Of a stretch of 64,000 bases of DNA, positions 1-64,000 are shown piece by piece. Both the position numbers and the translations under genes were made by a program. This stretch comes from Sinohyriopsis cumingii (taxonomy: Eukaryota > Mollusca > Bivalvia > Unionida > Unionidae). The notes under the pieces were generated by a model. It did no database searches, had not been told where the DNA came from, and was given only the letters and a program-made list of their open reading frames with translations. Position 1 is the first letter of the stretch; each line of letters starts with the position of its first letter. The DNA is taken from positions 135,074,579 to 135,138,578 of the forward strand of contig CM068829.1 of the NCBI GenBank assembly GCA_028554795.2, written 5' to 3'.

Positions 1-311
1 TTATTCAAGTACAAGTCCACTCCACTGAACAAGGAATGCATGAAATTGTTGACGGGAGCTACTGCTTCATCGTCTATAGCACCTCCAGTCTTATCTAGAA
101 TTTTGACTTTCAGGTACAAGTAACTGCTATTCAGATCGATGTAATCTTCGGGCTGTCCTTTGATTTCAAACTCGATGGGAGCGGAATCGGTCAGTGAGGA
201 GACGGGGAGAAATTCCACCCACTGGGATTCTTGCATGGTCATCATGGTAGGGGGCATGGCAAACAGATCCAGTTCCGTCTTGGAACAAGCGCAAGATTCT
301 CGGTGCATCAT
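1..311 (-). CDS. MCP: Major capsid protein (double jelly-roll), N-terminal part, copy A
   Basis: About 103 codons open from the ATG at 311 to the window edge. The product aligns with the start of the copy B and C capsid proteins: a Cys-containing leader, then MPPTMMTMQESQWVEF, a QPEDYIDLNSSYLYLKV strand and the APVNNFMHSLFS segment of the first jelly roll. The stretch between the last two differs from both other copies, in line with a variable surface loop. It lies 20 nt after the pX-like gene, as in the other copies. The remainder is outside the window, so intactness cannot be judged. Confidence 0.9.
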   Translation of the reverse strand, partial: MMHRESCACSKTELDLFAMPPTMMTMQESQWVEFLPVSSLTDSAPIEFEIKGQPEDYIDLNSSYLYLKVKILDKTGGAIDDEAVAPVNNFMHSLFSGVDLYLN

Positions 312-330
312 TTTTTTTTTGTCTCTTTTC

Positions 331-747
331 TCAATAATCGAAAACGTCTAAGTCTCGAACGTTTCTTCTTTTCTTGGCCTTTCTCGCTTGAAGTCTGGTG
401 AAAGGGTGTTTTCTTCGTCGTCTCTTTCTGCCTTGTCCTTGCTGAATGCCTGACTCGGTAGCGTGCAGGGCATTTATAGGTGTTTCTCTTTGGCCTAATA
501 TGTCTTTACCCGTTTGCACAAAGACATTTTTGCCTGCCCTCATGAAGGCTTCTTTAGGGTTTTGTTTGTCGATGATGACATTTTGGAGAAAATCTTTGCC
601 TTGCGTCAGTGCCGCATCTTTCAAGGCGTGCAATCCGCGTGTCACCATCGGTTTCAAAACCGGGGCCACCGAACGAAAGGCCGATTTTAACATGTCTCCT
701 AAACCGTGTCCTCGCTGTCGAGCAACCCCTCTGTACACTGGATACAT
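331..747 (-). CDS. pX-like basic virion protein, copy A
   Basis: An intact 138-residue protein. It has an N-terminal RGVARQRGHGLGD segment, an amphipathic middle (KSAFRSVAPVLKPMVTRGL, then an FLQNVIIDKQNPKEAFM stretch) and a very basic C-terminal tail with RKRRRRKHPF and KAKKRR clusters. Adintovirus-type Polintons carry small basic proteins in this position that have been compared with adenovirus core protein pX/mu; the assignment here rests on position between penton and major capsid and on composition. A role in packaging DNA into the virion is inferred, not shown. Confidence 0.7.
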   Translation of the reverse strand: MYPVYRGVARQRGHGLGDMLKSAFRSVAPVLKPMVTRGLHALKDAALTQGKDFLQNVIIDKQNPKEAFMRAGKNVFVQTGKDILGQRETPINALHATESGIQQGQGRKRRRRKHPFTRLQARKAKKRRNVRDLDVFDY

Positions 748-754
748 GACTTAC

Positions 755-1676
755 TTACGAGTCGTTAGAGAACCGTTTTCGAAAATGGAGTTTCACCGTG
801 ACTTTCCTTTGGTGAATGGAATATTTTGTCCCAGATCTCCTTTTATAGCAATGTTGACCGTGTCCAAATACGACTTACTGACAGGCAAATAGTGAGGATG
901 GACAAATTCGTGTGGACGTGGTAAGTGTTTCCACCTTCCTCGTCAGCGTTCGTGGCAGAATCCACTTTGAAAGGAATGACACGCAGTAACGGTACGGAGG
1001 TGTGTCCCACCACGTTGTACTCCACCACATCGGAATACACGAACATCAAATTCAGTCCTTGGTGCAGTTCTACCGGGGCACGAAATAACTTGCTAAAAGA
1101 CTCGTTGTCGTAAACGATGGGTAATTCGTTTTTCTTGAGCATGGTCTTTTTCATGTCCATGTCTCCGCCCAACATGTCAAACAATTCAGGACAAATTAAA
1201 ATGGACACGATTTTACTTCGTTCAAATTTCATCAAGAAGCGACGAGCTGCTTTGTGGTACTCCATGGTGACACTTTTGTTGACATGCTCCAAAGCTTTCA
1301 GAAACACGACATTAAACCTGGAGGTTATGGTGCTGACCAAATGTTGACCACTAAAATAATAGCCTGGGGGAATGAGCAAGTGATAGGTGGTGTACTTTTG
1401 TGTACGGGTTTTCTTGTCATATTTGACATTGCTATCCATCCACTGTTGCATTTGCTCGTCATGAACTTCCACATCAAAAAAATTTTGATTGGGAAGGACA
1501 TTGAGGACTTCGGTCGGGTGAATCATTTCTACTAAAGCCACTTCCCAATGGGCTTCGTGATCTAACTGGATGGCTTGAGGTAATTTGGCCGTGTAACAGC
1601 ACAACGTGTTGTTGGGAAACACCTCCATGGAACTGTCACTGGGTAAAGTTAAGTAAAATTGGTTTTGGTGACTCAT
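755..1676 (-). pseudogene. Penton-like minor capsid protein, frameshifted, copy A
   Basis: The first three quarters match the copy B penton: the MSHQNQFYLTLPSDSSMEVF start, the HWEVALVEMIHP strand, GYYFSGQHLVS and the PELFDMLGGDM segment. Near 912 a one-base deletion relative to copies B and C changes the frame, and the reading frame runs into an unrelated tail ending at 843; the homologous end in the original frame is at 755. The start is also fused in frame to the upstream membrane-protein gene because of an extra base near 1706. Copy A therefore cannot make a normal penton from this reading frame. Confidence 0.8.
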
Positions 1677-2093
1677 AATTCCAGAGTTCTGTGGCTGTCC
1701 GAAGGGGATATTACTGGACGTCAGAGGCGTGTCTCCGTCTAAAATAGGGTTCTGGTTGTGATTGAAGTGGTGACTGGCACTGGCACTGGACACAAGGTTC
1801 CCGGGGTTCCCGTTCGAGGTGAATTTCAGGGAGGGATTAGGAAGCAGGTAACCGATGCAACTGCTCAATAAAATGGTCCACAATTGTTTGTCTCCTTGTT
1901 GCAAACTCAAATTGGCGATGGCTGCCCCGATGACACAATACACCACGAAGATTTGGCAGAAAAAGACGATTTGCGTTTTAGGCACACGTTCTCCACACCA
2001 CACCCACAAGGGTTGTTTTTGTAAATCTTGCACAGAAGAACTAGGTGAAGGAGGAGTGGTCGACGTAGCTGCGTCTGCTGTGTGAAAAGGCAT
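1674..2093 (-). CDS. Small two-helix membrane protein, copy A
   Basis: About 139 codons from the ATG at 2093, 5 nt after the integrase stop. A Ser/Thr/Pro-rich N terminus is followed by WVWCGERVPKTQ, a hydrophobic helix (IVFFCQIFVVYCVIGAAIANL), a short loop (QQGDKQ), and a second hydrophobic segment ending IGYLLPNPSLK. Proteins of this kind recur beside the penton in animal Polintons; function unknown, a virion-membrane or assembly role is a guess. Here the frame continues without a stop into the penton because of one extra base relative to copy B, so a fusion product is predicted. An upstream GTG is in frame, but ATG at 2093 is the plausible start. Confidence 0.7.
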
Positions 2094-2098
2094 GATGG

Positions 2099-3208
2099 TC
2101 ACTTCTTTTTATAGTCGTTGACTTGCGAAGCGTCGATCCAAGAATCAAAACTGGGCGGATATCCTTTCCAACGTACTTTGACTTCTTTGACACGTCGTTT
2201 GCCCACTTTACGGGTTCTGCGTTCGAGAATGCTTTCGATGTCGTACACGTCGTCTTCTTTTTTGGTCACACGTTGTAACTCGGGCAAATAAAACGTTTCT
2301 TTGAGCACTTCTCCGTTCATGTCTTCCAATTTATAGACGGCAGTATGACGGCCATGCACTCGTCCAGTGACGCGAAACAATTCGGTCGTCCAGTTAGGTA
2401 AGTAACCTTTGTCGAAAGTGCGTTTGGTTTTGCCAATGCGCACCCAATCTCCTACGGCCAACTCTCCATTTTTCTTGGGGACAGCCCTCGTCGGGGACGT
2501 ACCAAACAGGCGCTCAAACACCAACACTTTGTTCTCGGGAGTCACGTCTTGCGGGGCACGTCCGATGCTTTGATGGTAAGATTGGTTGTACGCTTGCACC
2601 AGGTGCGGTAAGATGTCGATGTACTTCAGAGTGTGGTGATGCGTAAAATATTTCCACATGCGTTCTTTCAAAGTGCGTTGAAAACGTTCCACGATGCTGG
2701 CTTTGGTTTCGGGATTCTCGGTGGTAAAAAAATGAATGTCACGTTTCTTTAATTCTTTTTGGAAAGCTTGGTTCAGAAATTCGGTGCCTTTGTCCGTTTG
2801 CCATCGAAGAGGGTGACGACCGCTTTGTTTCAACACCCGTTGCAGGGCTCGCACTAACTCGCTGCTCGATTTGGAAGTCAAGGGCACGACCCAGGCAAAT
2901 TTGGAAAAGACGTCGATGACACAAAACAAATATTTGTAGACACGATTGTAGCTGGCCAAATGAGAGACATCGGCTAAATCGGCTTGCCATTGATGATCGA
3001 TGCCTTCCACTCGGGTGCGACTTCTGGCAAACTTGCGTCGAATGGGTTTGTGTAAAGTGTAGGTAGCTTGTTCTTGTAACCATCGTTGCACTTGAGGTAA
3101 ACGGAGACTTTTCAGTCGCGTTTTGGCAGCACGATACAATTTTTGAACTCCTGCGTAACCTGCAGGATGGGAGGGATCGTAGTAAATGCTGGCTAAGACT
3201 TTTTCCAT
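2099..3208 (-). CDS. INT: Retroviral-type integrase with chromodomain, copy A
   Basis: Intact, 369 residues from the ATG at 3208. The rve-fold core shows the three catalytic acidic residues in WQADLADV, TDKGTEF and the IVERFQRT motif, followed by an SH3-like segment (VGDWVRIGKTK) and a C-terminal chromodomain (YDIESILERR ... VRWKGYPPSFDSWI). Integrases of this family insert Polinton DNA with 6-bp target duplications; the chromodomain is expected to bind modified histone tails and steer insertion. The copies differ by only scattered residues, so this is among the best-preserved genes of the element. Confidence 0.95.
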   Translation of the reverse strand: MEKVLASIYYDPSHPAGYAGVQKLYRAAKTRLKSLRLPQVQRWLQEQATYTLHKPIRRKFARSRTRVEGIDHQWQADLADVSHLASYNRVYKYLFCVIDVFSKFAWVVPLTSKSSSELVRALQRVLKQSGRHPLRWQTDKGTEFLNQAFQKELKKRDIHFFTTENPETKASIVERFQRTLKERMWKYFTHHHTLKYIDILPHLVQAYNQSYHQSIGRAPQDVTPENKVLVFERLFGTSPTRAVPKKNGELAVGDWVRIGKTKRTFDKGYLPNWTTELFRVTGRVHGRHTAVYKLEDMNGEVLKETFYLPELQRVTKKEDDVYDIESILERRTRKVGKRRVKEVKVRWKGYPPSFDSWIDASQVNDYKKK

Positions 3209-3228
3209 TTTTTGTGTTGGTTGGTGTG

Positions 3229-3865
3229 TTAATAAGACACCCACTCTTGGAGGATGCTACTCTTTTTCTCTTGGGGTATTTTCTTGGATTGCAATGCTTT
3301 GCGTGTGCGGCCAGCAATAGGTGTCGAAGAGGAGAAGGATGTCTGAGCGGGGGATATCGGTTCTTGTTTCACTTCTGTCTTCACTTCTGTCTTCACTTTC
3401 TTTTTCTCTGATGAAGAAGGGGTGGCCATCATCTTTTTAATCCATCCAATTCTGGAGGTAGGTGGTGTTGTTAACTTGCGTACTTTTTCTGGTGGAGTTT
3501 GAAACCCTTCCTCTTCTTCTCTTTTTTTCTGTCTTGGTCACGGGTACTGGTGGTACTGGTACTGGTACTGGTGATGGTGCTGGACTTTTCATCAAGGTCT
3601 TAAAATCTTTCAGAGTGGGTAGAGCTGTTTCGTCTAAAGCTTTCTGGTGAAAGAGTTGCAGTCGTTGCAAGAGTTGACCGTACTTTTGCGATTTTTCTGT
3701 TTCGGACAAATCTTGGCGATCCATTAAGGACTGCAATTCGTGTTGTAACTGGGATATCTCGCTCAAATGGGGATTGGGAGGTAAATGCGGGGTGTGTTGT
3801 TCTTGCCACCGATGGTATTCCATCCATCGTTTGTAAGGCACTAAAGCTAGTTTTCGTCCTTCCAT
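3229..3865 (-). pseudogene. Proline/lysine-rich virion-type protein, frameshifted, copy A
   Basis: The N-terminal part (MEGRKLALVPYKRWMEYHRWQ, then a coiled-coil-like HELQSLMDRQDLSETEK segment) and the C-terminal part (KVKTEVKTEVKQEPISP and an end in WVSY) lie in two frames; in copy B they form one 211-residue protein. The break is near 3525 in a T-rich stretch after a PVPVPV repeat. Function is unknown; its place in the late block beside the integrase suggests a minor virion or assembly protein. No known domain is recognised. Confidence 0.75.
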
Positions 3866-3913
3866 GGGGTTGTCAGGGGTCGATTCTGAGATCTTGGAAC
3901 TTCCGAGGCCTTT

Positions 3914-4301
3914 TTATCTTGCTCCCACCAGTCCTCCCAACATGGTTCCCAAGACTCCTTTCAGTATGGGGCCTAACAAGAGAGGTAAAATACCTCCACG
4001 TTGCACTAACATCTTCTTTTTTTGACGAATGGGAATTTTCTTTTGAACCATTTGGCGAAGAACGTGACGATGTTTGCCTAAGCATTGTTTCTGGTGTTTG
4101 GACAAAGGGATCGTGCCTTTCAAAACGTTCAAACAACATTCGCACACGGTATCGATGACCTCTTTGGAGGCTGTTTGAATGAGTTTTTTTTCGTAGGGGT
4201 GGAGAAGCTTTGGACAGGACAGATAACATGTCCCCATGTTTGGCTAAACGTGGTGGCAGTCCTTTCCTTTTCTTTCCTTGGGGTTTTCTGGAGGGTGACA
4301 T
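3914..4301 (-). pseudogene. Small basic virion-type protein with Gly-rich hydrophobic tail, frameshifted, copy A
   Basis: The homologue of the intact 128-residue gene of copies B and C. A homopolymer of eight T near 4190 (seven in copy B) splits it: the first part encodes MSPSRKPQGKKRKGLPPRL, the second the Cys pair segment CECCLNVLKGTIPLSK and the tail GGILPLLLGPILKGVLGTM. The hydrophobic glycine-rich C terminus after basic helices recalls membrane-active or core virion proteins of adenovirus-like viruses, but I cannot assign a function. Confidence 0.75.
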
Positions 4302-4360
4302 CTTTGAGTCTTCAGGAGCACCAAAAAAACACTGATACCCGACTTGGTCACAGGCCTTTT

Positions 4361-5281
4361 TTATACTGGAACGCTTCGCCACTGATTGTCTTTACTTCGT
4401 ATCAGTTTGAGGACAGGCATGACACGTCGTGCAGGGGTACGTAACGGACTAAATCGAGCCAGTTCTTGCTTGGACAAATCCAGTAAACTTTGTAACATGC
4501 CCGATCTTTCTTGAACTTTGATTTTGGGAGAAGGTACTTTGTGAGCAGCAGCCACTGCCACTAAATTGGAAGGTCCTGCCACTGGGGAAGTTCTTTTGGG
4601 GGTCATCAACGGAGAAGTTCTTGGTGTGATCAACGTCTCCAAGTACTCTTCAGTTCTGGGTGTCATTAACGGAGAAGTGGACAAACGTGAAGCTGCCGGA
4701 GACGCAGTCACCGCCGTGGCAGGTCGTAGTTTGCGAGTGTAAGGTTGCGTCCTGGCCGAAGTGCCTCTCTTGCGACTAGTTTTCTGTGGACTTTTCTTTT
4801 TCTGGGGGCTTCTTTTCTTTTTCCGGGGAGATGGTGGTGTCTGGTCAGAGGAGGGTCCTGCCACTGGAGAAGTTCTCCTTGGGGACCTGGTCTTTTTCTT
4901 CTTGGGGCTTCGTTGGACTTTTGTCTTGGGGATAACTTTGGGGGCATTAGGATCCCATCTTAAGAGTGAGCGAATGATGACCCCTCCTAGAGTACCGCTC
5001 CCTCCAGGTTTCAAAATGATTTGTTTTTTGGTTTGAGTGTCGATGCGGGGATCGGCCAGTTGGACCAAAGCGACTTTGTTTCGATCGAAAAAGCGTTTGG
5101 TTTGATGAGGAATCTGAATGATTCCTTGGAGTAATTGACGTGCCGTCACCGTGAACCATCGTAAGATTTCTTTGAGACTAGCTTCTAAGACACGAGCTCG
5201 TCTTTGTGGATCTTTTTCTCGACTGATGCCATACAAGGCACGAATCAATTTGACGGGAAGATGCGACTGAAGGGACGTCAT
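4361..5281 (-). CDS. Large basic SP/RK-rich virion-type protein, copy A
   Basis: Intact here (306 residues from the ATG at 5281), frameshifted in copies B and C. A structured N-terminal third (MTSLQSHLPVKLIRALYGIS, VTARQLLQGIIQIPHQTKRF, and KPGGSGTLGGVIIRSLL) is followed by a low-complexity middle of repeated SPKKKKTRSP-type and TSPLMTP blocks, and a conserved end (LLDLSKQELARFSPLRTPARR). The basic SPKK-like repeats resemble DNA-condensing tails of histones and core proteins; DNA packaging in the virion is the likely but unproven role. Confidence 0.75.
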   Translation of the reverse strand: MTSLQSHLPVKLIRALYGISREKDPQRRARVLEASLKEILRWFTVTARQLLQGIIQIPHQTKRFFDRNKVALVQLADPRIDTQTKKQIILKPGGSGTLGGVIIRSLLRWDPNAPKVIPKTKVQRSPKKKKTRSPRRTSPVAGPSSDQTPPSPRKKKRSPQKKKSPQKTSRKRGTSARTQPYTRKLRPATAVTASPAASRLSTSPLMTPRTEEYLETLITPRTSPLMTPKRTSPVAGPSNLVAVAAAHKVPSPKIKVQERSGMLQSLLDLSKQELARFSPLRTPARRVMPVLKLIRSKDNQWRSVPV

Positions 5282-5336
5282 GTTCGCACTGAGAGTGAGA
5301 CAGACGAAAAAGGGTCTGAGGTTTTTATAGATTTTT

Positions 5337-6080
5337 TTATGGGGAGGGAAATGAATTCGAGGACGGAGACGTGTACAGGACAGGCCCTCCATCTTGGCAC
5401 CAGTAGTGAAACAAGTTGGTACGAAATCGCAAATCCTCGGGAGTCGTAGGTTTCAAATCGACGAGTAAATAGGCGTATGGCGTTTGAGTGGCATCGTCGT
5501 ACGCCTGAGTCAGCCAAGGCGTTCCTAACTGTTTGGCTAAGACTTGCACTTGCGATTTATCTCGAGGGCTTTTAAACAAGACCACGTAATGCGCATTGAG
5601 ACTGATGGTGCGATGGGCTTTACTTTGTTGAAACAAATTTTGGGTGATGTAAACGACACTGGCATTACGGTGATGCCCTTTGCGCGTGAACCACAGTATA
5701 ATTTCTTCTTCGTCTTCTCCTAACATGTCGTCGAAAATGACCAAATGGGTTAGACGGGAGTCAGAGACGATGCCATCGTCTTCTTTAGGAATGCCTTCCA
5801 CAAACACGATGGAATCGCCTTGACTTTCTCGCAAGAGGCTGTACGCCGATTGCCACTCTTTGTAACACCACACGATTCGTTGAGGGGGCCGATCGATCAA
5901 ATGATGTTTATGTTCGATCAAACGTTTGACGAATTCGGTTTTGCCTGAACCGCTAGGTCCAGCAATGAGCATGTTAAAGGGATGGCGAAGATACAAAGCC
6001 TCCCAACTGGCACGATCTAAGTGTTCGTCGATGACTTTGACAGTAGAGGAAGAGGGAGCAGAGACAGCAGAGGTAGCCAT
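5337..6080 (-). CDS. ATP: DNA-packaging ATPase (FtsK/HerA-type), copy A
   Basis: Intact, 247 residues from the ATG at 6080 in a good context (ACCATGG). The P-loop GPSGSGKTEF lies at residues 41-50 and the Walker B segment LVIFDDML near 113-120, followed by a YITQNLFQQ sensor-like segment. This is the A32/FtsK-HerA-type ATPase that pumps genomic DNA into capsids in Polintons and related viruses. A TATATAAAC promoter lies about 50 nt upstream, overlapping the poly(A)-signal region of the preceding gene. Confidence 0.93.
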   Translation of the reverse strand: MATSAVSAPSSSTVKVIDEHLDRASWEALYLRHPFNMLIAGPSGSGKTEFVKRLIEHKHHLIDRPPQRIVWCYKEWQSAYSLLRESQGDSIVFVEGIPKEDDGIVSDSRLTHLVIFDDMLGEDEEEIILWFTRKGHHRNASVVYITQNLFQQSKAHRTISLNAHYVVLFKSPRDKSQVQVLAKQLGTPWLTQAYDDATQTPYAYLLVDLKPTTPEDLRFRTNLFHYWCQDGGPVLYTSPSSNSFPSP

Positions 6081-6093
6081 GGTGTGAGAAATG

Positions 6094-6545
6094 TCACTTG
6101 TGACACGAAAAACAAACAAGACAAGAGTTTATATACTTTTTCAGAACACGTTTATTAAATGTTTCAAACATGAATACGAAAGACAAGTACAATAATAAAA
6201 GGCACATGATAACCATGAACGTGGAATAAACACACGTGTCTGTACAACATATTTTGAGTAAAGTTCTAACTAGTTCTATAGTAGGGGTAAGGTCACACAA
6301 GTGTCCTCCCGAAAGGGTCTTTCAGGCCTGTCCACGACAGTCCTGTCCTGGGTGACGGGTTCTTCTGGCACCATCACTAACACAGGTTGAAAAGTAACTT
6401 TTTTCCTTGAATAACTCTCGTGCATACTGGGCCACCTCTTGTGTCCAAGCCTCAAAACCCTGGTCTCGGTGATGTCCAACATTTGACTCCTAACCAATCT
6501 GGTTTCTTCTTCGTCAACGACATGGTAAGTTACTTCAATGAACAA
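6094..6545 (-). pseudogene. Remnant of the C-terminal membrane accessory gene, copy A
   Basis: The KVTFQPVLVMVPEEPVT and RPERPFREDTCVTL segments match the accessory membrane protein of copies B and C, and a hydrophobic stretch (MVIMCLLLLYLSFVFMF) lies in a second frame, so the gene is frameshifted near 6285. Its upstream side is fused to the last few bases of the BIR gene region (TTGAAGTAACTT) directly after the PolB end, marking an internal deletion that removed the BIR gene, the MDTL genes and the two small genes present in copies B and C. Confidence 0.7.
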
Positions 6546-6549
6546 TGAA

Positions 6550-9500
6550 CTATCGATCTTGCCTAGGGTTCCTTTTCATATACAGACCAATACCAACGTG
6601 ACCGTACGGTAAGGTGAAGTGATTGGGAAGTCGCACTCGCTTCTGGTATACAATTTGATAGACTTTTTCCAAGGGTCGACTGACGATGTGGTGAGTGGGT
6701 AAACGTACAATCTTGTTCGGTTGATAGGTGGTCACTTTAAAGTTTCCATCCTCTCCCGATTGCAAGGCTTCTTTCAATACCCCAAAGTTGACCACTCGAC
6801 TGGTACGATGATTCAGAGTCAGTCCTTTCACTTTGCACGTCGTGTGCACTTCTCCTTGTTTGTCCCGGTATTCGTAGCCGTAATTTTTGGGACCACCATT
6901 GACGAAACTTAGAATCTTGTCGTCGGGATGCTCGTCTGTCGAGGCTCCTAAACGGTCTCCTTCGATGTCAGGGTGCTGTTGAATCGGGTGATGGATGTAA
7001 ATGCAACTGTCCGTGTCAAAGTACAGGACGCGCTCTTCTAACAGTTCTAAAGCTTCGTACAATTTTAAGCGAGCATGAGCTGTCACGTAAGCCGCAATGA
7101 TGACGTTTCCAAAAGGGTCGTCTTGTACAAAGTCCAGATCTTCTTCGTAATTGACCAAGATCAAATCCTCTCGAACGACGTCCACGTGTTTCATGTATTT
7201 GGTTTTGTCGTGAATCATCTGGAAGTAGCGGGAAGGTTCTGTCAAATATTCCGTCTTGGGTAAACACGGTCGTTGTGCCATTTTACCCCACAAGCAATTT
7301 AACATCACTTTGGCAAACGATCGCCTGCCTTCGTTTTTTTCGATGTGGTCTAAAGAGATGCCTTCTTGTGCGTAGTATTTCTCTTTGAATTGTATTTGGT
7401 CTTCGGGAGTGTGACACCAGGAAGGATAGCCGCTGGCTTCTTGTTTCAGTTTCAAAAAGGCATCCACGTAGTCAGCGAAAATGCCTTTCTGAGTAGGGTC
7501 ACCCTTGTGGTACTGTTGTGTCTTGGGAAAGTGGCAAATTTCGTACACTTCTAACAGTTGGTATCCCATGTCCAGAGCTTTGAACAATTCCACGCTGACC
7601 CAGGTTCCCGTCAAGGCACGTTCTTCCTGGCTGTGATGGCAAGGTTGGTCCTGGTTGCACGTTTCGGCACAAGTACGGCACAACGGAAACATCAGTTTGC
7701 CTTGACAATGGTGAGGTAAGACGGGATGGTATAGGTTCGTGGGAGGCAAAACTTTACACTTGATCAAGCCTTCGTATTGTCGAATGTTTTTCAGGTCGAT
7801 GTGTTCCGTTAACAATTGCGGGTGCCCTACAGGAAAGCGACAATATTTGCACACGTAGGGATACAGCGAACACACGTCCAAGTATTTCATTTCTTCTCCT
7901 TTCTCTTCGTCGGCTTGGTACAGCAAACAGGTGGCATTGGTCCTTCCTCCGTACAAACTATCCCTCGGGTTCAGCGGGTCCATGAACTGGTAACTTTCCA
8001 CGAGGCGTTTAAACTCGGGATCGGTTTTCAAATGGTGATCGTACTCGTGTTCCACATTTTCACCACTTGGTATCCTTGCTGTTCTAACTTTAGGCGTCGC
8101 TGACAAGTGTCCTGGTACAAGTCTTCCATGGTTCGTTGTAAAAACTGATTTTTAGTGCCACGGTCAGGGTAACAGACGAGACATCCGTGAAATAAGCAAC
8201 CGTTAAACTCGTACACGATCTTGGGGTTTTCTAAGTCCCAGCCATCTACCGAATACGTTCCGATGGTCTTTTCGCCACCTCCGTTGCGGGCATGCTGAAT
8301 CCATTTGTCTCCTTGTCGCACAAGTAATGTAACCAACGTAGGGCTTTGACCGAGTATTGACGCTTGACATAGTGGGTCGTTTGAGGACTGATGACAGCCA
8401 CGGTGTTTTCAGGCATGAATCGTTGGCGGTACACTAAGGAACACGCTTTGGCAATGGTGCAAGCTTCTTTCAAAGGATCGACCCCTCCGTGTTCCATGAA
8501 CAGTTCTCGAAATTTTCCACAGCAACGCCGTAAAATGTCCACGTCGGAACGACAATACTTTAACATTTCTTCCTGAAAGTCGAAAGGGTCCGAGGCGTGA
8601 GCTTGGTACCAAGCGTAGAAAGCTTCTCGTTGTTCGGTACGCATGTTGTCGGGGTCGTAATAGTGAGCCTCAGGCAAATGGGGTAGAACAGCATGTTGAT
8701 TGGCTTCCGTATTGAAAAAGTGTGGAAAGTACCCTTTAGCCATTTCTGTCATTCCAAACGTTTTAGGCATTCGGCTCAAAGGCATGGCCAAGTAACTCAT
8801 CGAATCTTTAAACTGTACTTGTCCCACTTGCATGAAAATGATTTTGGCTCCGTTCAAAATCACTTTAGGACGTTCAGTGCCATGTTCCGTATAGTACCTC
8901 AAAAGAAACTGTCCATCGTATCCGGAGAAATTGTGAGCCATCACCGTGGCATGACGATGACAATCTCCGTAACGCTCGATGTCCTCTTGGCTCCACGTCT
9001 TGTCGATGGGGTCTAAGACCCATTGGGCAAAATCGGCTAACGTGTTTGGTCCCCGAAAGATTTTTTCACGCCCTCCAGGAATCTTGCTGCAGTGAGGGCA
9101 ATGACTGAAGATAGGTTCTTGAATGCACTTCTCGCACGCTCGATGAGCCACGCAGAAATTAAGGATGTGAATGCCAGTCTCTTGCATGCATTCGAAATCG
9201 AAAAAGATGAAATTGCCTTTCTTCTTGTGACCGTCCTCTTTCTCTGGTGGGGGTTGGTATTTTTGCACGTAGCATTCGTGTTCCAAGTCCACGATGTGGT
9301 GACAAATGTGACATTTTTTCTTTCCTCGACATACGTGTGCCTTGGCATTGTTGGTAAGTATGCCTTGTCCACAGGTAGGGCACAATCTCAAGAGTTGACA
9401 AGCACATTTCTGCTGTGAACCTTGCGTCTTCAGATGTTGCTGGTAACAGGCAGGGCTGACAAACGTACGCAGACAAGTTGAACAAGGCACTGGTTCTTCG

Positions 9501-10612
9501 CTCAGACAGGGTGGAGAGGCCAAACATCCTGGGCATTTCAATCCACAATGCTTGTGTTGCTCTCGATTGTTATAACCATAATCACATTTCTCACAATAAT
9601 AACCGTATCCCAGGAATCCAGTGATACTGGTAATGGTATCGAAATGGTCATCGTGATGATAGACATGAATGTATTTTCCGTCCTTAAAGTCTTGGCCTCG
9701 AAATAACAGAGACCCGCGCATTTCTTGAGGGTGCACTTTCAAGGTGTATCGTGGAGCTAGGGCATCTTGCAATTTTTGCATCTCAGGAATGCCACAGGGT
9801 GTGTCTTTGGACAGGCCAGCTTGTTGCAACAGGAGTTCTGCTTCGTTTCTTTGTTTGGTTCGGTTCGATTTTCGAATGTTCTCCCAGGTTCTTTTCCATT
9901 CTACTGTGTCGTTCTTGTTGGCATAGGTTCGTCCCACCACGATGGCACGGGCTAAGCACATCTGGTCTTGAGGGTTGTTAATTCGGACGAGACTCTTTTT
10001 GGTGTTGCGAAGGTCGTCCACCAATAACATCTTTTTGCGTCCAGTCCCTTGAGGAAGAGAGACGTGAGCCATTTTCAGTGTGGCTTTACCATCGGTGATG
10101 TCAAACTGGTCATTAGATTGTTGTACGTGTTGAATCTTGTCCATGACTTTGGAAGGGGTTAGTTCTGCGGGTCTGCTAAACTCGATCCAAACAGGGGATT
10201 TCAAACCGTCGTGATCTATGGATAGTGTCAAGCGATCGTCTTCTTTGGGTTGACATTGTCGCTTGAGTGAGGTGAGCAAAGAATCCCACATCTCGGTGAT
10301 AAACCCTTCTGCTTTCTCCAAGGGTACGTCGGCCTTGAAATCTTTAAACTTCACCGTGTAGGTGTAAGCCGTGGTTCTAAATTTTCTAGAGGAGCGCTTT
10401 TCCGTCTCTCGAATGGAATAGTACTTTTCAGGGTTGACTAAGGGTGGTGAACTTGGTTTAGAGGGTTCGGATTCTGGTTCACTCATGTCCTCTTCAAAAT
10501 CACTGGCATGAATTTGTGCCAAGATTTCAGCCCTGGTACGAGGCGATAGATCACGTTTCTGCCTCTTACTTTCTTCTTCTTCTTTCTTCTCGAATGAATG
10601 GGATCGTTTCAT
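6550..10612 (-). pseudogene. POLB: Protein-primed family B DNA polymerase with two frameshifts, copy A
   Basis: Collinear over its full length with the 1350-residue copy B polymerase. The N-terminal part including the Cys-rich region and the three exonuclease motifs is open from 10612 to about 8310. A one-base deletion there ends the frame at 8246; a second near 8055 returns to the polymerase frame, which continues to the stop at 6550 with intact SLYP, NCLWGK and YFDTDS motifs. Both frameshifts fall on either side of the Vsr-like insert between exonuclease and palm. The start shares a divergent promoter with the zinc-knuckle gene at 10748. Confidence 0.93.
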
Positions 10613-10747
10613 CTTGAGTGCAAAACGTCAAATGACTCAAGTTTAAACACCACAGACTAATTTATAGTCTTGGCAAACCAGCGTATATAAAAAGGGTGTG
10701 TGTCTTGTCCTTTCACTATTCATTTCACTCTCAAGCCGAGTACAACG
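10613..10747. promoter_or_regulatory. Divergent PolB / zinc-knuckle promoter, copy A
   Basis: A 135-bp gap between head-to-head starts. It holds TATATAAAAAG at 10684-10694 for the rightward gene, a TATAGTC/TTTATAG box near 10660 for PolB, and the AP-1-like palindrome TGACTCA at 10633-10639, which is at the same place in copies B and C. The TATA box lies downstream of nothing but upstream of both possible ATGs at 10700 and 10748; expected initiation near 10715 makes the ATG at 10748 the real start. Confidence 0.6.
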
Positions 10748-11218
10748 ATGGAAGAGACTACCCAGATGGAACGTTTCGTCAGAGCTTTGCGAGGGGTCAT
10801 TAGAAAATTCTCTTCAGACCAGCCGACGAACTACTCTCCTTCCTTTCGAGATAAAAGTCAAGATACTTGCTATATCTGTCAGAAGAAAGGGCATTGGTCT
10901 TCAGAGTGTCCAGACCGTCAAAAAAGAACAAAAACAGGGACTAAAAGAGACAAAAGTCAAGATACCTGTTATTATTGTAAAGAAAAAGGACATTGGTCTC
11001 CAGATTGCCCAAAAAAGAAACAAGAGGAGTCAGAAGAAAAGAAGGATTCTTCAGAAGAAGAGAGGGATTCTTCGGAAGAAGAGAGGGATTCTTCAGAGGA
11101 AGAAGAGGAAGAAAGAAGACAATTCTATTTAAAAGAAGCAAAGAAACAGGAGAAGAAAAGAAGAAGGGAAGAAAATGAGGTAAAAACGGTGAAGAAATTC
11201 AAAAAACAGAGAGACTAA
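10748..11218 (+). CDS. Double CCHC zinc-knuckle protein, copy A
   Basis: Intact, 156 residues. A helical N terminus (MEETTQMERFVRALRGVIRK) is followed by two perfect CX2CX4HX4C knuckles (CYICQKKGHWSSEC and CYYCKEKGHWSPDC) and a tail of SSEEERD repeats, then a Lys/Arg-rich end. Such knuckles bind single-stranded nucleic acid, as in retroviral nucleocapsid and CNBP-type proteins. Its divergent arrangement with PolB suggests an early role beside replication. Function beyond nucleic-acid binding is unknown. An in-frame ATG at 10700 is too close to the TATA box. Confidence 0.85.
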   Translation: MEETTQMERFVRALRGVIRKFSSDQPTNYSPSFRDKSQDTCYICQKKGHWSSECPDRQKRTKTGTKRDKSQDTCYYCKEKGHWSPDCPKKKQEESEEKKDSSEEERDSSEEERDSSEEEEEERRQFYLKEAKKQEKKRRREENEVKTVKKFKKQRD

Positions 11219-11470
11219 ACAAGGAGAAAGAAGAAGTCAATGAACTTTTAATTAAAGTGTTCTGTGGTGAATTGTGAATTGGATTGTAAAAAAAATGGAT
11301 AAAAGAATACATGAATGATATAATGTAAGTGTCTTTGAGTTTTGATTTTAAAATAAGAAGCTACACTCACGTACTCATACACAGACACGTACTATAAGGG
11401 TAAAATGGGTGGGGTTTATTTTTGAGTTATTGGCAAATTGAAATTGTATTTCTTTTCGAGAAATGTGGGT
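11219..11470. other. Intergenic region between convergent genes, copy A
   Basis: Between the zinc-knuckle stop and the histone-type hairpin of the convergent gene. An ATTAAA at 11251 on the plus strand may serve the zinc-knuckle gene. The rest is AT-rich with GT/CA-rich runs; no gene seen. Confidence 0.5.
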
Positions 11471-11486
11471 GGCCCTGAAAAGGGCC
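11471..11486 (-). terminator. Histone-type 3' stem-loop after the Q-rich gene, copy A
   Basis: On the minus strand GGCCCTTTTCAGGGCC: a 6-bp stem with a 4-nt loop TTTC, 25 nt after the stop, followed by ACCCA and then CTCGAAAAGAAAT. This is the form and spacing of metazoan histone mRNA 3' ends. Confidence 0.85.
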
Positions 11487-11511
11487 TTTTTGTTTTGGTG
11501 TAGGGGTGAGT

Positions 11512-12036
11512 TTAACCAATCAACTTTAACTGCCTTAAGCCTTTGCCACGGCCAAGGCCTACTTCTGATGATTGGGTTGAAATCACTAAGGGTGGTACGA
11601 CAGGCTTAGTCACAGGGTTGGCGTGTTTAGCTCGGGAAGGTCGTATTCTCTTCGGTCGTGATAAAGAAGTCTTATACATTTGTTTCAGACTTCTTAACTC
11701 CGCTAAAATGTCCAACAGTACCGTAGCCGTTTGATTTTCACCCTCTTGTTTCTTTGCTGCTACTTCTTCTTGCTGTTGTTGCTGTTGTTTTTTTCTTACC
11801 TCTTCTTGTTGCTGTTGCTGTTGCTGTAGGAGAAAAGCTTGTTCCGCTTCCTTTTGCCGTTGCATAAATTTCTCCAATTCTTCTTTCTGTCTCTGTCTAA
11901 AATTCTCCACTTGCGGTAATGAAGAAGGTAACGAAGGTTCTGGAACAAATTCTTGCGAGGTAAGAAAATCCACAAAATCCCAGTGTACCTCTTCTGAAAG
12001 TAAGTCCGGGTGGATCGTTTTCTGAGTTTCCGTCAT
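11512..12036 (-). CDS. Q-rich coiled-coil protein, copy A
   Basis: Intact, 174 residues, unknown family. An acidic N terminus (LLSEEVHWDFVDFLTSQEF), then a predicted coiled coil (NFRQRQKEELEKFMQRQKEAE), polyglutamine runs mixed with EEVRKK, a helical segment (LLDILAELRSLKQMY) and a basic Pro-containing end (RPKRIRPSRAKH, GLGRGKGLRQLKLI). Compared with copy B it lacks a short N-terminal insert. It is transcribed from the divergent promoter at 12037-12255 and ends in a histone-type stem-loop. A regulatory or scaffold role is only a guess. Confidence 0.75.
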   Translation of the reverse strand: MTETQKTIHPDLLSEEVHWDFVDFLTSQEFVPEPSLPSSLPQVENFRQRQKEELEKFMQRQKEAEQAFLLQQQQQQQEEVRKKQQQQQQEEVAAKKQEGENQTATVLLDILAELRSLKQMYKTSLSRPKRIRPSRAKHANPVTKPVVPPLVISTQSSEVGLGRGKGLRQLKLIG

Positions 12037-12255
12037 GTTGAATCACTGTCGCATAGATTGACTGCACACAAGCGCTAACGAATCTATATAGACCACGTGA
12101 CGTCACACACTGCTCTCTTCGGATTGGATGCGAGCTGACTGAATTTTGTAACGCGTGATCGGATTGGTGAATGAATTCAATCCGTTTCAATCCTTCCTGT
12201 ACCTATAAATAAGCACAGTTCACTGCATTGATTCACCTATTCTCGTCGCTTCAAG
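12037..12255. promoter_or_regulatory. Divergent promoter with CRE, left-end genes, copy A
   Basis: TATATAG near 12086 serves the leftward Q-rich gene and TATAAATA at 12204-12211 the rightward small gene. A full cAMP-response palindrome TGACGTCA lies at 12098-12105 and CCAAT-type boxes (ATTGG on this strand) in between; the same sites occur in copy B. Conservation in two diverged copies supports function. Confidence 0.6.
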
Positions 12256-12492
12256 ATGTGGACCACAGTTGAGTCATCCACCCTTGTGTCTTCCATGATG
12301 TTTAGGACGGACATGCTCATGTATGTCAGGTCAAAGTGGACTGTTGTTGATAGGACAGATACTAGTCAATGGATGAGGAGAGTTTACATAGAAAGACAAG
12401 GATGTCTCAAGAGGGTACTTGTGTATGGACCGGTAGTTAGAAGGAGTTTAAGAAGAAGAAGAAGAAGATGTGACAGATGCCATCTATGTTAA
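12256..12492 (+). CDS. Small basic left-end protein, copy A
   Basis: Intact, 78 residues, no known family. It is Met/Ser/Thr-rich at the start (MWTTVESSTLVSSMMFRTDM), has a WIRR/WMRRVYIERQGC segment, and ends in a strongly basic patch (RRSLRRRRRRCDRCHLC) with Cys-X2-Cys-type residues. It is the outermost gene on this side and runs towards the TIR, where its histone-type stem-loop lies. The copy B homologue is 76 residues with changes concentrated in the middle. Confidence 0.7.
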   Translation: MWTTVESSTLVSSMMFRTDMLMYVRSKWTVVDRTDTSQWMRRVYIERQGCLKRVLVYGPVVRRSLRRRRRRCDRCHLC

Positions 12493-12511
12493 TATTAATA
12501 TTAACATAAAC

Positions 12512-12859
12512 CCAAAGGCCCTTTTCAGGGCCAGCCATATTTCTCGAAAAGAGATAGCCTTTCCATTGCCTACCCCTTTTCTAAATTTAAATTTAAATTT
12601 AAATTTAAAAAAACTTTTAAAAATAAAAAATAAAAAAAAATCCCATATTCAATTCCCCTTGTCCCTAGACAAACCCAAACTCTATTCCCATGTTAATTTC
12701 CCTTGTCCCTAGACAGACCCAAACTCTATGTTAAATTCCCATTGTCCCTAAAGTGACCCACGATTTTTCTCCATGTTAAATTTCCATTGTCCCTAAAGTG
12801 TCCCAGGGGTTTTTTTAATGCTAAGTCCCATTGTCCCTAATGTATCCCACTTAACTACT
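12512..12859. repeat. Terminal inverted repeat, copy A
   Basis: It begins with CCAAAGG and the stem-loop, continues through AT-rich ATTTAAATTTAAA runs, then about five diverged units of about 45 bp built around TTGTCCCTA and CATGTTAAATT, and ends ACTACT. Copy B has the same plan but with TTGTCCGTA in each unit. The other end of copy A lies outside the window. Confidence 0.85.
12517..12532 (+). terminator. Histone-type 3' stem-loop inside the TIR, copy A
   Basis: GGCCCTTTTCAGGGCC, 24 nt after the stop of the small left-end gene, followed by AGCCA and CTCGAAAAGAGAT. Six-bp stem, TTTC loop, purine-rich element about 12 nt further on. Confidence 0.85.
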
Positions 12860-14290
12860 CTCATTACAGAGAGTGGCAGCTGCATATCTCAAGGACTTCT
12901 GGCCAGATGTTAATGTTTTACTTCTTAGAACATCTAAAATATTTGAATAACTAAAATTATATTTAATGTCTTTAAAACTTATTAAATATACTAAATATAT
13001 GGAAGCATGCTTATTCAGTATTTTAAAAGTCTCTAGAGACATTGCCCGAAGTCTGCGTACTTTGAGAGTTGGCATTTTTGGCATAAGTAAAAGTCTATGG
13101 TAAATGCTTGTAAAATCATTATACACAACCTCAAAGCCCACTCTTGTATTTTTTGGAAGTCTAGTAGTGTTTGTGTCACTGCGAAATACCAGGCTTGAGG
13201 ACAGAAATTGAATTTGGAGAGGATACATGCATACAAGATTGTGGATTTGTTGAATCTAGTTCGCTTATGACCAATACGTTTCAAAACAGTTGCCTTGAAT
13301 CTTTCCTACATACATTTTGTGCACGTGAATTTGCTTGCAGTTGATAGTCATTAGCGAGTCCAAGCAGTTTAACAGTCTTCACAATTTATGACAGCACTGA
13401 TTATGTTAAGTACAGGCTTCATACTGCATGGTTTTACCCACAATTATTGCTTGAATCCCTTCTGGGTTTTCTTGCATTTGTTAGTAGTGTACCAATTATT
13501 CAGAATGTTTGACTATGCTTCAAGTGTGTTAATCAGTATAAAAATCCGGCAAGGAAAAGACAAATAGTTATCGTCGGCAAAAACAGAAGATATTGTTGAT
13601 AAGAACATTAAAAAGTATTGGTCCAAGGATCGATCCCCGAAGAATCACATTTTGGATTTTAGAAAACTATTCAAGACACCCTGCAACTTAACCTGGTGCT
13701 TACGATGTGACAGATAGCTCAGTAAGAGCCTTACTGGGTCATCGCATAAACCATAAGATCTGAACTTACAAATTGGATTATGATAAGGAGACAGGCAAAT
13801 GCTTTGGATAAGTCCATCAGGAATGCAGCTACATATTGGTTTTTATCAAGAGCCTTCCTCGAATCTTCAAGCAAACACAACAGAGTGATCTGGCTTGCAT
13901 TAAAAACACCTACATTTGTGTTAAACATCAGAGGCGTAGCTATGATATTTTGCGCCCGGGGACGAACTATAAAATTGGCTCCCCAGCCCCCTCCCCGTTT
14001 AATCGCATTTTTGAATATTACCCTTGTTTACTTATTATAATGTAACGTTGTAAGCCTCATTTTGGCGCCCCTGTACCTTGGCGCCCGGGGACATATGTAC
14101 CCCCCTCCCCCCCCCAGCTACGGCTCTGTTAAACATGTTCTCAAAAACTGAAGCTAACAGGGTATCAACTGATATCTCAAACAGTTTGGATATGATAGGT
14201 AAAATACAAACAGGTCTATACTTACCTTTATCATGAGGATTGTTTGTTTTGAAAATTAAACAAATAAATATTTGGTTGTATATTTTTGTT
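12860..14290 (-). mobile_element. Degenerate non-LTR retrotransposon (reverse transcriptase and C-terminal part), interrupted by copy A and a MITE
   Basis: On the minus strand broken frames give, in order, a YRPVCILPIISKLFE reverse-transcriptase start (near 14200), ALDKNQYVAAFLMDLSKAF (near 13800-13850), FCPQAWYF and FQKIQEWALRL (near 13170-13220), and a C-terminal PTLKVRRLRAMSLETFKILN to SLRYAAATL segment that stops exactly at the Polinton boundary. These are typical of jockey/CR1-like LINE proteins. The element has many stops and frameshifts and is dead. The rest of its C terminus should lie beyond the far end of copy A. Confidence 0.75.
13929..14128. mobile_element. hAT-like MITE, 200 bp, nested in the LINE
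   Basis: It starts CAGAGGCGTAGCT and ends AGCTACGGCTCTG: 13-bp inverted ends with one mismatch. It is flanked on both sides by TTAAACAT (13921-13928 and 14129-14136), a perfect 8-bp target duplication. A CAG start and 8-bp duplication are marks of the hAT superfamily. No coding capacity; contains GC-rich GGCGCCCGGGGAC and a C-tract near the right end. Confidence 0.85.
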
Positions 14291-17200
14291 AGTTACGTCT
14301 GTAATATGTCCCACAAGGATTGGTGCCAGCTTTATAACACATTAACAGAACCATGATACCCCTGTAGCTTCTTAGAATATAAACTATTGTTCTAAAAAAC
14401 ATTTTTACTTAGACGATGTCTTACCTGCTTATTGCGTCGTCCTCCTCAAAAGTTGAATTCGTAAAAGCTGGATTTATATTGTCACCGGTAGAAGGACAGA
14501 TGAAATGATTATCAGAGAGGCTAAATTGATTATAGTTTGCAGTTAGAAACTTACTGCACTTGCGAGGAATCCGACGATCACATAAATCGCATTGCTTCGC
14601 TTATTGGGTTAACTTGATGAATTTATACAGACTGAGCAATGGGTATCAGATCAGACTAGGGTTCGGGGACATCACCGCTGAGCAAGTGGCTTAGAAAACT
14701 GTTTTTAATTTATGATAACTTTTGTATGGCCAATTGCTAGCACGCCATATCGAGAGCCAGTTTGATCTTTGTTTATATTGTTAGAGTACTTTATATTCAC
14801 ATGCTAAAAGCAGTGACGTAATGCACAATATGTTTCCTTGTGCATATGTAATGTGTGTTGATCCTATTGTAAAATGTTTCTAATTGATTATTCAGAGATT
14901 GGTTATCTCGACAAAAAAGGTAATTAATACAAAAGCGTGAAAAACGGCCCTCGAGAAAGGTATGCATTGCCAATGCAATGATATAATGATTATTCCACCG
15001 TTTAGTAGCCCAAATCCCCACTCCGTTGCAAATCTCCAAATCGACGTCCATCCCTTTCTTAGTTTCAGAGGTCCCTTGGTAATTCGTGTCCATAATCATG
15101 CTGCATTTTCTGTTTTAAGACTCCATGGCTATAAAGATATAGAGCGAGAAGCACGGATAGTAACTTTTGAATTACTCAAGGGCAAAGCCACAAAAGGGAG
15201 AATTTAAATCAATTACCTATATTTAGGTATACTTCTTTTATCTTATCAACACTGAGGAAGCATCAAAGGATCTTTTTATCTCTGAGGACACATCAAAGAC
15301 TATCATTTTTGTATCAAGAATTTCGCATTGTAGTCCCAACAAAATAGTGTTATGAAAGTTTACACAGACCCACAACTTGTTATACAGTTGTCAAGTCTAT
15401 AATCCAGATACCAAAGCTATTTATAGGGACAAAGGTCATGCAATAGGCATATCATGGTATAACGACAAGTGAGATTTGGTATGGCCCTGCATCCTTTATA
15501 CAGTCTGCGTTGTGCATCATTTGTTGTCCATTCCTCCCATTAGTAATTGCTTCTTGAGACTGGAGGCTATATATCTTGTTAACATATACTTGAATGTATA
15601 GCTGTAAAAGTTACGACAGTGTCCGATTATTCATTCACATTCTATTTTAGAACCAAAGAGGCAGTGCAGTAAAACACAAATAATTAATTCAAAATGTACA
15701 ATAATTTCATGCCTAATTTTTTTCATTTTTTGGCTACAAAACCTGTCATTACAATTCCGATCTATATGCATACAAATAATTCCTTTGTTTTCCATGACAG
15801 ATTCAACTTCAAATATAATGACAGGTATTTATTTCACAAGGCTATATCATGCTGTCCATCCACCAGGATGGCAGTGGCATGAACTTTCTTGTTTATATTG
15901 CTAACCTGCACATTTGAACAATTACCCGCAACAACCAAACAACAAATTTGAAATATTGGCACCGTTTTAATAGTATACGAGAGATGAATTTACTGCAAAA
16001 TATACATCGGTTATTTCTAACAAATTCAAGTTGAAAACATTCAATATCTTCTTCACTACAAAAATGAGAATACACCTTTCTCCCAGCATGTATGATACGA
16101 GAATTATCCCCGACAGCTATATTATGGTTAATACTTAATTCTTCATTCTTGTCTAAAACGACGACGAATTATCATCGTTAGACTGGAACTGTCCACCTGA
16201 ATGATGCAAACCAAAAATAGAAGAAAATGAGAAACGTTTAGGTAAAATTAAAATATCCGATAAAATGGACATTTAATTTAAATTAAAAGCAGTAGCAACA
16301 ATTTAGTACCTACAAGCACCATAGTATGCTTTGAAAGCGGAGCTAACAGTTTACCACTTTGTTAGATAGAAGAAGGAAAATTTAAAAAACTGTAGTACAT
16401 ATGTTCGTTGTTGTGATCATAGCAAGACAACTGCGGCTGGGTCTGTGTGTAGTGGGAGGTATTATACACATATATTACATTTGAAGTCTTTACCATTTCA
16501 TGGTATAAATTAAAATTTCATTGGTTACTAAAGGGATATAGTAATTCATTCAACGAAATGGAAGTTGTATGTCTAAAATTATTTTTGCCATATGCTGAGA
16601 TTTTAATTATTGGGACACCTAAAAGATTTAAATATCTCAAATTGAATTTATTGTGTTCAAAACATACTTTGGAACACACTTTTTCAGTAGATATGGCCAG
16701 TATGCGTGCTAACTACTGCAAGGGTCATTCGAGGCTAATTGTTATGCCAAACTTTTCTCATCTGAAACAATACAATTTGGGTTTTGATCATTTATGTTAA
16801 TATGCATTTTTCCCTTCGGTCATCCTTTTGTTTATCTGTGGTGTTATAACTGACTTACTGTTCTTCACATGTCAATTAAATGTCGGTGTTTTTTATATTT
16901 CATTCCTTAGCGTTCTCCAGACTATGGAAACGGGTCAGAACCACCTTCGACAGAAAGATGCTTCTCGAGTACATGCATGCTACACAATCTAAGGGAGACG
17001 ACCCTTTAAAGACTATTGCCATAATATGTTCTGGTTACTTCCAGTGGACGCAGATATTTGTTGCCAGTATAAACTTGGCAGCATTCTTAATAATTTTGCC
17101 TTCTGGCATCGACTGGGCCCCAATTACTTCTTGAGCCTTGAGGATGGCAACATTTATTGTTGACATGCCATTTTGAAGTTTCTTTCTTGCACTCATTTTA

Positions 17201-19945
17201 TAGCACTGCTAGCCCACTTTAATACTTTAGAGGGGAGCTATAATGGCTGTATTTATCTGAGTTAATTCAATGAAGGCAAATAGTTTGCGAAACTATTTCG
17301 CAGTATGTATGAATTCCAACTAGCAAAAGTATAGATGGTAATGAAAATAACACTATTTTATATATAACCTTGAACTTTCAGGGGTCCACTACAGTGAATT
17401 TAAGGGCAAGATGAGGTTGGAATGGGATTTTACACATTAACACAACTTCTGATTAGCATCAATATGTATTTGTTTACAAACAGAAAGTAAATTAATATAT
17501 GCTAATAATGCTTATATTATTGTTATATATTATTGGTATGTACACCAGTTTTATTCGTTAGATACTTTAGTCTGCAATCCAGAATACAACACAAAAGCAA
17601 ATGACACAATATCAAAAATGACTACAAAAAATATAATACGAATATCAAAATGAAACATAATGAAATTTTATTTACATTTTGACTATGCCACTTCCAGAGA
17701 CTAAAGTAATATCTGGGAATCTCCAAAACAAAAATTAGTCTCGACTATTTCATCATTTTCATTGATCGTAAGTAAAAATTAAATTTGGTATACTTATGTT
17801 ACTGACTGCATGTCAAGCTGTTAAAATATCAACTAAAACTGTGTCCATACTTTACTTTAACCATCTCGAAGCTTTGTATAACGCTCTGTATTTTTTCTCA
17901 TTCTTTTGTAATGGATGCCTTTATCAAATCCAGCACTCTATGTGCCTTTGCAACCTTTTTATAAGCTATTTACCTCTCATCGATAGTTATACATTGCGAA
18001 TGAAATTAGTTTGGTATAATACAGTTGGCCATTAGTTAGTCTATTTTCAATTGAGTAAAATTGATTGGCATGATCCGCGTGAAAACGTCCTTAATGTTCA
18101 TTTTAAAAAAAATGGAGAACTAGTTTAAAATGTCAGTGGTATACTGTATGTAACAGTAAGGTCAGAGCCTAATGTTAGGTAGTAGTCTGTTTTGATGATG
18201 ATGTGTTATTTTTGTTATATATGTACTGTAATTACATTCGCAATATGTTCCATTTTGAACGTAGTTGTAAATTATGTACAAATTCGTCATTGATATATTC
18301 TGTAACATCTGGGACATTACTGTATTTAATTTGTATTCATGGTCTATATAGATGAAGAAATGACCGAGTTTCAAACATTGTACACATTGCAAGCATCTTC
18401 AAAACGAGTTCTTGAAAAGTTGGTACAGAGACAATGAAAATATGCAAAAGAAAATGTTATAAAATGGGAAAATGAAAGAAATATTGAGGTGATGAAAACC
18501 GAGATGAAAAGTAACAAATGTAGAGGTAAGATTAAGTAGCCACGTAATGACTAACTGAGAAATCGAAATCAAAACAGATCACTGTAACAAGTACGTATGA
18601 AAATATATAAAGCAAAGATAATACAAAGGCAGTAGTTATATTAATTAGAATGCAAGAAGCGAAAGTGTCAGCATAAACGGACTACATCATATCTGACTCA
18701 TCCTTGAAAATACTGGAAGTCTCTCATCTACGGATTTCTACAGCAGGTGGCTAACCTTAAAAAAGCCGGAATATGTATGTGATGATGAACTTCACATTAG
18801 AAAAAGTCATTCCATGTTATATCGTTTGATTTCCCCTTTTGGAAGATAAACATTTTTTTCCACTGGTCGAATAAATGAATGCCATATACATGTTAGCGGG
18901 AAAAAGCATTTGAAAACAAGACAAAATATCGTCCAATGAACAGATTGAAGACCAGTAAGAAAATAATAAATCACTCGAGATGGTTATCATTTTCACTGAT
19001 GATATTTTGAGATGAATTGTTTGGCGGCATCAGTCCAGATGGCTGGCACGATCAGGACCCACATGATCTAATCTTCTGTGAAGTGCCCACTGGTCAGTCG
19101 ATCTTTGCCATTTTTTTAGGATTTCTTCTTTCATGTAACGAATTACAAGGGAGAAGACGGTCTTTGCTGACAAAGACATTTGCGTTTCGTCCTCTAGATC
19201 TATGTTCCGATTCAATCCCTGTCTAGAAGACATATTTGTTTAGATACGCTATGAAATAAATACTGTAGAAATACCACTAGGAGGTCAATGTAATGTGTTA
19301 TATTTTACTTAATGTAAGCATGATTTATACAGATCAGGACTGTTTATCCATGCTGGCAGAAGCCAAACAGTTCCAAAAAATTGGATGAAGTCAATCACAT
19401 TGCCATAATGATGAAACATGTGCCACCAGACATAAACAATAACGCAAACTGCATGTACTTGGGGTTTGCTGCTGTGTGTGGCAAGATCATAAGAAGGAAC
19501 AATGTTCAAAATTCTCCAAACACTGGAACAGAGACAGCTCTATTCCCATAAAAAATGATTTGGATAAAAAAGGTGCATACACCAATTGGCAATATGATTG
19601 CCTCATAGCAAATAATAATGCAAAGACTTTAGAGTAGTACAGTGGACCGAGTTAATTAGAATTGCAGCTATTGCTACTGACAGTAATGAACTTTCAAAAC
19701 CAATGATTTGACTAAGCATGCTGATTGCGTATATTGTGTAATAATTTTAACCCACAAAAAGCCTAACGATACTAAGAAAAAGGTGACAAGATGAAGCTAC
19801 TTGATATGAATTATTCAAATCGACATGTAGTTGCATCATGTAATTTTATTCTAACAGGTTCGATAACCCTCAGAAACCTTCATCTTTAAAAATAACATTC
19901 CAGTTCACGATAATAATCTTTGAGATAACTAAGTAAACGGTGACT
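14291..19945. other. Host non-coding DNA
   Basis: AT-rich sequence with no convincing long gene. Two short open stretches on the minus strand (about 17040-17190 and 19030-19233) have amino-acid-like composition and could be host exons or old repeats, but I cannot support either. No RNA gene recognised. Confidence 0.5.
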
Positions 19946-19961
19946 ATAATAATAATTATTA

Positions 19962-20004
<43 letters not shown>

Positions 20005-20034
20005 GATCATTATTATTATTATTATTATTATTAT
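19946..20034. repeat. (TTA)n microsatellite
   Basis: Near-pure trinucleotide repeat with a few interruptions; a related ATT/AGT tract lies at 20312-20352. Confidence 0.9.
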
Positions 20035-20052
20035 TGCTCTTGGACAACGGCA

Positions 20053-20325
20053 GCTCAGTTTTTAAGACACAGCCTTGTAGCTGTTATATCTTGCATGTTG
20101 CCCATCCTACGTTCGTCAACATCGGTTTGTCATTATTCTAAAGGTGCTCTATCTCAATACATTTCTACAACAATTTGTACATTTTCAACACTTTGAATAT
20201 ATTGGACATATTGGAAACGAAAAACACTTATTATTTTTATGAGCTGACTTTGCGTATGATTGACTAATATTGTTAGTGAACTTAAACTGCATCAGCATAA
20301 TCTTTATTTCTATTATTATTATTAT

Positions 20326-20356
<31 letters not shown>

Positions 20357-22090
20357 TGTAAACGTATTGGTGAGTTCTTATTGGCTCCGTTGCTGTTGTC
20401 TTTATTGCAAGTTATATGTATTGTGTTGGTAGTGATAGTGGTGGTCTTCTTACCATTTTTCCATGCAGCATCATTTTGAAGCAACGGAAGTAATACCTTT
20501 TTTTGTGTTCATCGTTGTCATTAGACGCTAGCTCAGTGTACTTGGCATTCAGCTTCATAACCGAAGGAATGAAAAGTCCTACAGTCCGGTTTTATTAAGA
20601 CTGTTGTCGGGGCATTCATCGATACCATGTTTCCCCATACCATTGCCTTGCACTAATCTTCATGGCATCTGTGTCGTACTCGTGTTTGAACGAGAAAGCC
20701 CAACCGGAATAAGTAGTTCCGAAAAAATATTGCGGCGACTAAAATATTCATTTGTGATACCTGCGGCTAGAAGAAAATACAGATGAGTGTTGTCCTTCTA
20801 GTCTCACATACAAATCGTATTATCTTATCTAAAATTATAAAATATGTATACATATGTACTCTGTGTTTGTAGTTCATTCTCTACCCTCTAGAACATATGT
20901 TTTACAATTTAACAATAATTTCATAAGTCATCTTTTAAAGGCAATAAAACACAGAATTTCATTTTACTGTTTCAAGTTTAAATTTATAACTGAAACATTT
21001 ACCTTTTCGATGTTTTTGTGACAGCATGAACAAAACCAACAACCTGAAAGATAAAGGAAGTGAAGATCATTTCAAATATATAAACAGCTAACAATGCAAC
21101 ATAACAAAAAGTTGATACAGAGATTCCACACAATGTGTAGACATATGCGTCTCTTTTGATTTTGTTTATTTAGATTAATTACTCTACAAGCAGAGGATAT
21201 ATTAAAATGAACAAAAGACAAAACGGAACGAACTGACAGATAATGAGCTCTAAATTAGAAACGTATTAGAACTACCAAAAGACAGTTATAAAACATGCTT
21301 CAAAAATAAAAGTCATGCCTAATATCATAACATTGTTTATTGTATTTATTGTGGTTTCAAAACTTAAGTACCTCAGTGGAACAACTGCAAATATATTTTG
21401 CCATGAACTGGTTTTATTGATTTATCATAATATATTCAACCATATAAAATGTGGGAATCCCAAAATTTACCAACTTACCGATCACTAATGTCAGAATACT
21501 TTGAAAACTCTTCAATACAGAATAATGATTACTTTTTATAAATTATTAGACTAATTATTCAATACAGCACACGACATAAATGCAAGTAAAAGATCTTGGT
21601 TTAAAGTTTGGATAGTCGTTAACAAATGTACATACGACACAACTATCGTTAATCCACACTGGCTCGAAAATGAGAATATAATTTTAGAAATCGTCGTGTA
21701 TTCCTCACTATGAAATAAAGTATGTCATTTAGTGAACCATTATGAAAGAGTCCAGCAAACATACATTGACATGAAGTTAATAGAAACCGTAACTGTATTA
21801 ACTGCGTCTCAACCATGCATAGAGATACACGTAGTATTATTATCTGCCTTTGTCTATTACCAGTATTATGGTATACGTTACCGTCTCTGCACAATGTCTG
21901 TTTAACAAATTTGTCAGGATCACACTTTCTCATTTTTTTATCTTCCCTCTTTCGCGGCGATCACTTTTCACAGTCTCCTTTGATTTTTCAGAGAAAATAA
22001 TTTAAATCAAGGACAGTAAGATGGTTAAGGATTAACAAGTCCCTTACTGCTAACATACTCTCATATTTTTAAGTATATGGCTCTCATTAT
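20053..22090. other. Host non-coding DNA
   Basis: AT-rich; apart from the short ATT/AGT tract at 20312-20352 I see no gene, RNA or repeat I can support. Confidence 0.45.
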
Positions 22091-22501
22091 AAAGTAGTTC
22101 CCAGTTGGAAAACATTCCAGCCCAGCTGATCTTTGTTTTGGTGTTTCACAAGGCTATGTTCTTGGCACCGTTGTTTTTATTCTGTAAACTCGGCCGCTTT
22201 CAAATGTCATATATCTACAACGGTACACTGATGGCAATCAAGCACACAAATCTAGCTGCATAACTCAATTTTAGTCTAGCATCCAAGGCATCAAGAGATG
22301 CATAACCGATGTGAAGTCGTTGATGTCATGTGACAAGCTGCTTATGAGTGATGATAACATTGAAGCCATCCTGATCACTACGAAAACACTTTCTCAATCA
22401 CATCCTTTATATGAAACAAAAATGATCCGCAGTTCCAACATTGTCTTCAAACAGCCAGTACGAAAGCTAGGTGTAATTTTCGGCAGTACTCTCTCTCTCC
22501 C

Positions 22502-22560
<59 letters not shown>

Positions 22561-23290
22561 ACAGCAACATATCCTAAACATATGCAAGGCAACATATCTG
22601 GAGCTGGGACACGTAAGCGTCATTCGCAATTTTCTTTCGGTTGATGCCATTAAACTCGTTTGTTTTCCTAAGTACTTTGAAGACTGGGCTACTGTAATTC
22701 ACCTCTGTCTGTTTCGTTCCACTATCTACAACATAAACTTCAAAACATTCAAACAACAGCGGCTCGGATTATCCTCAGAGTACGAAGAACTGGGCATACA
22801 TCCCTCTGCTCAGTAACTTCCACTGGTTACCCATTTGATACAGAATCAATTGCAAAATCTGTTCACTATGCTACAAATCGTTGACTGGTTCTAGTTCAAT
22901 ATATCTATCTGACCTCACCCATGTGTATACCCGATCTAAAAACTTACGTTCTTTTTCCAACACTCGTATTTTCATTGTTCCCACTGTTAAACGATAACGT
23001 TCCTTTGCGTACCTAGGTCCAGCTACCTGGAACAAATTGCTCACTGATCTTACATAAACTGACACTGTGATCTCATTCAAGAGTGCTCTTAAACCTCAAC
23101 CATCGTTACTACAAGAACAGTCTTTACTACTTAATAATGTTTACTTCCTTAATTATTGTCAGGTTATTTTTGTTTCGTGATTTCGTGGTGTTTGCTTTTG
23201 TAATCTTGTCGTTGTGTTTTTACGTGTTATATAAAATTGTAAAGCGCGTAGAGTTTCTAGAGATTATTCGCTGGACTAAGTCCACATTAT
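22090..23290 (+). mobile_element. Degenerate CR1/L2-like LINE fragment, C-terminal part and 3' tail
   Basis: Broken plus-strand frames show a VSQGYVLGTVVF-like reverse-transcriptase motif near 22140, VRKLGVIFGSTLSL near 22460, a segment reading YLSDLTHVYTRSKNLRSF near 22900 and LGPATWNKLL near 23015, and a 3' tail ending in GTAAAGCGCGTAGAG then an ATT-repeat. The order matches the end of CR1/L2-type ORF2 proteins. A (TCTG)n/(CT)n tract at 22490-22556 interrupts it. Dead copy. Confidence 0.75.
22490..22556. repeat. (TCTG)n / (CT)n microsatellite
   Basis: About five TCTG units followed by about ten CT units, within the LINE fragment. Confidence 0.9.
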
Positions 23291-23472
23291 CATTATTATT
23301 ATTATTATTATTAGTAGTAGTAGTAGTAGTAGTAGTAGTATGATTATTATTATTATTATCTTTATTACTAGCTATTGGTGGGTTGGTATAAGTCTTAGTG
23401 TAAGTGTAAAGCGCGTAGAGTTTCTAGAGATTATTCGCTGAACTAAGTCCACATTATTATTATTATTATTAT

Positions 23473-23504
<32 letters not shown>

Positions 23505-23540
23505 TGATTATTATTATTATTATTATTATCATTATTACTA
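23239..23540. repeat. Tandem duplication of a LINE 3' tail with ATT/AGT microsatellites
   Basis: Two units of about 169 bp each start at TAAAGCGCGTAGAGTTTCTA (23239 and 23408 approximately), pass ATTCGCTG-ACTAAGTCCACA, and carry (ATT)n(AGT)n followed by ATGATTATT. Likely unequal recombination or repeat slippage at the LINE tail. Confidence 0.8.
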
Positions 23541-24829
23541 ACTATAGGTGGGTGGGTGTAAGTCCTCAATAGCTGAACGTGGGAGGCTAGGAGTTAATAA
23601 CTGAAAGGTGGTTGGTGTAAATCTTTAATAATTGAAATTGGTTGACGGAGTATCAAAATTGTTTGGATGTGAATCTTCATGAGACAAAGTGGTTTTCTAG
23701 ATACCAAAAGTGGATGAGTGTAAATCTTTCAGAACCGAAAGTGGATGGCTTAATTATCTCAACCATGTTATAGTTGACCTATGCTCATCATCACCATGTT
23801 GCAATATCAGAGGCATCGGAACTAGGGCGACAGGGTCGACCGTCCCCACTCCTATAATTCGCCAGGAACAAAATCTATCCTTAAAATCCACTATTTATCA
23901 GGAAATAGGCATTTTTCCTTCATAATTGGAAGTGATTAATACACATTAGCAGATAACATTAAAAGTGGGCAGGTAAAGCGAGTTAAACCTCATTGTTCTG
24001 TCAAACTAGCCACCATGTGCCTTTTGTTTTTGAGACAAAAATTTAGTACCATCCTTGTATAAAAGACTTTACAATTACTTTGATCTTGCATTATATGATA
24101 TGACACAGTCTAAAATTATGATTAATTCCGTAAATTGCACTAGCTATGTTAAAATGGGTAGTCCTTTTTAGGTGGGCCTCTGCAAGTTCCTAGCTATATA
24201 AACTTGTATCTTTTGAGGAGTCCCCCATGTATCCCTAAAAGGAAAGGCTTATATATTAATGTGTCCTCCTACGGTCTCTAGTATTGTATATGCGCAAAAA
24301 CTCAAAACGAATTTAGATACAATAATTTATTTAAATTTAATTTTAGAGTTTGAGGTTGATCTTCCTAATATTTGTACTAGCCTCGGTTCCCGGTCTGGTT
24401 CCCCAACGTTCGCAATGTTAATGTAATTAAAGGGTCCGTACTCCCGTCCAGATAGAGATGTATAGGGCTGGTTTCCTTCTCCATTCTCTCTAGTGACCTG
24501 TTGACAGAAGTTCGCCCTACTGTTTTCTGTATGCTGTGTTGTTCATGCTATATTGTTTGCATATTTGAAGTTTGCGTTAGGGCGGCTTTTATACTGAATT
24601 TGTCATTTCATTAGATATTTATTGGTTTATATGGATCAAAACCTTAGGGGAAAAGGGTGGTTTTTAAAATATTTTATTCTTCCCTGTTTTGTTAGCTTGT
24701 TTGTAGATAAAAAAGCAAATTTGCCTAGTATCATGGAGAGATTTTTCTTCTGTACTAGTCCTCATACAATAAGTAAAAACCTTATAAAACTAAAATGAAT
24801 CTTCCGTGTGTTTCTGTGTATGTGTTGTG
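23541..24829. other. Host non-coding DNA left of copy B
   Basis: No gene recognised. A few imperfect repeats of GTGTAAATCTT- and GTGGATG-like words occur at 23560-23760. The last six bases are one copy of the copy B target duplication. Confidence 0.5.
24824..24829. repeat. Left target-site duplication of copy B
   Basis: GTTGTG, identical to 44487-44492 directly after the right end. Six bases is the duplication length typical of Polinton integrases. Confidence 0.92.
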
Positions 24830-25148
24830 AGTAGTGAAGGGGGGCACCCTACGGACAATGGGAATTAGCATTACAAAACCCCTTGGGCAAATCTACGGAC
24901 AATGGAAATTTAACATGGAGAAAAATCGTGGGCAAATCTACGGACAAGGGGAATTAACATGGGAATAAATCGTGGGCCACTTTACGGACAAGGGGAATTT
25001 AACATGGCGATAAATCGTGAGTCACTCTACGGACAAGGGGAATTTAACATGGGATTTTTTTTAAAAAAATTTTTTTAAAAAAAGGGGTAGGCAATTCAAA
25101 GACTATCTCTTTTCGAGAAATATGGCTGGCCCTGAAAAGGGCCTTTGG
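24830..25148. repeat. Left terminal inverted repeat, copy B
   Basis: Nearly identical in reverse to 44170-44486. From the outside: AGTAGTGAAGGGGGGC, five degenerate units of about 44-45 bp each centred on CTACGGACAAGGGGAATTTA and CATGG, then a T/A-rich tract, GGGGTAGGCAATT, the purine-rich element (as TCTCTTTTCGAG) and the stem-loop. The inner limit is CCTTTGG. Confidence 0.95.
25128..25143 (-). terminator. Histone-type 3' stem-loop inside the left TIR, copy B
   Basis: Minus strand GGCCCTTTTCAGGGCC, 22 nt after the stop of the small left-end gene; then AGCCA, ATATTT and CTCGAAAAGAGAT. The outermost leftward transcript therefore ends within the TIR. Confidence 0.88.
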
Positions 25149-25165
25149 TTTATGTTAATATGCCC

Positions 25166-25396
25166 TTAACATAAAGGGCATTTGCGACATCTTCTTTTCC
25201 TTAAACTTCGTCTTACAGCAGGGCCATACATCAGAGTCCTCTTGAGGCAACCTTGTCTCTCTATATAGACTCTTCTTATCCACAGGCTGCTGTTGGTCCT
25301 GTGGACAACGGTCCACTTGGATCGGACATACATGAGCATGTCCGTCCTGAACATCATTGTTGACACAAGGGTTGAAGATTCAACGTCTGTCCACAT
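25166..25396 (-). CDS. Small basic left-end protein, copy B
   Basis: 76 residues, no known family. Starts MWTDVESSTLVSTMMFRTDM, has a WIRRVYIERQGCLKR segment and ends RRSLRKRRCRKCPLC. Homologous to the copy A gene at 12256; frame, start and basic Cys-containing tail are retained while middle residues change, which supports real coding. TATAAATA at 25441-25448 lies 45 nt upstream of the ATG. It is divergent from the Q-rich gene and is the outermost gene at this end. A nuclear, nucleic-acid-binding role is possible from composition only. Confidence 0.72.
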   Translation of the reverse strand: MWTDVESSTLVSTMMFRTDMLMYVRSKWTVVHRTNSSLWIRRVYIERQGCLKRTLMYGPAVRRSLRKRRCRKCPLC

Positions 25397-25615
25397 GTTG
25401 AGGCTCCGAGAATAGGTGAATCAATGCAGTGAACGGCGCTTATTTATAGGGACAGGAAGGATTGAAACGGATTGAGTTCATTCACCAATCCTAACACGCG
25501 TTACAGAATTCAGTCAGCCCGCATCCAATCCGAAGAGAGCAGTCTGTGACGTCACGTAGTCTATATAGATTCGCTAGCGCTTGTGTGCAGTCAATCTATG
25601 CGACAGTGATTCAAC
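25397..25615. promoter_or_regulatory. Divergent promoter with CRE, left-end genes, copy B
   Basis: TATAAATA (minus strand) at 25441-25448 for the leftward gene; TATATAG at 25562-25568 for the rightward gene; a full TGACGTCA palindrome at 25547-25554 and CCAAT boxes near 25486 and 25525. All are retained in copy A. Confidence 0.65.
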
Positions 25616-26191
25616 ATGACGGAAACTCAGAAAACGATCCATTGGGGTGCACCAGCAGGGGAGACTGCCCAAGGGAACTCGGACTTACTTTCAGAAGAGG
25701 TGAATTGGGATTTTGTGGATTTTCTCTCCTCGCAAGAATTTGTTCCGGAACCTTCGTTACCTTCTTCATTACCGCAAGTGGAAAATTTTAGACAGAGACA
25801 GAAAGAAGAATTGGAGAAATTTATACAACGACAAAAGGAAGCGGAACAGGCTTTTCTCCTACAGCAACAGCAACAAGAAGAAGAGGTAAGAAAAAAACAA
25901 CAACAGCAACAGCAAGAAGAAGTAGCAGCAAAGAAACAAGAGGGTGAAAATCAAACGGTCACGGTACTGTTGGACATTTTAGCAGAGTTAAGAAGTCTGA
26001 AACAAATGTATCAGACTTCTTTATCACGACCGAACAGAATACGACCTTCCCGAGCTAAACACGTCAACCCTGTGACTAAGCCTACCGTACCACCCTTAGT
26101 GATTTCAACTCAATCATCATCAACATTACGCAGTCCAGAAGTAGGCCTTGGCCGTGGCAAAGGCATAAGGCAGTTAAAGTTGATTGCTTAA
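25616..26191 (+). CDS. Q-rich coiled-coil protein, copy B
   Basis: 191 residues, intact, unknown family. Contains a short insert after residue 9 absent from copy A, an acidic Trp-containing segment (LLSEEVNWDFVDFL), a coiled coil (RQRQKEELEKFIQRQKEAE), polyglutamine runs, a leucine-rich helix (LLDILAELRSLKQMY) and a basic end. Polyglutamine length differs between copies without loss of frame. Followed 27 nt later by a histone-type stem-loop. Possible transcriptional or scaffold function; nothing specific can be claimed. Confidence 0.75.
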   Translation: MTETQKTIHWGAPAGETAQGNSDLLSEEVNWDFVDFLSSQEFVPEPSLPSSLPQVENFRQRQKEELEKFIQRQKEAEQAFLLQQQQQEEEVRKKQQQQQQEEVAAKKQEGENQTVTVLLDILAELRSLKQMYQTSLSRPNRIRPSRAKHVNPVTKPTVPPLVISTQSSSTLRSPEVGLGRGKGIRQLKLIA

Positions 26192-26218
26192 ACTCACCCT
26201 TTCACTATGAAGAAAAAA

Positions 26219-26234
26219 GGCCCTTTTCAGGGCC
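26219..26234 (+). terminator. Histone-type 3' stem-loop after the Q-rich gene, copy B
   Basis: GGCCCTTTTCAGGGCC preceded by AAAAAA and followed by ACCCA, CATTT and CTCGAAAAGAAAT. This is the closest match in the window to an animal histone mRNA end, including the A-rich 5' flank and ACCCA 3' flank. Confidence 0.92.
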
Positions 26235-26483
26235 ACCCACATTTCTCGAAAAGAAATACAATTTCAATTTGCCAATAACTCAAAAAAACTCACCCATTTT
26301 ACCCTTATAGTACGTGTCTGTGTATGAGTGCGTGAGTGTAGCTTCTTATTTTTGAAATCAAAACTCAAAGACACTTACCTTATATCATTCATTTATTCTT
26401 TTCTCCATTTTTTACAATCCAATTCACAATTCACAACACAACACTTTAATTAAAAGTTCATTGATTTCTTCTTTTCTCCTTGT

Positions 26484-26960
26484 TTAGTCTCTCTGTTTTT
26501 TGAATTTCTTCACCGTCACACTCTTTTCCTCTTCTTCTTCCTCCTCGCTTTCTTCCCTTCTTCTTTTTTTCTCCTGTTTCTTTTTCTTCACCTGTCTTCT
26601 TTCTTCCTCAGAAGAATCCCTCTCTTCCTCCGAAGAATCCCTCTCTTTTTCTTCTGAAGAATTCCTCTTTTCTTCTGACTCCTCTTGTTTCTTTTTTGGG
26701 CAATCTGGAGACCAATGTCCTTTTTCTTGACAATAATAACAGGTATCTTGACTTTTGTCTTTTTTAGTCCCTGTTTTTGTTCTTTTTTGACGGTCTGGAC
26801 ACTCTGAAGACCAATGCCCTTTCTTCTGACAGATATAGCAAGTATCTTGACTTTTATCTCTAAAGGAAGGAGAGTAGTCCGTCGGCTGGTCTGAAGAGAA
26901 TTTTCTAATGACCCCTCGCAAAGCTCTGACGAAACGTTCCATCTGGTTAGTCTCTTCCAT
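26484..26960 (-). CDS. Double CCHC zinc-knuckle protein, copy B
   Basis: 158 residues from the ATG at 26960; an in-frame ATG at 27008 is upstream of the expected transcription start (TATATAAAAGG at 27013-27023). Knuckles CYICQKKGHWSSEC at residues 41-54 and CYYCQEKGHWSPDC at 74-87, linker basic, then SEEERDSSEEE repeats and a KKRRREE end. Both knuckles and the Trp after GH are unchanged in all three copies while the acidic repeat length varies. A single-stranded nucleic acid binding partner for replication or packaging is plausible. An ATTAAA about 35 nt after the stop may direct polyadenylation; there is no histone-type hairpin here. Confidence 0.87.
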   Translation of the reverse strand: MEETNQMERFVRALRGVIRKFSSDQPTDYSPSFRDKSQDTCYICQKKGHWSSECPDRQKRTKTGTKKDKSQDTCYYCQEKGHWSPDCPKKKQEESEEKRNSSEEKERDSSEEERDSSEEERRQVKKKKQEKKRRREESEEEEEEEKSVTVKKFKKQRD

Positions 26961-27094
26961 CGTTGTGCTCGGCTTGAGAGTGAAATGAATAGTGAAAGGA
27001 CAAGACACACACCCTTTTATATACGCTGGTCTGCTATGACTATAAAGTAGTTTATGGTGTTTGAACTTGAGTCATTTGACTTTTTGCTTTCAAG
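26961..27094. promoter_or_regulatory. Divergent PolB / zinc-knuckle promoter, copy B
   Basis: TATATAAAAGG on the minus strand at 27013-27023 and TATAAAG on the plus strand at 27041-27047, about 54 nt before the PolB ATG. TGAGTCA (AP-1-like) at 27068-27074 is kept in all copies. Confidence 0.65.
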
Positions 27095-30000
27095 ATGAAA
27101 CGATCCCATTCATTCGAGAAGAAAGAAGAAGAAAGAAGTAAGAGGCAGAAACGTGATCTATCGCCTCGTACCAGGGCTGAAATCTTGGCACAAATTCATG
27201 CCAGTGATTTTGAAGAGGACATGAGTGAACCAGAATCCGAAACCTCTAAACCAAGTTCACCACCCTTTGTCAACCCTGAAAAGTACTATTCCATTCGAGA
27301 GACGGAAAAGCGCTCCTCTAGAAAATTTAGAACCACGGCTTACAAATACACGGTGAAGTTTAAAGATTTCAAGGCTGAAGTGCCGTTAGAGAAAGCAGAA
27401 GTGTTCATCACCGAGGTGTGGGATTCTTTGCTCACCGAACTCAAGCGACAATGTCAACCCAAAGAAGACGATCGCTTGAGACTTTCCATACAACACGACG
27501 GTTTGAAATCCCCTGTTTGGATCGAGTTTAGCACCCCTGCAGAATTGACTGCTTCCAAAGTCATGGACAAGATTCAACACGTACAACAATCTAATGACCA
27601 GTTTGACATCACCGATGGTAAAGCCACACTGGACATGACCCACGTCTCTCCTCCTCAAGGGACAGGACGCAAAAAGATGTTATTGGTGGACGACCTTCGC
27701 AACACCAAAACAAGTCTCGTCCGAATTGACAACCCTCATGACCAGATGTGCTTAGCCCGTGCCATCGTGGTGGGACGAACCTATGCCAACAAGAACGACA
27801 CGGTAAAATGGAAAAGAACCTGGGACACTATTCAACGTTGGGACCGAGCCAAACAACGAAATGAAGCAGAACTCCTGTTACAACAAGCCGGACTGCCCAA
27901 AGACACACCCTGCGGCATTCCTGAGATGCAAAAATTGCAAGATGTCCTAGCTCCACGATACACCTTGAAAGTGCACCCTCAAGAAGTGCGCGGACCTCTA
28001 TTGTTTCGAGGGCAAGACTTTAAGGACGGAAAATACATTCATGTCTATTATCACGATGACCATTTCGATACGATTACCACTATCACTGGATTCCTGGGAT
28101 ACAGTTATTACTGTGAAAAATGTGACCATGGTTATAACAATCGAGAGCAACACAAGCATTGTGGATCGAAATGCACAGGATGTTTGGCCTCTTCACCCTG
28201 TCTGAGCGAAGAACCAGTGCCTTGTTCAGCTTGTCTGCGCACGTTTGTCAGCCCTACCTGTTACCAACAACATTTGATGACGCAAGGTTCACAGAAGAAA
28301 TGCGCTTGTCAACTGCTGAGATTGTGCTCTACGTGTGAACAAGTCATACGTACCAATAATACCAAGGCACACGTATGTTCAGGAAAGAAAAAATGTCACA
28401 TTTGTCACCACATCGTGGACTTGGAACACCAATGTTACGTGCAAAAATACCAACTCCCACCAGAGAAAGAGGACGGTCACAAGAAGAAAGGCAATTTCAT
28501 CTTTTTCGATTTCGAATGCATGCAAGAGACCGGCATTCACATTCCTAATTTCTGCGTGGCTCATCGAGCGTGCGAGAAGTGCATTCAAGAACCTATCTTT
28601 AGTCATTGCCCTCACTGCAGCAAGATTCCTGGAGGACGTGAAAAAATCTTTCGGGGGCCGAACACGCTAGCCGATTTCGCTCGATGGGTCTTAGACCCCA
28701 TCGACAAGACGTGGAGCCAAGAGGACATCGAACGTTACGGAGATTGTCATCGTCATGCCACAGTGATGGCTCACAATTTCTCCGGATACGATGGACAGTT
28801 TCTTTTGAGGCACTATACGGAACAAGGCACCGAGCGTCCTAAAGTGACTTTGAACGGAGCCAAAATCATTTTCATGCAAGTGGGACAAGTACAGTTTAAA
28901 GATTCGATGAGCTATTTGGCCATGCCTTTGAGTCGAATGCCTAAAACGTTTGGAATGACAGAAATGGCTAAAGGGTACTTTCCACACTTTTTCAATACGG
29001 AAGCCAATCAACACGCCGTTCTACCCCATTTGCCTGAGGCTCACTATTACGACCCCGACAACATGCGTACCGAACAACGAGAAGCTTTCTACGCTTGGTA
29101 CCAGATTCACGCCTCAGACCCTTTCGACTTTCAGGAAGAAATGCTAAAGTATTGTCGTTCCGACGTGGACATTTTACGGCGTTGCTGTGGAAAATTTCGA
29201 GAACTGTTCATGGAACACGGAGGGGTGGATCCTTTGAAAGAAGCTTGCACCATTGCCAAAGCGTGTTCCTTAGTGTATCGACAACGATTCATGCCTGAAA
29301 ACACAGTGGCTGTCATCAGCCCTCAAACGACCCACTTTGTCAAGCGTCAATACTCGGTCAAAGCCCTACGTTGGTTACATTACTTGTGCGACAAGGAAGA
29401 CAAGTGGATTCAGCATGCCCGCAACGGAGGGGGTGAAAAGACCATCGGAACGTATTCGGTCGATGGCTGGGACTTAGAAAACCCCAAGATCGTGTACGAG
29501 TTTAACGGTTGCTTATTTCACGGATGTCCTGTTTGTTACCCTGACCGTGGTACTAAAAATCAGTTTTTGCAACGAACCATGGAAGACTTGTACCAGGACA
29601 CTTGTCAGCGACGCCTAAAGTTGGAACAGCAAGGATACCAAGTGGTGGAAATGTGGGAACACGAGTACGATCACCGTATGAAAACCGATCCCGAGTTTAA
29701 ACGCCTCGTGGAAAGTTACCAGTTCATGGACCCGCTGAACCCGAGGGATAGTTTGTACGGAGGAAGGACCAATGCCACCTGTTTGCTGTACCAAGCCGAC
29801 GAAGAGAAAGGAGAAGAAATGAAATACTTGGACGTGTGTTCGCTGTATCCCTACGTGTGCAAATATTGTCGCTTTCCTGTAGGGCACCCGCAATTGCTGA
29901 CGGAACACATCGACCTGAAAAACATTCGACAATACGAAGGCTTGATCAAGTGCAAAGTTTTGCCTCCCACGAACCTCTACCATCCCGTCTTACCTCACCA

Positions 30001-31147
30001 TTGTCAAGGCAAGCTGATGTTTCCCTTGTGCCGTACTTGTGCCGAAACGTGCAACCAAGACCAACCTTGTCAGCACAGCCAGGAAGAACGGGCCTTGACG
30101 GGAACGTGGGTCAGCGTAGAATTGTTCAAAGCTCTGGACATGGGATACCAACTGTTAGAAGTGTACGAAATTTGCCACTTTCCCAAGACACAACAATACC
30201 GCAAGGGTGACCCTACTCAGAAAGGCATTTTCGCAGACTACGTGGATGCGTTTTTGAAACTGAAGCAAGAAGCCAGCGGCTATCCTTCCTGGTGTCACAC
30301 TCCCGAAGACCAAATACAATTCAAAGAGAAATACTACGAACAAGAAGGCATCACTTTAGACCACATCGAGAAAAACGAAGGCAGGCGATCGTTTGCCAAA
30401 GTGATGTTAAATTGCTTGTGGGGTAAAATGGCACAACGACCGTGTTTACCCAAGACGGAATATTTGACAGAACCTTCCCGCTACTTCCAGATGATTCACG
30501 ATAAAACCAAATACATGAAACACGTGGACGTCGTTCGAGAGAATTTGATCTTGGTCAATTACGAAGAAGATCTGGACTTTGTACAAGACGACCCTTTTGG
30601 AAATGTCATCATTGCGGCTTACGTGACAGCCCATGCTCGCTTAAAATTGTACGAGGCTTTAGAACTGTTAGGGGAACGCGTCCTGTACTTTGACACGGAC
30701 AGTTGCATTTACATCCATCACCCGATTCAACATCACCCTAACATCGAAGGAGACCGTTTAGGAGCCTGGACAGACGAGCATCCCGACGACAAGATTTTAA
30801 GTTTCGTCAGTGGCGGTCCCAAAAATTACGGCTACGAATACCGTGACAAACAAGGAGAAGTGCACACGACGTGCAAAGTGAAAGGACTGACTCTGAATTA
30901 TCGTACCAGTCGAGTGGTCAACTTTGGGGTATTGAAAGAAGCCTTGCAATCGGGAGAGGATGGAAACTTTAAAGTGACCACCTATCAACCGAACAAGATT
31001 GTACGTTTACCCACTCACCACATCGTCAGTCGACCCTTGGAAAAAATCTATCAAATTGTATACCAGAAGCGAGTTCGACTTCCCAATCATTTCACCTTAC
31101 CGTACGGTCACGTCGGTATTGGTCTGTATATAAAAAAGGAACCCTAG
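27095..31147 (+). CDS. POLB: Protein-primed family B DNA polymerase, intact (copy B)
   Basis: 1350 residues, uninterrupted. Residues 1-330 are a basic/acidic N terminus and an unassigned domain. A Cys/His-rich region with several CX2C pairs follows at 338-450. Exonuclease motifs: DFE at 472-474, HNFSGYDGQF near 560, YCRSDVDIL at 686-694. An insert at about 795-860 (EFNGCLFHGCPVC ... VVEMWEHEY) resembles a Vsr-type nuclease core. Polymerase motifs: DVCSLYPY near 913, KVMLNCLWGK near 1102-1111, YFDTDS at 1198-1203. The enzyme replicates the linear genome by protein priming with proofreading. The C-terminal codons overlap a TATATAAAAAAG box for the next gene. Confidence 0.97.
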   Translation: MKRSHSFEKKEEERSKRQKRDLSPRTRAEILAQIHASDFEEDMSEPESETSKPSSPPFVNPEKYYSIRETEKRSSRKFRTTAYKYTVKFKDFKAEVPLEKAEVFITEVWDSLLTELKRQCQPKEDDRLRLSIQHDGLKSPVWIEFSTPAELTASKVMDKIQHVQQSNDQFDITDGKATLDMTHVSPPQGTGRKKMLLVDDLRNTKTSLVRIDNPHDQMCLARAIVVGRTYANKNDTVKWKRTWDTIQRWDRAKQRNEAELLLQQAGLPKDTPCGIPEMQKLQDVLAPRYTLKVHPQEVRGPLLFRGQDFKDGKYIHVYYHDDHFDTITTITGFLGYSYYCEKCDHGYNNREQHKHCGSKCTGCLASSPCLSEEPVPCSACLRTFVSPTCYQQHLMTQGSQKKCACQLLRLCSTCEQVIRTNNTKAHVCSGKKKCHICHHIVDLEHQCYVQKYQLPPEKEDGHKKKGNFIFFDFECMQETGIHIPNFCVAHRACEKCIQEPIFSHCPHCSKIPGGREKIFRGPNTLADFARWVLDPIDKTWSQEDIERYGDCHRHATVMAHNFSGYDGQFLLRHYTEQGTERPKVTLNGAKIIFMQVGQVQFKDSMSYLAMPLSRMPKTFGMTEMAKGYFPHFFNTEANQHAVLPHLPEAHYYDPDNMRTEQREAFYAWYQIHASDPFDFQEEMLKYCRSDVDILRRCCGKFRELFMEHGGVDPLKEACTIAKACSLVYRQRFMPENTVAVISPQTTHFVKRQYSVKALRWLHYLCDKEDKWIQHARNGGGEKTIGTYSVDGWDLENPKIVYEFNGCLFHGCPVCYPDRGTKNQFLQRTMEDLYQDTCQRRLKLEQQGYQVVEMWEHEYDHRMKTDPEFKRLVESYQFMDPLNPRDSLYGGRTNATCLLYQADEEKGEEMKYLDVCSLYPYVCKYCRFPVGHPQLLTEHIDLKNIRQYEGLIKCKVLPPTNLYHPVLPHHCQGKLMFPLCRTCAETCNQDQPCQHSQEERALTGTWVSVELFKALDMGYQLLEVYEICHFPKTQQYRKGDPTQKGIFADYVDAFLKLKQEASGYPSWCHTPEDQIQFKEKYYEQEGITLDHIEKNEGRRSFAKVMLNCLWGKMAQRPCLPKTEYLTEPSRYFQMIHDKTKYMKHVDVVRENLILVNYEEDLDFVQDDPFGNVIIAAYVTAHARLKLYEALELLGERVLYFDTDSCIYIHHPIQHHPNIEGDRLGAWTDEHPDDKILSFVSGGPKNYGYEYRDKQGEVHTTCKVKGLTLNYRTSRVVNFGVLKEALQSGEDGNFKVTTYQPNKIVRLPTHHIVSRPLEKIYQIVYQKRVRLPNHFTLPYGHVGIGLYIKKEP
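31127..31138 (+). promoter_or_regulatory. TATA box embedded in the PolB 3' end
   Basis: TATATAAAAAAG, encoding the last residues of PolB, 55 nt before the ATG at 31193. The same word is at the end of PolB in copy C. Confidence 0.6.
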
Positions 31148-31192
31148 GCAAAATCGATAGTTCATTGTGACTACCAAGACCGAGCGAACAAG

Positions 31193-31832
31193 ATGAATAC
31201 TTTCAGAGAAACACAGAACAAGTTGTTTAGAAGGGCACAATTCAAGTGTGAGGCTTCGGAAGTGGAATGCGATTGTGAGCCTTGCGATGGGTACGATGCT
31301 GTACCTTGTGACCTGAGTGATGCCGTAAAGCATCATGGGAACTTTAGTGCCCCTACCCCTATCATGGAAAGTGAAGCTGTGCGTGTCAAACCTGTGGGAT
31401 GCGAAAGTGATGCCGCTCGTCCTCTTGGACATTTTACTGGGTTTCGTTTTAAAGGGGAATGTTCACCTTCACGTCTACCCCCCCTACGGATGTCATCCAG
31501 CCCTGAGCAAACTCCTACCCATGTCACTCAACCCTCATCGAAACGAACCTGTGAAAGACGAATATTCGTTCCCTGTGCGTTTGTCGGAATACTGCGACTT
31601 TGAAAATCGTCTTCAATCGTTCAAAGGAAAATGGCCTAAGTATCTGGGAGGACCGACCCCCGAAGAATTAGCCAGAGCCGGATTTTTCTACTTGGGCGAA
31701 GGAGATAAAGTCAAGTGCTTCAGTTGCGGTGTGTCACTTCACCACTGGGAACCGCAAGATTCGGCCTACGTAGAACATGCTCGATGGTCACCGAATTGTC
31801 ATTACTTACCCTTAGTGGGACCGAGATATTGA
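31193..31832 (+). pseudogene. Cys-rich protein with one BIR (IAP-type) domain, frameshifted in copy B
   Basis: The N-terminal part (MNTFRETQNKLFRRAQFKCE, then a CDCEPCDGYDAVPCD cluster) and the C-terminal BIR lie in two frames; a C-run at about 31478 is one base longer than the matching place in copy C, where the same join is in frame. The BIR has the full zinc signature CX2CX16HX6C within KVKCFSCGVSLHHW ... HARWSPNC. BIR proteins of this type inhibit apoptosis by binding caspases or other partners; baculovirus and entomopoxvirus IAPs are viral examples. No RING is present. The domain was probably taken from a host gene. Antiapoptotic activity is inferred. Confidence 0.85.
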
Positions 31833-31860
31833 AGTAACTTCTTACCATAATAATCTGTTC

Positions 31861-32316
31861 ATGGATACTTTACAAGAGAACATTTGTGCTTTGCCTGTGG
31901 AGTTGAGAGAACGCATTTATCGAGAACTGGTCAAAATACAAGTGAAACGTAAAGAACAATTGCATCCGTTACGTCACCGGTGTTTGAACCACTGGTGCCT
32001 GAAAGCTATACAAGGATTGATTCAATTGAAAGTGTTCCATCGGACAGACATTGATCAACGATCCTCTAGTTTTCAAAAGGATTGGTTTGGTATGGACGAT
32101 TGTAGTTACATCATTGTAAACGTACTGCATCGAATTCCAGAGGAAGAGTTAACGAATTACCAACATCTTGAACACAATGTCAACTTAGTGAAAGAGGAAA
32201 CTTCTGAACGAATTGTAATGTGTAGATTAGTGACTCAACGATTTAAATTCGACACTGAAGTGAAACCATGTTTGTGCAAAGAGTACATTTCTTGTGTCAG
32301 ACCAAAGAGGATTTAG
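31861..32316 (+). CDS. MDTL-family accessory protein 1, copy B
   Basis: 151 residues, intact, unknown family. Starts MDTLQENICALPVELRERIY, an F-box-like LPxELRxxI motif, followed by RELVKIQVKRKEQLHPLRHR, which is nearly identical to the next gene. The rest diverges but keeps a pattern of short hydrophobic segments and a final Cys-containing stretch. The first 120 nt of the two genes, including the ATTCATGGATACTTTAC start context, are almost the same, showing a tandem duplication. F-box identity is a weak call: if right, the protein could bring substrates to SCF ubiquitin ligases. Confidence 0.65.
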   Translation: MDTLQENICALPVELRERIYRELVKIQVKRKEQLHPLRHRCLNHWCLKAIQGLIQLKVFHRTDIDQRSSSFQKDWFGMDDCSYIIVNVLHRIPEEELTNYQHLEHNVNLVKEETSERIVMCRLVTQRFKFDTEVKPCLCKEYISCVRPKRI

Positions 32317-32328
32317 TATGACCTATTC

Positions 32329-32847
32329 ATGGATACTTTACAAGAGAACATTCGTGCTTTGCCTGTGGAGTTGAGAGAACGCATTTACCGAGAGCTGGTC
32401 AAAATACAAGTGAAACGTAAAGAACAATTGCATCCGTTACGTCACCAGATCTTTAACCACTGGTACCTGAAGGGTATAAGAGAACTGATTCGTCAGAAAT
32501 TGTTTCAGTGGTCAGACCTTGTTCAATACTTCCAGGCCCCCGATGATTCACGTGTTGATCATTTTGGTTACTTCGAGATTCACCTAGAGCAACCCATTGA
32601 GGAAGACGAGGTAAAGGATTACCAACATATTTTACGTGGAATCTACTTAGCGGAAGAGGAAACTTCTAATCGAACTCTGACGTTTCGGTTACAGTATGCA
32701 AGATTTACATTACCCACTGGAAAACGAACATCACTGGCTAGAAAGTACGTGTATTCTTTTCGAAACAAAGAGACTATAAAAACAGGCAGCTATGCCACGA
32801 CTTATGTCGTATGTAATCCAACAGATTCCGTGGAAGGAACTCAATGA
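32329..32847 (+). CDS. MDTL-family accessory protein 2, copy B
   Basis: 172 residues, 12 nt after gene 1. The first 45 residues repeat gene 1, then diverge: NHWYLKGIRELIRQKLFQW, FGYFEIHLE, an acidic segment, AEEETSNRTLTFRLQYARF and a Lys/Arg-rich end. Its last 56 nt overlap the start of the next gene in another frame. The homologue in copy C is broken by a stop. Conserved spacing of hydrophobic and aromatic residues beyond the shared N terminus supports a folded domain of unknown type. Confidence 0.65.
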   Translation: MDTLQENIRALPVELRERIYRELVKIQVKRKEQLHPLRHQIFNHWYLKGIRELIRQKLFQWSDLVQYFQAPDDSRVDHFGYFEIHLEQPIEEDEVKDYQHILRGIYLAEEETSNRTLTFRLQYARFTLPTGKRTSLARKYVYSFRNKETIKTGSYATTYVVCNPTDSVEGTQ

Positions 32848-33016
32848 CCATATTCAAACCGTGGATCATTACCATCGATTATTGCAAGAACTGTATCCAT
32901 TCAATTTGGGACGACAAGTGGTGTGTGTCTTAGTGACTTGTTTTCTGGGATTTCGTTTACCAGCCGATTCTTTGTGGACTCTTTACGATCAGTACTTACC
33001 ACCTCCATGGCCTTAA
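32792..33016 (+). CDS. Small accessory protein (MPRLMSYVI), copy B
   Basis: 74 residues. It begins inside the MDTL-2 gene and ends 10 nt into the next gene, both overlaps out of frame. Sequence PWKELNDHIQTVDHYHRLLQ and GRQVVCVLVTCFLGFRLPAD is retained almost unchanged in copy C, where the frame runs on to 112 residues. No family recognised. The hydrophobic middle (VVCVLVTCFLGF) could be a membrane or core helix. Confidence 0.55.
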   Translation: MPRLMSYVIQQIPWKELNDHIQTVDHYHRLLQELYPFNLGRQVVCVLVTCFLGFRLPADSLWTLYDQYLPPPWP

Positions 33017-33350
33017 ATGGTCACGAAAAACTCCTTTTGCTCAAAGCCTTGCGGTTTCATCTGGATACTTCTCGACCTCAACAGGAAAAAAAGATTCGTC
33101 AACTTTTAGCTACCCAAGACGTGTATGACGATGTGTGTGTGTAGCTTGTGACTTACACCCTCATTGGACAGATGTTCGTGACTGGAAAAAGGGGGGTTTT
33201 GAGGCTTGGACCCAAGAAGTGGCCCAGTATGCACAAGAGTTGTTCAAGGAAAAAAGTTACTTTTCAACCTGTGTTAGTGACGGTGCCAGAAGAACCCGTC
33301 ACCGAGAACAACCACTCGCTTCAGGACAGGACTGTCATGGACATTCCTGA
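33007..33350 (+). pseudogene. MALNGHEK accessory gene, broken by a GT repeat expansion, copy B
   Basis: From the ATG at 33007 the frame gives MALNGHEKLLLLKALRFHLD and stops at 33144; one extra GT unit in the GTGTGTGTGT run near 33135 relative to copy C shifts it, and the remainder (CVACDLHPHWTDVRDW, FEAWTQEVAQYAQELFKEK) continues in the next frame to 33350. In copy C it is an uninterrupted 107-residue gene. Unknown function. Confidence 0.6.
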
Positions 33351-33558
33351 AAGGTCATTCCGGGAGGACACTTGTGTGACAATACCTCATGTAGAGACTG
33401 TAAGAACATTACACACTGTCCCTAGGACATCTTGGTTAACCAAAACATGTTGTACAAACACTTGTTTTTATTCCACTTTGATCGCTTTGCTGTGTTTTAT
33501 ATTCCTGTACATCACTATTTGGGTTGTATGTATTTTTGTCTTTCGTGTTCATATTTGA
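33172..33558 (+). CDS. Accessory protein with C-terminal membrane anchor, copy B
   Basis: 128 residues from the ATG at 33172. Segments KKVTFQPVLVTVPEEPVT and RSFREDTCVTIP are shared with copies A and C; two length differences against copy C are multiples of three, which supports coding. A hydrophobic helix (STLIALLCFIFLYITIWVVCIFVF) ends the protein, so it is probably tail-anchored. The first part overlaps the MALNGHEK gene in another frame. AATAAA at 33565 follows directly and is itself followed by the ATPase TATA box. Confidence 0.65.
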   Translation: MFVTGKRGVLRLGPKKWPSMHKSCSRKKVTFQPVLVTVPEEPVTENNHSLQDRTVMDIPERSFREDTCVTIPHVETVRTLHTVPRTSWLTKTCCTNTCFYSTLIALLCFIFLYITIWVVCIFVFRVHI

Positions 33559-33564
33559 AACATT

Positions 33565-33595
33565 TAATAAACGTGTTCTGAAAAAAGTATATAAA
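33565..33595 (+). promoter_or_regulatory. Overlapping poly(A) signal and ATPase TATA box
   Basis: AATAAA at 33566-33571 ends the accessory block; TATATAAA at 33588-33595 starts the late block, 48 nt before the ATPase ATG. The same pair is seen in copies A and C. Confidence 0.7.
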
Positions 33596-33642
33596 CTCTT
33601 GTCTTGTTTGTTTTTCGTGTCACAAGTGACATTTCTCACACC

Positions 33643-34386
33643 ATGGCTACCTCTGCTGTCTCTGCTCCCTCTTCCTCTACTGTCAAAGTCATCGACGAAC
33701 ACTTAGATCGTGCCAGTTGGGAGGCTTTGTATCTTCGCCATCCCTTTAACATGCTCATTGCTGGACCTAGCGGTTCAGGCAAAACCGAATTCGTCAAACG
33801 TTTGATCGAGCATAAACATGATTTGATCGATCGGCCCCCTCAACGGATCGTGTGGTGTTACAAAGAGTGGCAATCGGCGTACAGCCTTTTGCGAGAAAGT
33901 CAAGGCGATTCCATCGTGTTTGTGGAAGGCATTCCTAAAGAAGACGACGGCATCGTCTCTGACTCCCGTCTAACCCATTTGGTCATTTTCGACGACATGT
34001 TAGAAGAAGACGAAGAAGAAATTAAATTGTGGTTCACGCGCAAAGGGCATCACCGTAATGCCAGTGTCGTTTACATCACCCAAAATTTGTTTCAACAAAG
34101 TAAAGCCCATCGCACCATCAGTCTCAATGCGCATTACGTGGTCTTGTTTCAAAGCCCTCGAGATAAATCGCAAGTGCAAGTCTTAGCCAAACAGTTAGGA
34201 ACGCCTTGGCTGACTCAGGCGTACGACGATGCCACTCAAACGCCACACGCCTATTTACTCGTCGATTTGAAACCTACCACTCCCGAGGATTTGCGATTTT
34301 GTACCCACTTGTTTCACCACTGGTGCCAAGACGGAGGGCCTGTCCTGTACACATCTCCGTCCTCGACTTCATTTCACTCCCCATGA
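33643..34386 (+). CDS. ATP: DNA-packaging ATPase (FtsK/HerA-type), copy B
   Basis: 247 residues, intact; ATG in ACCATGG. An upstream in-frame TTG is not a likely start. Ser/Thr-rich N terminus, P-loop GPSGSGKT at 41-48, Walker B LVIFDDML at 113-120, then RKGHHRNASVVYITQNLFQQ carrying a sensor-type Gln/Asn, and a C-terminal domain. It should power translocation of the linear genome into preformed capsids. First gene of the late block; its stop lies 9 nt from the next gene's TATAAAAA box. Confidence 0.95.
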   Translation: MATSAVSAPSSSTVKVIDEHLDRASWEALYLRHPFNMLIAGPSGSGKTEFVKRLIEHKHDLIDRPPQRIVWCYKEWQSAYSLLRESQGDSIVFVEGIPKEDDGIVSDSRLTHLVIFDDMLEEDEEEIKLWFTRKGHHRNASVVYITQNLFQQSKAHRTISLNAHYVVLFQSPRDKSQVQVLAKQLGTPWLTQAYDDATQTPHAYLLVDLKPTTPEDLRFCTHLFHHWCQDGGPVLYTSPSSTSFHSP

Positions 34387-34442
34387 AAAAAATCTATAAA
34401 AACCTCAGACCCTTTTTCGTCTGTCTCACACTCAGTGCGAAC

Positions 34443-35380
34443 ATGACGTCCCTTCAGTCGCATCTTCCCGTCAAATTGATTCGTGCCTTGTATGGCATCA
34501 GTCGAGAAAAAGATCCACAAACACGAGCTCGTGTCTTAGAAGCTAGCCTCAAAGAAGTCTTACGATGGTTCTGGTGACGGCACGTCAATTACTCCAAGGA
34601 ATCATTCAGATTCCTCATCAAACCCAACGCTTTTTCGATCGAAACAAAGTCGCTTTGGTCCAACTGGCCGATCCCCGCATCGACACTCAAACCAAAAAAC
34701 AAATCATTTTGAAACCTGGAGGGAGCGGTACTCTAGGAGGGGTCATCATTCGCTCACTCTTAAGATGGGATCCTAATGCCCCCAAAGTTATCCCTAAGAC
34801 AAAAGTTCAACGAAGCCCCAAGAAGAAAAAGACCAGGTCCCCAAAGAGAAGAACTTCTCCAGTGGCGGGACCCTCCTCTTACCAGACACCACCCCGAAAA
34901 AAGAAAAGAAGCCCCCAGAAAAAGAAACAGAGAAAAAGTCCTCAGAAAAAGAAAAGTCCACAGAAGAAAACTAGTCGCAAGAGAGGCACTGCGGCCAGGA
35001 CGCAGCCTTACACTCGCAAACCACGACCTGCCACAGCGTCTCCGACAGCCTCACGTTTGTCCACTTCTCCGTTGATGTCACCAGGAACTGAAGAGTACTT
35101 GGAGACGTTGATCACACCAAGAACTTCTCCGTTGATGACCCCCAAAAGAACTTCCCCAGTGGCAGGACCTTCCAATTTAGCGGCAGTGGCTGCTGCTCAC
35201 AAAGTACCTTCTCCCAAAATCAAAGTCCATGAAAGATCGGGCATGTTACAAAGTTTACTGGATTTGTCCAAGCAAGAACTGGCTCGATTTAGTCCGTTAC
35301 GTACCCCTGCACGACGTGTCATGCCTGTCCTCAAACTGATACGACGTAAAGACAATCAATGGCGACGCGTTCCAGTATAA
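34443..35380 (+). pseudogene. Large basic SP/RK-rich virion-type protein, frameshifted, copy B
   Basis: The first 42 codons (MTSLQSHLPVKLIRALYGIS ... LRWF) and the rest (VTARQLLQGIIQ onward) are in different frames because one base is missing at about 34573 relative to copy A. The rest keeps the GGSGTLGGVIIRSLLRW segment, SPKKKKTRSPKRR-type repeats longer than in copy A, and the LARFSPLRTPARR end. A translation start at 34565 could still give a 271-residue protein lacking the N terminus. Confidence 0.78.
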
Positions 35381-35386
35381 AAAAGG
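35376..35386 (+). promoter_or_regulatory. TATA box overlapping the upstream stop codon
   Basis: TATAAAAAAGG contains the TAA stop of the basic-protein gene and lies 53 nt before the ATG at 35439. A similar GATAAAAAGG at 35821-35830 overlaps the next gene's stop and precedes the ATG at 35875. Confidence 0.55.
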
Positions 35387-35438
35387 CCTGTGACCGAGTA
35401 GGATATCAGTGTTTTTTGGTGCTCCTGAAGACTCAAAG

Positions 35439-35825
35439 ATGTCACCCTCCAGAAAACCCCAAGGAAAGAAAAGGAAAGGACTGCCACCACGTTTAGCCAA
35501 ACATGGGGACATGTTATCTGTCCTGTCCAAAGCTTCTCCACCCCTACGAAAAAAACTCATTCAAACGGCCTCCAAAGAGGTCATCGATACCGTGTGCGAA
35601 TGTTGTTTGAACGTTTTGAAAGGCACGATCCCTTTGTCCAAACATCAGAAACAATGCTTAGGCAAACATCGTCACGTTCTTCGGAAAATGGTTCAAAAGA
35701 AAATTCCCATTCGTCAAAAAAAGAAGATGTTGGTCCAACGTGGAGGCATTTTACCTCTCTTGTTAGGCCCCATACTGAAAGGAGTCTTGGGAACCATGTT
35801 GGGAGGACTCGTGGGAGCAAGATAA
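35439..35825 (+). CDS. Small basic virion-type protein with Gly-rich hydrophobic tail, copy B
   Basis: 128 residues from the first ATG (an in-frame GTG upstream is ignored). Basic start (MSPSRKPQGKKRKGLPPRL), helices around PPLRKKLIQTASKEVIDTV, a CECCLN segment, a KRR-like region, then LVQRGGILPLLLGPILKGV and GTMLGGLVGAR. Proteins with this helix-basic-glycine tail pattern recur in animal Polintons and adintoviruses. A virion core or membrane-lytic role similar to adenovirus pVI is a speculation from composition and position. Confidence 0.75.
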   Translation: MSPSRKPQGKKRKGLPPRLAKHGDMLSVLSKASPPLRKKLIQTASKEVIDTVCECCLNVLKGTIPLSKHQKQCLGKHRHVLRKMVQKKIPIRQKKKMLVQRGGILPLLLGPILKGVLGTMLGGLVGAR

Positions 35826-35874
35826 AAAGGCCTTCGGAAGTCCCAAGATCTCAGAATCGACCCCTGACAACCCC

Positions 35875-36510
35875 ATGGAAGGACGAAAACTAGCTTTAGT
35901 GCCTTACAAACGATGGATGGAATACCATCGGTGGCAAGAACAACGCACCCCGCATTTACCTCCCAATCCCAATTTGAGCGAGATGTCCCAGTTACAACAC
36001 GAATTGCAGTCCTTGATGGATCGCCAAGATTTGTCCGAAACAGAAAAATCGCAAAAGTACGGTCAACTCTTGCAACGACTGCAACTCTTTCACCAGAAAG
36101 CTTTAGACGAAACAGCTCTACCCACTTTGAAAGATTTTAAGACCTTGATGAAAAGTCCAACACCATCACCAGTACCAGTACCGGTACCAGTGGTCAAGAC
36201 AGAAAAAGGAAAAGAAGAAGAAGAAGAAGGGTTTCAAACTCCACCAGAAAAAGTACGCAAGTTAACAACACCACCTACCTCCAGAATTGGATGGATTAAA
36301 AAGATGATGGCCACCCCTTCTTCATCACAAGAGAAAAAGAAAGTGAAGACAGAAGTGAAGACAGAAGTGAAACAAGAACCGATATCCCCCGCTCAAACAT
36401 CCTTCTCCTCTTCGACACCTATTGCTGGCCGCACACGCAAAGCATTGCAATCCAAGAAAATACCCCAAGAGAAAAAGAGTCGCCTCTTCCAGGAGTGGGT
36501 GCCTTATTAA
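35875..36510 (+). CDS. Proline/lysine-rich virion-type protein, copy B
   Basis: 211 residues; the only intact copy of the three. N-terminal MEGRKLALVPYKRWMEYHRW, a coiled-coil segment (LSEMSQLQHELQSLMDRQDL, then KYGQLLQRLQLFHQKAL), a PVPVPVPV tract that varies in length between copies, a polyglutamate run, KVKTEVKTEVKQEPISP (two perfect KTEV repeats, with a KxE-type sumoylation-like motif) and the end KSRLFQEWVPY. No known domain. Its position suggests a minor virion or scaffold protein. Confidence 0.72.
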   Translation: MEGRKLALVPYKRWMEYHRWQEQRTPHLPPNPNLSEMSQLQHELQSLMDRQDLSETEKSQKYGQLLQRLQLFHQKALDETALPTLKDFKTLMKSPTPSPVPVPVPVVKTEKGKEEEEEGFQTPPEKVRKLTTPPTSRIGWIKKMMATPSSSQEKKKVKTEVKTEVKQEPISPAQTSFSSSTPIAGRTRKALQSKKIPQEKKSRLFQEWVPY

Positions 36511-36531
36511 CACACCAACCAACACAAAAAA

Positions 36532-37644
36532 ATGGAAAAAGTCTTAGCCAGCATTTACTACGATCCCTCGCATCCTGCAGGTTACGCAGGAGTTCAAAAA
36601 TTGTATCGTGCTGCCAAAACTCGACTGAAAAGTCTCCGTTTACCTCAAGTGCAACGATGGTTACAAGAACAAGCTACCTACACTTTACACAAACCCATTC
36701 GACGCAAGTTTGCCAGAAGTCGCACCCGAGTGGAAGGCATCGATCATCAATGGCAAGCCGATTTAGCCGATGTCTCTCATTTGGCCAGCTACAATCGTGG
36801 CTACAAATATTTGTTTTGTGTCATCGACGTCTTTTCCAAATTTGCCTGGGTCGTGCCCTTGACTTCCAAATCGAGCAGCGAGTTAGTGCGAGCCCTGCAA
36901 CGGGTGTTGAAACAAAGCGGTCGTCGCCCTCTTCGATGGCAAACGGACAAAGGCACCGAATTTCTGAACCAAGCTTTCCAAAAAGAATTAAAGAAACGTG
37001 ACATTCATTTTTTTGCCACCGAGAATCCCGAAACCAAAGCCAGCATCGTGGAACGTTTTCAACGCACTTTTAAAGAACGCATGTGGAAATATTTTACGCA
37101 TCACCACACTCTGAAGTACATCGACATCTTACCGCACCTGGTGCAAGCGTACAACCAATCTTACCATCGAAGCATCGGACGTGCCCCGCAAGACGTGACT
37201 CCCGACAACGAAGTGCTGGTGTTTGAGCGCCTGTTCGGTACGTCCCCGACGAGGGCTGTCCCCAAGAAAAGTGGAGAGTTGGCCGTAGGAGATTGGGTGC
37301 GCATTGGCAAAACCAAACGCACTTTCGACAAAGGTTACTTACCTAACTGGACGACCGAATTGTTTCGCGTCACTGGACGAGTGCATGGCCGTCATCCTGC
37401 CGTCTATAAATTGGAAGACATGAACGGAGAAGTACTCAAAGGAACGTTTTATTTGCCCGAGTTACAACGTGTCACCAAAAAAGAAGACGACGTGTACGAC
37501 ATCGAAAGCATTCTCGAACGCAGAACCCGTAAAGTGGGCAAACGACGTGTCAAAGAAGTCAAAGTACGTTGGAAAGGATATCCACCCAGTTTCGATTCTT
37601 GGATCGACGCTTCGCAAGTCATCGACTATAAAAAGAAGAAGTGA
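36532..37644 (+). CDS. INT: Retroviral-type integrase with chromodomain, copy B
   Basis: 370 residues, intact. Catalytic core: D77 in WQADLAD, D139 in QTDKGTEF and E174 in ASIVERF, giving a DDE triad with about 35 residues between the last two. SH3-like GDWVRIGKTKRTF near 265-280. Chromodomain at about 318-366 (VYDIESILERR, VRWKGYPPSFDSWI), ending in a basic KKKK. The N-terminal HHCC zinc finger of retroviral integrases is not obvious. The enzyme joins the TIR ends to target DNA; the GTTGTG duplication around this copy is its expected product. Confidence 0.96.
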   Translation: MEKVLASIYYDPSHPAGYAGVQKLYRAAKTRLKSLRLPQVQRWLQEQATYTLHKPIRRKFARSRTRVEGIDHQWQADLADVSHLASYNRGYKYLFCVIDVFSKFAWVVPLTSKSSSELVRALQRVLKQSGRRPLRWQTDKGTEFLNQAFQKELKKRDIHFFATENPETKASIVERFQRTFKERMWKYFTHHHTLKYIDILPHLVQAYNQSYHRSIGRAPQDVTPDNEVLVFERLFGTSPTRAVPKKSGELAVGDWVRIGKTKRTFDKGYLPNWTTELFRVTGRVHGRHPAVYKLEDMNGEVLKGTFYLPELQRVTKKEDDVYDIESILERRTRKVGKRRVKEVKVRWKGYPPSFDSWIDASQVIDYKKKK

Positions 37645-37649
37645 CCATC

Positions 37650-38066
37650 ATGCCCTTTCACTCAGCAGACGCAGCTACGTCGACCACTCCTTCTTCCCCT
37701 AGTTCTTCTGTGCAAGATTTACAATAACAACCCTTGTGGGTGTGGTGTGGAGAACGTGTGCCTAAAACGCAAATCGTCTTTTTCTGCCAAATCTTCGTGG
37801 TGTATTGTGTCATCGGGGCAGCCATCGCCAATTTGAGTTTGCAACAAGGAGACAAACAATTGTGGACCATTTTATTGAGCAGTTGCATCGGTTACCTGCT
37901 TCCCAATCCCTCCCTGAAATTCTCCTCGAACGGGAACGTTGTGTCCAGTGCCAGTGCCAGTCACCACTCCAACAACAACCACAACCAGAACCCCATTTTG
38001 GGCGGAGACACACCTCTGACATCCACTAATATTCCCTCGGACAGCCACAGAACTCTGGAATTATGA
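37650..38066 (+). pseudogene. Small two-helix membrane protein with nonsense codon, copy B
   Basis: ATG 5 nt after the integrase stop. Codon 26 is TAA (37725-37727) where copies A and C have a sense codon. Beyond it the frame stays open through the two hydrophobic helices (IVFFCQIFVVYCVIGAAIAN and LWTILLSSCIGYLLP) to a TGA that overlaps the penton ATG as ATGA. This overlap is the likely original arrangement, suggesting coupled translation of the two proteins. Confidence 0.75.
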
Positions 38067-39004
38067 GTCACCAAAATCAATTTTACTTAACCTTACCCAG
38101 TGACAGTTCCATGGAGGTGTTTCCCAACAACACGTTGTGCTGTTACACGGCCAAATTACCTCAAGCCATCCCCTTAGATCACGAAGCCCATTGGGAAGTG
38201 GCTTTAGTGGAAATGATTCACCCAACCCAAGTCCACAATGTCATTCCCAATCAAAATTATTTTAAGGTAGAAGTTCATGACAAACAATTGCAAGATGAGT
38301 TGGATAAGATTGGCACATATACCAATAAAACCTATGATGACAAAACTAAAACGTGGACCTACAACTTGTCCATTCTCCCAGGCTATTATTTCAGTGGTCA
38401 TCATTTGGTCAGCGCCATAGCCTCCAAGTTTAATGGCGTGTTTCTGAAAGCTTTGGGGAATGTCCAAAAAAGTGTCACCCTGGAATACCACAAAATAGCT
38501 CGTCGCTTTCTGATGAAATTTTCTGAGGGGTCCAAAAAATTCATGTCTTTCTTATTTTGTCCTGAATTGTTTGACATATTGGGCGGTGACATGGAGATGA
38601 GGAAGATAGGAGAACAAAAAAAATCCCCCGAATTACCAGTCATTTATGACAACGACTCTTTTGCCAAGTATTTTCGTTTCCCGGTAGAACTGAACCAAGG
38701 ACTGAATTTGATCTTCGTGTACTCCGATGTGGTGGAATACAACGTGGTGGGACACACCTCCGTGCCGTTACTGCGTGTCATTCCTTTCAAAGTGGATTCT
38801 GCCACAAACGCTGACGAGGAAGGTGGAAACACTTATCACGTCCACCGCGAATTTGTCCATCCTCACTATTTGCCTGTCAGCAAGTCGTATTTGGACACGG
38901 TCAACATTACTATAAAAGGAGATTTGGGACAAAATATTCCATTCACCAAAGGAAAAGTCACGGTGAAACTCCATTTTCGAAAACGGTTCTCTCACGACTC
39001 GTAA
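38063..39004 (+). CDS. Penton-like minor capsid protein, copy B
   Basis: 313 residues, the only intact copy. Pattern MSHQNQFYLTLPSDSSMEVF, PNNTLCCYTAKLPQAI and HWEVALVEMIHPTQV is typical of the single-jelly-roll minor capsid protein of Polintons/adintoviruses, expected to form the vertex pentamers. Residues about 55-105 and 140-190 differ strongly from copies A and C, whereas the flanks (GYYFSGHHLVS; LNLIFVYSDVVEYNVVGHTS) are almost constant: variable exposed segments. An internal TATAAAAGG at 38911 is 101 nt before the pX-like ATG. Confidence 0.85.
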   Translation: MSHQNQFYLTLPSDSSMEVFPNNTLCCYTAKLPQAIPLDHEAHWEVALVEMIHPTQVHNVIPNQNYFKVEVHDKQLQDELDKIGTYTNKTYDDKTKTWTYNLSILPGYYFSGHHLVSAIASKFNGVFLKALGNVQKSVTLEYHKIARRFLMKFSEGSKKFMSFLFCPELFDILGGDMEMRKIGEQKKSPELPVIYDNDSFAKYFRFPVELNQGLNLIFVYSDVVEYNVVGHTSVPLLRVIPFKVDSATNADEEGGNTYHVHREFVHPHYLPVSKSYLDTVNITIKGDLGQNIPFTKGKVTVKLHFRKRFSHDS

Positions 39005-39011
39005 GTAAGTC

Positions 39012-39431
39012 ATGTATCCAGTGTACCGAGGGGTGGCTCGACAACGAGGACACGGTTTAGGAGACATGTTAAAATCGGCCTTTCGTTCGGTGGCCCCAGT
39101 GTTGAAACCGATGGTGACACGAGGATTGCACGCCTTGAAAGATGCGGCACTGACGCAAGGCAAAGAATTTCTCCAAAATGTCATCATCGACAAACAAAAC
39201 CCTAAAGAAGCCTTCATGAGGGCAGGCAAAAATGTCTTGCTGCAAACGGGCAAAGACATTTTAGGCCGACGAGACACACCTATAAATGCCCTGCACGCTA
39301 CCGAGTCAAGCATTCAGCAAGGACAAGGCAGAAAGAGACGACGAAGAAGAAAACACCCTTTCACCAGACTTCAAGCGAGAAAGGCCAAGAAAAGAAGAAC
39401 CGTTCGAGACTTAGACGTTTTCGATTATTGA
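39012..39431 (+). CDS. pX-like basic virion protein, copy B
   Basis: 139 residues, intact. MYPVYRGVARQRGHGLGDML, then VAPVLKPMVTRGLHALKDAA, NVIIDKQNPKEAFMRAGKNV and a tail with RKRRRRRKHPF and RKAKKRRTVRDLDVFDY. Nearly the same in all copies apart from a break in copy C. Probably a genome-condensing or capsid-linking protein, by comparison with adenovirus-type core proteins; not proven. Confidence 0.72.
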   Translation: MYPVYRGVARQRGHGLGDMLKSAFRSVAPVLKPMVTRGLHALKDAALTQGKEFLQNVIIDKQNPKEAFMRAGKNVLLQTGKDILGRRDTPINALHATESSIQQGQGRKRRRRRKHPFTRLQARKAKKRRTVRDLDVFDY

Positions 39432-39444
39432 AACACAGAACAAA

Positions 39445-40746
39445 ATGATGCACCGAGAGTCTTGCGCCTGTTCCAAGACGGAACTGGATCTGTTTGCCAT
39501 GCCCCCTACCATGATGACGATGCAAGAATCCCAATGGGTGGAATTTAATCCCGTCTCCTCATTGATCGATTCCGCTCCCATCGAGTTTGAAATCAAAGGA
39601 CAGCCCGAAGATTACATCGATCTGAATAGCAGTTACTTGTACTTAAAAGTCCAAGTTCTAAAAAAAGATGATAAAGGAGTAGAAGACGATGATAATATAG
39701 CTCCCGTCAACAATTTCATGCATTCCTTGTTCAGCTCAGTGGATTTGTACTTGAATAACAAACTAGTCAGCAGCAGCATGGATACTTACCCTTACCGTGC
39801 CTACCTGGAAAATCTCTTGACGTACGGAACAGATGCCAAGACAAGTCATCTCAATGCCTGTGTGCTGTGGGTAGATGACACACCGGACAAGTTCGACGAA
39901 ATAGATCCAAGCAATGAAGGCTTTGAGGCAAGAGAAAACAAAATCTTAAATATGAAGAGTTTAGAACTGATGGATCGTTTGCATTTGGACATGTGGTTGC
40001 AAGAGAAATATTTGCTGAACGGGGTCAATGTTCGCTTGAGACTGAATCGCAGCAGTGCCACTTTCCATTTGCAGGCTGCTAATCTTGATAAGGCTCCTAA
40101 AAGCAAAATTTTAGAGGCCAAACTCTACGTACGACGCGTAGAAGTGTTACCCAAAGTGGGTAACGACATCAGTCAAACGTTGAGCAGAACAACCGCCAAG
40201 TATCCCATACGACGTGTGGAAGTGAAAACGTTCACCATTCCCGCTAACCAGCAATCCATAACCGAAGATCATCTGTTTCAAGGACAGCTACCCAAGCGTT
40301 TAATCCTTGGCATGGTCGAGAATTCAGCCTTCAACGGAGCTATCGCTAAAAATCCTTTCAACTTTCAACACTTCGACGTGAAGAAAATCGAAGTCAGTCG
40401 CGATGGCAAGACCTTGTGTACCCGACCTTTCGAACCTGACTTTAAAGAGAAGAATTACTTGAGATCGTACTTGTCCCTGTACGAAGCCACCGGTCAGTTA
40501 GGAACCAACACCAGTCACGGCATTGAGTACGAGGATTATGACGGAGGCTATGCTTTGTGGGCTTTCGATTTCACTCCAGACCAAGGCAGCGACGAGGGAC
40601 ATTTCCACCCTATAAAATCCGGCCAGATTCGTGTGGAACTTCAGTTTGCAAAAGAACTGAAACAGACAGTGAACGTCATCCTGTATGCCGAATTCGATAA
40701 TACCATAGAAATCAACAGTTTGAGAGAAGTCATTCTAGATTATTAG
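39445..40746 (+). CDS. MCP: Major capsid protein (double jelly-roll), copy B
   Basis: 433 residues, intact. Two jelly-roll halves: the first from MPPTMMTMQESQWVEF through LNSSYLYLKV, NNFMHSLFSSVDLYLNN and MDRLHLDMWLQEKY; the second from LYVRRVEVLPKVGND through KYPIRRVEVKTFTIP, QHFDVKKIEVSRDGKT, GYALWAFDFTPDQ and the end INSLREVILDY. Forms trimeric hexon-like capsomers. Two short blocks (about residues 72-86 and 135-165) differ in sequence and length between copies, the rest being almost constant, as expected for exposed hexon loops. Confidence 0.93.
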   Translation: MMHRESCACSKTELDLFAMPPTMMTMQESQWVEFNPVSSLIDSAPIEFEIKGQPEDYIDLNSSYLYLKVQVLKKDDKGVEDDDNIAPVNNFMHSLFSSVDLYLNNKLVSSSMDTYPYRAYLENLLTYGTDAKTSHLNACVLWVDDTPDKFDEIDPSNEGFEARENKILNMKSLELMDRLHLDMWLQEKYLLNGVNVRLRLNRSSATFHLQAANLDKAPKSKILEAKLYVRRVEVLPKVGNDISQTLSRTTAKYPIRRVEVKTFTIPANQQSITEDHLFQGQLPKRLILGMVENSAFNGAIAKNPFNFQHFDVKKIEVSRDGKTLCTRPFEPDFKEKNYLRSYLSLYEATGQLGTNTSHGIEYEDYDGGYALWAFDFTPDQGSDEGHFHPIKSGQIRVELQFAKELKQTVNVILYAEFDNTIEINSLREVILDY

Positions 40747-40752
40747 AAAGCC

Positions 40753-41241
40753 ATGGAAGACTGTTATCCCTCTTTACCTAGTGGAGAAACTTTGGAGATG
40801 GAATGTGAGGAGACCGTGGAAAAAGAAGAAGAAGTGATCATGATGAAATCGAGATGGCCAGAACAAGAAGCCCATTTAGTCTCCTGTTTTGCCAAACATT
40901 TGGTCGACAAAATGACGGAATTGATCAAGAAAAATTGCTATGGATGTCAAAACGATCATCCCAGTCAAATTCAACACGATAAATGCCTGATGTTAAGTCA
41001 AGAAGAAAAATTGGACGAGTATCTGGACGAAGCTTGGAGTCTCATCTCGAACAAAGACGTGTTGCACCAGTGGTATAAAGACTTGCGTGAACATTCTTGT
41101 CCACCATTAACCACTCAAGAGATCCATCGTATCGAAGCTCTCCTGAATCAGAGTGAGGAAACAGAACGGATAACCGTTTATTCGTCAGACATTTTCAAGC
41201 AAAAAGTCAGGATCGAATTGACGACGTATTATTACCTGTGA
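40753..41241 (+). CDS. Cys/His protein between capsid and protease, copy B
   Basis: 162 residues, intact, unknown function. Acidic N terminus, then EAHLVSCFAKHLVDKM and a tight Cys/His cluster (CYGCQNDHPSQIQHDKC) that could bind zinc, followed by MLSQEEKLDEYLDEAW and a C-terminal LTTQEIHRIEALLNQ. It starts 6 nt after the capsid stop and ends 23 nt before the protease. A protein with this CYGC-HPSQ signature often accompanies capsid and protease genes in animal Polintons, so a maturation or regulatory role is possible. Confidence 0.75.
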   Translation: MEDCYPSLPSGETLEMECEETVEKEEEVIMMKSRWPEQEAHLVSCFAKHLVDKMTELIKKNCYGCQNDHPSQIQHDKCLMLSQEEKLDEYLDEAWSLISNKDVLHQWYKDLREHSCPPLTTQEIHRIEALLNQSEETERITVYSSDIFKQKVRIELTTYYYL

Positions 41242-41264
41242 AGAAGAAAAAAACACACAAAACA

Positions 41265-41824
41265 ATGGATACCTGGGAACTTTATTACCTTTTGAACCAC
41301 AGTTCGTATACGTCTTCTTGGAATCCTGTCGTCTGTGCTAAAGATGAACTCCCTCATCGCAAACCTAAAGACCATCAAGCTTACGTGATCAACACGGACG
41401 ACAGTCATCTCCCAGGAACCCACTGGGTAGCCGTCTACTTTCGTCAAGAAGGATGTGTGGAATATTTCGATTCGTACGGATTGCTCCTTTGGAAGACGAT
41501 ATCATCGACTTTATGAGAAGAAATGCTCAAACCACCCGATTCAATAACGTGAAATTACAAGGCACAGATTCCTTGGTGTGTGGACAGTACTGTGTGTATT
41601 TTCTGCATCATCGCAGCCTGGGCTATTCCTTAGAACATTTAGTGACTCATTTCGATCCTCGTTCTTCTGCTAGAAATGATGTGAAAGTAGACCGATGGTT
41701 TTGTGACCATTATGCTTATCTTTTGTCTCAAGCTAGGAAACGTAGTGTCCATCAATGGCCTAATGATTTCCAACAGTGGAAATCACAATTTCATTCACAA
41801 CGTTGTCAGCCCTGTTCAAAGTAG
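41265..41824 (+). pseudogene. PRO: Adenain-like cysteine protease, frameshifted, copy B
   Basis: The N-terminal half with the catalytic His (GTHWVAVYF) and acidic residue (EYFDSYG) is followed by a one-base deletion in a C-run near 41485; the rest, with QGTDSLVCGQYC, is in another frame to the stop at 41824. Copy C is intact. Poly(A) signal AATAAA at 41941-41946 lies about 115 nt downstream and may serve the late block. Confidence 0.87.
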
Positions 41825-42165
41825 TTAGTGTTTGAAGAAAAAAATGTTTGTGATTTGAAAAAAATATTGTTTGATGTTATAGTGTTGGATTATTGTTAAA
41901 AATGTTAGAAATGTTGTTGTTTAGTGTTAAGTGATTTTTGAATAAAAATGTTGTGTTTTGAAAAAAATGCCTTTGTGGTTTGTTTAGCTATAAGACTGTT
42001 GGATTGATGCTCTTTCATTTCTTACTATCCCTCTGATGACATTCACTGAACGTTGCGGATCGAAAACCGTGTGGGGATGTTTTCCTTCACGTCCGCGCTT
42101 TCACTTTAAGAACGGGGGGTTGTTTGGAGTCTAACCATCCATTGTCGACTCATCCTCCTACGAAG
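41825..42165 (+). promoter_or_regulatory. Late-block 3' end and first right-end promoter, copy B
   Basis: AT-rich with TTG-T repeats and AATAAA at 41941. The box GGATGTTTTCCTTCACGTCCGCGC at 42075-42098 (longest conserved word TTTTCCTTCACGTCCGCGC) lies about 70 nt before the ATG at 42166; the same box precedes the next two genes. Confidence 0.65.
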
Positions 42166-42369
42166 ATGTGCTCCAAACTAGCTAAGCTCAACGAAGCCTA
42201 CGTGAATTTGCATAGGGTCAGACACAGTCTGATACCGAAGCCAGAAGAAATAGAGAATGTGAGAATGTTAAAAATCACTGAAGACCTAATAGAAGAGCTC
42301 TTCAGAGAAGAAGTGAACAGTGAAAAAGAAGAATGGACAGAGAAGTACAGACTTCAGAAACAGCAGCAA

Positions 42370-42401
<32 letters not shown>

Positions 42402-42528
42402 ACCTGAACCTGACAGAGGCTTTGTCGATTGTCGTATCGACACCAAAGAGTTCTTCTTCTCTTTCCGAAGAAGCAGACCTATCGCCAGAAAGTCTATCCT
42501 CAGAGGACATCGCATTCTTAGAAACTAA
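42166..42528 (+). CDS. Right-end cassette gene 1 (Q-rich), copy B
   Basis: 120 residues from ATG at 42166, no known family. MCSKLAKLNEAYVNLHRVRH, then a helical acidic segment (LIEELFREEVNSEKEEWTEK), a run of about 15 Gln, and a basic end (RRSRPIARKSILRGHRILRN). After the CAG run a second frame is also open and reads a Ser/Glu-rich STPKSSSSLSEEADLSPESL, as in copy C, so the true C terminus is uncertain. Ends 30 nt before a histone-type stem-loop. Confidence 0.65.
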
Positions 42529-42558
42529 AAAAAGAATGCCATAGCAAAACAAAAAAAC

Positions 42559-42574
42559 AGCCCTTTTCAGGGCT
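42559..42574 (+). terminator. Histone-type 3' stem-loop, compensated form, cassette 1, copy B
   Basis: AGCCCTTTTCAGGGCT: the outer G-C pair of the other sites is replaced by A-T on both sides, with loop TTTC unchanged; then ACCCA and CTCTAGAAAAGAAAT. Confidence 0.88.
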
Positions 42575-43031
42575 ACCCAATACTCTAGAAAAGAAATAAC
42601 CATCGATTTGCCAATGTGTGTAGGTAGAGTAGTGTGTATATAAACACTAACTCTTTTATAAAAAATGTGAGAGTATGTGTTTGTGTGTTTGTGTGTTTGT
42701 AAGAGCTCACGTAAGTTGGTGTGGATAGTAGATTAAAATGATGTATTTTTTGGTGTCTGAGGTGTATATTTGGGGTTAGATTGGATTGCTTTGCGTATGT
42801 GGATAGTCTATTGAAGTGATTTATGAAAAAAATTTAAAATAGTGATGGGGAGCATAAAAAGTGAGTGAGTGTTTCTTTTAGGTCCGCGCGTTGTTGTTTT
42901 TTTTGGTCATGATCTAGGTAAGATGAATTTTATGTTATTAGGGGGATGTTTTCCATCACGTCCGCGCTTTCAATATAAATTAAAAACAAATCGTCAGTTG
43001 GGCCCATCGTCGACCTGTTAACAGCAAGACA
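42575..43031 (+). promoter_or_regulatory. Spacer and promoter of cassette 2, copy B
   Basis: After the stem-loop comes a block (TTTGCCAATGTGTGTAGGTAG to TATATAAACACTAACTC) repeated after the next stem-loop, then GT-rich sequence. Promoter module: GTCCGCGCGTTG at 42883, the inverted repeat GATCTAGGTAAGAT at 42911-42924, and GATGTTTTCCATCACGTCCGCGC at 42946-42968, with TATAAATT at 42975. Confidence 0.65.
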
Positions 43032-43340
43032 ATGAATACAAGGATTGTGAAGCTGCTAGAACTCCAGATGCACCTGGAATATGCCAGGCGCATAGTAAAC
43101 GAACTATCAGCGGAGGCTATCGTAGAAGAAGCAAGAATGAAGAAAGAAGAGGAGGAGAGAAGAGAGAGGGAAGAAGAGGAAAAGAAAAGAGAAGAGAGGA
43201 TGTCGTTCAATATTCCCGAGACAGAGGATTGGGGTGTTGAAGCGAATCATCCTCCCTCTGCGCTCCCCAGAAGAAAGGTGAAAGAAGACTGGGGAAGAAG
43301 ATGCGTGTGTGGCGCAAGGCCAGGAAGGTGCAACCATTAG
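43032..43340 (+). CDS. Right-end cassette gene 2 (E/R-rich coiled coil), copy B
   Basis: 102 residues, unknown. MNTRIVKLLELQMHLEYARR and IVNELSAEAIVEE lead into a charged EEERREREEEEKK coiled-coil run, then a Pro-containing linker and the conserved end RRCVCGARPGRCNH, which could bind metal (CXC...CXH). In copy C the charged run is longer in steps of three nucleotides. Ends 31 nt before its stem-loop. Confidence 0.65.
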   Translation: MNTRIVKLLELQMHLEYARRIVNELSAEAIVEEARMKKEEEERREREEEEKKREERMSFNIPETEDWGVEANHPPSALPRRKVKEDWGRRCVCGARPGRCNH

Positions 43341-43371
43341 ATAGGTGCATCTGGAGTTGAAAAAAACCAAC

Positions 43372-43387
43372 AGCCCTTTTCAGGGCT
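43372..43387 (+). terminator. Histone-type 3' stem-loop, cassette 2, copy B
   Basis: AGCCCTTTTCAGGGCT, 31 nt after the stop, then ACCCA and CTCTAGAAAAGAAAT. Confidence 0.88.
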
Positions 43388-43759
43388 ACCCAATACTCTA
43401 GAAAAGAAATAACTATTAATTTGCCAATGTGTGTAGGTAGAGTAGTGTGTATATAAACACTAACTCTTTTTTTAAAAAATGTGAGGGTATGTGTTTGTGT
43501 TTGTATGAGTAAAGGTATGTTTGTGAGAATAGTAGATTATGGGTTTCTTTATTGTTTCTTAGCAAATGTGGAGAGTATAGTTTGGGTTATATTATATGAA
43601 ATGAAAAAGTAGGGGATGTTTTCCTTCACGTCCGCGCGTTGTTTGGTCATGATCTAGGTAAGATCCATTTTATGTTTTTAGGGGGATGTTTTCCTTCACG
43701 TACGCGCTTTAAGTATAAGAACCCACAGTATTCGTCGTTCAAACCATTCTACATAGAAA
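43388..43759 (+). promoter_or_regulatory. Spacer and promoter of cassette 3, copy B
   Basis: Begins with the same block as 42575-42660. Two promoter boxes (43613-43638 and 43684-43709; the second with one change, ACGTACGCGC) flank the GATCTAGGTAAGATC palindrome at 43650-43664; TATAAG at 43714 lies 46 nt before the ATG. Confidence 0.68.
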
Positions 43760-44152
43760 ATGGCTTCAAACCACCTGGATAAATTTCAATCATTGCAAGA
43801 CGTCCTTGACAATTTGGGCATGATAGAACAAATGCTCGTACGACTCGTTGAAGACCACTATTCTTATAGTCCGCATAGAGCAAAAATGGAAATTAACAAC
43901 TTAAGAAAAGCAAAGGACACGATCAGTGGTGTGATGAAGGAAATCAAGGAGGAGAAGGAGGATGAAGAGGAAAGAATAAGAATACGCAATTGGAACGAAA
44001 AAATTGAAAAAGAAGAAGAAAATGAGAAGAGGAAGAAAGAAGAAGAGGAGGAAGAGAAGAAAGAAGAAGAGGAGGAGAAAAAAAAGAAAGGGAAGAAGAG
44101 AAAGAGTGTTGGAGATAAAATAAGAAGTTGGTGGAGGAAAAGAAGAAATTAG
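43760..44152 (+). CDS. Right-end cassette gene 3 (K/E-rich coiled coil), copy B
   Basis: 130 residues, unknown family. A folded-looking N terminus (MASNHLDKFQSLQDVLDNLG, MIEQMLVRLVEDHYSYSPHR, NNLRKAKDTISGVMKEI) precedes a long Lys/Glu run and a basic end with Trp residues (RSWWRKRRN). In copy C the first 75 codons are kept but a stop removes the tail. It is the outermost gene on the right and ends 22 nt before a stem-loop inside the TIR. Confidence 0.68.
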   Translation: MASNHLDKFQSLQDVLDNLGMIEQMLVRLVEDHYSYSPHRAKMEINNLRKAKDTISGVMKEIKEEKEDEEERIRIRNWNEKIEKEEENEKRKKEEEEEEKKEEEEEKKKKGKKRKSVGDKIRSWWRKRRN

Positions 44153-44169
44153 AAGCAGAAGAAGAAAAC

Positions 44170-44486
44170 CCAAAGGCCCTTTTCAGGGCCAGCCATATTT
44201 CTCGAAAAGAGATAGTCTTTGAATTGCCTACCCCTTTTTTTAAAAAAATTTTTTAAAAAAATCCCATGTTAAATTCCCATTGTCCGTAGAGTGACCCACG
44301 ATTTATCGCCATGTTAAATTCCCCTTGTCCGTAAAGTGGCCCACGATTTATTCCCATGTTAATTCCCCTTGTCCGTAGATTTGCCCACGATTTTTCTCCA
44401 TGTTAAATTTCCATTGTCCGTAGATTTGCCCAAGGGGTTTTGTAATGCTAATTCCCATTGTCCGTAGGGTGCCCCCCTTCACTACT
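44170..44486. repeat. Right terminal inverted repeat, copy B
   Basis: Reverse complement of 24830-25148 with a few substitutions and A/T-tract length changes. Ends CTTCACTACT. Confidence 0.95.
44175..44190 (+). terminator. Histone-type 3' stem-loop inside the right TIR, copy B
   Basis: GGCCCTTTTCAGGGCC followed by AGCCA, ATATTT and CTCGAAAAGAGAT, 22 nt after the cassette 3 stop. Confidence 0.88.
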
Positions 44487-44492
44487 GTTGTG
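44487..44492. repeat. Right target-site duplication of copy B
   Basis: GTTGTG, same as 24824-24829. Confidence 0.92.
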
Positions 44493-44639
44493 TATGCAAT
44501 ATGTATTGTTCATGTCTCTTCTGTTTACAGGTCTCATCTGAATAGGGTCTAGATTTTCCACCTTTATTTGCCCTTTTATCGACTTAATCTGATTGTTATT
44601 GGTACCGTCAAAATCGACATTAAAAGGGAAGAAAGAGAA

Positions 44640-44732
<93 letters not shown>

Positions 44733-45399
44733 CAGTTTAGGTTGGTTTATGATCTTGTAATGTACGTTTGTTTGCTTATTTATTCTTGAAGGAAAACTTG
44801 TTAGCAACAGCGTTCTTGTTACCCGATGTCTGTATGTTTGTAAGCTTATATTCTATTAGCTTGATTTCCGATGCTCCTTCATAGACAGTCTACTTCGCGT
44901 ATCACCATGTGGTATAGCCTATGGTATCAGCACCCAGTATATCTCAAGGATCGCATATCCCTGTCCCCGTCTGTATTAATATGATATACCTAAGGTGCTA
45001 TGTTGTTTCTTTATCAGCTTAGCTAGTTTTCCGATTTTGTAAGGTGTTATTAGGGTATTAGTTGTCATAATCATGTTAGTTAGTTTGTAAAGGGGATATA
45101 ACAAGTGCTTTATACAAATTGTCTAGAAGGCTCATACAGGGATACAGACATATGAGAGAGGAGCATCCAGCACGCACACAGTCTGGAACCTCTCCTATAC
45201 AGGGCGGTGTACTGGATCACATCTCCCACAGTGCTTATATCTCCCAGGGGTCTGGGAGGCGATTCTAAGGGTTTTCTATGCAAACATGCCTGTTTGTTAG
45301 GTAAATTAACCCCTCCCTTCTGCTTTTCCCTGAAAAATATTCCTTTGGAAGTTAGTTTACCATTCCAAATGCAGTTGATTTTTATCATATCCAAAATAA
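44493..45399. other. Spacer between copies B and C
   Basis: Mostly unassigned AT-rich sequence; no gene. The outer end of copy C may lie within it, but no AGTAGT terminus or 45-bp unit like those of A and B is seen. Confidence 0.5.
44643..44730. repeat. (AT)n microsatellite
   Basis: About 44 uninterrupted AT units between the tail-to-tail copies B and C. Confidence 0.95.
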
Positions 45400-45460
45400 A
45401 ATTTTTTTTAAAAAAAGGGGTAGGCAATTGAAAGTCATTATCTTTTCGAGAAATAAGGGT

Positions 45461-45476
45461 GGCCTTGAAAAGGGCC
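45461..45476 (-). terminator. Histone-type 3' stem-loop, one mismatch, copy C
   Basis: Minus strand GGCCCTTTTCAAGGCC: one stem position is disrupted. ACCC and CTCGAAAAGATAA follow. It serves the broken cassette 3 gene. Confidence 0.75.
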
Positions 45477-45482
45477 TTTGGT

Positions 45483-45895
45483 TTTTTTTCTTCTTCTTCT
45501 GCTTCTAATTTCTTCTTTTTCTCAACCAACTTCTTATTTTCTCTCCTACACTCTTTCTCTTCTTTTCTTTATTTTTGTTCCTCCTCCTCTTCTTTCTTCT
45601 TCTCTTCCTCCTCTTCTTTCTTCCTCTTCTCATTTTCTTCTTCTTTTTCAATTTTTTCATTCCATTATCTTATCCTTATCCTTTCCTCTTCATACTCCTT
45701 CTCCTCCTTTATCTCTTTCATGACACCACTTATTATGTCCTTTACTTTTCTTAAATTGTTGATCTCCATCTTTACTCGATGGGGACTATAGGAATAGTGG
45801 TCTTCATTGAGTCTCACTAACATCTGCTCCATTATTCCTAAATTGTCCAAAACGTCTTGTAATTTTTGCATTTTGTCAAGGTGGTTCGAAGCCAT
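45483..45895 (-). pseudogene. Right-end cassette gene 3, truncated, copy C
   Basis: Codons from 45895 give MASNHLDKMQKLQDVLDNLG through MKEIKEEKEYEEERIRIR, then a stop at 45665. The Lys/Glu-rich remainder continues in other frames to about 45483. The promoter module with both boxes is intact upstream at 45955-46050. Confidence 0.7.
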
Positions 45896-45954
45896 CTTCT
45901 TTTTTATTCTTTGTAGAATGGTTTGAACGACGAATAATGTGGGTTCTTATACGA

Positions 45955-46050
45955 AAAGCGCGGACGTGAAGGAAAACATCCCCTAAAACATAAAATTGAT
46001 CTTACCTAGATCATGACCAAACAACGCGCGGACGTGAAGGAAAACATCCA
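45955..46050 (-). promoter_or_regulatory. Cassette 3 promoter module, copy C
   Basis: Two copies of the GCGCGGACGTGAAGGAAAAC box (as read on plus) at 45957-45981 and 46026-46050 flank GATCTTACCTAGATC. Same order as copy B. Confidence 0.68.
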
Positions 46051-46408
46051 CTACCTTTCTCATTTCATATGATCATACTATCCACATACCTGAACCATCA
46101 ATAAACAATCCCCAAATCTACTATTTACACAGGCAAATCATTAAAACCAAATCCATAATCTACTATCCACACAATCGTACTTGAGCTTTTACAAAACCCA
46201 AACTATACTCTCCACATACGCTAAGAAACAATAAAGAAACCCATAATCTACTATTCACACAAACTTACGTGAGCAGTTACAAACACAAACACAAACACAC
46301 AAACACATACACTCGCACTATTAAAAAAAGAGTTAGTGTTTATATTCACACTACTCTACCTACACACATTGGCAAATTGATTGTTATTTCTTTTCTTGAG
46401 TATTGGGT
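46051..46408. other. Cassette spacer, copy C
   Basis: CA-rich repeats and imperfect duplications of AATCTACTATCCACA words; the common block GTTAGTGTTTATATTCACAC precedes the stem-loop. No gene. Confidence 0.5.
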
Positions 46409-46424
46409 AGCCCTGAAAAGGGAT
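46409..46424 (-). terminator. Histone-type 3' stem-loop, one mismatch, cassette 2, copy C
   Basis: Minus strand ATCCCTTTTCAGGGCT, 35 nt after the stop; the second stem pair is lost. ACCCA follows and then a purine-rich AAGAAAAGAAAT. Confidence 0.72.
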
Positions 46425-46459
46425 GTTTGTTTTATTTTTGGAACTTCATGGACACCTGG

Positions 46460-46834
46460 TTAATGGTGGCATCTTCCAGGCCTGGCGCCACATACACATC
46501 TTGTTCCCCAGTTGCTTTTTACTTTTTTTGGGGAGAGAGCAGAGGCAGGATAAATAGCTTCAGAATCCCAATTTTCTGCCTCTGGGATTCTGAAATTTCT
46601 TCTTCTCTCCTTTTCCTCCTCTTCTTTGTTTCTTCTCTCCTCCTCCTCTTCTTTGTATCTTCTCTCCGCCTCTTCTTTGTATCTTCTCTCCTCCTCTTCT
46701 TTGTTTCTTCTTTCCTCCTCCTCTCTCATCCTTCCCTCTTCCACAATGGCTTCCGCGGCCAGTTCATTCAACAGGCGCCTGGCATATTCCGGATGCACAT
46801 GAAGTTCCAACAGTTTCGCTTGTCTGGTGTTCAT
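46460..46834 (-). CDS. Right-end cassette gene 2 (E/R-rich coiled coil), copy C
   Basis: 124 residues from the ATG at 46834 (an upstream TTG is in frame). The leader (MNTRQAKLLELHVHPEYARR) and the end RCVCGARPGRCHH match copy B; the EEERRYKEE repeat run is longer, made of about five near-repeats of nine codons. Intact reading frame despite repeat changes. Confidence 0.65.
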   Translation of the reverse strand: MNTRQAKLLELHVHPEYARRLLNELAAEAIVEEGRMREEEERRNKEEEERRYKEEAERRYKEEEEERRNKEEEEKERRRNFRIPEAENWDSEAIYPASALSPKKVKSNWGTRCVCGARPGRCHH

Positions 46835-46889
46835 TCTGGTGTTGATCAATCAACAAGGGTAGCTGGACTGCCGAACGAGTTTCAATTTA

Positions 46890-46985
46890 TAGTAAAAGCG
46901 CGGACGTGATGGAAAACATCCCCCTAAAAAACATGAAATTGATCTTACCTAGATCATGACCAAAAAACAACGCGCGGACCTAAAA
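46890..46985 (-). promoter_or_regulatory. Cassette 2 promoter module, copy C
   Basis: AAGCGCGGACGTGATGGAAAAC at 46897-46918, GATCTTACCTAGATCATGACC at about 46941-46961 and GCGCGGACCTAAAAG near 46973. Same module as copy B 42880-42970. Confidence 0.65.
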
Positions 46986-47291
46986 GAAACACTCACTCAC
47001 TTTTTTATGCTACCCATTACTATTGTAAAAAATTTTCATTAATCACTTCAATATAATATCCACATACGCAAAGCAATCCAATCTAACCCCAAATCTACAC
47101 CTCAAACACCAAAAAAAAAGACATGATCTTAATCTACTATCCTCACAAACGTACGTGAGCACTTACAAACACACAATCTTATACACAAACACATACCCTC
47201 ACACTATAAAAAAGAGTTAGTGTTTATATTCACACTACTCTACCTACACATTGACAAATCGATCTTTATTTCTTTTCTAGAGTATTGGGGT
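46986..47291. other. Cassette spacer, copy C
   Basis: CA/AT-rich spacer matching the copy B spacer between cassettes 1 and 2, no gene seen. Confidence 0.5.
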
Positions 47292-47307
47292 AGCCCTGAA
47301 AAGGGCT
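47292..47307 (-). terminator. Histone-type 3' stem-loop, compensated form, cassette 1, copy C
   Basis: Minus strand AGCCCTTTTCAGGGCT, 44 nt after the stop; ACCCCA and CTCTAGAAAAGAAAT follow. Confidence 0.85.
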
Positions 47308-47351
47308 GTTTTTTTTTTTTTTTGTTTTTTTTTGTTTGATATGGAAATCTT

Positions 47352-47717
47352 TTAGTTTCTAAGAATGCGATGTCCTCTGAGGATAGACTTTCTGGCGATA
47401 GGCCTGCATCTTCGGAAAGAGAAGAAGAACTCTTTGGTGTCGATACGACAATCGACAAAGCGTCTGTCAGGTTCAGGTTGCTGCTGCTGCTGTTGTTGTT
47501 GCTGTTGCTGCTGTTGCCGCTGTCTCTGAAGTCTGTACTTCTCTGTCCATTCTTCTTTCTCCCTGTTCACCTCTTCTCTGAAGAGCTCTTCTATCAGGTC
47601 TTCAGTGACTTTTAACATTCTCACATTCTCTATTTCTTCTGGCTTCGGTATCAGACTGTGTCTGACCCTATGCAAATTCACGTAGGCTTCGTTTAGCTTA
47701 GCTAGTTTGGAGCACAT
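47352..47717 (-). CDS. Right-end cassette gene 1 (Q-rich), copy C
   Basis: 121 residues from the ATG at 47717. Same plan as copy B with the Gln run interrupted by Arg. The alternative frame after the CAG run is again open and Ser/Glu-rich, ending at 47240 past the stem-loop. The promoter box GCGCGGACGTGAATGAAAAC lies at 47783-47802. Confidence 0.65.
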   Translation of the reverse strand: MCSKLAKLNEAYVNLHRVRHSLIPKPEEIENVRMLKVTEDLIEELFREEVNREKEEWTEKYRLQRQRQQQQQQQQQQQQQPEPDRRFVDCRIDTKEFFFSFRRCRPIARKSILRGHRILRN

Positions 47718-48044
47718 CTTCGTAGGAGGATGAGTCGACAATGGATGGTTAGACTGGAAACAACCCGGTTCTTAAAGTCAAAGCGCGGACGTGAATGAAA
47801 ACATCCCCCACACGGTTTTCGAGTCGCAACGTTCAATGAGTGTCATGAGAGGGATAGAGAGAAGTCAAAGAGCATCAATCAAACATTCTTATAGCCAAAC
47901 AAAAGACAAAGGCATTTTTTTTTCAAAACACAACATTTTTTATTCAAAAATCACTTAACACTAAACAACAACTCTAACATTTTTTTTAACAATAATCCAA
48001 CCATATAACATCAAACATTTTTTTTAAAAATGACAAACATTTTT
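47718..48044. other. Promoter of cassette 1 and 3' region of the protease gene, copy C
   Basis: Contains the promoter box at 47781-47806 and, on the minus strand, AATAAAAAATG at about 47938-47948 as the late-block poly(A) signal; otherwise A/T-rich. Confidence 0.55.
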
Positions 48045-48617
48045 TCAATTCACACTCCACTTTAAACAGGGCTGACAACGTTGTGAATGAAATTGTGATT
48101 TCCACTGTTGGAAGTCATTAGGCCATTGATGGACACTACGTTTCCTAGCTTGAGACAAAAGATAAGCATAATGGTCACAGAACCATCGATCTACTTTTAC
48201 ATCGTTTCTAGAAGAAGAACGAGGACCAAAATGAGTCACTAAATGTTCTAAGGAATAGCCCAGGCTGCGATGATGCAGAAAATACACACAGTACTGTCCA
48301 CACACCAAGGAATCTGTGCCTTGTAATTTCACATTATTGAGTCGGGTGGTCTGAGCATTTCTTCTCATAAAGTCAATGATATCGTCTTCCAAAGGGGGCA
48401 ATCCGTACGAATCGAAATATTCCACACATCCTTCTTGAGGAAAGTAAACGGCTACCCAGTGGGTTCCTGGGAGATGACTGTTGTCCGTGTTGATCACGTA
48501 AGCTAGATGGTCTTGAGGTTTGCGATGAGGGAGTTCATCTTTAGCACAGACGACAGGATTCCAAGAAGCCGTGTACGAACTGTGGTTCAAAAGGTAATAA
48601 AGTTCCCTGGTATCCAT
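48045..48617 (-). CDS. PRO: Adenain-like cysteine protease, intact, copy C
   Basis: 190 residues; the only intact copy. Catalytic His53 in GTHWVAVYF, Asp69 in EYFDSYG, oxyanion Gln99 and nucleophile Cys106 in QGTDSLVCGQYC: order and the seven-residue Gln-to-Cys spacing match the adenovirus protease family (C5). It should cleave virion precursor proteins during maturation. Located last in the late block, after the Cys/His protein. Confidence 0.92.
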   Translation of the reverse strand: MDTRELYYLLNHSSYTASWNPVVCAKDELPHRKPQDHLAYVINTDNSHLPGTHWVAVYFPQEGCVEYFDSYGLPPLEDDIIDFMRRNAQTTRLNNVKLQGTDSLVCGQYCVYFLHHRSLGYSLEHLVTHFGPRSSSRNDVKVDRWFCDHYAYLLSQARKRSVHQWPNDFQQWKSQFHSQRCQPCLKWSVN

Positions 48618-48647
48618 TTTTTGTGTGGTTCTTTTTTTTCTTCTTCT

Positions 48648-49148
48648 TCACAGGTAATAATAAGTCATCAATTCGATCCTGACTTTTTGCTCGAAAATGT
48701 CTGACAAATAACCGTTTCTTCGTTTCGTCTCCTCACTCTGATTCAGGAGAGCTTCGATACGATGGATCTCTTGAGTGGTTAATGGTGGACAAGAATGTTC
48801 ACGCAAGTCTTTATACCACTGGTGTAACACGACTTCGTCCGAGATGAGACTCCAAGCTTCTTCCAGATACTCGTCCAATTTTTCTTCTTGACTCAGCATC
48901 AGGCATTTATCGTGTTGAATTTGACTGGGATGATCGTTTTGACATCCATAGCACTCTTTTTTGATCAATTCCATCATTTTTTCCATCAAGTGTTTGGCAA
49001 AACAGGAGACTAAATGCGCTTCTTGTTCTGGCCATCTTGACTTCATCATAACTTCGTCGTCTTTGTCTTGAGATTCTTTTTCCACGGTCTCCTCACATTC
49101 CATCTCCAAAGTTGCTCCACTAGGTAAAGAGGGATAACAGTCTTCCAT
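48648..49148 (-). CDS. Cys/His protein between capsid and protease, copy C
   Basis: 166 residues, intact. It keeps the ECYGCQNDHPSQIQHDKCLM cluster and the LTTQEIHRIEALLNQ end; the acidic linker near residue 25 has four more residues than copy B. Separated by 30 nt from the protease start. Confidence 0.75.
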   Translation of the reverse strand: MEDCYPSLPSGATLEMECEETVEKESQDKDDEVMMKSRWPEQEAHLVSCFAKHLMEKMMELIKKECYGCQNDHPSQIQHDKCLMLSQEEKLDEYLEEAWSLISDEVVLHQWYKDLREHSCPPLTTQEIHRIEALLNQSEETKRRNGYLSDIFEQKVRIELMTYYYL

Positions 49149-49153
49149 AGCTT

Positions 49154-50470
49154 TTAATAGTCTAGAATGACTTCTCTCAAACTGTTGATTTCTATGGTAT
49201 TATCAAATTCTGCATACAGGATGACGTTCACTGTCTCTGGCAGAGGATTTGCAAACTGAAGTTCCACACGAATCTGGCCAGATTTTATAGGGTGGAAATG
49301 TCCATCGTCGCTGCCCTGGTCAGGAGTGAAATCGAAAGCCCACAAAGCGTAGCCTCCTGCGTAATCCTCGTACGTAATACCGTGACTGGTGTTGGTCCCT
49401 AATTGTCCGGTGGCTTCGTACAGGGACAAGTACGATCTCAAGTAATTCTTCTTGGTAAAGTCAGGTTCGAAAGGTCTGGTACACAAGGTCTTGCCATCGC
49501 GACTGACTTCGATTTTCTTCACGTCGAAGTGTTGAAAGTGGAAAGGATTTTCAGTGAAGGCTCCGTTGAAGGCTGAATTCTCGACCATACCAAGGATTAA
49601 ACGCTTGGGTAACTGTCCTTGAAACAGATGATCTTCGGTCATGGAATGATGGCTAGCGGGAATGGTGAACGTTTTCACCTCCACACGTCGTATGGGATAT
49701 TTGGCGGTCGTTCTGCTCAACGTTTGACTGATGTCGTTACCCACTTTAGGTAACACTTCCACGCGTCGTACGTAGAGTTTGGCCTCCTCGATTTTGCTTT
49801 TGGGATTGACGCCAGCACTATCAGCCAACAAATGGAAAGCGGTACTGCTACGATTCAGTCTCAAGCGGATATTTACACTGTTCAGCAAATATTTCTCTTG
49901 CAACCACATGTCCAAATGTAAACGATCCATCAGTTCTAGACTCTGTCCATTTAATATTTTGTCTCCTCGTTCTACAAATCCCTCATTGTGTGGTGTTTTA
50001 GATGCATCTGGTTCGAATTCGTTAAACTCACCCGCATCGTCAGGTTCCCATTGCACGCAGGCATTGAGATGAGTATTCTTGGCGTCTATTCCGTACGTCA
50101 AGAGATTTTCCAGGTAGGCACGGTAAGGGTAAGTGTCCATGCTGCTGCTGACCAGTTTGTTATTCAAGTACAAGTCCACTGAGCTGAACAAGGAATGCAT
50201 GAAATTGTTGACGGGAGCTACTTTCTCGTCTACTATAGTATCTCCTCCCTTATCTAGAACTTTGACTTTCAAGTACAAGTAACTGCTATTCAGATCGATG
50301 TAATCTTCGGGCTGTCCCTTGATTTCAAACTCGATGGGAGCGGAATCGGCCAATGAGAAGGCAGGGTGAAATTCCACCCATTGGGATTCTTGCATCGTCA
50401 TCATGGTAGGTGGCATGGCAAACAGATCCAGTTCCGACTTGGAACAAGCGCAAGACTCTCGGTGCATCAT
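49154..50470 (-). CDS. MCP: Major capsid protein (double jelly-roll), copy C
   Basis: 438 residues from the ATG at 50470. Identical layout to copy B. The variable blocks read KVLDKGGDTIVDEKVAPV and, after NACVQWEPDD, a stretch longer than in copy B; both lie between invariant strands. One further variable patch lies near HLLADSAGVNPK. Intact. Confidence 0.93.
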   Translation of the reverse strand: MMHRESCACSKSELDLFAMPPTMMTMQESQWVEFHPAFSLADSAPIEFEIKGQPEDYIDLNSSYLYLKVKVLDKGGDTIVDEKVAPVNNFMHSLFSSVDLYLNNKLVSSSMDTYPYRAYLENLLTYGIDAKNTHLNACVQWEPDDAGEFNEFEPDASKTPHNEGFVERGDKILNGQSLELMDRLHLDMWLQEKYLLNSVNIRLRLNRSSTAFHLLADSAGVNPKSKIEEAKLYVRRVEVLPKVGNDISQTLSRTTAKYPIRRVEVKTFTIPASHHSMTEDHLFQGQLPKRLILGMVENSAFNGAFTENPFHFQHFDVKKIEVSRDGKTLCTRPFEPDFTKKNYLRSYLSLYEATGQLGTNTSHGITYEDYAGGYALWAFDFTPDQGSDDGHFHPIKSGQIRVELQFANPLPETVNVILYAEFDNTIEINSLREVILDY

Positions 50471-50490
50471 TTTTTTTTTGTTGCTGTGTC

Positions 50491-50915
50491 TCAATAATCG
50501 AAAACGTCTAAGTCTCGAACGGTTCTTCTTTTCTTTGCCTTTCTAGCTTTAGAAGTGTGAAGTCTGGTGAAAGGATGTTTTCTTCGTCGTCTCTTTCTGC
50601 CTTGTCCTTGCTGAATGCCTGACTCGGTAGCGTGCAGGGCATTTATAGGTGTGTCTCGTCGGCCCAAAAGGTCTTTGCCCGTTTGCAGCAAGACATTTTT
50701 GCCTGCCCTCATGAAGGCTTCTTTGGGGTTTTGTTTGTCGATGATGACATTTTGGAGAAATTCTTTGCCTTGTGTCAGTGCCACATCTTTCAAGGCGTGC
50801 AATCCGCGTGTCACCATCGGTTTCAACACCGGGCCACCGAACGAAAGGCCGCTTTTAACATATCTCCTAAACCGTGTCCTCGCTGTCGAGCCACCCCTCG
50901 GTACACTGGATACAT
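50491..50915 (-). pseudogene. pX-like basic virion protein, frameshifted, copy C
   Basis: Start at 50915 matches copies A and B; a one-base deletion in the GGGGCC run near 50831 shifts the frame, and the C-terminal part from LKPMVTRGL to DLDVFDY follows in the other frame. Confidence 0.75.
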
Positions 50916-50922
50916 GACTTAC

Positions 50923-51884
50923 TTACGAATCGTGAGAGAACCGTTTTCGAAAATGGAGTTTCACCGTGACTTTTCCTTTGGTGAACGGAATATTTTGTCC
51001 CAGATCTCCTTTTATAGCAATGTTGACCGTGTCCAAATACGACTTGCTGACAGGCAAATAGTGAGGATGTACAAATTCGCGGTGAACGTGATAAGTGTTT
51101 CTACCTTCCTCGTCAGTGGCCGTGCCAGAATTTACTTTGAAAGGAATGACACGCAGTAACGGTACGGAGATGTGTCCCACCACGTTGTACTCCACCACAT
51201 CGGAGTACACAAACATCAAATTCAGTCCTTGGTTCAGTTCTACCGGGAAACGAAAATACCTTGCAAAATGCCCGTTGTTGTCAATCTCTGCGATGTGATT
51301 TGTTTGGTCTGCTTATCCGTGGCCAAATTGAGGTCTCCACCCAAAATGTCATACAATTCTGGGCAAAATTTAATACGTATACTTTCTTCCTCACTTTCAT
51401 ATCTGATGAGTAGACGGTGAGACTGTTTGTGGTACTCCATGGTGACACATTTATTTAGTTTGGTCAGAACTTTGTCAAAGGCTGCATAGAATTTGTCACC
51501 GATGGCCTCCACCAGATGTTGACCACTAAAATAATGGCCTGAGTTAATTTTAACGTGATAAACGTAAAAAGGAGGAGAAGGGTCACTGCTGTTACGAGGT
51601 AATGGGTCCTTCGCAAGATGTAATCTATGTTGAGGACTGTTCGTCATGTGTTGCTGCACTGTTGGGTCCAGAATTTCGACGTCAAAAGTGTTTTGAGTTT
51701 CAGTGATGTTTTTGATTTGTGTTGGGTGAATCATTTCTACCAAAGCCACTTCCCAATGGGCTTCGTGATCTAAGGGGATGGCCTGAGGTAATTTGGCCGT
51801 GTAACAGCACAACGTGTTGTGGGGAAACACCTCCATGGAACTGTCACTGGGTACGGTTAAGTAAAATTGGTTTTGGTGACTCAT
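50923..51884 (-). pseudogene. Penton-like minor capsid protein, frameshifted, copy C
   Basis: ATG at 51884. The start and HWEVALVEMIHPTQI are conserved; the following 50 residues (NSPQHRLHLAKDPLPRNSSD and others) are unlike copies A and B; then HYFSGQHLVEAIG. Near 51260 the frame is lost, and the conserved end (MMFVYSDVVEYNVVGHISVP ... RFSHDS) lies in another frame to 50923. Confidence 0.8.
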
Positions 51885-52303
51885 AATTCCAGAGTTCTGT
51901 GGCTGTCCGAGGGGTTACTGGACGTCAGAGGCGTGTCTCCGCCCAAAAGGGGGATCTGGTTGTGGTTGTTGTTGTTATTGGAGTGGTGACTGGCACTAGC
52001 ACTGGACACAAGGTTCCTCTGGTTCCCGTTCGAGGAGAATTTTAGGGAGGGGTTGGGAACCAGGTAACCGATTCAACTGCTCAACAAAATGGTCCACAAT
52101 TGTTTGTCTCCTTGTTGCAAACTCAAATTGGCAATGGCTGCCCCGATGACACAATACACCACGAAGATTTGGCAGAAAAAGACGATTTGCGTTTTAGGCA
52201 CACGTTCTCTACACCACACCCACAAGGGTTGTTTTGGTAAATCTTGCACAGAAGAACTAGGTGAAGGAGTGGTCGACGTAGCTGCGTCTGTGTGAAAGGG
52301 CAT
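51881..52303 (-). pseudogene. Small two-helix membrane protein, truncated, copy C
   Basis: Open from 52303 through the first helix to a TGA at 52073 in the second helix (LWTILLSS then stop; a Cys codon in the other copies). A deletion near 51910 also alters the 3' part relative to copy B. Confidence 0.7.
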
Positions 52304-52308
52304 GATGG

Positions 52309-53418
52309 TCACTTCTTTTTATAGTCGATGACTTGCGAAGCCTCGATCCAAGAATCAAAACTGGGTGGATATCGTTTCCAACGTACTTTGACTTCTTTGA
52401 CACGTCGTTTGCCCACTTTACGGGTTCTGCGTTCGAGAATGCTTTCGATGTCGTACAGGTCGTCTTCTGTTTTGGTGACACGTTGTAACTCGGGCAAATA
52501 AAACGTTCCTTTGAGCATTTCTCCATTCATGTCTTCCAATTTATAGACGGTAGGATGACGGCCATGCACTCGTCCAGTGATGCGAAACAATTCGGTCGTC
52601 CAGTTAGGTAAGTAACCTTTGTCAAAAGTGCGTTTGGTTTTGCCAATGCGCACCCAATCTCCTACGGCCAACTCTCCACTTTTTTTGGGTTCAGCTCTCG
52701 TCGGGGACGTACCGAACAGGCGCTCAAACACTACCACTTCGTTGTCGGGAGTCACGTTTTGCGGGGCACGTCCGATGCTTCGATGGTAAGATTGGTTGTA
52801 CGCTTGCACCAGGTGCGGTAAGATGTCGATGTACTTCAGAGTGTGGTGATGCGTAAAATATTTCCACATGCGTTTTTTCAAAGTGCGTTGGAAACGTTCC
52901 ACGATGCTGGCTTTGGTTTCGGGATTCTCGGTGGTAAAAAAATGAATGTCACGTTTCTTTAATTCTTTTTGGAAAGCTTGGTTCAGAAATTCGGTGCCTT
53001 TGTCCGTTTGCCATCGAAGAGGATGACGACCGCTTTGTTTCAACACCCGTTGCAGGGCTCGCACTAACTCGCTGCTCGATTTGGAAGTCAAGGGCACGAC
53101 CCAGGCAAATTTGGAAAAGACGTCGATGACACAAAACAAATATTTGTAGCCACGATTGTAGCTGGCCAAATGAGAGACATCGGCTAAATCGGCTTGCCAT
53201 TGATGATCGATGCCTTCCACTCGGGTGCGACTTCTGGCAAACTTGCGTCTAATGGGTTTGTGTAAAGTGTAGGTAGCTTGTTCTTGTAACCATCGTTGCA
53301 CTTGAGGTAAACGGAGACTTTTCAGTCGAGTTTTGGCAGCACGATACAATTTTTGAACTCCTGCGTAACCTGCAGGATGCGAGGGATCGTAGTAAATGCT
53401 GGCTAAGACTTTTTCCAT
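52309..53418 (-). CDS. INT: Retroviral-type integrase with chromodomain, copy C
   Basis: 369 residues, intact, DDE residues in WQADLAD, QTDKGTEF and ASIVERF, chromodomain with VRWKRYPPSFDSWI. The Gly of WKGYP, usual in chromodomains, is Arg here. Otherwise only scattered differences from A and B. Confidence 0.95.
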   Translation of the reverse strand: MEKVLASIYYDPSHPAGYAGVQKLYRAAKTRLKSLRLPQVQRWLQEQATYTLHKPIRRKFARSRTRVEGIDHQWQADLADVSHLASYNRGYKYLFCVIDVFSKFAWVVPLTSKSSSELVRALQRVLKQSGRHPLRWQTDKGTEFLNQAFQKELKKRDIHFFTTENPETKASIVERFQRTLKKRMWKYFTHHHTLKYIDILPHLVQAYNQSYHRSIGRAPQNVTPDNEVVVFERLFGTSPTRAEPKKSGELAVGDWVRIGKTKRTFDKGYLPNWTTELFRITGRVHGRHPTVYKLEDMNGEMLKGTFYLPELQRVTKTEDDLYDIESILERRTRKVGKRRVKEVKVRWKRYPPSFDSWIEASQVIDYKKK

Positions 53419-53447
53419 TTTTTATCTTTTTTGTGTTTGTTTGTGTG

Positions 53448-54080
53448 TTAATAAGGCACCCACTCTTGGAAGATGCTACTCTTTTTCTCTTGGGGTATTT
53501 TCTTGGATTGCAATGCTTTGCATGTGCGACCGGCAATAGGTGTTGAAGAGGAGGATGTCTGAGCGGGGGATATCGGTTCTTGTTTCACTTCTGTCTTCAC
53601 TTCTGTCTTCACTTTCTTTTTCTCTTGTGATGAAGAAGGGGTGGCCATCATCCTTTTAATCCATCCAATTCTGGAGGTAGGTGGCGTTGTGAACTTGCTT
53701 ACTTTTTCTGGTGGAGTTTGAAACCCTTCTTCTTCTTCTTTTCCTTTTTCTGTCATGGTCACTGGTACTGGTGGTACTGGTACTGGTGATGGTGCTGGAC
53801 TTTTCATCAAGGTCTTAAAATCTTTCAGAGTGGGTAGAGCTGTTTCGTCTAAAGCTTTCTGGTGAAAGAGTTGCAGTCGTTGCAAGAGTTGACATTACTT
53901 TTGCGACTTTTCTGTTTCGGACAAATCTTGGCGATCCATCGAGGACTGCAATTCGTGTTGTAACTGGGACATCTCGCTCAAATGGGGATTGGGAGGTAAA
54001 TGCGGGGTGCGTTGTTTTTGCCACCGATGGTATTCCATCCATCGTTTGTAAGGCACTAAAGCCAGTTTTCGTCCTTCCAT
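53448..54080 (-). pseudogene. Proline/lysine-rich virion-type protein with nonsense codon, copy C
   Basis: In frame from 54080 to 53448 except for one TAA at 53895-53897 after SETEKSQK. The PVPVP tract is shorter than in copy B. All else matches, including the WVPY end. Confidence 0.75.
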
Positions 54081-54129
54081 GGGGTTGTCAGGGGTCGATT
54101 CTGAGATCTTGGGACTTCCGAAGGCCTTT

Positions 54130-54516
54130 TTATCTTGCTCCCACCAGTCCTCCCAACATGGTTCCAAAGACTCCTTTCAGTAAGGGACCTAACAAAAGAG
54201 GCAAAATGCCTCCACTTTGGACCAACATCTTCTTCTTTTGACGAATGGGAATTTTCTTTTGAACCATTTGGCGAAGAACGTGACGATGTTTGCTTAAGCA
54301 TTGTTTCTGGTGTTTGGACAAAGGGATCGTGCCTTTCAAGACGTTCAAACAACATTCGCACACGGTATCGATGACCTCTTTGGAGGCCGATTGAATCAGT
54401 TTTTCTCGTAGAGGTGGAGAAGCTTTGGACAGGACAGATAACATGTCCCCATGTTTGACTAAACGTGGTGGTAGTCCTTTTCTTTTCTTTCCTTGGGGTT
54501 TTCTGGATGGTGACAT
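54130..54516 (-). CDS. Small basic virion-type protein with Gly-rich hydrophobic tail, copy C
   Basis: 128 residues, intact from the ATG at 54516. Matches copy B; differences include LREKLIQSASKEV and GPLLKGVFGTM. The hydrophobic glycine tail is retained. Confidence 0.75.
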   Translation of the reverse strand: MSPSRKPQGKKRKGLPPRLVKHGDMLSVLSKASPPLREKLIQSASKEVIDTVCECCLNVLKGTIPLSKHQKQCLSKHRHVLRQMVQKKIPIRQKKKMLVQSGGILPLLLGPLLKGVFGTMLGGLVGAR

Positions 54517-54576
54517 CTTTGAGTCTTCAGGAGCACCAAAAAGCATTGATACCCCCGACTTGGTCACAGGTCTTTT

Positions 54577-55526
54577 TTATACTGGAACGCGTCGCCACTG
54601 ATTGTCTTTACGTCGTATCAGTTTGAGGACAGGCATGACACGTCGTGGAGGGGTACGCAACGGACTAAATCGAGCCAGTTCTTGCTTGGACAAATCCAGT
54701 AAACTTTGTAACATGCCCTATCTTTCTTGGACTTTGATTTTGGGAGAAGGTACTTTGTGAGCAGCAGCCACTGCCACTAAATTGGAGGGTCCTGCCACTG
54801 GGGAAGTTCTTTTTGGGGTCATCAACGGAGAAGTTCTTGGTGTGATCAACGTCTCCATGTACTCTTCAGTTCTTGGTGTCATCAACGGAGAAGTGGATGA
54901 ACGTGAGGCTGCCGGAGACGCAGTCACCGCCGTGGCAGGTCGTAGTTTGCGAGTGTAAGGTTGCGTCCTGGCTGAAGTGCCTCTCTTGCGACTAGTTTTC
55001 TTCTGTGGGATTTTCTTTTTCTGGGGACTTTTTCTCTGTTTCTTTTTCTGGGGGCTTCTTTTCTTTTTTCGGGGTGGTGTCTGGTAAGAGGAGGGTCCTG
55101 CCACTGGAGAAGTTCTCCTTGGGGACGTGGTCTTTTTCTTTTTCTTCTTGGGGCTTCGTTGGACTTTTTCTTGGGGATAACTTTGGGGGCATTAGGATCC
55201 CATCTTAAGAGAAAGCGAATGATGACCCCTCCTAGAGTACCGCTCCCTCCAGGTTTCAAAATGATTTGTTTTTTGATTTGAGTGTCGATGCGGGGATCGG
55301 CCAGTTGAACCAAAGCGACTTTGTTTCGATCTAAAAAGCGTTTGGTTTGATGAGGAATCTGAATGATTCCTTGAAGTATTTGACGTGCCGTCACCGTGAA
55401 CCATCGTAAGACTTCTTTGAGACTAGCTTCTAAGACACGAGCTCGTCTTTGTGGATTTTTTTCTCGACTGATGCCATACAAGGCACGAATCAATTTGACG
55501 GGAAGATGCGACTGAAGGGACGTCAT
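54577..55526 (-). pseudogene. Large basic SP/RK-rich virion-type protein, broken, copy C
   Basis: ATG at 55526. The N-terminal region is open, a one-base change near 55165 shifts the frame into the repeat region, and a TAG at about 54718 (SGMLQ side of KVQER) ends the C-terminal frame before the LARFSPLRTP end. Inactive as a full-length gene. Confidence 0.75.
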
Positions 55527-55592
55527 GTTCACACTGTGTGAGACAGACGAAAAGGGTCTGAGGTTTTTATAGATTTTTTATGTGAAGTGAAA

Positions 55593-56321
55593 TTAAGTCG
55601 AGGACGGAGACGTGTACAGGACAGGCCCTCCGTCTTGGCACCAGTGGTGAAACAAGTGGGTACGAAATCGCAAATCCTCGGGGGTTGTAGGTTTCAAATC
55701 GACGAGGAAATAGGCGTGTGGCGTTTGAGTGGCATCTTCGTACGCCTGAGTCAGCCAAGGCGTTCCTAACTGTTTGGCTAAGACTTGCACTTGCGATTTA
55801 TCTCGAGGGCTTTTAAACAAGACCACGTAATGCGCATTGAGACTGATGGTGCGATGGGCTTTACTTTGTTGAAACAAATTTTGGGTGATGTAAACGACAC
55901 TGGCATTACGGTGATGCCCTTTGCGCGTGAACCACAGTTTAATTTCTTCTTCGTCTTCTCCTAACATGTCGTCAAAAATGACCAAATGGGTTTGACGGGA
56001 GTCAGAGACGATGCCGTCGTCTTCTTTAGGAATGCCTTCCACAAACACGATGGAATCGACTTGACTTTCTTGCAAGAGGCTGTACGCCGATTGCCACTCT
56101 TTGTAACACCACACGATCCGTTGAGGTGGCCGATCGATCAAATGATGTTTATGTTCGATCAAACGTTTGACGAATTCGGTTTTGCCTGAACCGCTAGGTC
56201 CAGCAATGAGCATGTTAAAGGGATGGCGAAGATACAAAGCCTCCCAACTGGCACGATCTAAGTGTTCGTCGATGACTTTGACAGTAGAGGAAGATGGAGC
56301 AGAGACAGCAGAGGTAGCCAT
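55593..56321 (-). CDS. ATP: DNA-packaging ATPase (FtsK/HerA-type), copy C
   Basis: 242 residues, with the same P-loop and Walker B as copies A and B. A stop at SSST trims five residues from the C terminus relative to copy B, probably harmless. TATATAC/TATAAAC promoter at about 56367-56374. Confidence 0.93.
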   Translation of the reverse strand: MATSAVSAPSSSTVKVIDEHLDRASWEALYLRHPFNMLIAGPSGSGKTEFVKRLIEHKHHLIDRPPQRIVWCYKEWQSAYSLLQESQVDSIVFVEGIPKEDDGIVSDSRQTHLVIFDDMLGEDEEEIKLWFTRKGHHRNASVVYITQNLFQQSKAHRTISLNAHYVVLFKSPRDKSQVQVLAKQLGTPWLTQAYEDATQTPHAYFLVDLKPTTPEDLRFRTHLFHHWCQDGGPVLYTSPSST

Positions 56322-56404
56322 GGTGTGAGAAATGTCACTTGTGACACGAAAACAAACAAGACAAGAGTTTATATACTTTTTTCAGAACACGTTTATTGAA
56401 TGTT

Positions 56405-56752
56405 TCAAACATGAATACGAAAGACAAAAATACATAAAAGCCAAAGGCTTAAGTACAAGGATAAAAGGCACATGATAACCATTAACGTGGAATAAAAGCA
56501 AGTGTCTGTACAACAACATGTTTTGGGTAATGTTCTAACCAGTTCTATAGTAGGGGGTAAGGTCACACAAGTGTCCTCCCGAAAGGGTCTTTCAGGCCTG
56601 TCCACGACAGTCCAGTCCTGGGTGACGGGTTCTTCTGGCACCGTCACTAACACGGGTTGAAAAGTAACTTTTTTCCTTGAACAACTCTCGTGCATACTGG
56701 GCCACTTCTTGGGTCCAAGCCTCAAAATCCCATTCTTTCCAGGCACGGACAT
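56405..56752 (-). CDS. Accessory protein with C-terminal membrane anchor, copy C
   Basis: 115 residues from the ATG at 56752. KKVTFQPVLVTVPEEPVT, RPFREDTCVTLPPTIE and a hydrophobic end (MVIMCLLSLYLSLWLLCIFVF). Overlaps the MALNGHEK gene by about 160 nt in another frame. Confidence 0.65.
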   Translation of the reverse strand: MSVPGKNGILRLGPKKWPSMHESCSRKKVTFQPVLVTVPEEPVTQDWTVVDRPERPFREDTCVTLPPTIELVRTLPKTCCCTDTCFYSTLMVIMCLLSLYLSLWLLCIFVFRIHV

Positions 56753-56915
56753 CTGTCCAATGGGGATGTAAGTCACAAGCTACACACACATCGTCATACA
56801 CGTCTTGGGTAGCAAAAAGTTGACGAATCTTTTTTTCCCGTAGAGGTCGAGAAGTATCCAGATGAAAACGCAAGGCTTTGAGCAAAATGAGTTTTTCGTG
56901 ACCATTTAAGGCCAT
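56592..56915 (-). CDS. MALNGHEK accessory protein, intact, copy C
   Basis: 107 residues. MALNGHEKLILLKALRFHLD, REKKIRQLFATQDVYDDVCV, ACDLHPHWTDVRAWKEWDFE and AWTQEVAQYARELFKEK have the look of a folded, helical, charged protein. Unknown family. Its 5' end overlaps the MPRLMSYVI gene and its 3' end the membrane-anchor gene, both in other frames. Confidence 0.6.
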   Translation of the reverse strand: MALNGHEKLILLKALRFHLDTSRPLREKKIRQLFATQDVYDDVCVACDLHPHWTDVRAWKEWDFEAWTQEVAQYARELFKEKSYFSTRVSDGARRTRHPGLDCRGQA

Positions 56916-57132
56916 GGGGATGTGGTAAGTACTGTTCGTAAAGAGTCCACAGAGAATCGGCTGGTAAACGAAATCCCAGAAAACAAGTCACTAAGACACA
57001 CACCACTTGTCGACCCAAATTGAATGGATACAGTTCTTGTAATAATCGATGGTAATGATCCACGGTTTGAATATGGTCATTGAGTTCCTTCCACGGAATC
57101 TGTTCAATTACATATGACATAAGTCGTGGCAT
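56794..57132 (-). CDS. Small accessory protein (MPRLMSYVI), copy C
   Basis: 112 residues; the first 70 match copy B and the tail beyond YLPHPHG overlaps the MALNGHEK gene in another frame, so the extra 40 residues may be a read-through caused by loss of the copy B stop. Confidence 0.5.
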   Translation of the reverse strand: MPRLMSYVIEQIPWKELNDHIQTVDHYHRLLQELYPFNLGRQVVCVLVTCFLGFRLPADSLWTLYEQYLPHPHGLKWSRKTHFAQSLAFSSGYFSTSTGKKDSSTFCYPRRV

Positions 57133-57595
57133 GGCAGCCTGTTTTTATATTCTCTTTTTCTCGGATGCAATACACGTACTTTCTAGCCAGAGATCTTCGT
57201 TCTTCAGTAGGGGATCTAAATCTTGCATACTGTAACCTAAACGTCAGACTTCGTTTAGAAGTTTCCTCTTCCGCTAAGTAGATTCCACGTAACATATGTT
57301 GGTAATCCTTTACCTTGTCTTCCTCAATGCGTTACACTAGGTGAATCTCGAAGTAACCAAAATTATGAACATGTCGGTGATTGGCGATCTCAAAGTTTTG
57401 AACAATGTCTGACCACTGAAACAATTTCTGACGAATCAGTTCTTTTATACCATTCAGGTACCAGTGGTTAAAGATCTGGTGACGTAACGGATGCAATTGT
57501 TCTTTACGTTTGACTTGTATTTTGACCAGCTCTCGGTAAATCCTTTCTCTCAACTGCACAGGCAAGCCCAAAATGTTCTCTTGTAAAGTATCCAT
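57104..57595 (-). pseudogene. MDTL-family member 3, nonsense mutation, copy C
   Basis: Starts MDTLQENILGLPVQLRERIY at 57595; a TAA at 57332 interrupts it after FGYFEIHLV; the rest (LAEEETSKRSLTFRLQYARF) continues to 57104. It corresponds to MDTL-2 of copy B. Confidence 0.65.
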
Positions 57596-57830
57596 AAGTA
57601 TATACACTGTTTTTGGAATCCTTGGGTGGTGGCCAATAGCCTCGTTGACCTTTGTGCCTGATGTAATATCCACTCATAATCAGTCTTCTTATACTTTGGA
57701 ACAGAACATAATTTAAAAACGGTTGAATAATTTTGCGTTTGCGTTTCACTTGTATTTTAATCAGTTCTCGATAAATGCGTTCTCTGAACTCCACAGGCAA
57801 AGCACGAATGTTCTCTAGCAAAGTATCCAT
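57504..57830 (-). CDS. MDTL-family member 2, truncated duplicate, copy C
   Basis: 108 residues. MDTLLENIRALPVEFRERIY, then a different middle (KIIQPFLNYVLFQSIRRLIM). The end runs out of frame into the start of member 3, so this member looks cut by the duplication that made the array. No equivalent in copy B. Confidence 0.5.
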   Translation of the reverse strand: MDTLLENIRALPVEFRERIYRELIKIQVKRKRKIIQPFLNYVLFQSIRRLIMSGYYIRHKGQRGYWPPPKDSKNSVYTYGYFTREHFGLACAVERKDLPRAGQNTSQT

Positions 57831-57842
57831 GAATAGGTCATA

Positions 57843-58298
57843 CTAAATCCTCTTTTGTCTGACACAAGACATGTACTGTTTGCACAGACATGGTTTTAAT
57901 TCATTGTCGAATCTAAATCGTTTAGTTACTAATTTACACGTTACAATTCGTTCAGAAGTTTCCTCTTTCACCAAGTTGACATTGTGTACAAGATGTTGGT
58001 AATTCGTTAACTCTTCCTCTGGAATTCGATGCAGTACGTTTACAATGTAGTAGATGTAATCGTCAATACCAAACCATTCCTTTTTAAAACTAGGGGGTCG
58101 TTGATCAATGTCTGTCCAATGGAACACTTTCAACTCAATCAGTCCTTGTATAGCATTCAGGTACCAGTGGTTCAAACACCGGTGACGTAACGGATGCAAT
58201 TGTTCTTTACGTTTCACTTGTATTTTGACCAGCTCTCGGTAAATGCGTTCTCTCAACTCCACAGGCCAAGCACGAATGTTCTCGTGCAAAGTATCCAT
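57843..58298 (-). CDS. MDTL-family member 1, copy C
   Basis: 151 residues, intact, matching MDTL-1 of copy B along its whole length (MDTLHENIRAWPVELRERIY; HWTDIDQRPPSFKKEWFGID; final CKQYMSCVRQKRI). Same length and in-frame differences only, supporting real coding in both. Confidence 0.65.
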   Translation of the reverse strand: MDTLHENIRAWPVELRERIYRELVKIQVKRKEQLHPLRHRCLNHWYLNAIQGLIELKVFHWTDIDQRPPSFKKEWFGIDDYIYYIVNVLHRIPEEELTNYQHLVHNVNLVKEETSERIVTCKLVTKRFRFDNELKPCLCKQYMSCVRQKRI

Positions 58299-58320
58299 GA
58301 ACAGATTATGGTAAGTTACT

Positions 58321-58957
58321 TCAATGTCTCGGTCCCACTAAGGGTAAGTAATGACAATTCGGTGACCATCGAGCATGTTCTACGTAGGCCGAATCTTGCG
58401 GTTCCCAGTGGTGAAGTGACACACCGCAACTGAAGCACTTGACTTTATCTCCTTCGCCCAAGTAGAAAAATCCGGCTCTGGCTAATTCTTCAGGGGTCGG
58501 TCCTCCCAGATACTTAGGCCATTTTCCTTTGAACGATTGAAGACGATTTTCAAAGTCGCAGTATTCCGACAAACGCACAGGGAACGAATATTCGTCTTTC
58601 ACAGGTTCGTTTCGATGAGGGTTGGGTGACATGAACAGGAGTTTGCTCAGGGCTGGATGACGTCCGTAGTCGGGTAGACGTGAAGGTGAACATTCCCCTT
58701 TAAAACGAAACCCAGTAAAATGTCCAAGAGGACGAGCGGCATACTTTCGCATCCCTCAGGTTTGCACGCACAGCATCACTTTCCATGATAGGGGTAGTGA
58801 CACTAAAGTTCCCATGATGCTTTACGGCATCGCTAAGGTCACAACGTACAGCATCGTACCCATCGCAAGGCTCACAATCGCATTCCACTTCAGAAGCCTC
58901 ACACTTGAATTGTGCCTTTCTAAACAACTTGTTTTGTGTTTCTCTGAAAGTATTCAT
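58321..58957 (-). pseudogene. Cys-rich protein with BIR domain, frameshifted, copy C
   Basis: The N-terminal part (MNTFRETQNKLFRKAQFKCE to ESDAVR) and the part from RPLGHFTGFRFKGE through the BIR lie in different frames: small deletions near 58745-58765 cause this. The BIR itself (CX2CX16HX6C) is intact, ending at 58321. The break is at a different place from that in copy B. Confidence 0.83.
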
Positions 58958-59002
58958 CTTGTTCGCTCGGTCTTGGTAGTCACAATGAACTATCGATCTT
59001 GC

Positions 59003-62000
59003 CTAGGGTTCCTTTTTTATATACAGACCAATACCGACTTGTCCATACGGTAAGGTGAAATGATTGGGAAGTCGCACTCGCTTCTGGTACACGATTTGAT
59101 AGACTTTTTCCAAGGGCCGACTGACGATGTGATGAGAGGGTAAACGTACAATCTTGGTCGGTTGATAGGTGGTCACTTTAAAGTGTTCATCCTCTCCCGA
59201 TTGCAAGGCTTCTTTCAATACCCCAAAGTTGACCACACGACTGGTACGATAATTCAGAGTCAGTCCTTTCACTTTGCACGTCCTGTGCACTTCTTCTTGT
59301 TTGTCACGGTATTCGTAGCCGTAATTTTTGGGACCGCCACTGACGAAACTTAGAATCTTGTCGTCGGGATGCTCGTCTGTCCAGGCTCCTAAACGGTCTC
59401 CTTCGATGTCAGGGTGATGTTGACTCGGGTGATGGATGTAAATGCAACTGTCCGTGTCAAAGTACAGGACGCGTTCTCCTAACAGTTCTAAAGCTTCTTA
59501 CAATTTTAAGCGAGCATGAGCTGTCACGTAAGCCGCAATGATGACATTTCCAAAAGGGTCGTCTTGTACAAAGTCCAGATCTTCTTCGTTATTGACCAAG
59601 ATCAAATCCTCGCGAACGACGTCCACGTGTTTCATGTATTTGGTTCTGTCGTGAATCATCTGGAAGTAGCGGGAAGGTTCTGTCAAATATTCCGTCTTGG
59701 GTAAACACGGTCGTTGTGCCATTTTACCCCACAAGCAATTTAACATCACTTTGGCAAACGATCGCCTGCCTTCGTTTTTCTCGATGTGGTCTAAAGTGAT
59801 GCCTTCTTGTTCATAGTATTTCTATTTGAATTGTATTTGGTCTTCGGGAGTGTGACACCAGGAAGGATAGCCGCTGGCTTCTTGCTTCAGTTTCAAAAAG
59901 GCATCCGCGTAGTCAGCGAAAATGCCTTTCTGACTGGGATCACCCTTGTGGTATTGTTCTGTCTTGGGAAAGTGGCAAATTTCGTACACTTCTAACAGTT
60001 GGTATCCCATGTCCAGAGCTTTGAACAATTCTACGCTGACCCACGTTCCCGTCAAGGCACGTTCTTCCTGGGTGTTCTGACGAGGTTGGTCTTGGTTGCA
60101 CGTTTCGGCACAAGTACGGCACAAAGGAAACATCAGTTTGCCTTGACAATGGTGAGGTAAGACGGGATGGTATAGGTTCGCGGGAGGCAAAACTTTACAC
60201 TTGATCAAGCCTTCGTATTGTCGAATGTTTTTCAGGTCGATGTGTTCCGTTAACAATTGCGGGTGCCCTACAGGAAAGCGACAATATTTGCACACGTAGG
60301 GATACAGCGAACACACGTCCAAGTATTTGATTTCTTCTCCTTTCTCTTCGTCAGCTTGGTACAGCAAACAGGTGGCATTGGTCCTTCCTCCGTACAAACT
60401 ATCACTTGGGTTCAGGGGGTCCATGAACTGGTAACTTTCCATGAGGCGTTTAAACTCGGGATCGGTGTTCAAACGGTGATTGTATTTGTGTTCCCACATT
60501 TCCTCCACTTGGTATCCTTCCTGTTCTAACTTTAGGCGTCGCTGACAAGTGTCCTGGTACAAGTCTTCCATAGTTCGTTGCAAAAACTGATTTTTAGTGC
60601 CACGGTCAGGGTAACAGACGGGACATCCGTGAAATAAGCAACCGTTAAACTCGTACACGATCTTGGGGTTTTCTAAGTCCCAGCCATCGACCGAATACGT
60701 TCCGATGGTCTTTTCACCCCCTCCGTTGCGAGCATGCTGAATCCACTTGTCTTCCTTGTCGCACAAGTAATGTAACCAACGTAGGGCTTTGACCGAGTAT
60801 TGACGTTTGACATAGTGAGTCGTTTGAGGACTGATGACAGCCACGGTATTTTCAGGCATGAATCGTTGTCTGTACACTAAGGAACACGCTTTGGCAATGG
60901 TGCAAGCTTGTTTCAAAGGATCGACCCCTCCGTGTTCCATGAACAGTTCTCGAAATTTTCCACAGCAACGCCGTAAAATGTCCACGTCGGAACGACAATA
61001 CTTTAACATTTCTTCCTGAAAGTCGAAAGGGTCCGAGGCGTGAGCCTGGTACCAAGCGTAGAAAGATTCTCGTTGTTCGGTACGCATGTCGTCGGGGTCG
61101 TAATAGTGAGCCTCAAGTAAATGGGGTAGAACGGCGTGTTGATTGGCTTCCGTATTGAAAAAGTGTGGAAAGTACCCTTTAGCCATTTCTGTCATTCCAA
61201 ATGTTTTAGGCATTCGGCTCAAAGACATGGCTAAGTAACTCATCGAATCTTTAAACTGTACTTGTCCCACTTGCATGAAAATGATTTTGGCTCCGTTCAA
61301 AGTCACTTTAGGACGCTCGGTGCCATGTTCCGTATAGTATCTGAGAAGAAACTGTCCATCGTATCCGGAGAAATTGTGAGCCATCACCGTGGCATGACGA
61401 TGACAATCTCCGTAACGTTCGATGTCCTCTTGGCTCCACGTCTTGTCGATAGGCTCTAAGACCCATTGGGCAAAATCGGCTAACGTGTTCGGTCCCCGAA
61501 AGATTTTTTCACGTCCTCCAGGAATCTTGCTGCAGTGAGGGTAATGACTGAAGATAGATTCTTGAATGCACTTCTCGCACGCTCGATGAGCCACGCAGAA
61601 ATTAGGAATGTGAATACCGGTCTCTTGCATGCATTCGAAATCAAAAAAGATGAAATTGCCTTTCTTCTTGTGACCGTCCTCTTTCTCTGGTGGAGGTTGG
61701 TATTTTTGCACGTAGCATTCGTGTTCCAAGTCCACGATGTGGTGACAAATGTGATATTTTTTCTTTCCTCGACATACGTGTGCCTTGGTACTATTGGTAC
61801 GTATGCCTTGTCTACACGTAGGGCACAATCTCAAGAGTTGACAAGCACACTTCTGTTGTCAACCTTGCGTCTTCAGATGTTGTTGGTAACAGGTAGGGCT
61901 GACAAATGTGCGCAGACAAGTTGAACAAGGCACTGGTCCTTCGCTCAGACAGGGTGGAGAGGCCAAACATCCTGAGCATTTCAATCCGCAAAGTTTGTGT

Positions 62001-63052
62001 TGCTCTCGATTATTATAACCATGGTCACGTTTCTCACAGTAATAACCGTATCCCAGGAATCCAGTGATACTGGTAATGGTATCGAAATGGTCATCGTGAT
62101 AATAGACATGAATGTATTTTCCGTCCTTAAAGTCTTGGCCTCGAAACAACAGAGGCCCGCGCATTTCTTGAGGGTGCACTTTCAAGGTGTATCGTGGAGC
62201 TAGGGCATCTTGCAATTTTTGCATCTCAGGAATGCCACAGGGTGTGTCTTTGGACAGTCAGGCTTGTTGTAACAGGAGTTCTGCTTCGTTTCGTTGTTTG
62301 GCTCGGTCGGATTGTTGAATAGTTTTCCAGGTTCTTTTCCATTCTACCGTGTCGTTCTTGTTGGCATAGGTTCGTCCCACCACGATGGCACGGGCTAAAC
62401 ACATCTGGTCTTGAGGGTTGTTAATTCGGACGAGACTTGTTTTGGTGTTGCGAAGGTCGTCCACCAATAACATCTTTTTGCGTCCAGTCCCTTGAGGAGG
62501 AGAGACGTGGGTCATGTCCAGTGTGGCTTTTCCATCGGTGATGTCAAACTGGTCATTAGATTGTTGTACGTGTTGAATCTTGTCCATGACTTTGGAAGCG
62601 GTCAATTCTGCAGGGGTGCTAAACTCGATCCAAACAGGGGATTTCAAACCGTCGTGTTGTATGGAAAGTCTCAAGCGATCGTCTTCTTTGGGTTGACATT
62701 GTCGCTTGAGTGTGGTGAGCAAAGAATCCCACACCCCAGTGATAAACACTTCTGCTTTCTCTAACGGCACTTCAGCCTTGAAATCTTTAAACTTCACCGT
62801 GTATTTGTAAGCCGTGGTTCTAAATTTTCTAGAGGAGCGCTTTTCCGTCTCTCGAATGGAATAGTACTTTTCAGGGTTGACTAAGGGTGGTGAACTTGGT
62901 TTGGAGGGTTCGGATTCTGGTTCACTCATGTCCTCTTCAAAATCACTGGCATGAATTTGTGCCAAGATTTCAGCCCTGGTACGAGGCGATAGATCACGTT
63001 TCTGCCTCTTACTTTCTTCTTCTTTCTTCTCGAATAAATAGGATCGTTTCAT
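59003..63052 (-). pseudogene. POLB: Protein-primed family B DNA polymerase with several stop codons, copy C
   Basis: Same frame and length as copy B, but interrupted by stops at about 62258 (after LLQQA), 61859 (after LKTQG), 59822 (after QIQFK) and 59498 (after ARLKL). Exonuclease, Vsr-like insert and polymerase motifs are otherwise all present. Point nonsense mutations here, against frameshifts in copy A, show independent decay. Confidence 0.93.
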
Positions 63053-63186
63053 CTTGAGTGAAAAACGTCAAATGACTCAAGTTTAAACACCATAGACTAA
63101 TTTATAGTCATGGCAGACCAGCGTATATAAAAGGGTGTGTGTCTTGTCCTTTCACTATTCATTTCACTCTCAAGCCGAGCACAACG
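63053..63186. promoter_or_regulatory. Divergent PolB / zinc-knuckle promoter, copy C
   Basis: TATATAAAAGG at 63124-63134, TATAGTC (PolB side, minus strand) near 63103, TGACTCA at 63073-63079. Confidence 0.62.
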
Positions 63187-63654
63187 ATGGAAGAGACTAG
63201 CCAAATCGAACGTTTCGTCAGAGCTTTGCGAGGGGTCATTAGAAAATTCTCTTCAGACCAGCCCACGGACTACTCTCCTTCCTTTCGAGATAAAAGTCAA
63301 GATACTTGCTATATCTGTCAGAAGAAAGGGCATTGGTCTTCAGAGTGTCCAGACCGTCAAAAAAGAAAAAAAGGGGCTAAAAAAGACAAAAGTAAAGATA
63401 CCTGTTATTATTGTAAAGAAAAAGGACATTGGTCTCCAGATTGCCCAAAAAAGAAACAAGAGGAGTCAGAAGAAAAGAGGAATTCTTCAGAAGAAGAGAG
63501 GGATTCTTCAGAGGAAGAAAGGGATTCTTCAGAGGAAGAAGAGGAAGAAAGAAGACAATTCTATTTACAAGAGGCAAAGAAACAGGAGAAGAAAAGAAGA
63601 AGGGAAGAAAATGAGGAAAAGACGGTGAAGAAATTCAAAAAACAGAGAGACTAA
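63187..63654 (+). CDS. Double CCHC zinc-knuckle protein, copy C
   Basis: 155 residues from the ATG at 63187, intact. Knuckles CYICQKKGHWSSEC and CYYCKEKGHWSPDC; SSEEERDSSEEE repeats; basic end. Start chosen as in copies A and B from the TATA position. ATTAAA about 35 nt after the stop. Confidence 0.85.
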   Translation: MEETSQIERFVRALRGVIRKFSSDQPTDYSPSFRDKSQDTCYICQKKGHWSSECPDRQKRKKGAKKDKSKDTCYYCKEKGHWSPDCPKKKQEESEEKRNSSEEERDSSEEERDSSEEEEEERRQFYLQEAKKQEKKRRREENEEKTVKKFKKQRD

Positions 63655-63912
63655 ACAAGGAGAAAGAAGAAGTAAATGAACTTTTTATTAAAATGTTGTG
63701 TTGTGAATTGTGAATTGGATTGTAACAATGGATAAAAGAATAAATTAATTATACAAGGTAAGTGTCTTTGAGTTTTGATTATAAAATAATAACGTACACT
63801 CACGCACTCATACAAACACACGTAGTATAGGGGGTAAAATGGGTTGGTTTTTTTTTTTTTTTTTTGAGTTATTGGCAAATTTAAAGGCTATCTCTTTTCG
63901 AGAAATGTGGGT
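63655..63912. other. Intergenic region between convergent genes, copy C
   Basis: Matches 11219-11470 of copy A; contains a T-run at 63848-63865. No gene. Confidence 0.5.
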
Positions 63913-63928
63913 GGCCCTGAAAAGGGCC
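63913..63928 (-). terminator. Histone-type 3' stem-loop after the Q-rich gene, copy C
   Basis: Minus strand GGCCCTTTTCAGGGCC, 22 nt after the stop; then ACCCA, CATTT and CTCGAAAAGAGAT. Confidence 0.87.
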
Positions 63929-63950
63929 CTTTTTTGGTGCAGGGGTGAGT

Positions 63951-64000
63951 TCAAGCAATCAACTTTAACTGCCTTAAGCCTTTGCCACGGCCAAGGCCTA
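63951..64000 (-). CDS. Q-rich coiled-coil protein, C-terminal end, copy C
   Basis: The last codons (GLGRGKGLRQLKLIA then TGA) match copies A and B; the rest is outside the window. Confidence 0.75.
   Translation of the reverse strand, partial: GLGRGKGLRQLKLIA

Follow-up and report, generated by a model that had tools for sequence, protein, structure and literature searches.

Genes at the ends of a Polinton in the genome of Sinohyriopsis cumingii appear to be built like, and expressed through, the replication-dependent histone pathway of their host, a reading to which we assign a probability of about 0.85 on the strength of sequence comparison. Stem-loop 3' ends are regarded as the mark of metazoan replication-dependent histone mRNAs. 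In the window, the 64,000-nt stretch of DNA analysed here, such ends follow Polinton genes that are not histone genes. A preliminary description had proposed these histone-type 3' ends from the stem-loops; the proposal is supported, both by constraint on the signals at sites outside the locus selection and by their presence in a second, divergent Polinton (L085). To the stem-loops we add a downstream element and, at the right end, host histone promoter elements, neither of which that description contained.

The window holds three copies of the element, of which copies 1 and 3 are only partly contained in it. The full-length Polinton is copy 2 (24830-44486, 19,657 nt), which lies between 6-bp target-site duplications of GTTGTG (24824-24829 and 44487-44492). 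The Pfam matches of copy 2 include a family B DNA polymerase (PolB; PF03175, 9.8e-41), an rve integrase (PF00665, 3.6e-14) with a chromodomain (PF00385), an A32-like packaging ATPase (PF04665, 32.3 bits against a cut-off of 22.8) and a zinc-knuckle protein; candidate ORFs for capsid proteins and an adenovirus-like protease gave no match in the same Pfam search. Named proteins closest to those studied here come mostly from bivalves, those of PolB from Ostrea edulis (50-51%). The assignment to the Polintons follows from PolB, the integrase with chromodomain, the A32-like ATPase, the TIRs and the 6-bp target-site duplication, all of which are shared with Polinton/Maverick elements and adintoviruses, whereas the end genes with what appear to be histone-type control signals set this element apart from them. 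A protein with a BIR (inhibitor of apoptosis) domain is encoded directly after PolB (31335-31832 (+); PF00653, 85.6 bits). In all three copies a CCHC zinc-knuckle gene points toward the left-end gene (26484-26960 (-), 10748-11218 (+) and 63187-63654 (+)), and its stop is followed by ATTAAA in every copy and additionally by AATAAA in two.

Five genes of copy 2 end in stem-loops: two at the left, encoding 76 aa (outward) and 191 aa, and three at the right, each an outward-reading cassette. Eight of eight stem-loop ORFs scanned with Pfam contained no histone domain, nor anything above any curated cut-off, and the idea that the element carries histone genes was rejected on this result.

The eleven stem-loops listed in the preliminary description are all present in the sequence. 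It had given each a 6-bp stem with a TTTC loop; nine are perfect, but 45461(-) and 46409(-), both in copy 3, are mismatched. In the former the fifth pair of the stem is C-A, in the latter the second is T-C, which makes the fixed second pair of that account slightly overstated. The four intact window sites that were folded reach -9.0 to -11.4 kcal/mol, these two -7.0 and -3.7 kcal/mol, respectively. Sense orientation at 22-44 nt past a stop codon holds for ten of the sites but not for 12517(+), which lacks a recognisable frame ending within that range; the frame ending before 45461(-) is itself broken further up. The ACCCA/AGCCA 3' flank is found at 9/11 sites, with ACCCC at 47292(-) and ACCCT at 45461(-) instead. 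The double change of the outer pair from G-C to A-T in cassettes 1 and 2, earlier taken as compensatory, is real, but it goes back to a single event in the ancestry of paralogous cassettes and, taken alone, is weak evidence for selection on structure; as a proof of structure it was set aside. Core genes lack the stem-loop as described, which holds for 16/16 other genes examined in copy 2. Their supposed use of AATAAA/ATTAAA applies to three of these 16 within 200 nt of the stop but not to the other 13, and the hexamer is also present in 3/7 stem-loop genes checked for it.

The histone 3' stem-loop model RF00032, run on the window, scores six of the eleven sites at 35.6-41.2 bits and so passes its gathering score there, while the rest fall under the 34-bit cut-off. 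In a permissive scan of 42000-47800, four more of the eleven were matched, at 43367(+), 42554(+), 45436(-) and 47268(-), with 29.3-31.7 bits (E 3e-6 to 2.4e-5), and the stem-loop at 46409(-) gave a weak match at 46384(-) (19.9 bits, E 0.078). The features are collected in Table 1.

Table 1. Stem-loops, associated genes and control elements of the Polinton copies in the window
Feature	Position	Strand	Remarks
TIRs, copy 2	element 24830..44486	.	start with AGTAGTGAAG; first 60 nt of both TIRs identical; 5'-AG end
76-aa left-end ORF	25166..25396	-	reads outward, ends 22 nt before stem-loop; no Pfam family
Stem-loop, 76-aa left-end gene	25128..25143	-	RF00032, pattern match
191-aa left-end gene	25616..26191	+	non-histone; 20 protein-database relatives, 58-97% identity
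Stem-loop, 191-aa gene	26219..26234	+	27 nt past stop; RF00032 41.2 bits
Downstream element GAAAAGA, 191-aa gene	26248..26254	+	13 nt past stem; compare host histones
Histone-type promoter element TTTTCCTTCACGTCCGCGC, cassette 1	42080..42098	+	sequence match
Cassette 1 ORF, 120 aa	42166..42528	+	non-histone (Pfam)
Cassette 1 stem-loop, A-U outer pair	42559..42574	+	downstream element 42588-42594
H4-type promoter element	42871..42889	+	42872-42892 is 21-mer identical to host H4 promoter
24-mer GATGTTTTCCATCACGTCCGCGCT, cassette 2	42945..42968	+	identical to host H2B promoter
Cassette 2 ORF, 102 aa	43032..43340	+	non-histone (Pfam)
Cassette 2 stem-loop	43372..43387	+	downstream element 43401-43407
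Cassette 3 promoter element	43619..43637	+	second copy, one mismatch, 43689-43707
Cassette 3 ORF, 130 aa	43760..44152	+	non-histone (Pfam)
Cassette 3 stem-loop	44175..44190	+	downstream element 44204-44210
Copy 3 cassette 3 stem-loop, one mismatch	45461..45476	-	frame broken; promoter elements 45958-45976, 46026-46044 (-)
Copy 3 cassette 2 stem-loop, degraded, second pair broken	46409..46424	-	ORF 46460-46834; promoter elements 46898-46916, 46972-46990 (-)
Copy 3 cassette 1 stem-loop	47292..47307	-	downstream element at 14 nt; ORF 47352-47717; promoter element 47783-47801 (-)
Copy 3 left-end gene stem-loop	63913..63928	-	gene extends beyond window
Copy 1 left-end gene stem-loop	11471..11486	-	ORF 11512-12036, 174 aa
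Copy 1 outward end gene stem-loop	12517..12532	+	gene frame broken

Past the stem, the window sites carry the downstream element GAAAAGA at a spacing of 13 nt (14 nt at 47292(-)). For comparison with the host, the whole 2.9-Gb genome carrying the window was searched. The host histone genes are arranged in tandem, each repeat of about 8.3 kb containing H4, H2B, H2A, H1 and H3; the named protein nearest to this H1 is from Mytilus coruscus (68%, with 37% of the query covered). Each of the two repeats examined (L029 and L030) contains five RF00032 matches, which in L029, the repeat whose genes were listed, come after the five histone genes. GAAAAGA stands 13 nt past the stem in host H4, H2B and H3 and 14 nt past it in H1, and H2A has GAAAAGG at 14 nt. 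Across the 106 perfect stem-loops of 48 genomic loci and the window, AAAAGA occurs at the 13-nt spacing in 97, against a background frequency of 0.0017; four of the nine exceptions, 47292(-) included, have it one base further, and in five it is absent or changed. Because these loci were picked by RF00032 and the model reaches over the downstream element, we repeated the count without the 48 locus-defining stem-loops, and AAAAGA was at the same offset in 44/49. The likeness to metazoan histone mRNA 3' ends is thus borne out by the RF00032 matches together with host histone ends that have the same downstream element and spacing. A further conserved block, TTTGCCAAT, lies about 33 nt past each stem-loop, after the downstream element (e.g. 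window 42607-42615), and host H2A carries TTTTGCCA at a similar place. The histone array shows irregular intervals and some inverted units on host contigs C801, C815, C991, C1031 and C1058, which may mark insertions or assembly joins.

The right-end genes carry host histone promoter elements as well. Each right-end cassette has one or two elements of H4, H2B or H1 type 60-150 nt before the start codon. When the window is compared with the histone repeat, a 24-mer of the host H2B promoter recurs unchanged at 42945(+) and 46897(-), as does a 21-mer of the host H4 promoter at 42872(+) and 46969(-); the longest match in 20 shuffles of the histone repeat was 17. A close form of the element is present in the promoter of host H1 and an inverted form in that of H2A, and the patterns used did not find it in the H3 promoter. 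Allowing up to three mismatches, ten sites of the motif TTTTCNNTCACGTCCGCGC are present in the window where 0.14 would be expected, and all ten are upstream of right-end stem-loop genes, in sense. The left-end genes and the 16 other copy 2 genes checked have no GTCCGCGC within 250 nt, and the bare heptamer GTCCGCG has a single occurrence elsewhere in the window, inside PolB at 27989(-). The left-end gene pair combines the same 3' end with another promoter (CCAAT boxes, TGACGTCA and TATA); two CCAAT boxes and TGACGTCA lie in the promoter region common to the pair, 25397-25615. The right-end motif resembles the HINFP site (ACGTCCGC) and may be such a site. According to PMC5706932 and PMC3771687, HiNF-P binds the H4 element in mammals and brings NPAT and RNA polymerase II to it.

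Compared with metazoan replication-dependent histone genes, the Polinton end genes are alike in the stem-loop, the cleavage-site flank and the downstream element with its spacing; they are likewise short single-frame genes, with promoter elements common to host H2B, H1 and H4. They differ in encoding no histone domain and in sitting in a mobile element, outside the histone array. This combination bears on the alternative that the hairpin has its role in the DNA, or in RNA as a generic stem, serving as a transcription terminator or as a replication or packaging signal independently of SLBP and U7. While the palindromic nature of the hairpin and the position of all sites near element ends would suit such a role, it would require no histone loop or flanks, no downstream element at fixed spacing and no upstream histone motifs, and the sites are always in gene sense wherever a frame is readable. 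We consider a generic hairpin very unlikely.

As the genomic loci were picked by their best RF00032 match, column conservation was measured only at the other stem-loop genes of each locus, aligned without requiring a stem-loop (25/48 left genes, 3/23 of cassette 1 and 0/23 of cassette 2 were dropped from the alignments). In cassette 1 (20 copies), conservation was 0.947 for the stem-loop, 0.980 for ACCCA and 0.955 for the downstream element, compared with 0.593 just upstream, 0.646 in the coding region, 0.698-0.711 further down and 0.800 in the spacer. The corresponding signals of cassette 2 (23 copies) reached 0.938, 0.983 and 0.939, with 0.701 just upstream, 0.730 coding, 0.722-0.727 further down and 0.748 in the spacer. 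The left gene shows a weaker contrast than the cassettes: its stem-loop, ACCCA and downstream element are at 0.943, 0.948 and 0.961, and its flanks at 0.929 upstream, 0.867 coding, 0.843-0.870 further down and 0.817 in the spacer. The local conservation pattern follows the functional letters, and part of the signal conservation may reflect recent spread or gene conversion.

These values also speak to the alternative that the signals are relics of capture, pieces of histone promoters and 3' ends that were picked up and are now functionless neutral passengers. Acquisition from several histone genes would fit the host-identical 24-mer and 21-mer and the two promoter types in one cassette, and neutral passengers could decay as the sites at 45461(-) and 46409(-) have done. 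However, in cassettes 1 and 2 conservation of the control elements among copies far exceeds that of the flanks, coding and non-coding alike; the signals stand in sense and in order; and the 3' signal, which five copy 2 genes carry, is found again in a divergent Polinton. A relic is therefore improbable, and expression through the histone pathway is the better account of these end genes.

The signals are abundant in the genome. The stem-loop 20-mer GCCCTTTTCAGGGCYACCCA has 28,808 exact occurrences and the promoter 23-mer GATGTTTTCNNTCACGTCCGCGC 31,228, and the reversed control of each has 0. The stem-loops of the two histone repeats examined never fit the 20-mer, so the 28,808 sites are not histone arrays. 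Given that one element has up to five such sites, the counts suggest that the Polinton family has expanded enormously, to thousands of copies. Among at least 75 genome-wide RF00032 places, 48 loci were inspected, and 48/48 match the element copies of the window over at least 1,257 nt. The arrangement of the two signals was examined in the first part of contig C1, where the promoter motif stands 411-848 nt upstream on the same strand in 48 of the 97 stem-loops among the matches listed, random placement giving a mean of 0.62; on the opposite strand it was upstream in 0/97. By stem-loop type, the motif was upstream of 45/55 of the T type, taken to be cassettes 1 and 2, and of 3/42 of the C type, again among the C1 matches listed. 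A same-strand promoter motif within 430 nt downstream, found at 37 of the 97, is expected if the next cassette follows.

Such numbers could alternatively indicate a sponge or decoy, in which the main effect of the many copies is to soak up SLBP, U7 or histone promoter factors, thereby disturbing the host histone supply or chromatin on the element DNA. Tens of thousands of exact genome copies of both motifs would serve this purpose; yet the signals frame ORFs at ordinary gene distances, and a sponge requires neither a coding frame nor a matched promoter. We find this alternative hardly credible. A chance palindrome was likewise rejected, given the RF00032 matches, the host-identical promoter words, the genome counts against reversed controls, the conservation and the spacing of the downstream element.

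Further Polintons were sought with a polymerase alignment, which returned two Polinton-like contigs in bacterial MAG records, L084 (PBYI01000028.1) and L085 (CALIZB010000033.1), presumably eukaryotic contamination. L085 has a PolB 38% identical to that of the window in the best segment and a chromo-integrase whose chromodomain falls just below the cut-off. Its end gene encodes a C2H2 zinc-finger protein and has an RF00032 match of 35.8 bits, with the stem 28 nt past the stop, a TATC loop and a purine-rich stretch downstream. The terminal repeat CCMTTGTCC, beside which this gene lies, occurs five times in the terminal 434 nt of L085 and 0 times in the rest; in the window there are five in each of the three element ends examined and 0 in 26300-42000. 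Before the L085 end gene, 7874-7959 contains three TGACGTCA and an inverted CCAAT box, and GTCCG is absent from the 200 nt before the gene. L085 and the Polinton of the window are thus alike in an end gene with an RF00032 match, the CCMTTGTCC terminal repeats, TGACGTCA and the inverted CCAAT box, and they differ in PolB (38%), the C2H2 end gene, the TATC loop and the lack of GTCCG before the gene.

Beyond the host genome, RF00032 matches L085, but at gathering score it matches neither L084 nor any of 22 viral loci from IMG/VR. The latter include six distant loci with PolB relatives, which were obtained with the alignment query (a single PolB query found no relatives in IMG/VR); the other contigs came from stem-loop patterns (2 and 8) and a promoter pattern (6). 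The signal on the L085 end gene means that the 3' signal is not confined to the Polinton family of the window, its frequency not being inferable from two contigs.

On the proposed mechanism, host histone transcription factors (HINFP/NPAT-like) would read the right-end promoters at the G1/S transition. We infer that SLBP would bind the Polinton stem-loops and that the transcripts would be cleaved there: U7 snRNP would pair with GAAAAGA, CPSF73 would cut after ACCCA, and the mRNAs would end without poly(A). The end-gene mRNAs would then be stable and translated mainly in S phase, and the early or accessory proteins would be confined to the window of host DNA replication, when the polymerase of the element could best use host nucleotides. 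Counting against this best reading are the left-end genes without the promoter element, the small contrast of the left gene, the damaged sites at 45461(-) and 46409(-), and the absence of a match at gathering score in L084 and in the six viral loci with PolB relatives; the host searches for U7 and SLBP described below weigh on the same side. We give even odds to a broader picture in which a virus-like gene set stands under the host histone programme, with SLBP/U7 3' ends at both ends and histone promoters at the right end. Its early functions would be locked to S phase, the element might be drawn to histone locus bodies, the arrangement would be old in one branch of animal Polintons/adintoviruses, and the tens of thousands of copies may affect the host histone mRNA supply.

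If the end genes are indeed expressed in this way, the replication-dependent histone pathway would be open to takeover by a parasite, here by non-histone genes of a DNA virus-like element, and Polintons would gain a testable cell-cycle logic. The elements would also show independently which letters are required by SLBP and U7, and the end-gene transcripts would go unseen in RNA data obtained by poly(A) selection. Full-text literature searches, mostly at title level and with subscription papers largely outside their reach, returned no earlier report of Polinton end genes under histone-type control among the matches listed. By term search, the words histone and stem-loop never occur in the main text of a paper on vertebrate Mavericks (PMC8097293), and the adintovirus passages of PMC11071296 concern histone-like proteins, not mRNA ends.

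The host factors themselves were sought in the genome. Pfam PF15247 for SLBP gave nothing above threshold and four weak sub-threshold matches. For U7 snRNA, a genome search with RF00066 gave none at E 0.001; the best weak match, at 29.3 bits against a cut-off of 34 bits, had E 0.27 across the genome and 0.00029 in a 716-base set, and is without a clear complement to GAAAAGA. Pattern searches for U7 in the host turned up single sites and one family of repeats, in none of which the 3' stem was convincing. The dispersed repeat family (L072, L074 and L100-L103) has TCTTTTCTAAATTTGTCTGG or variants of it, which look like a U7 5' end followed by an Sm site.
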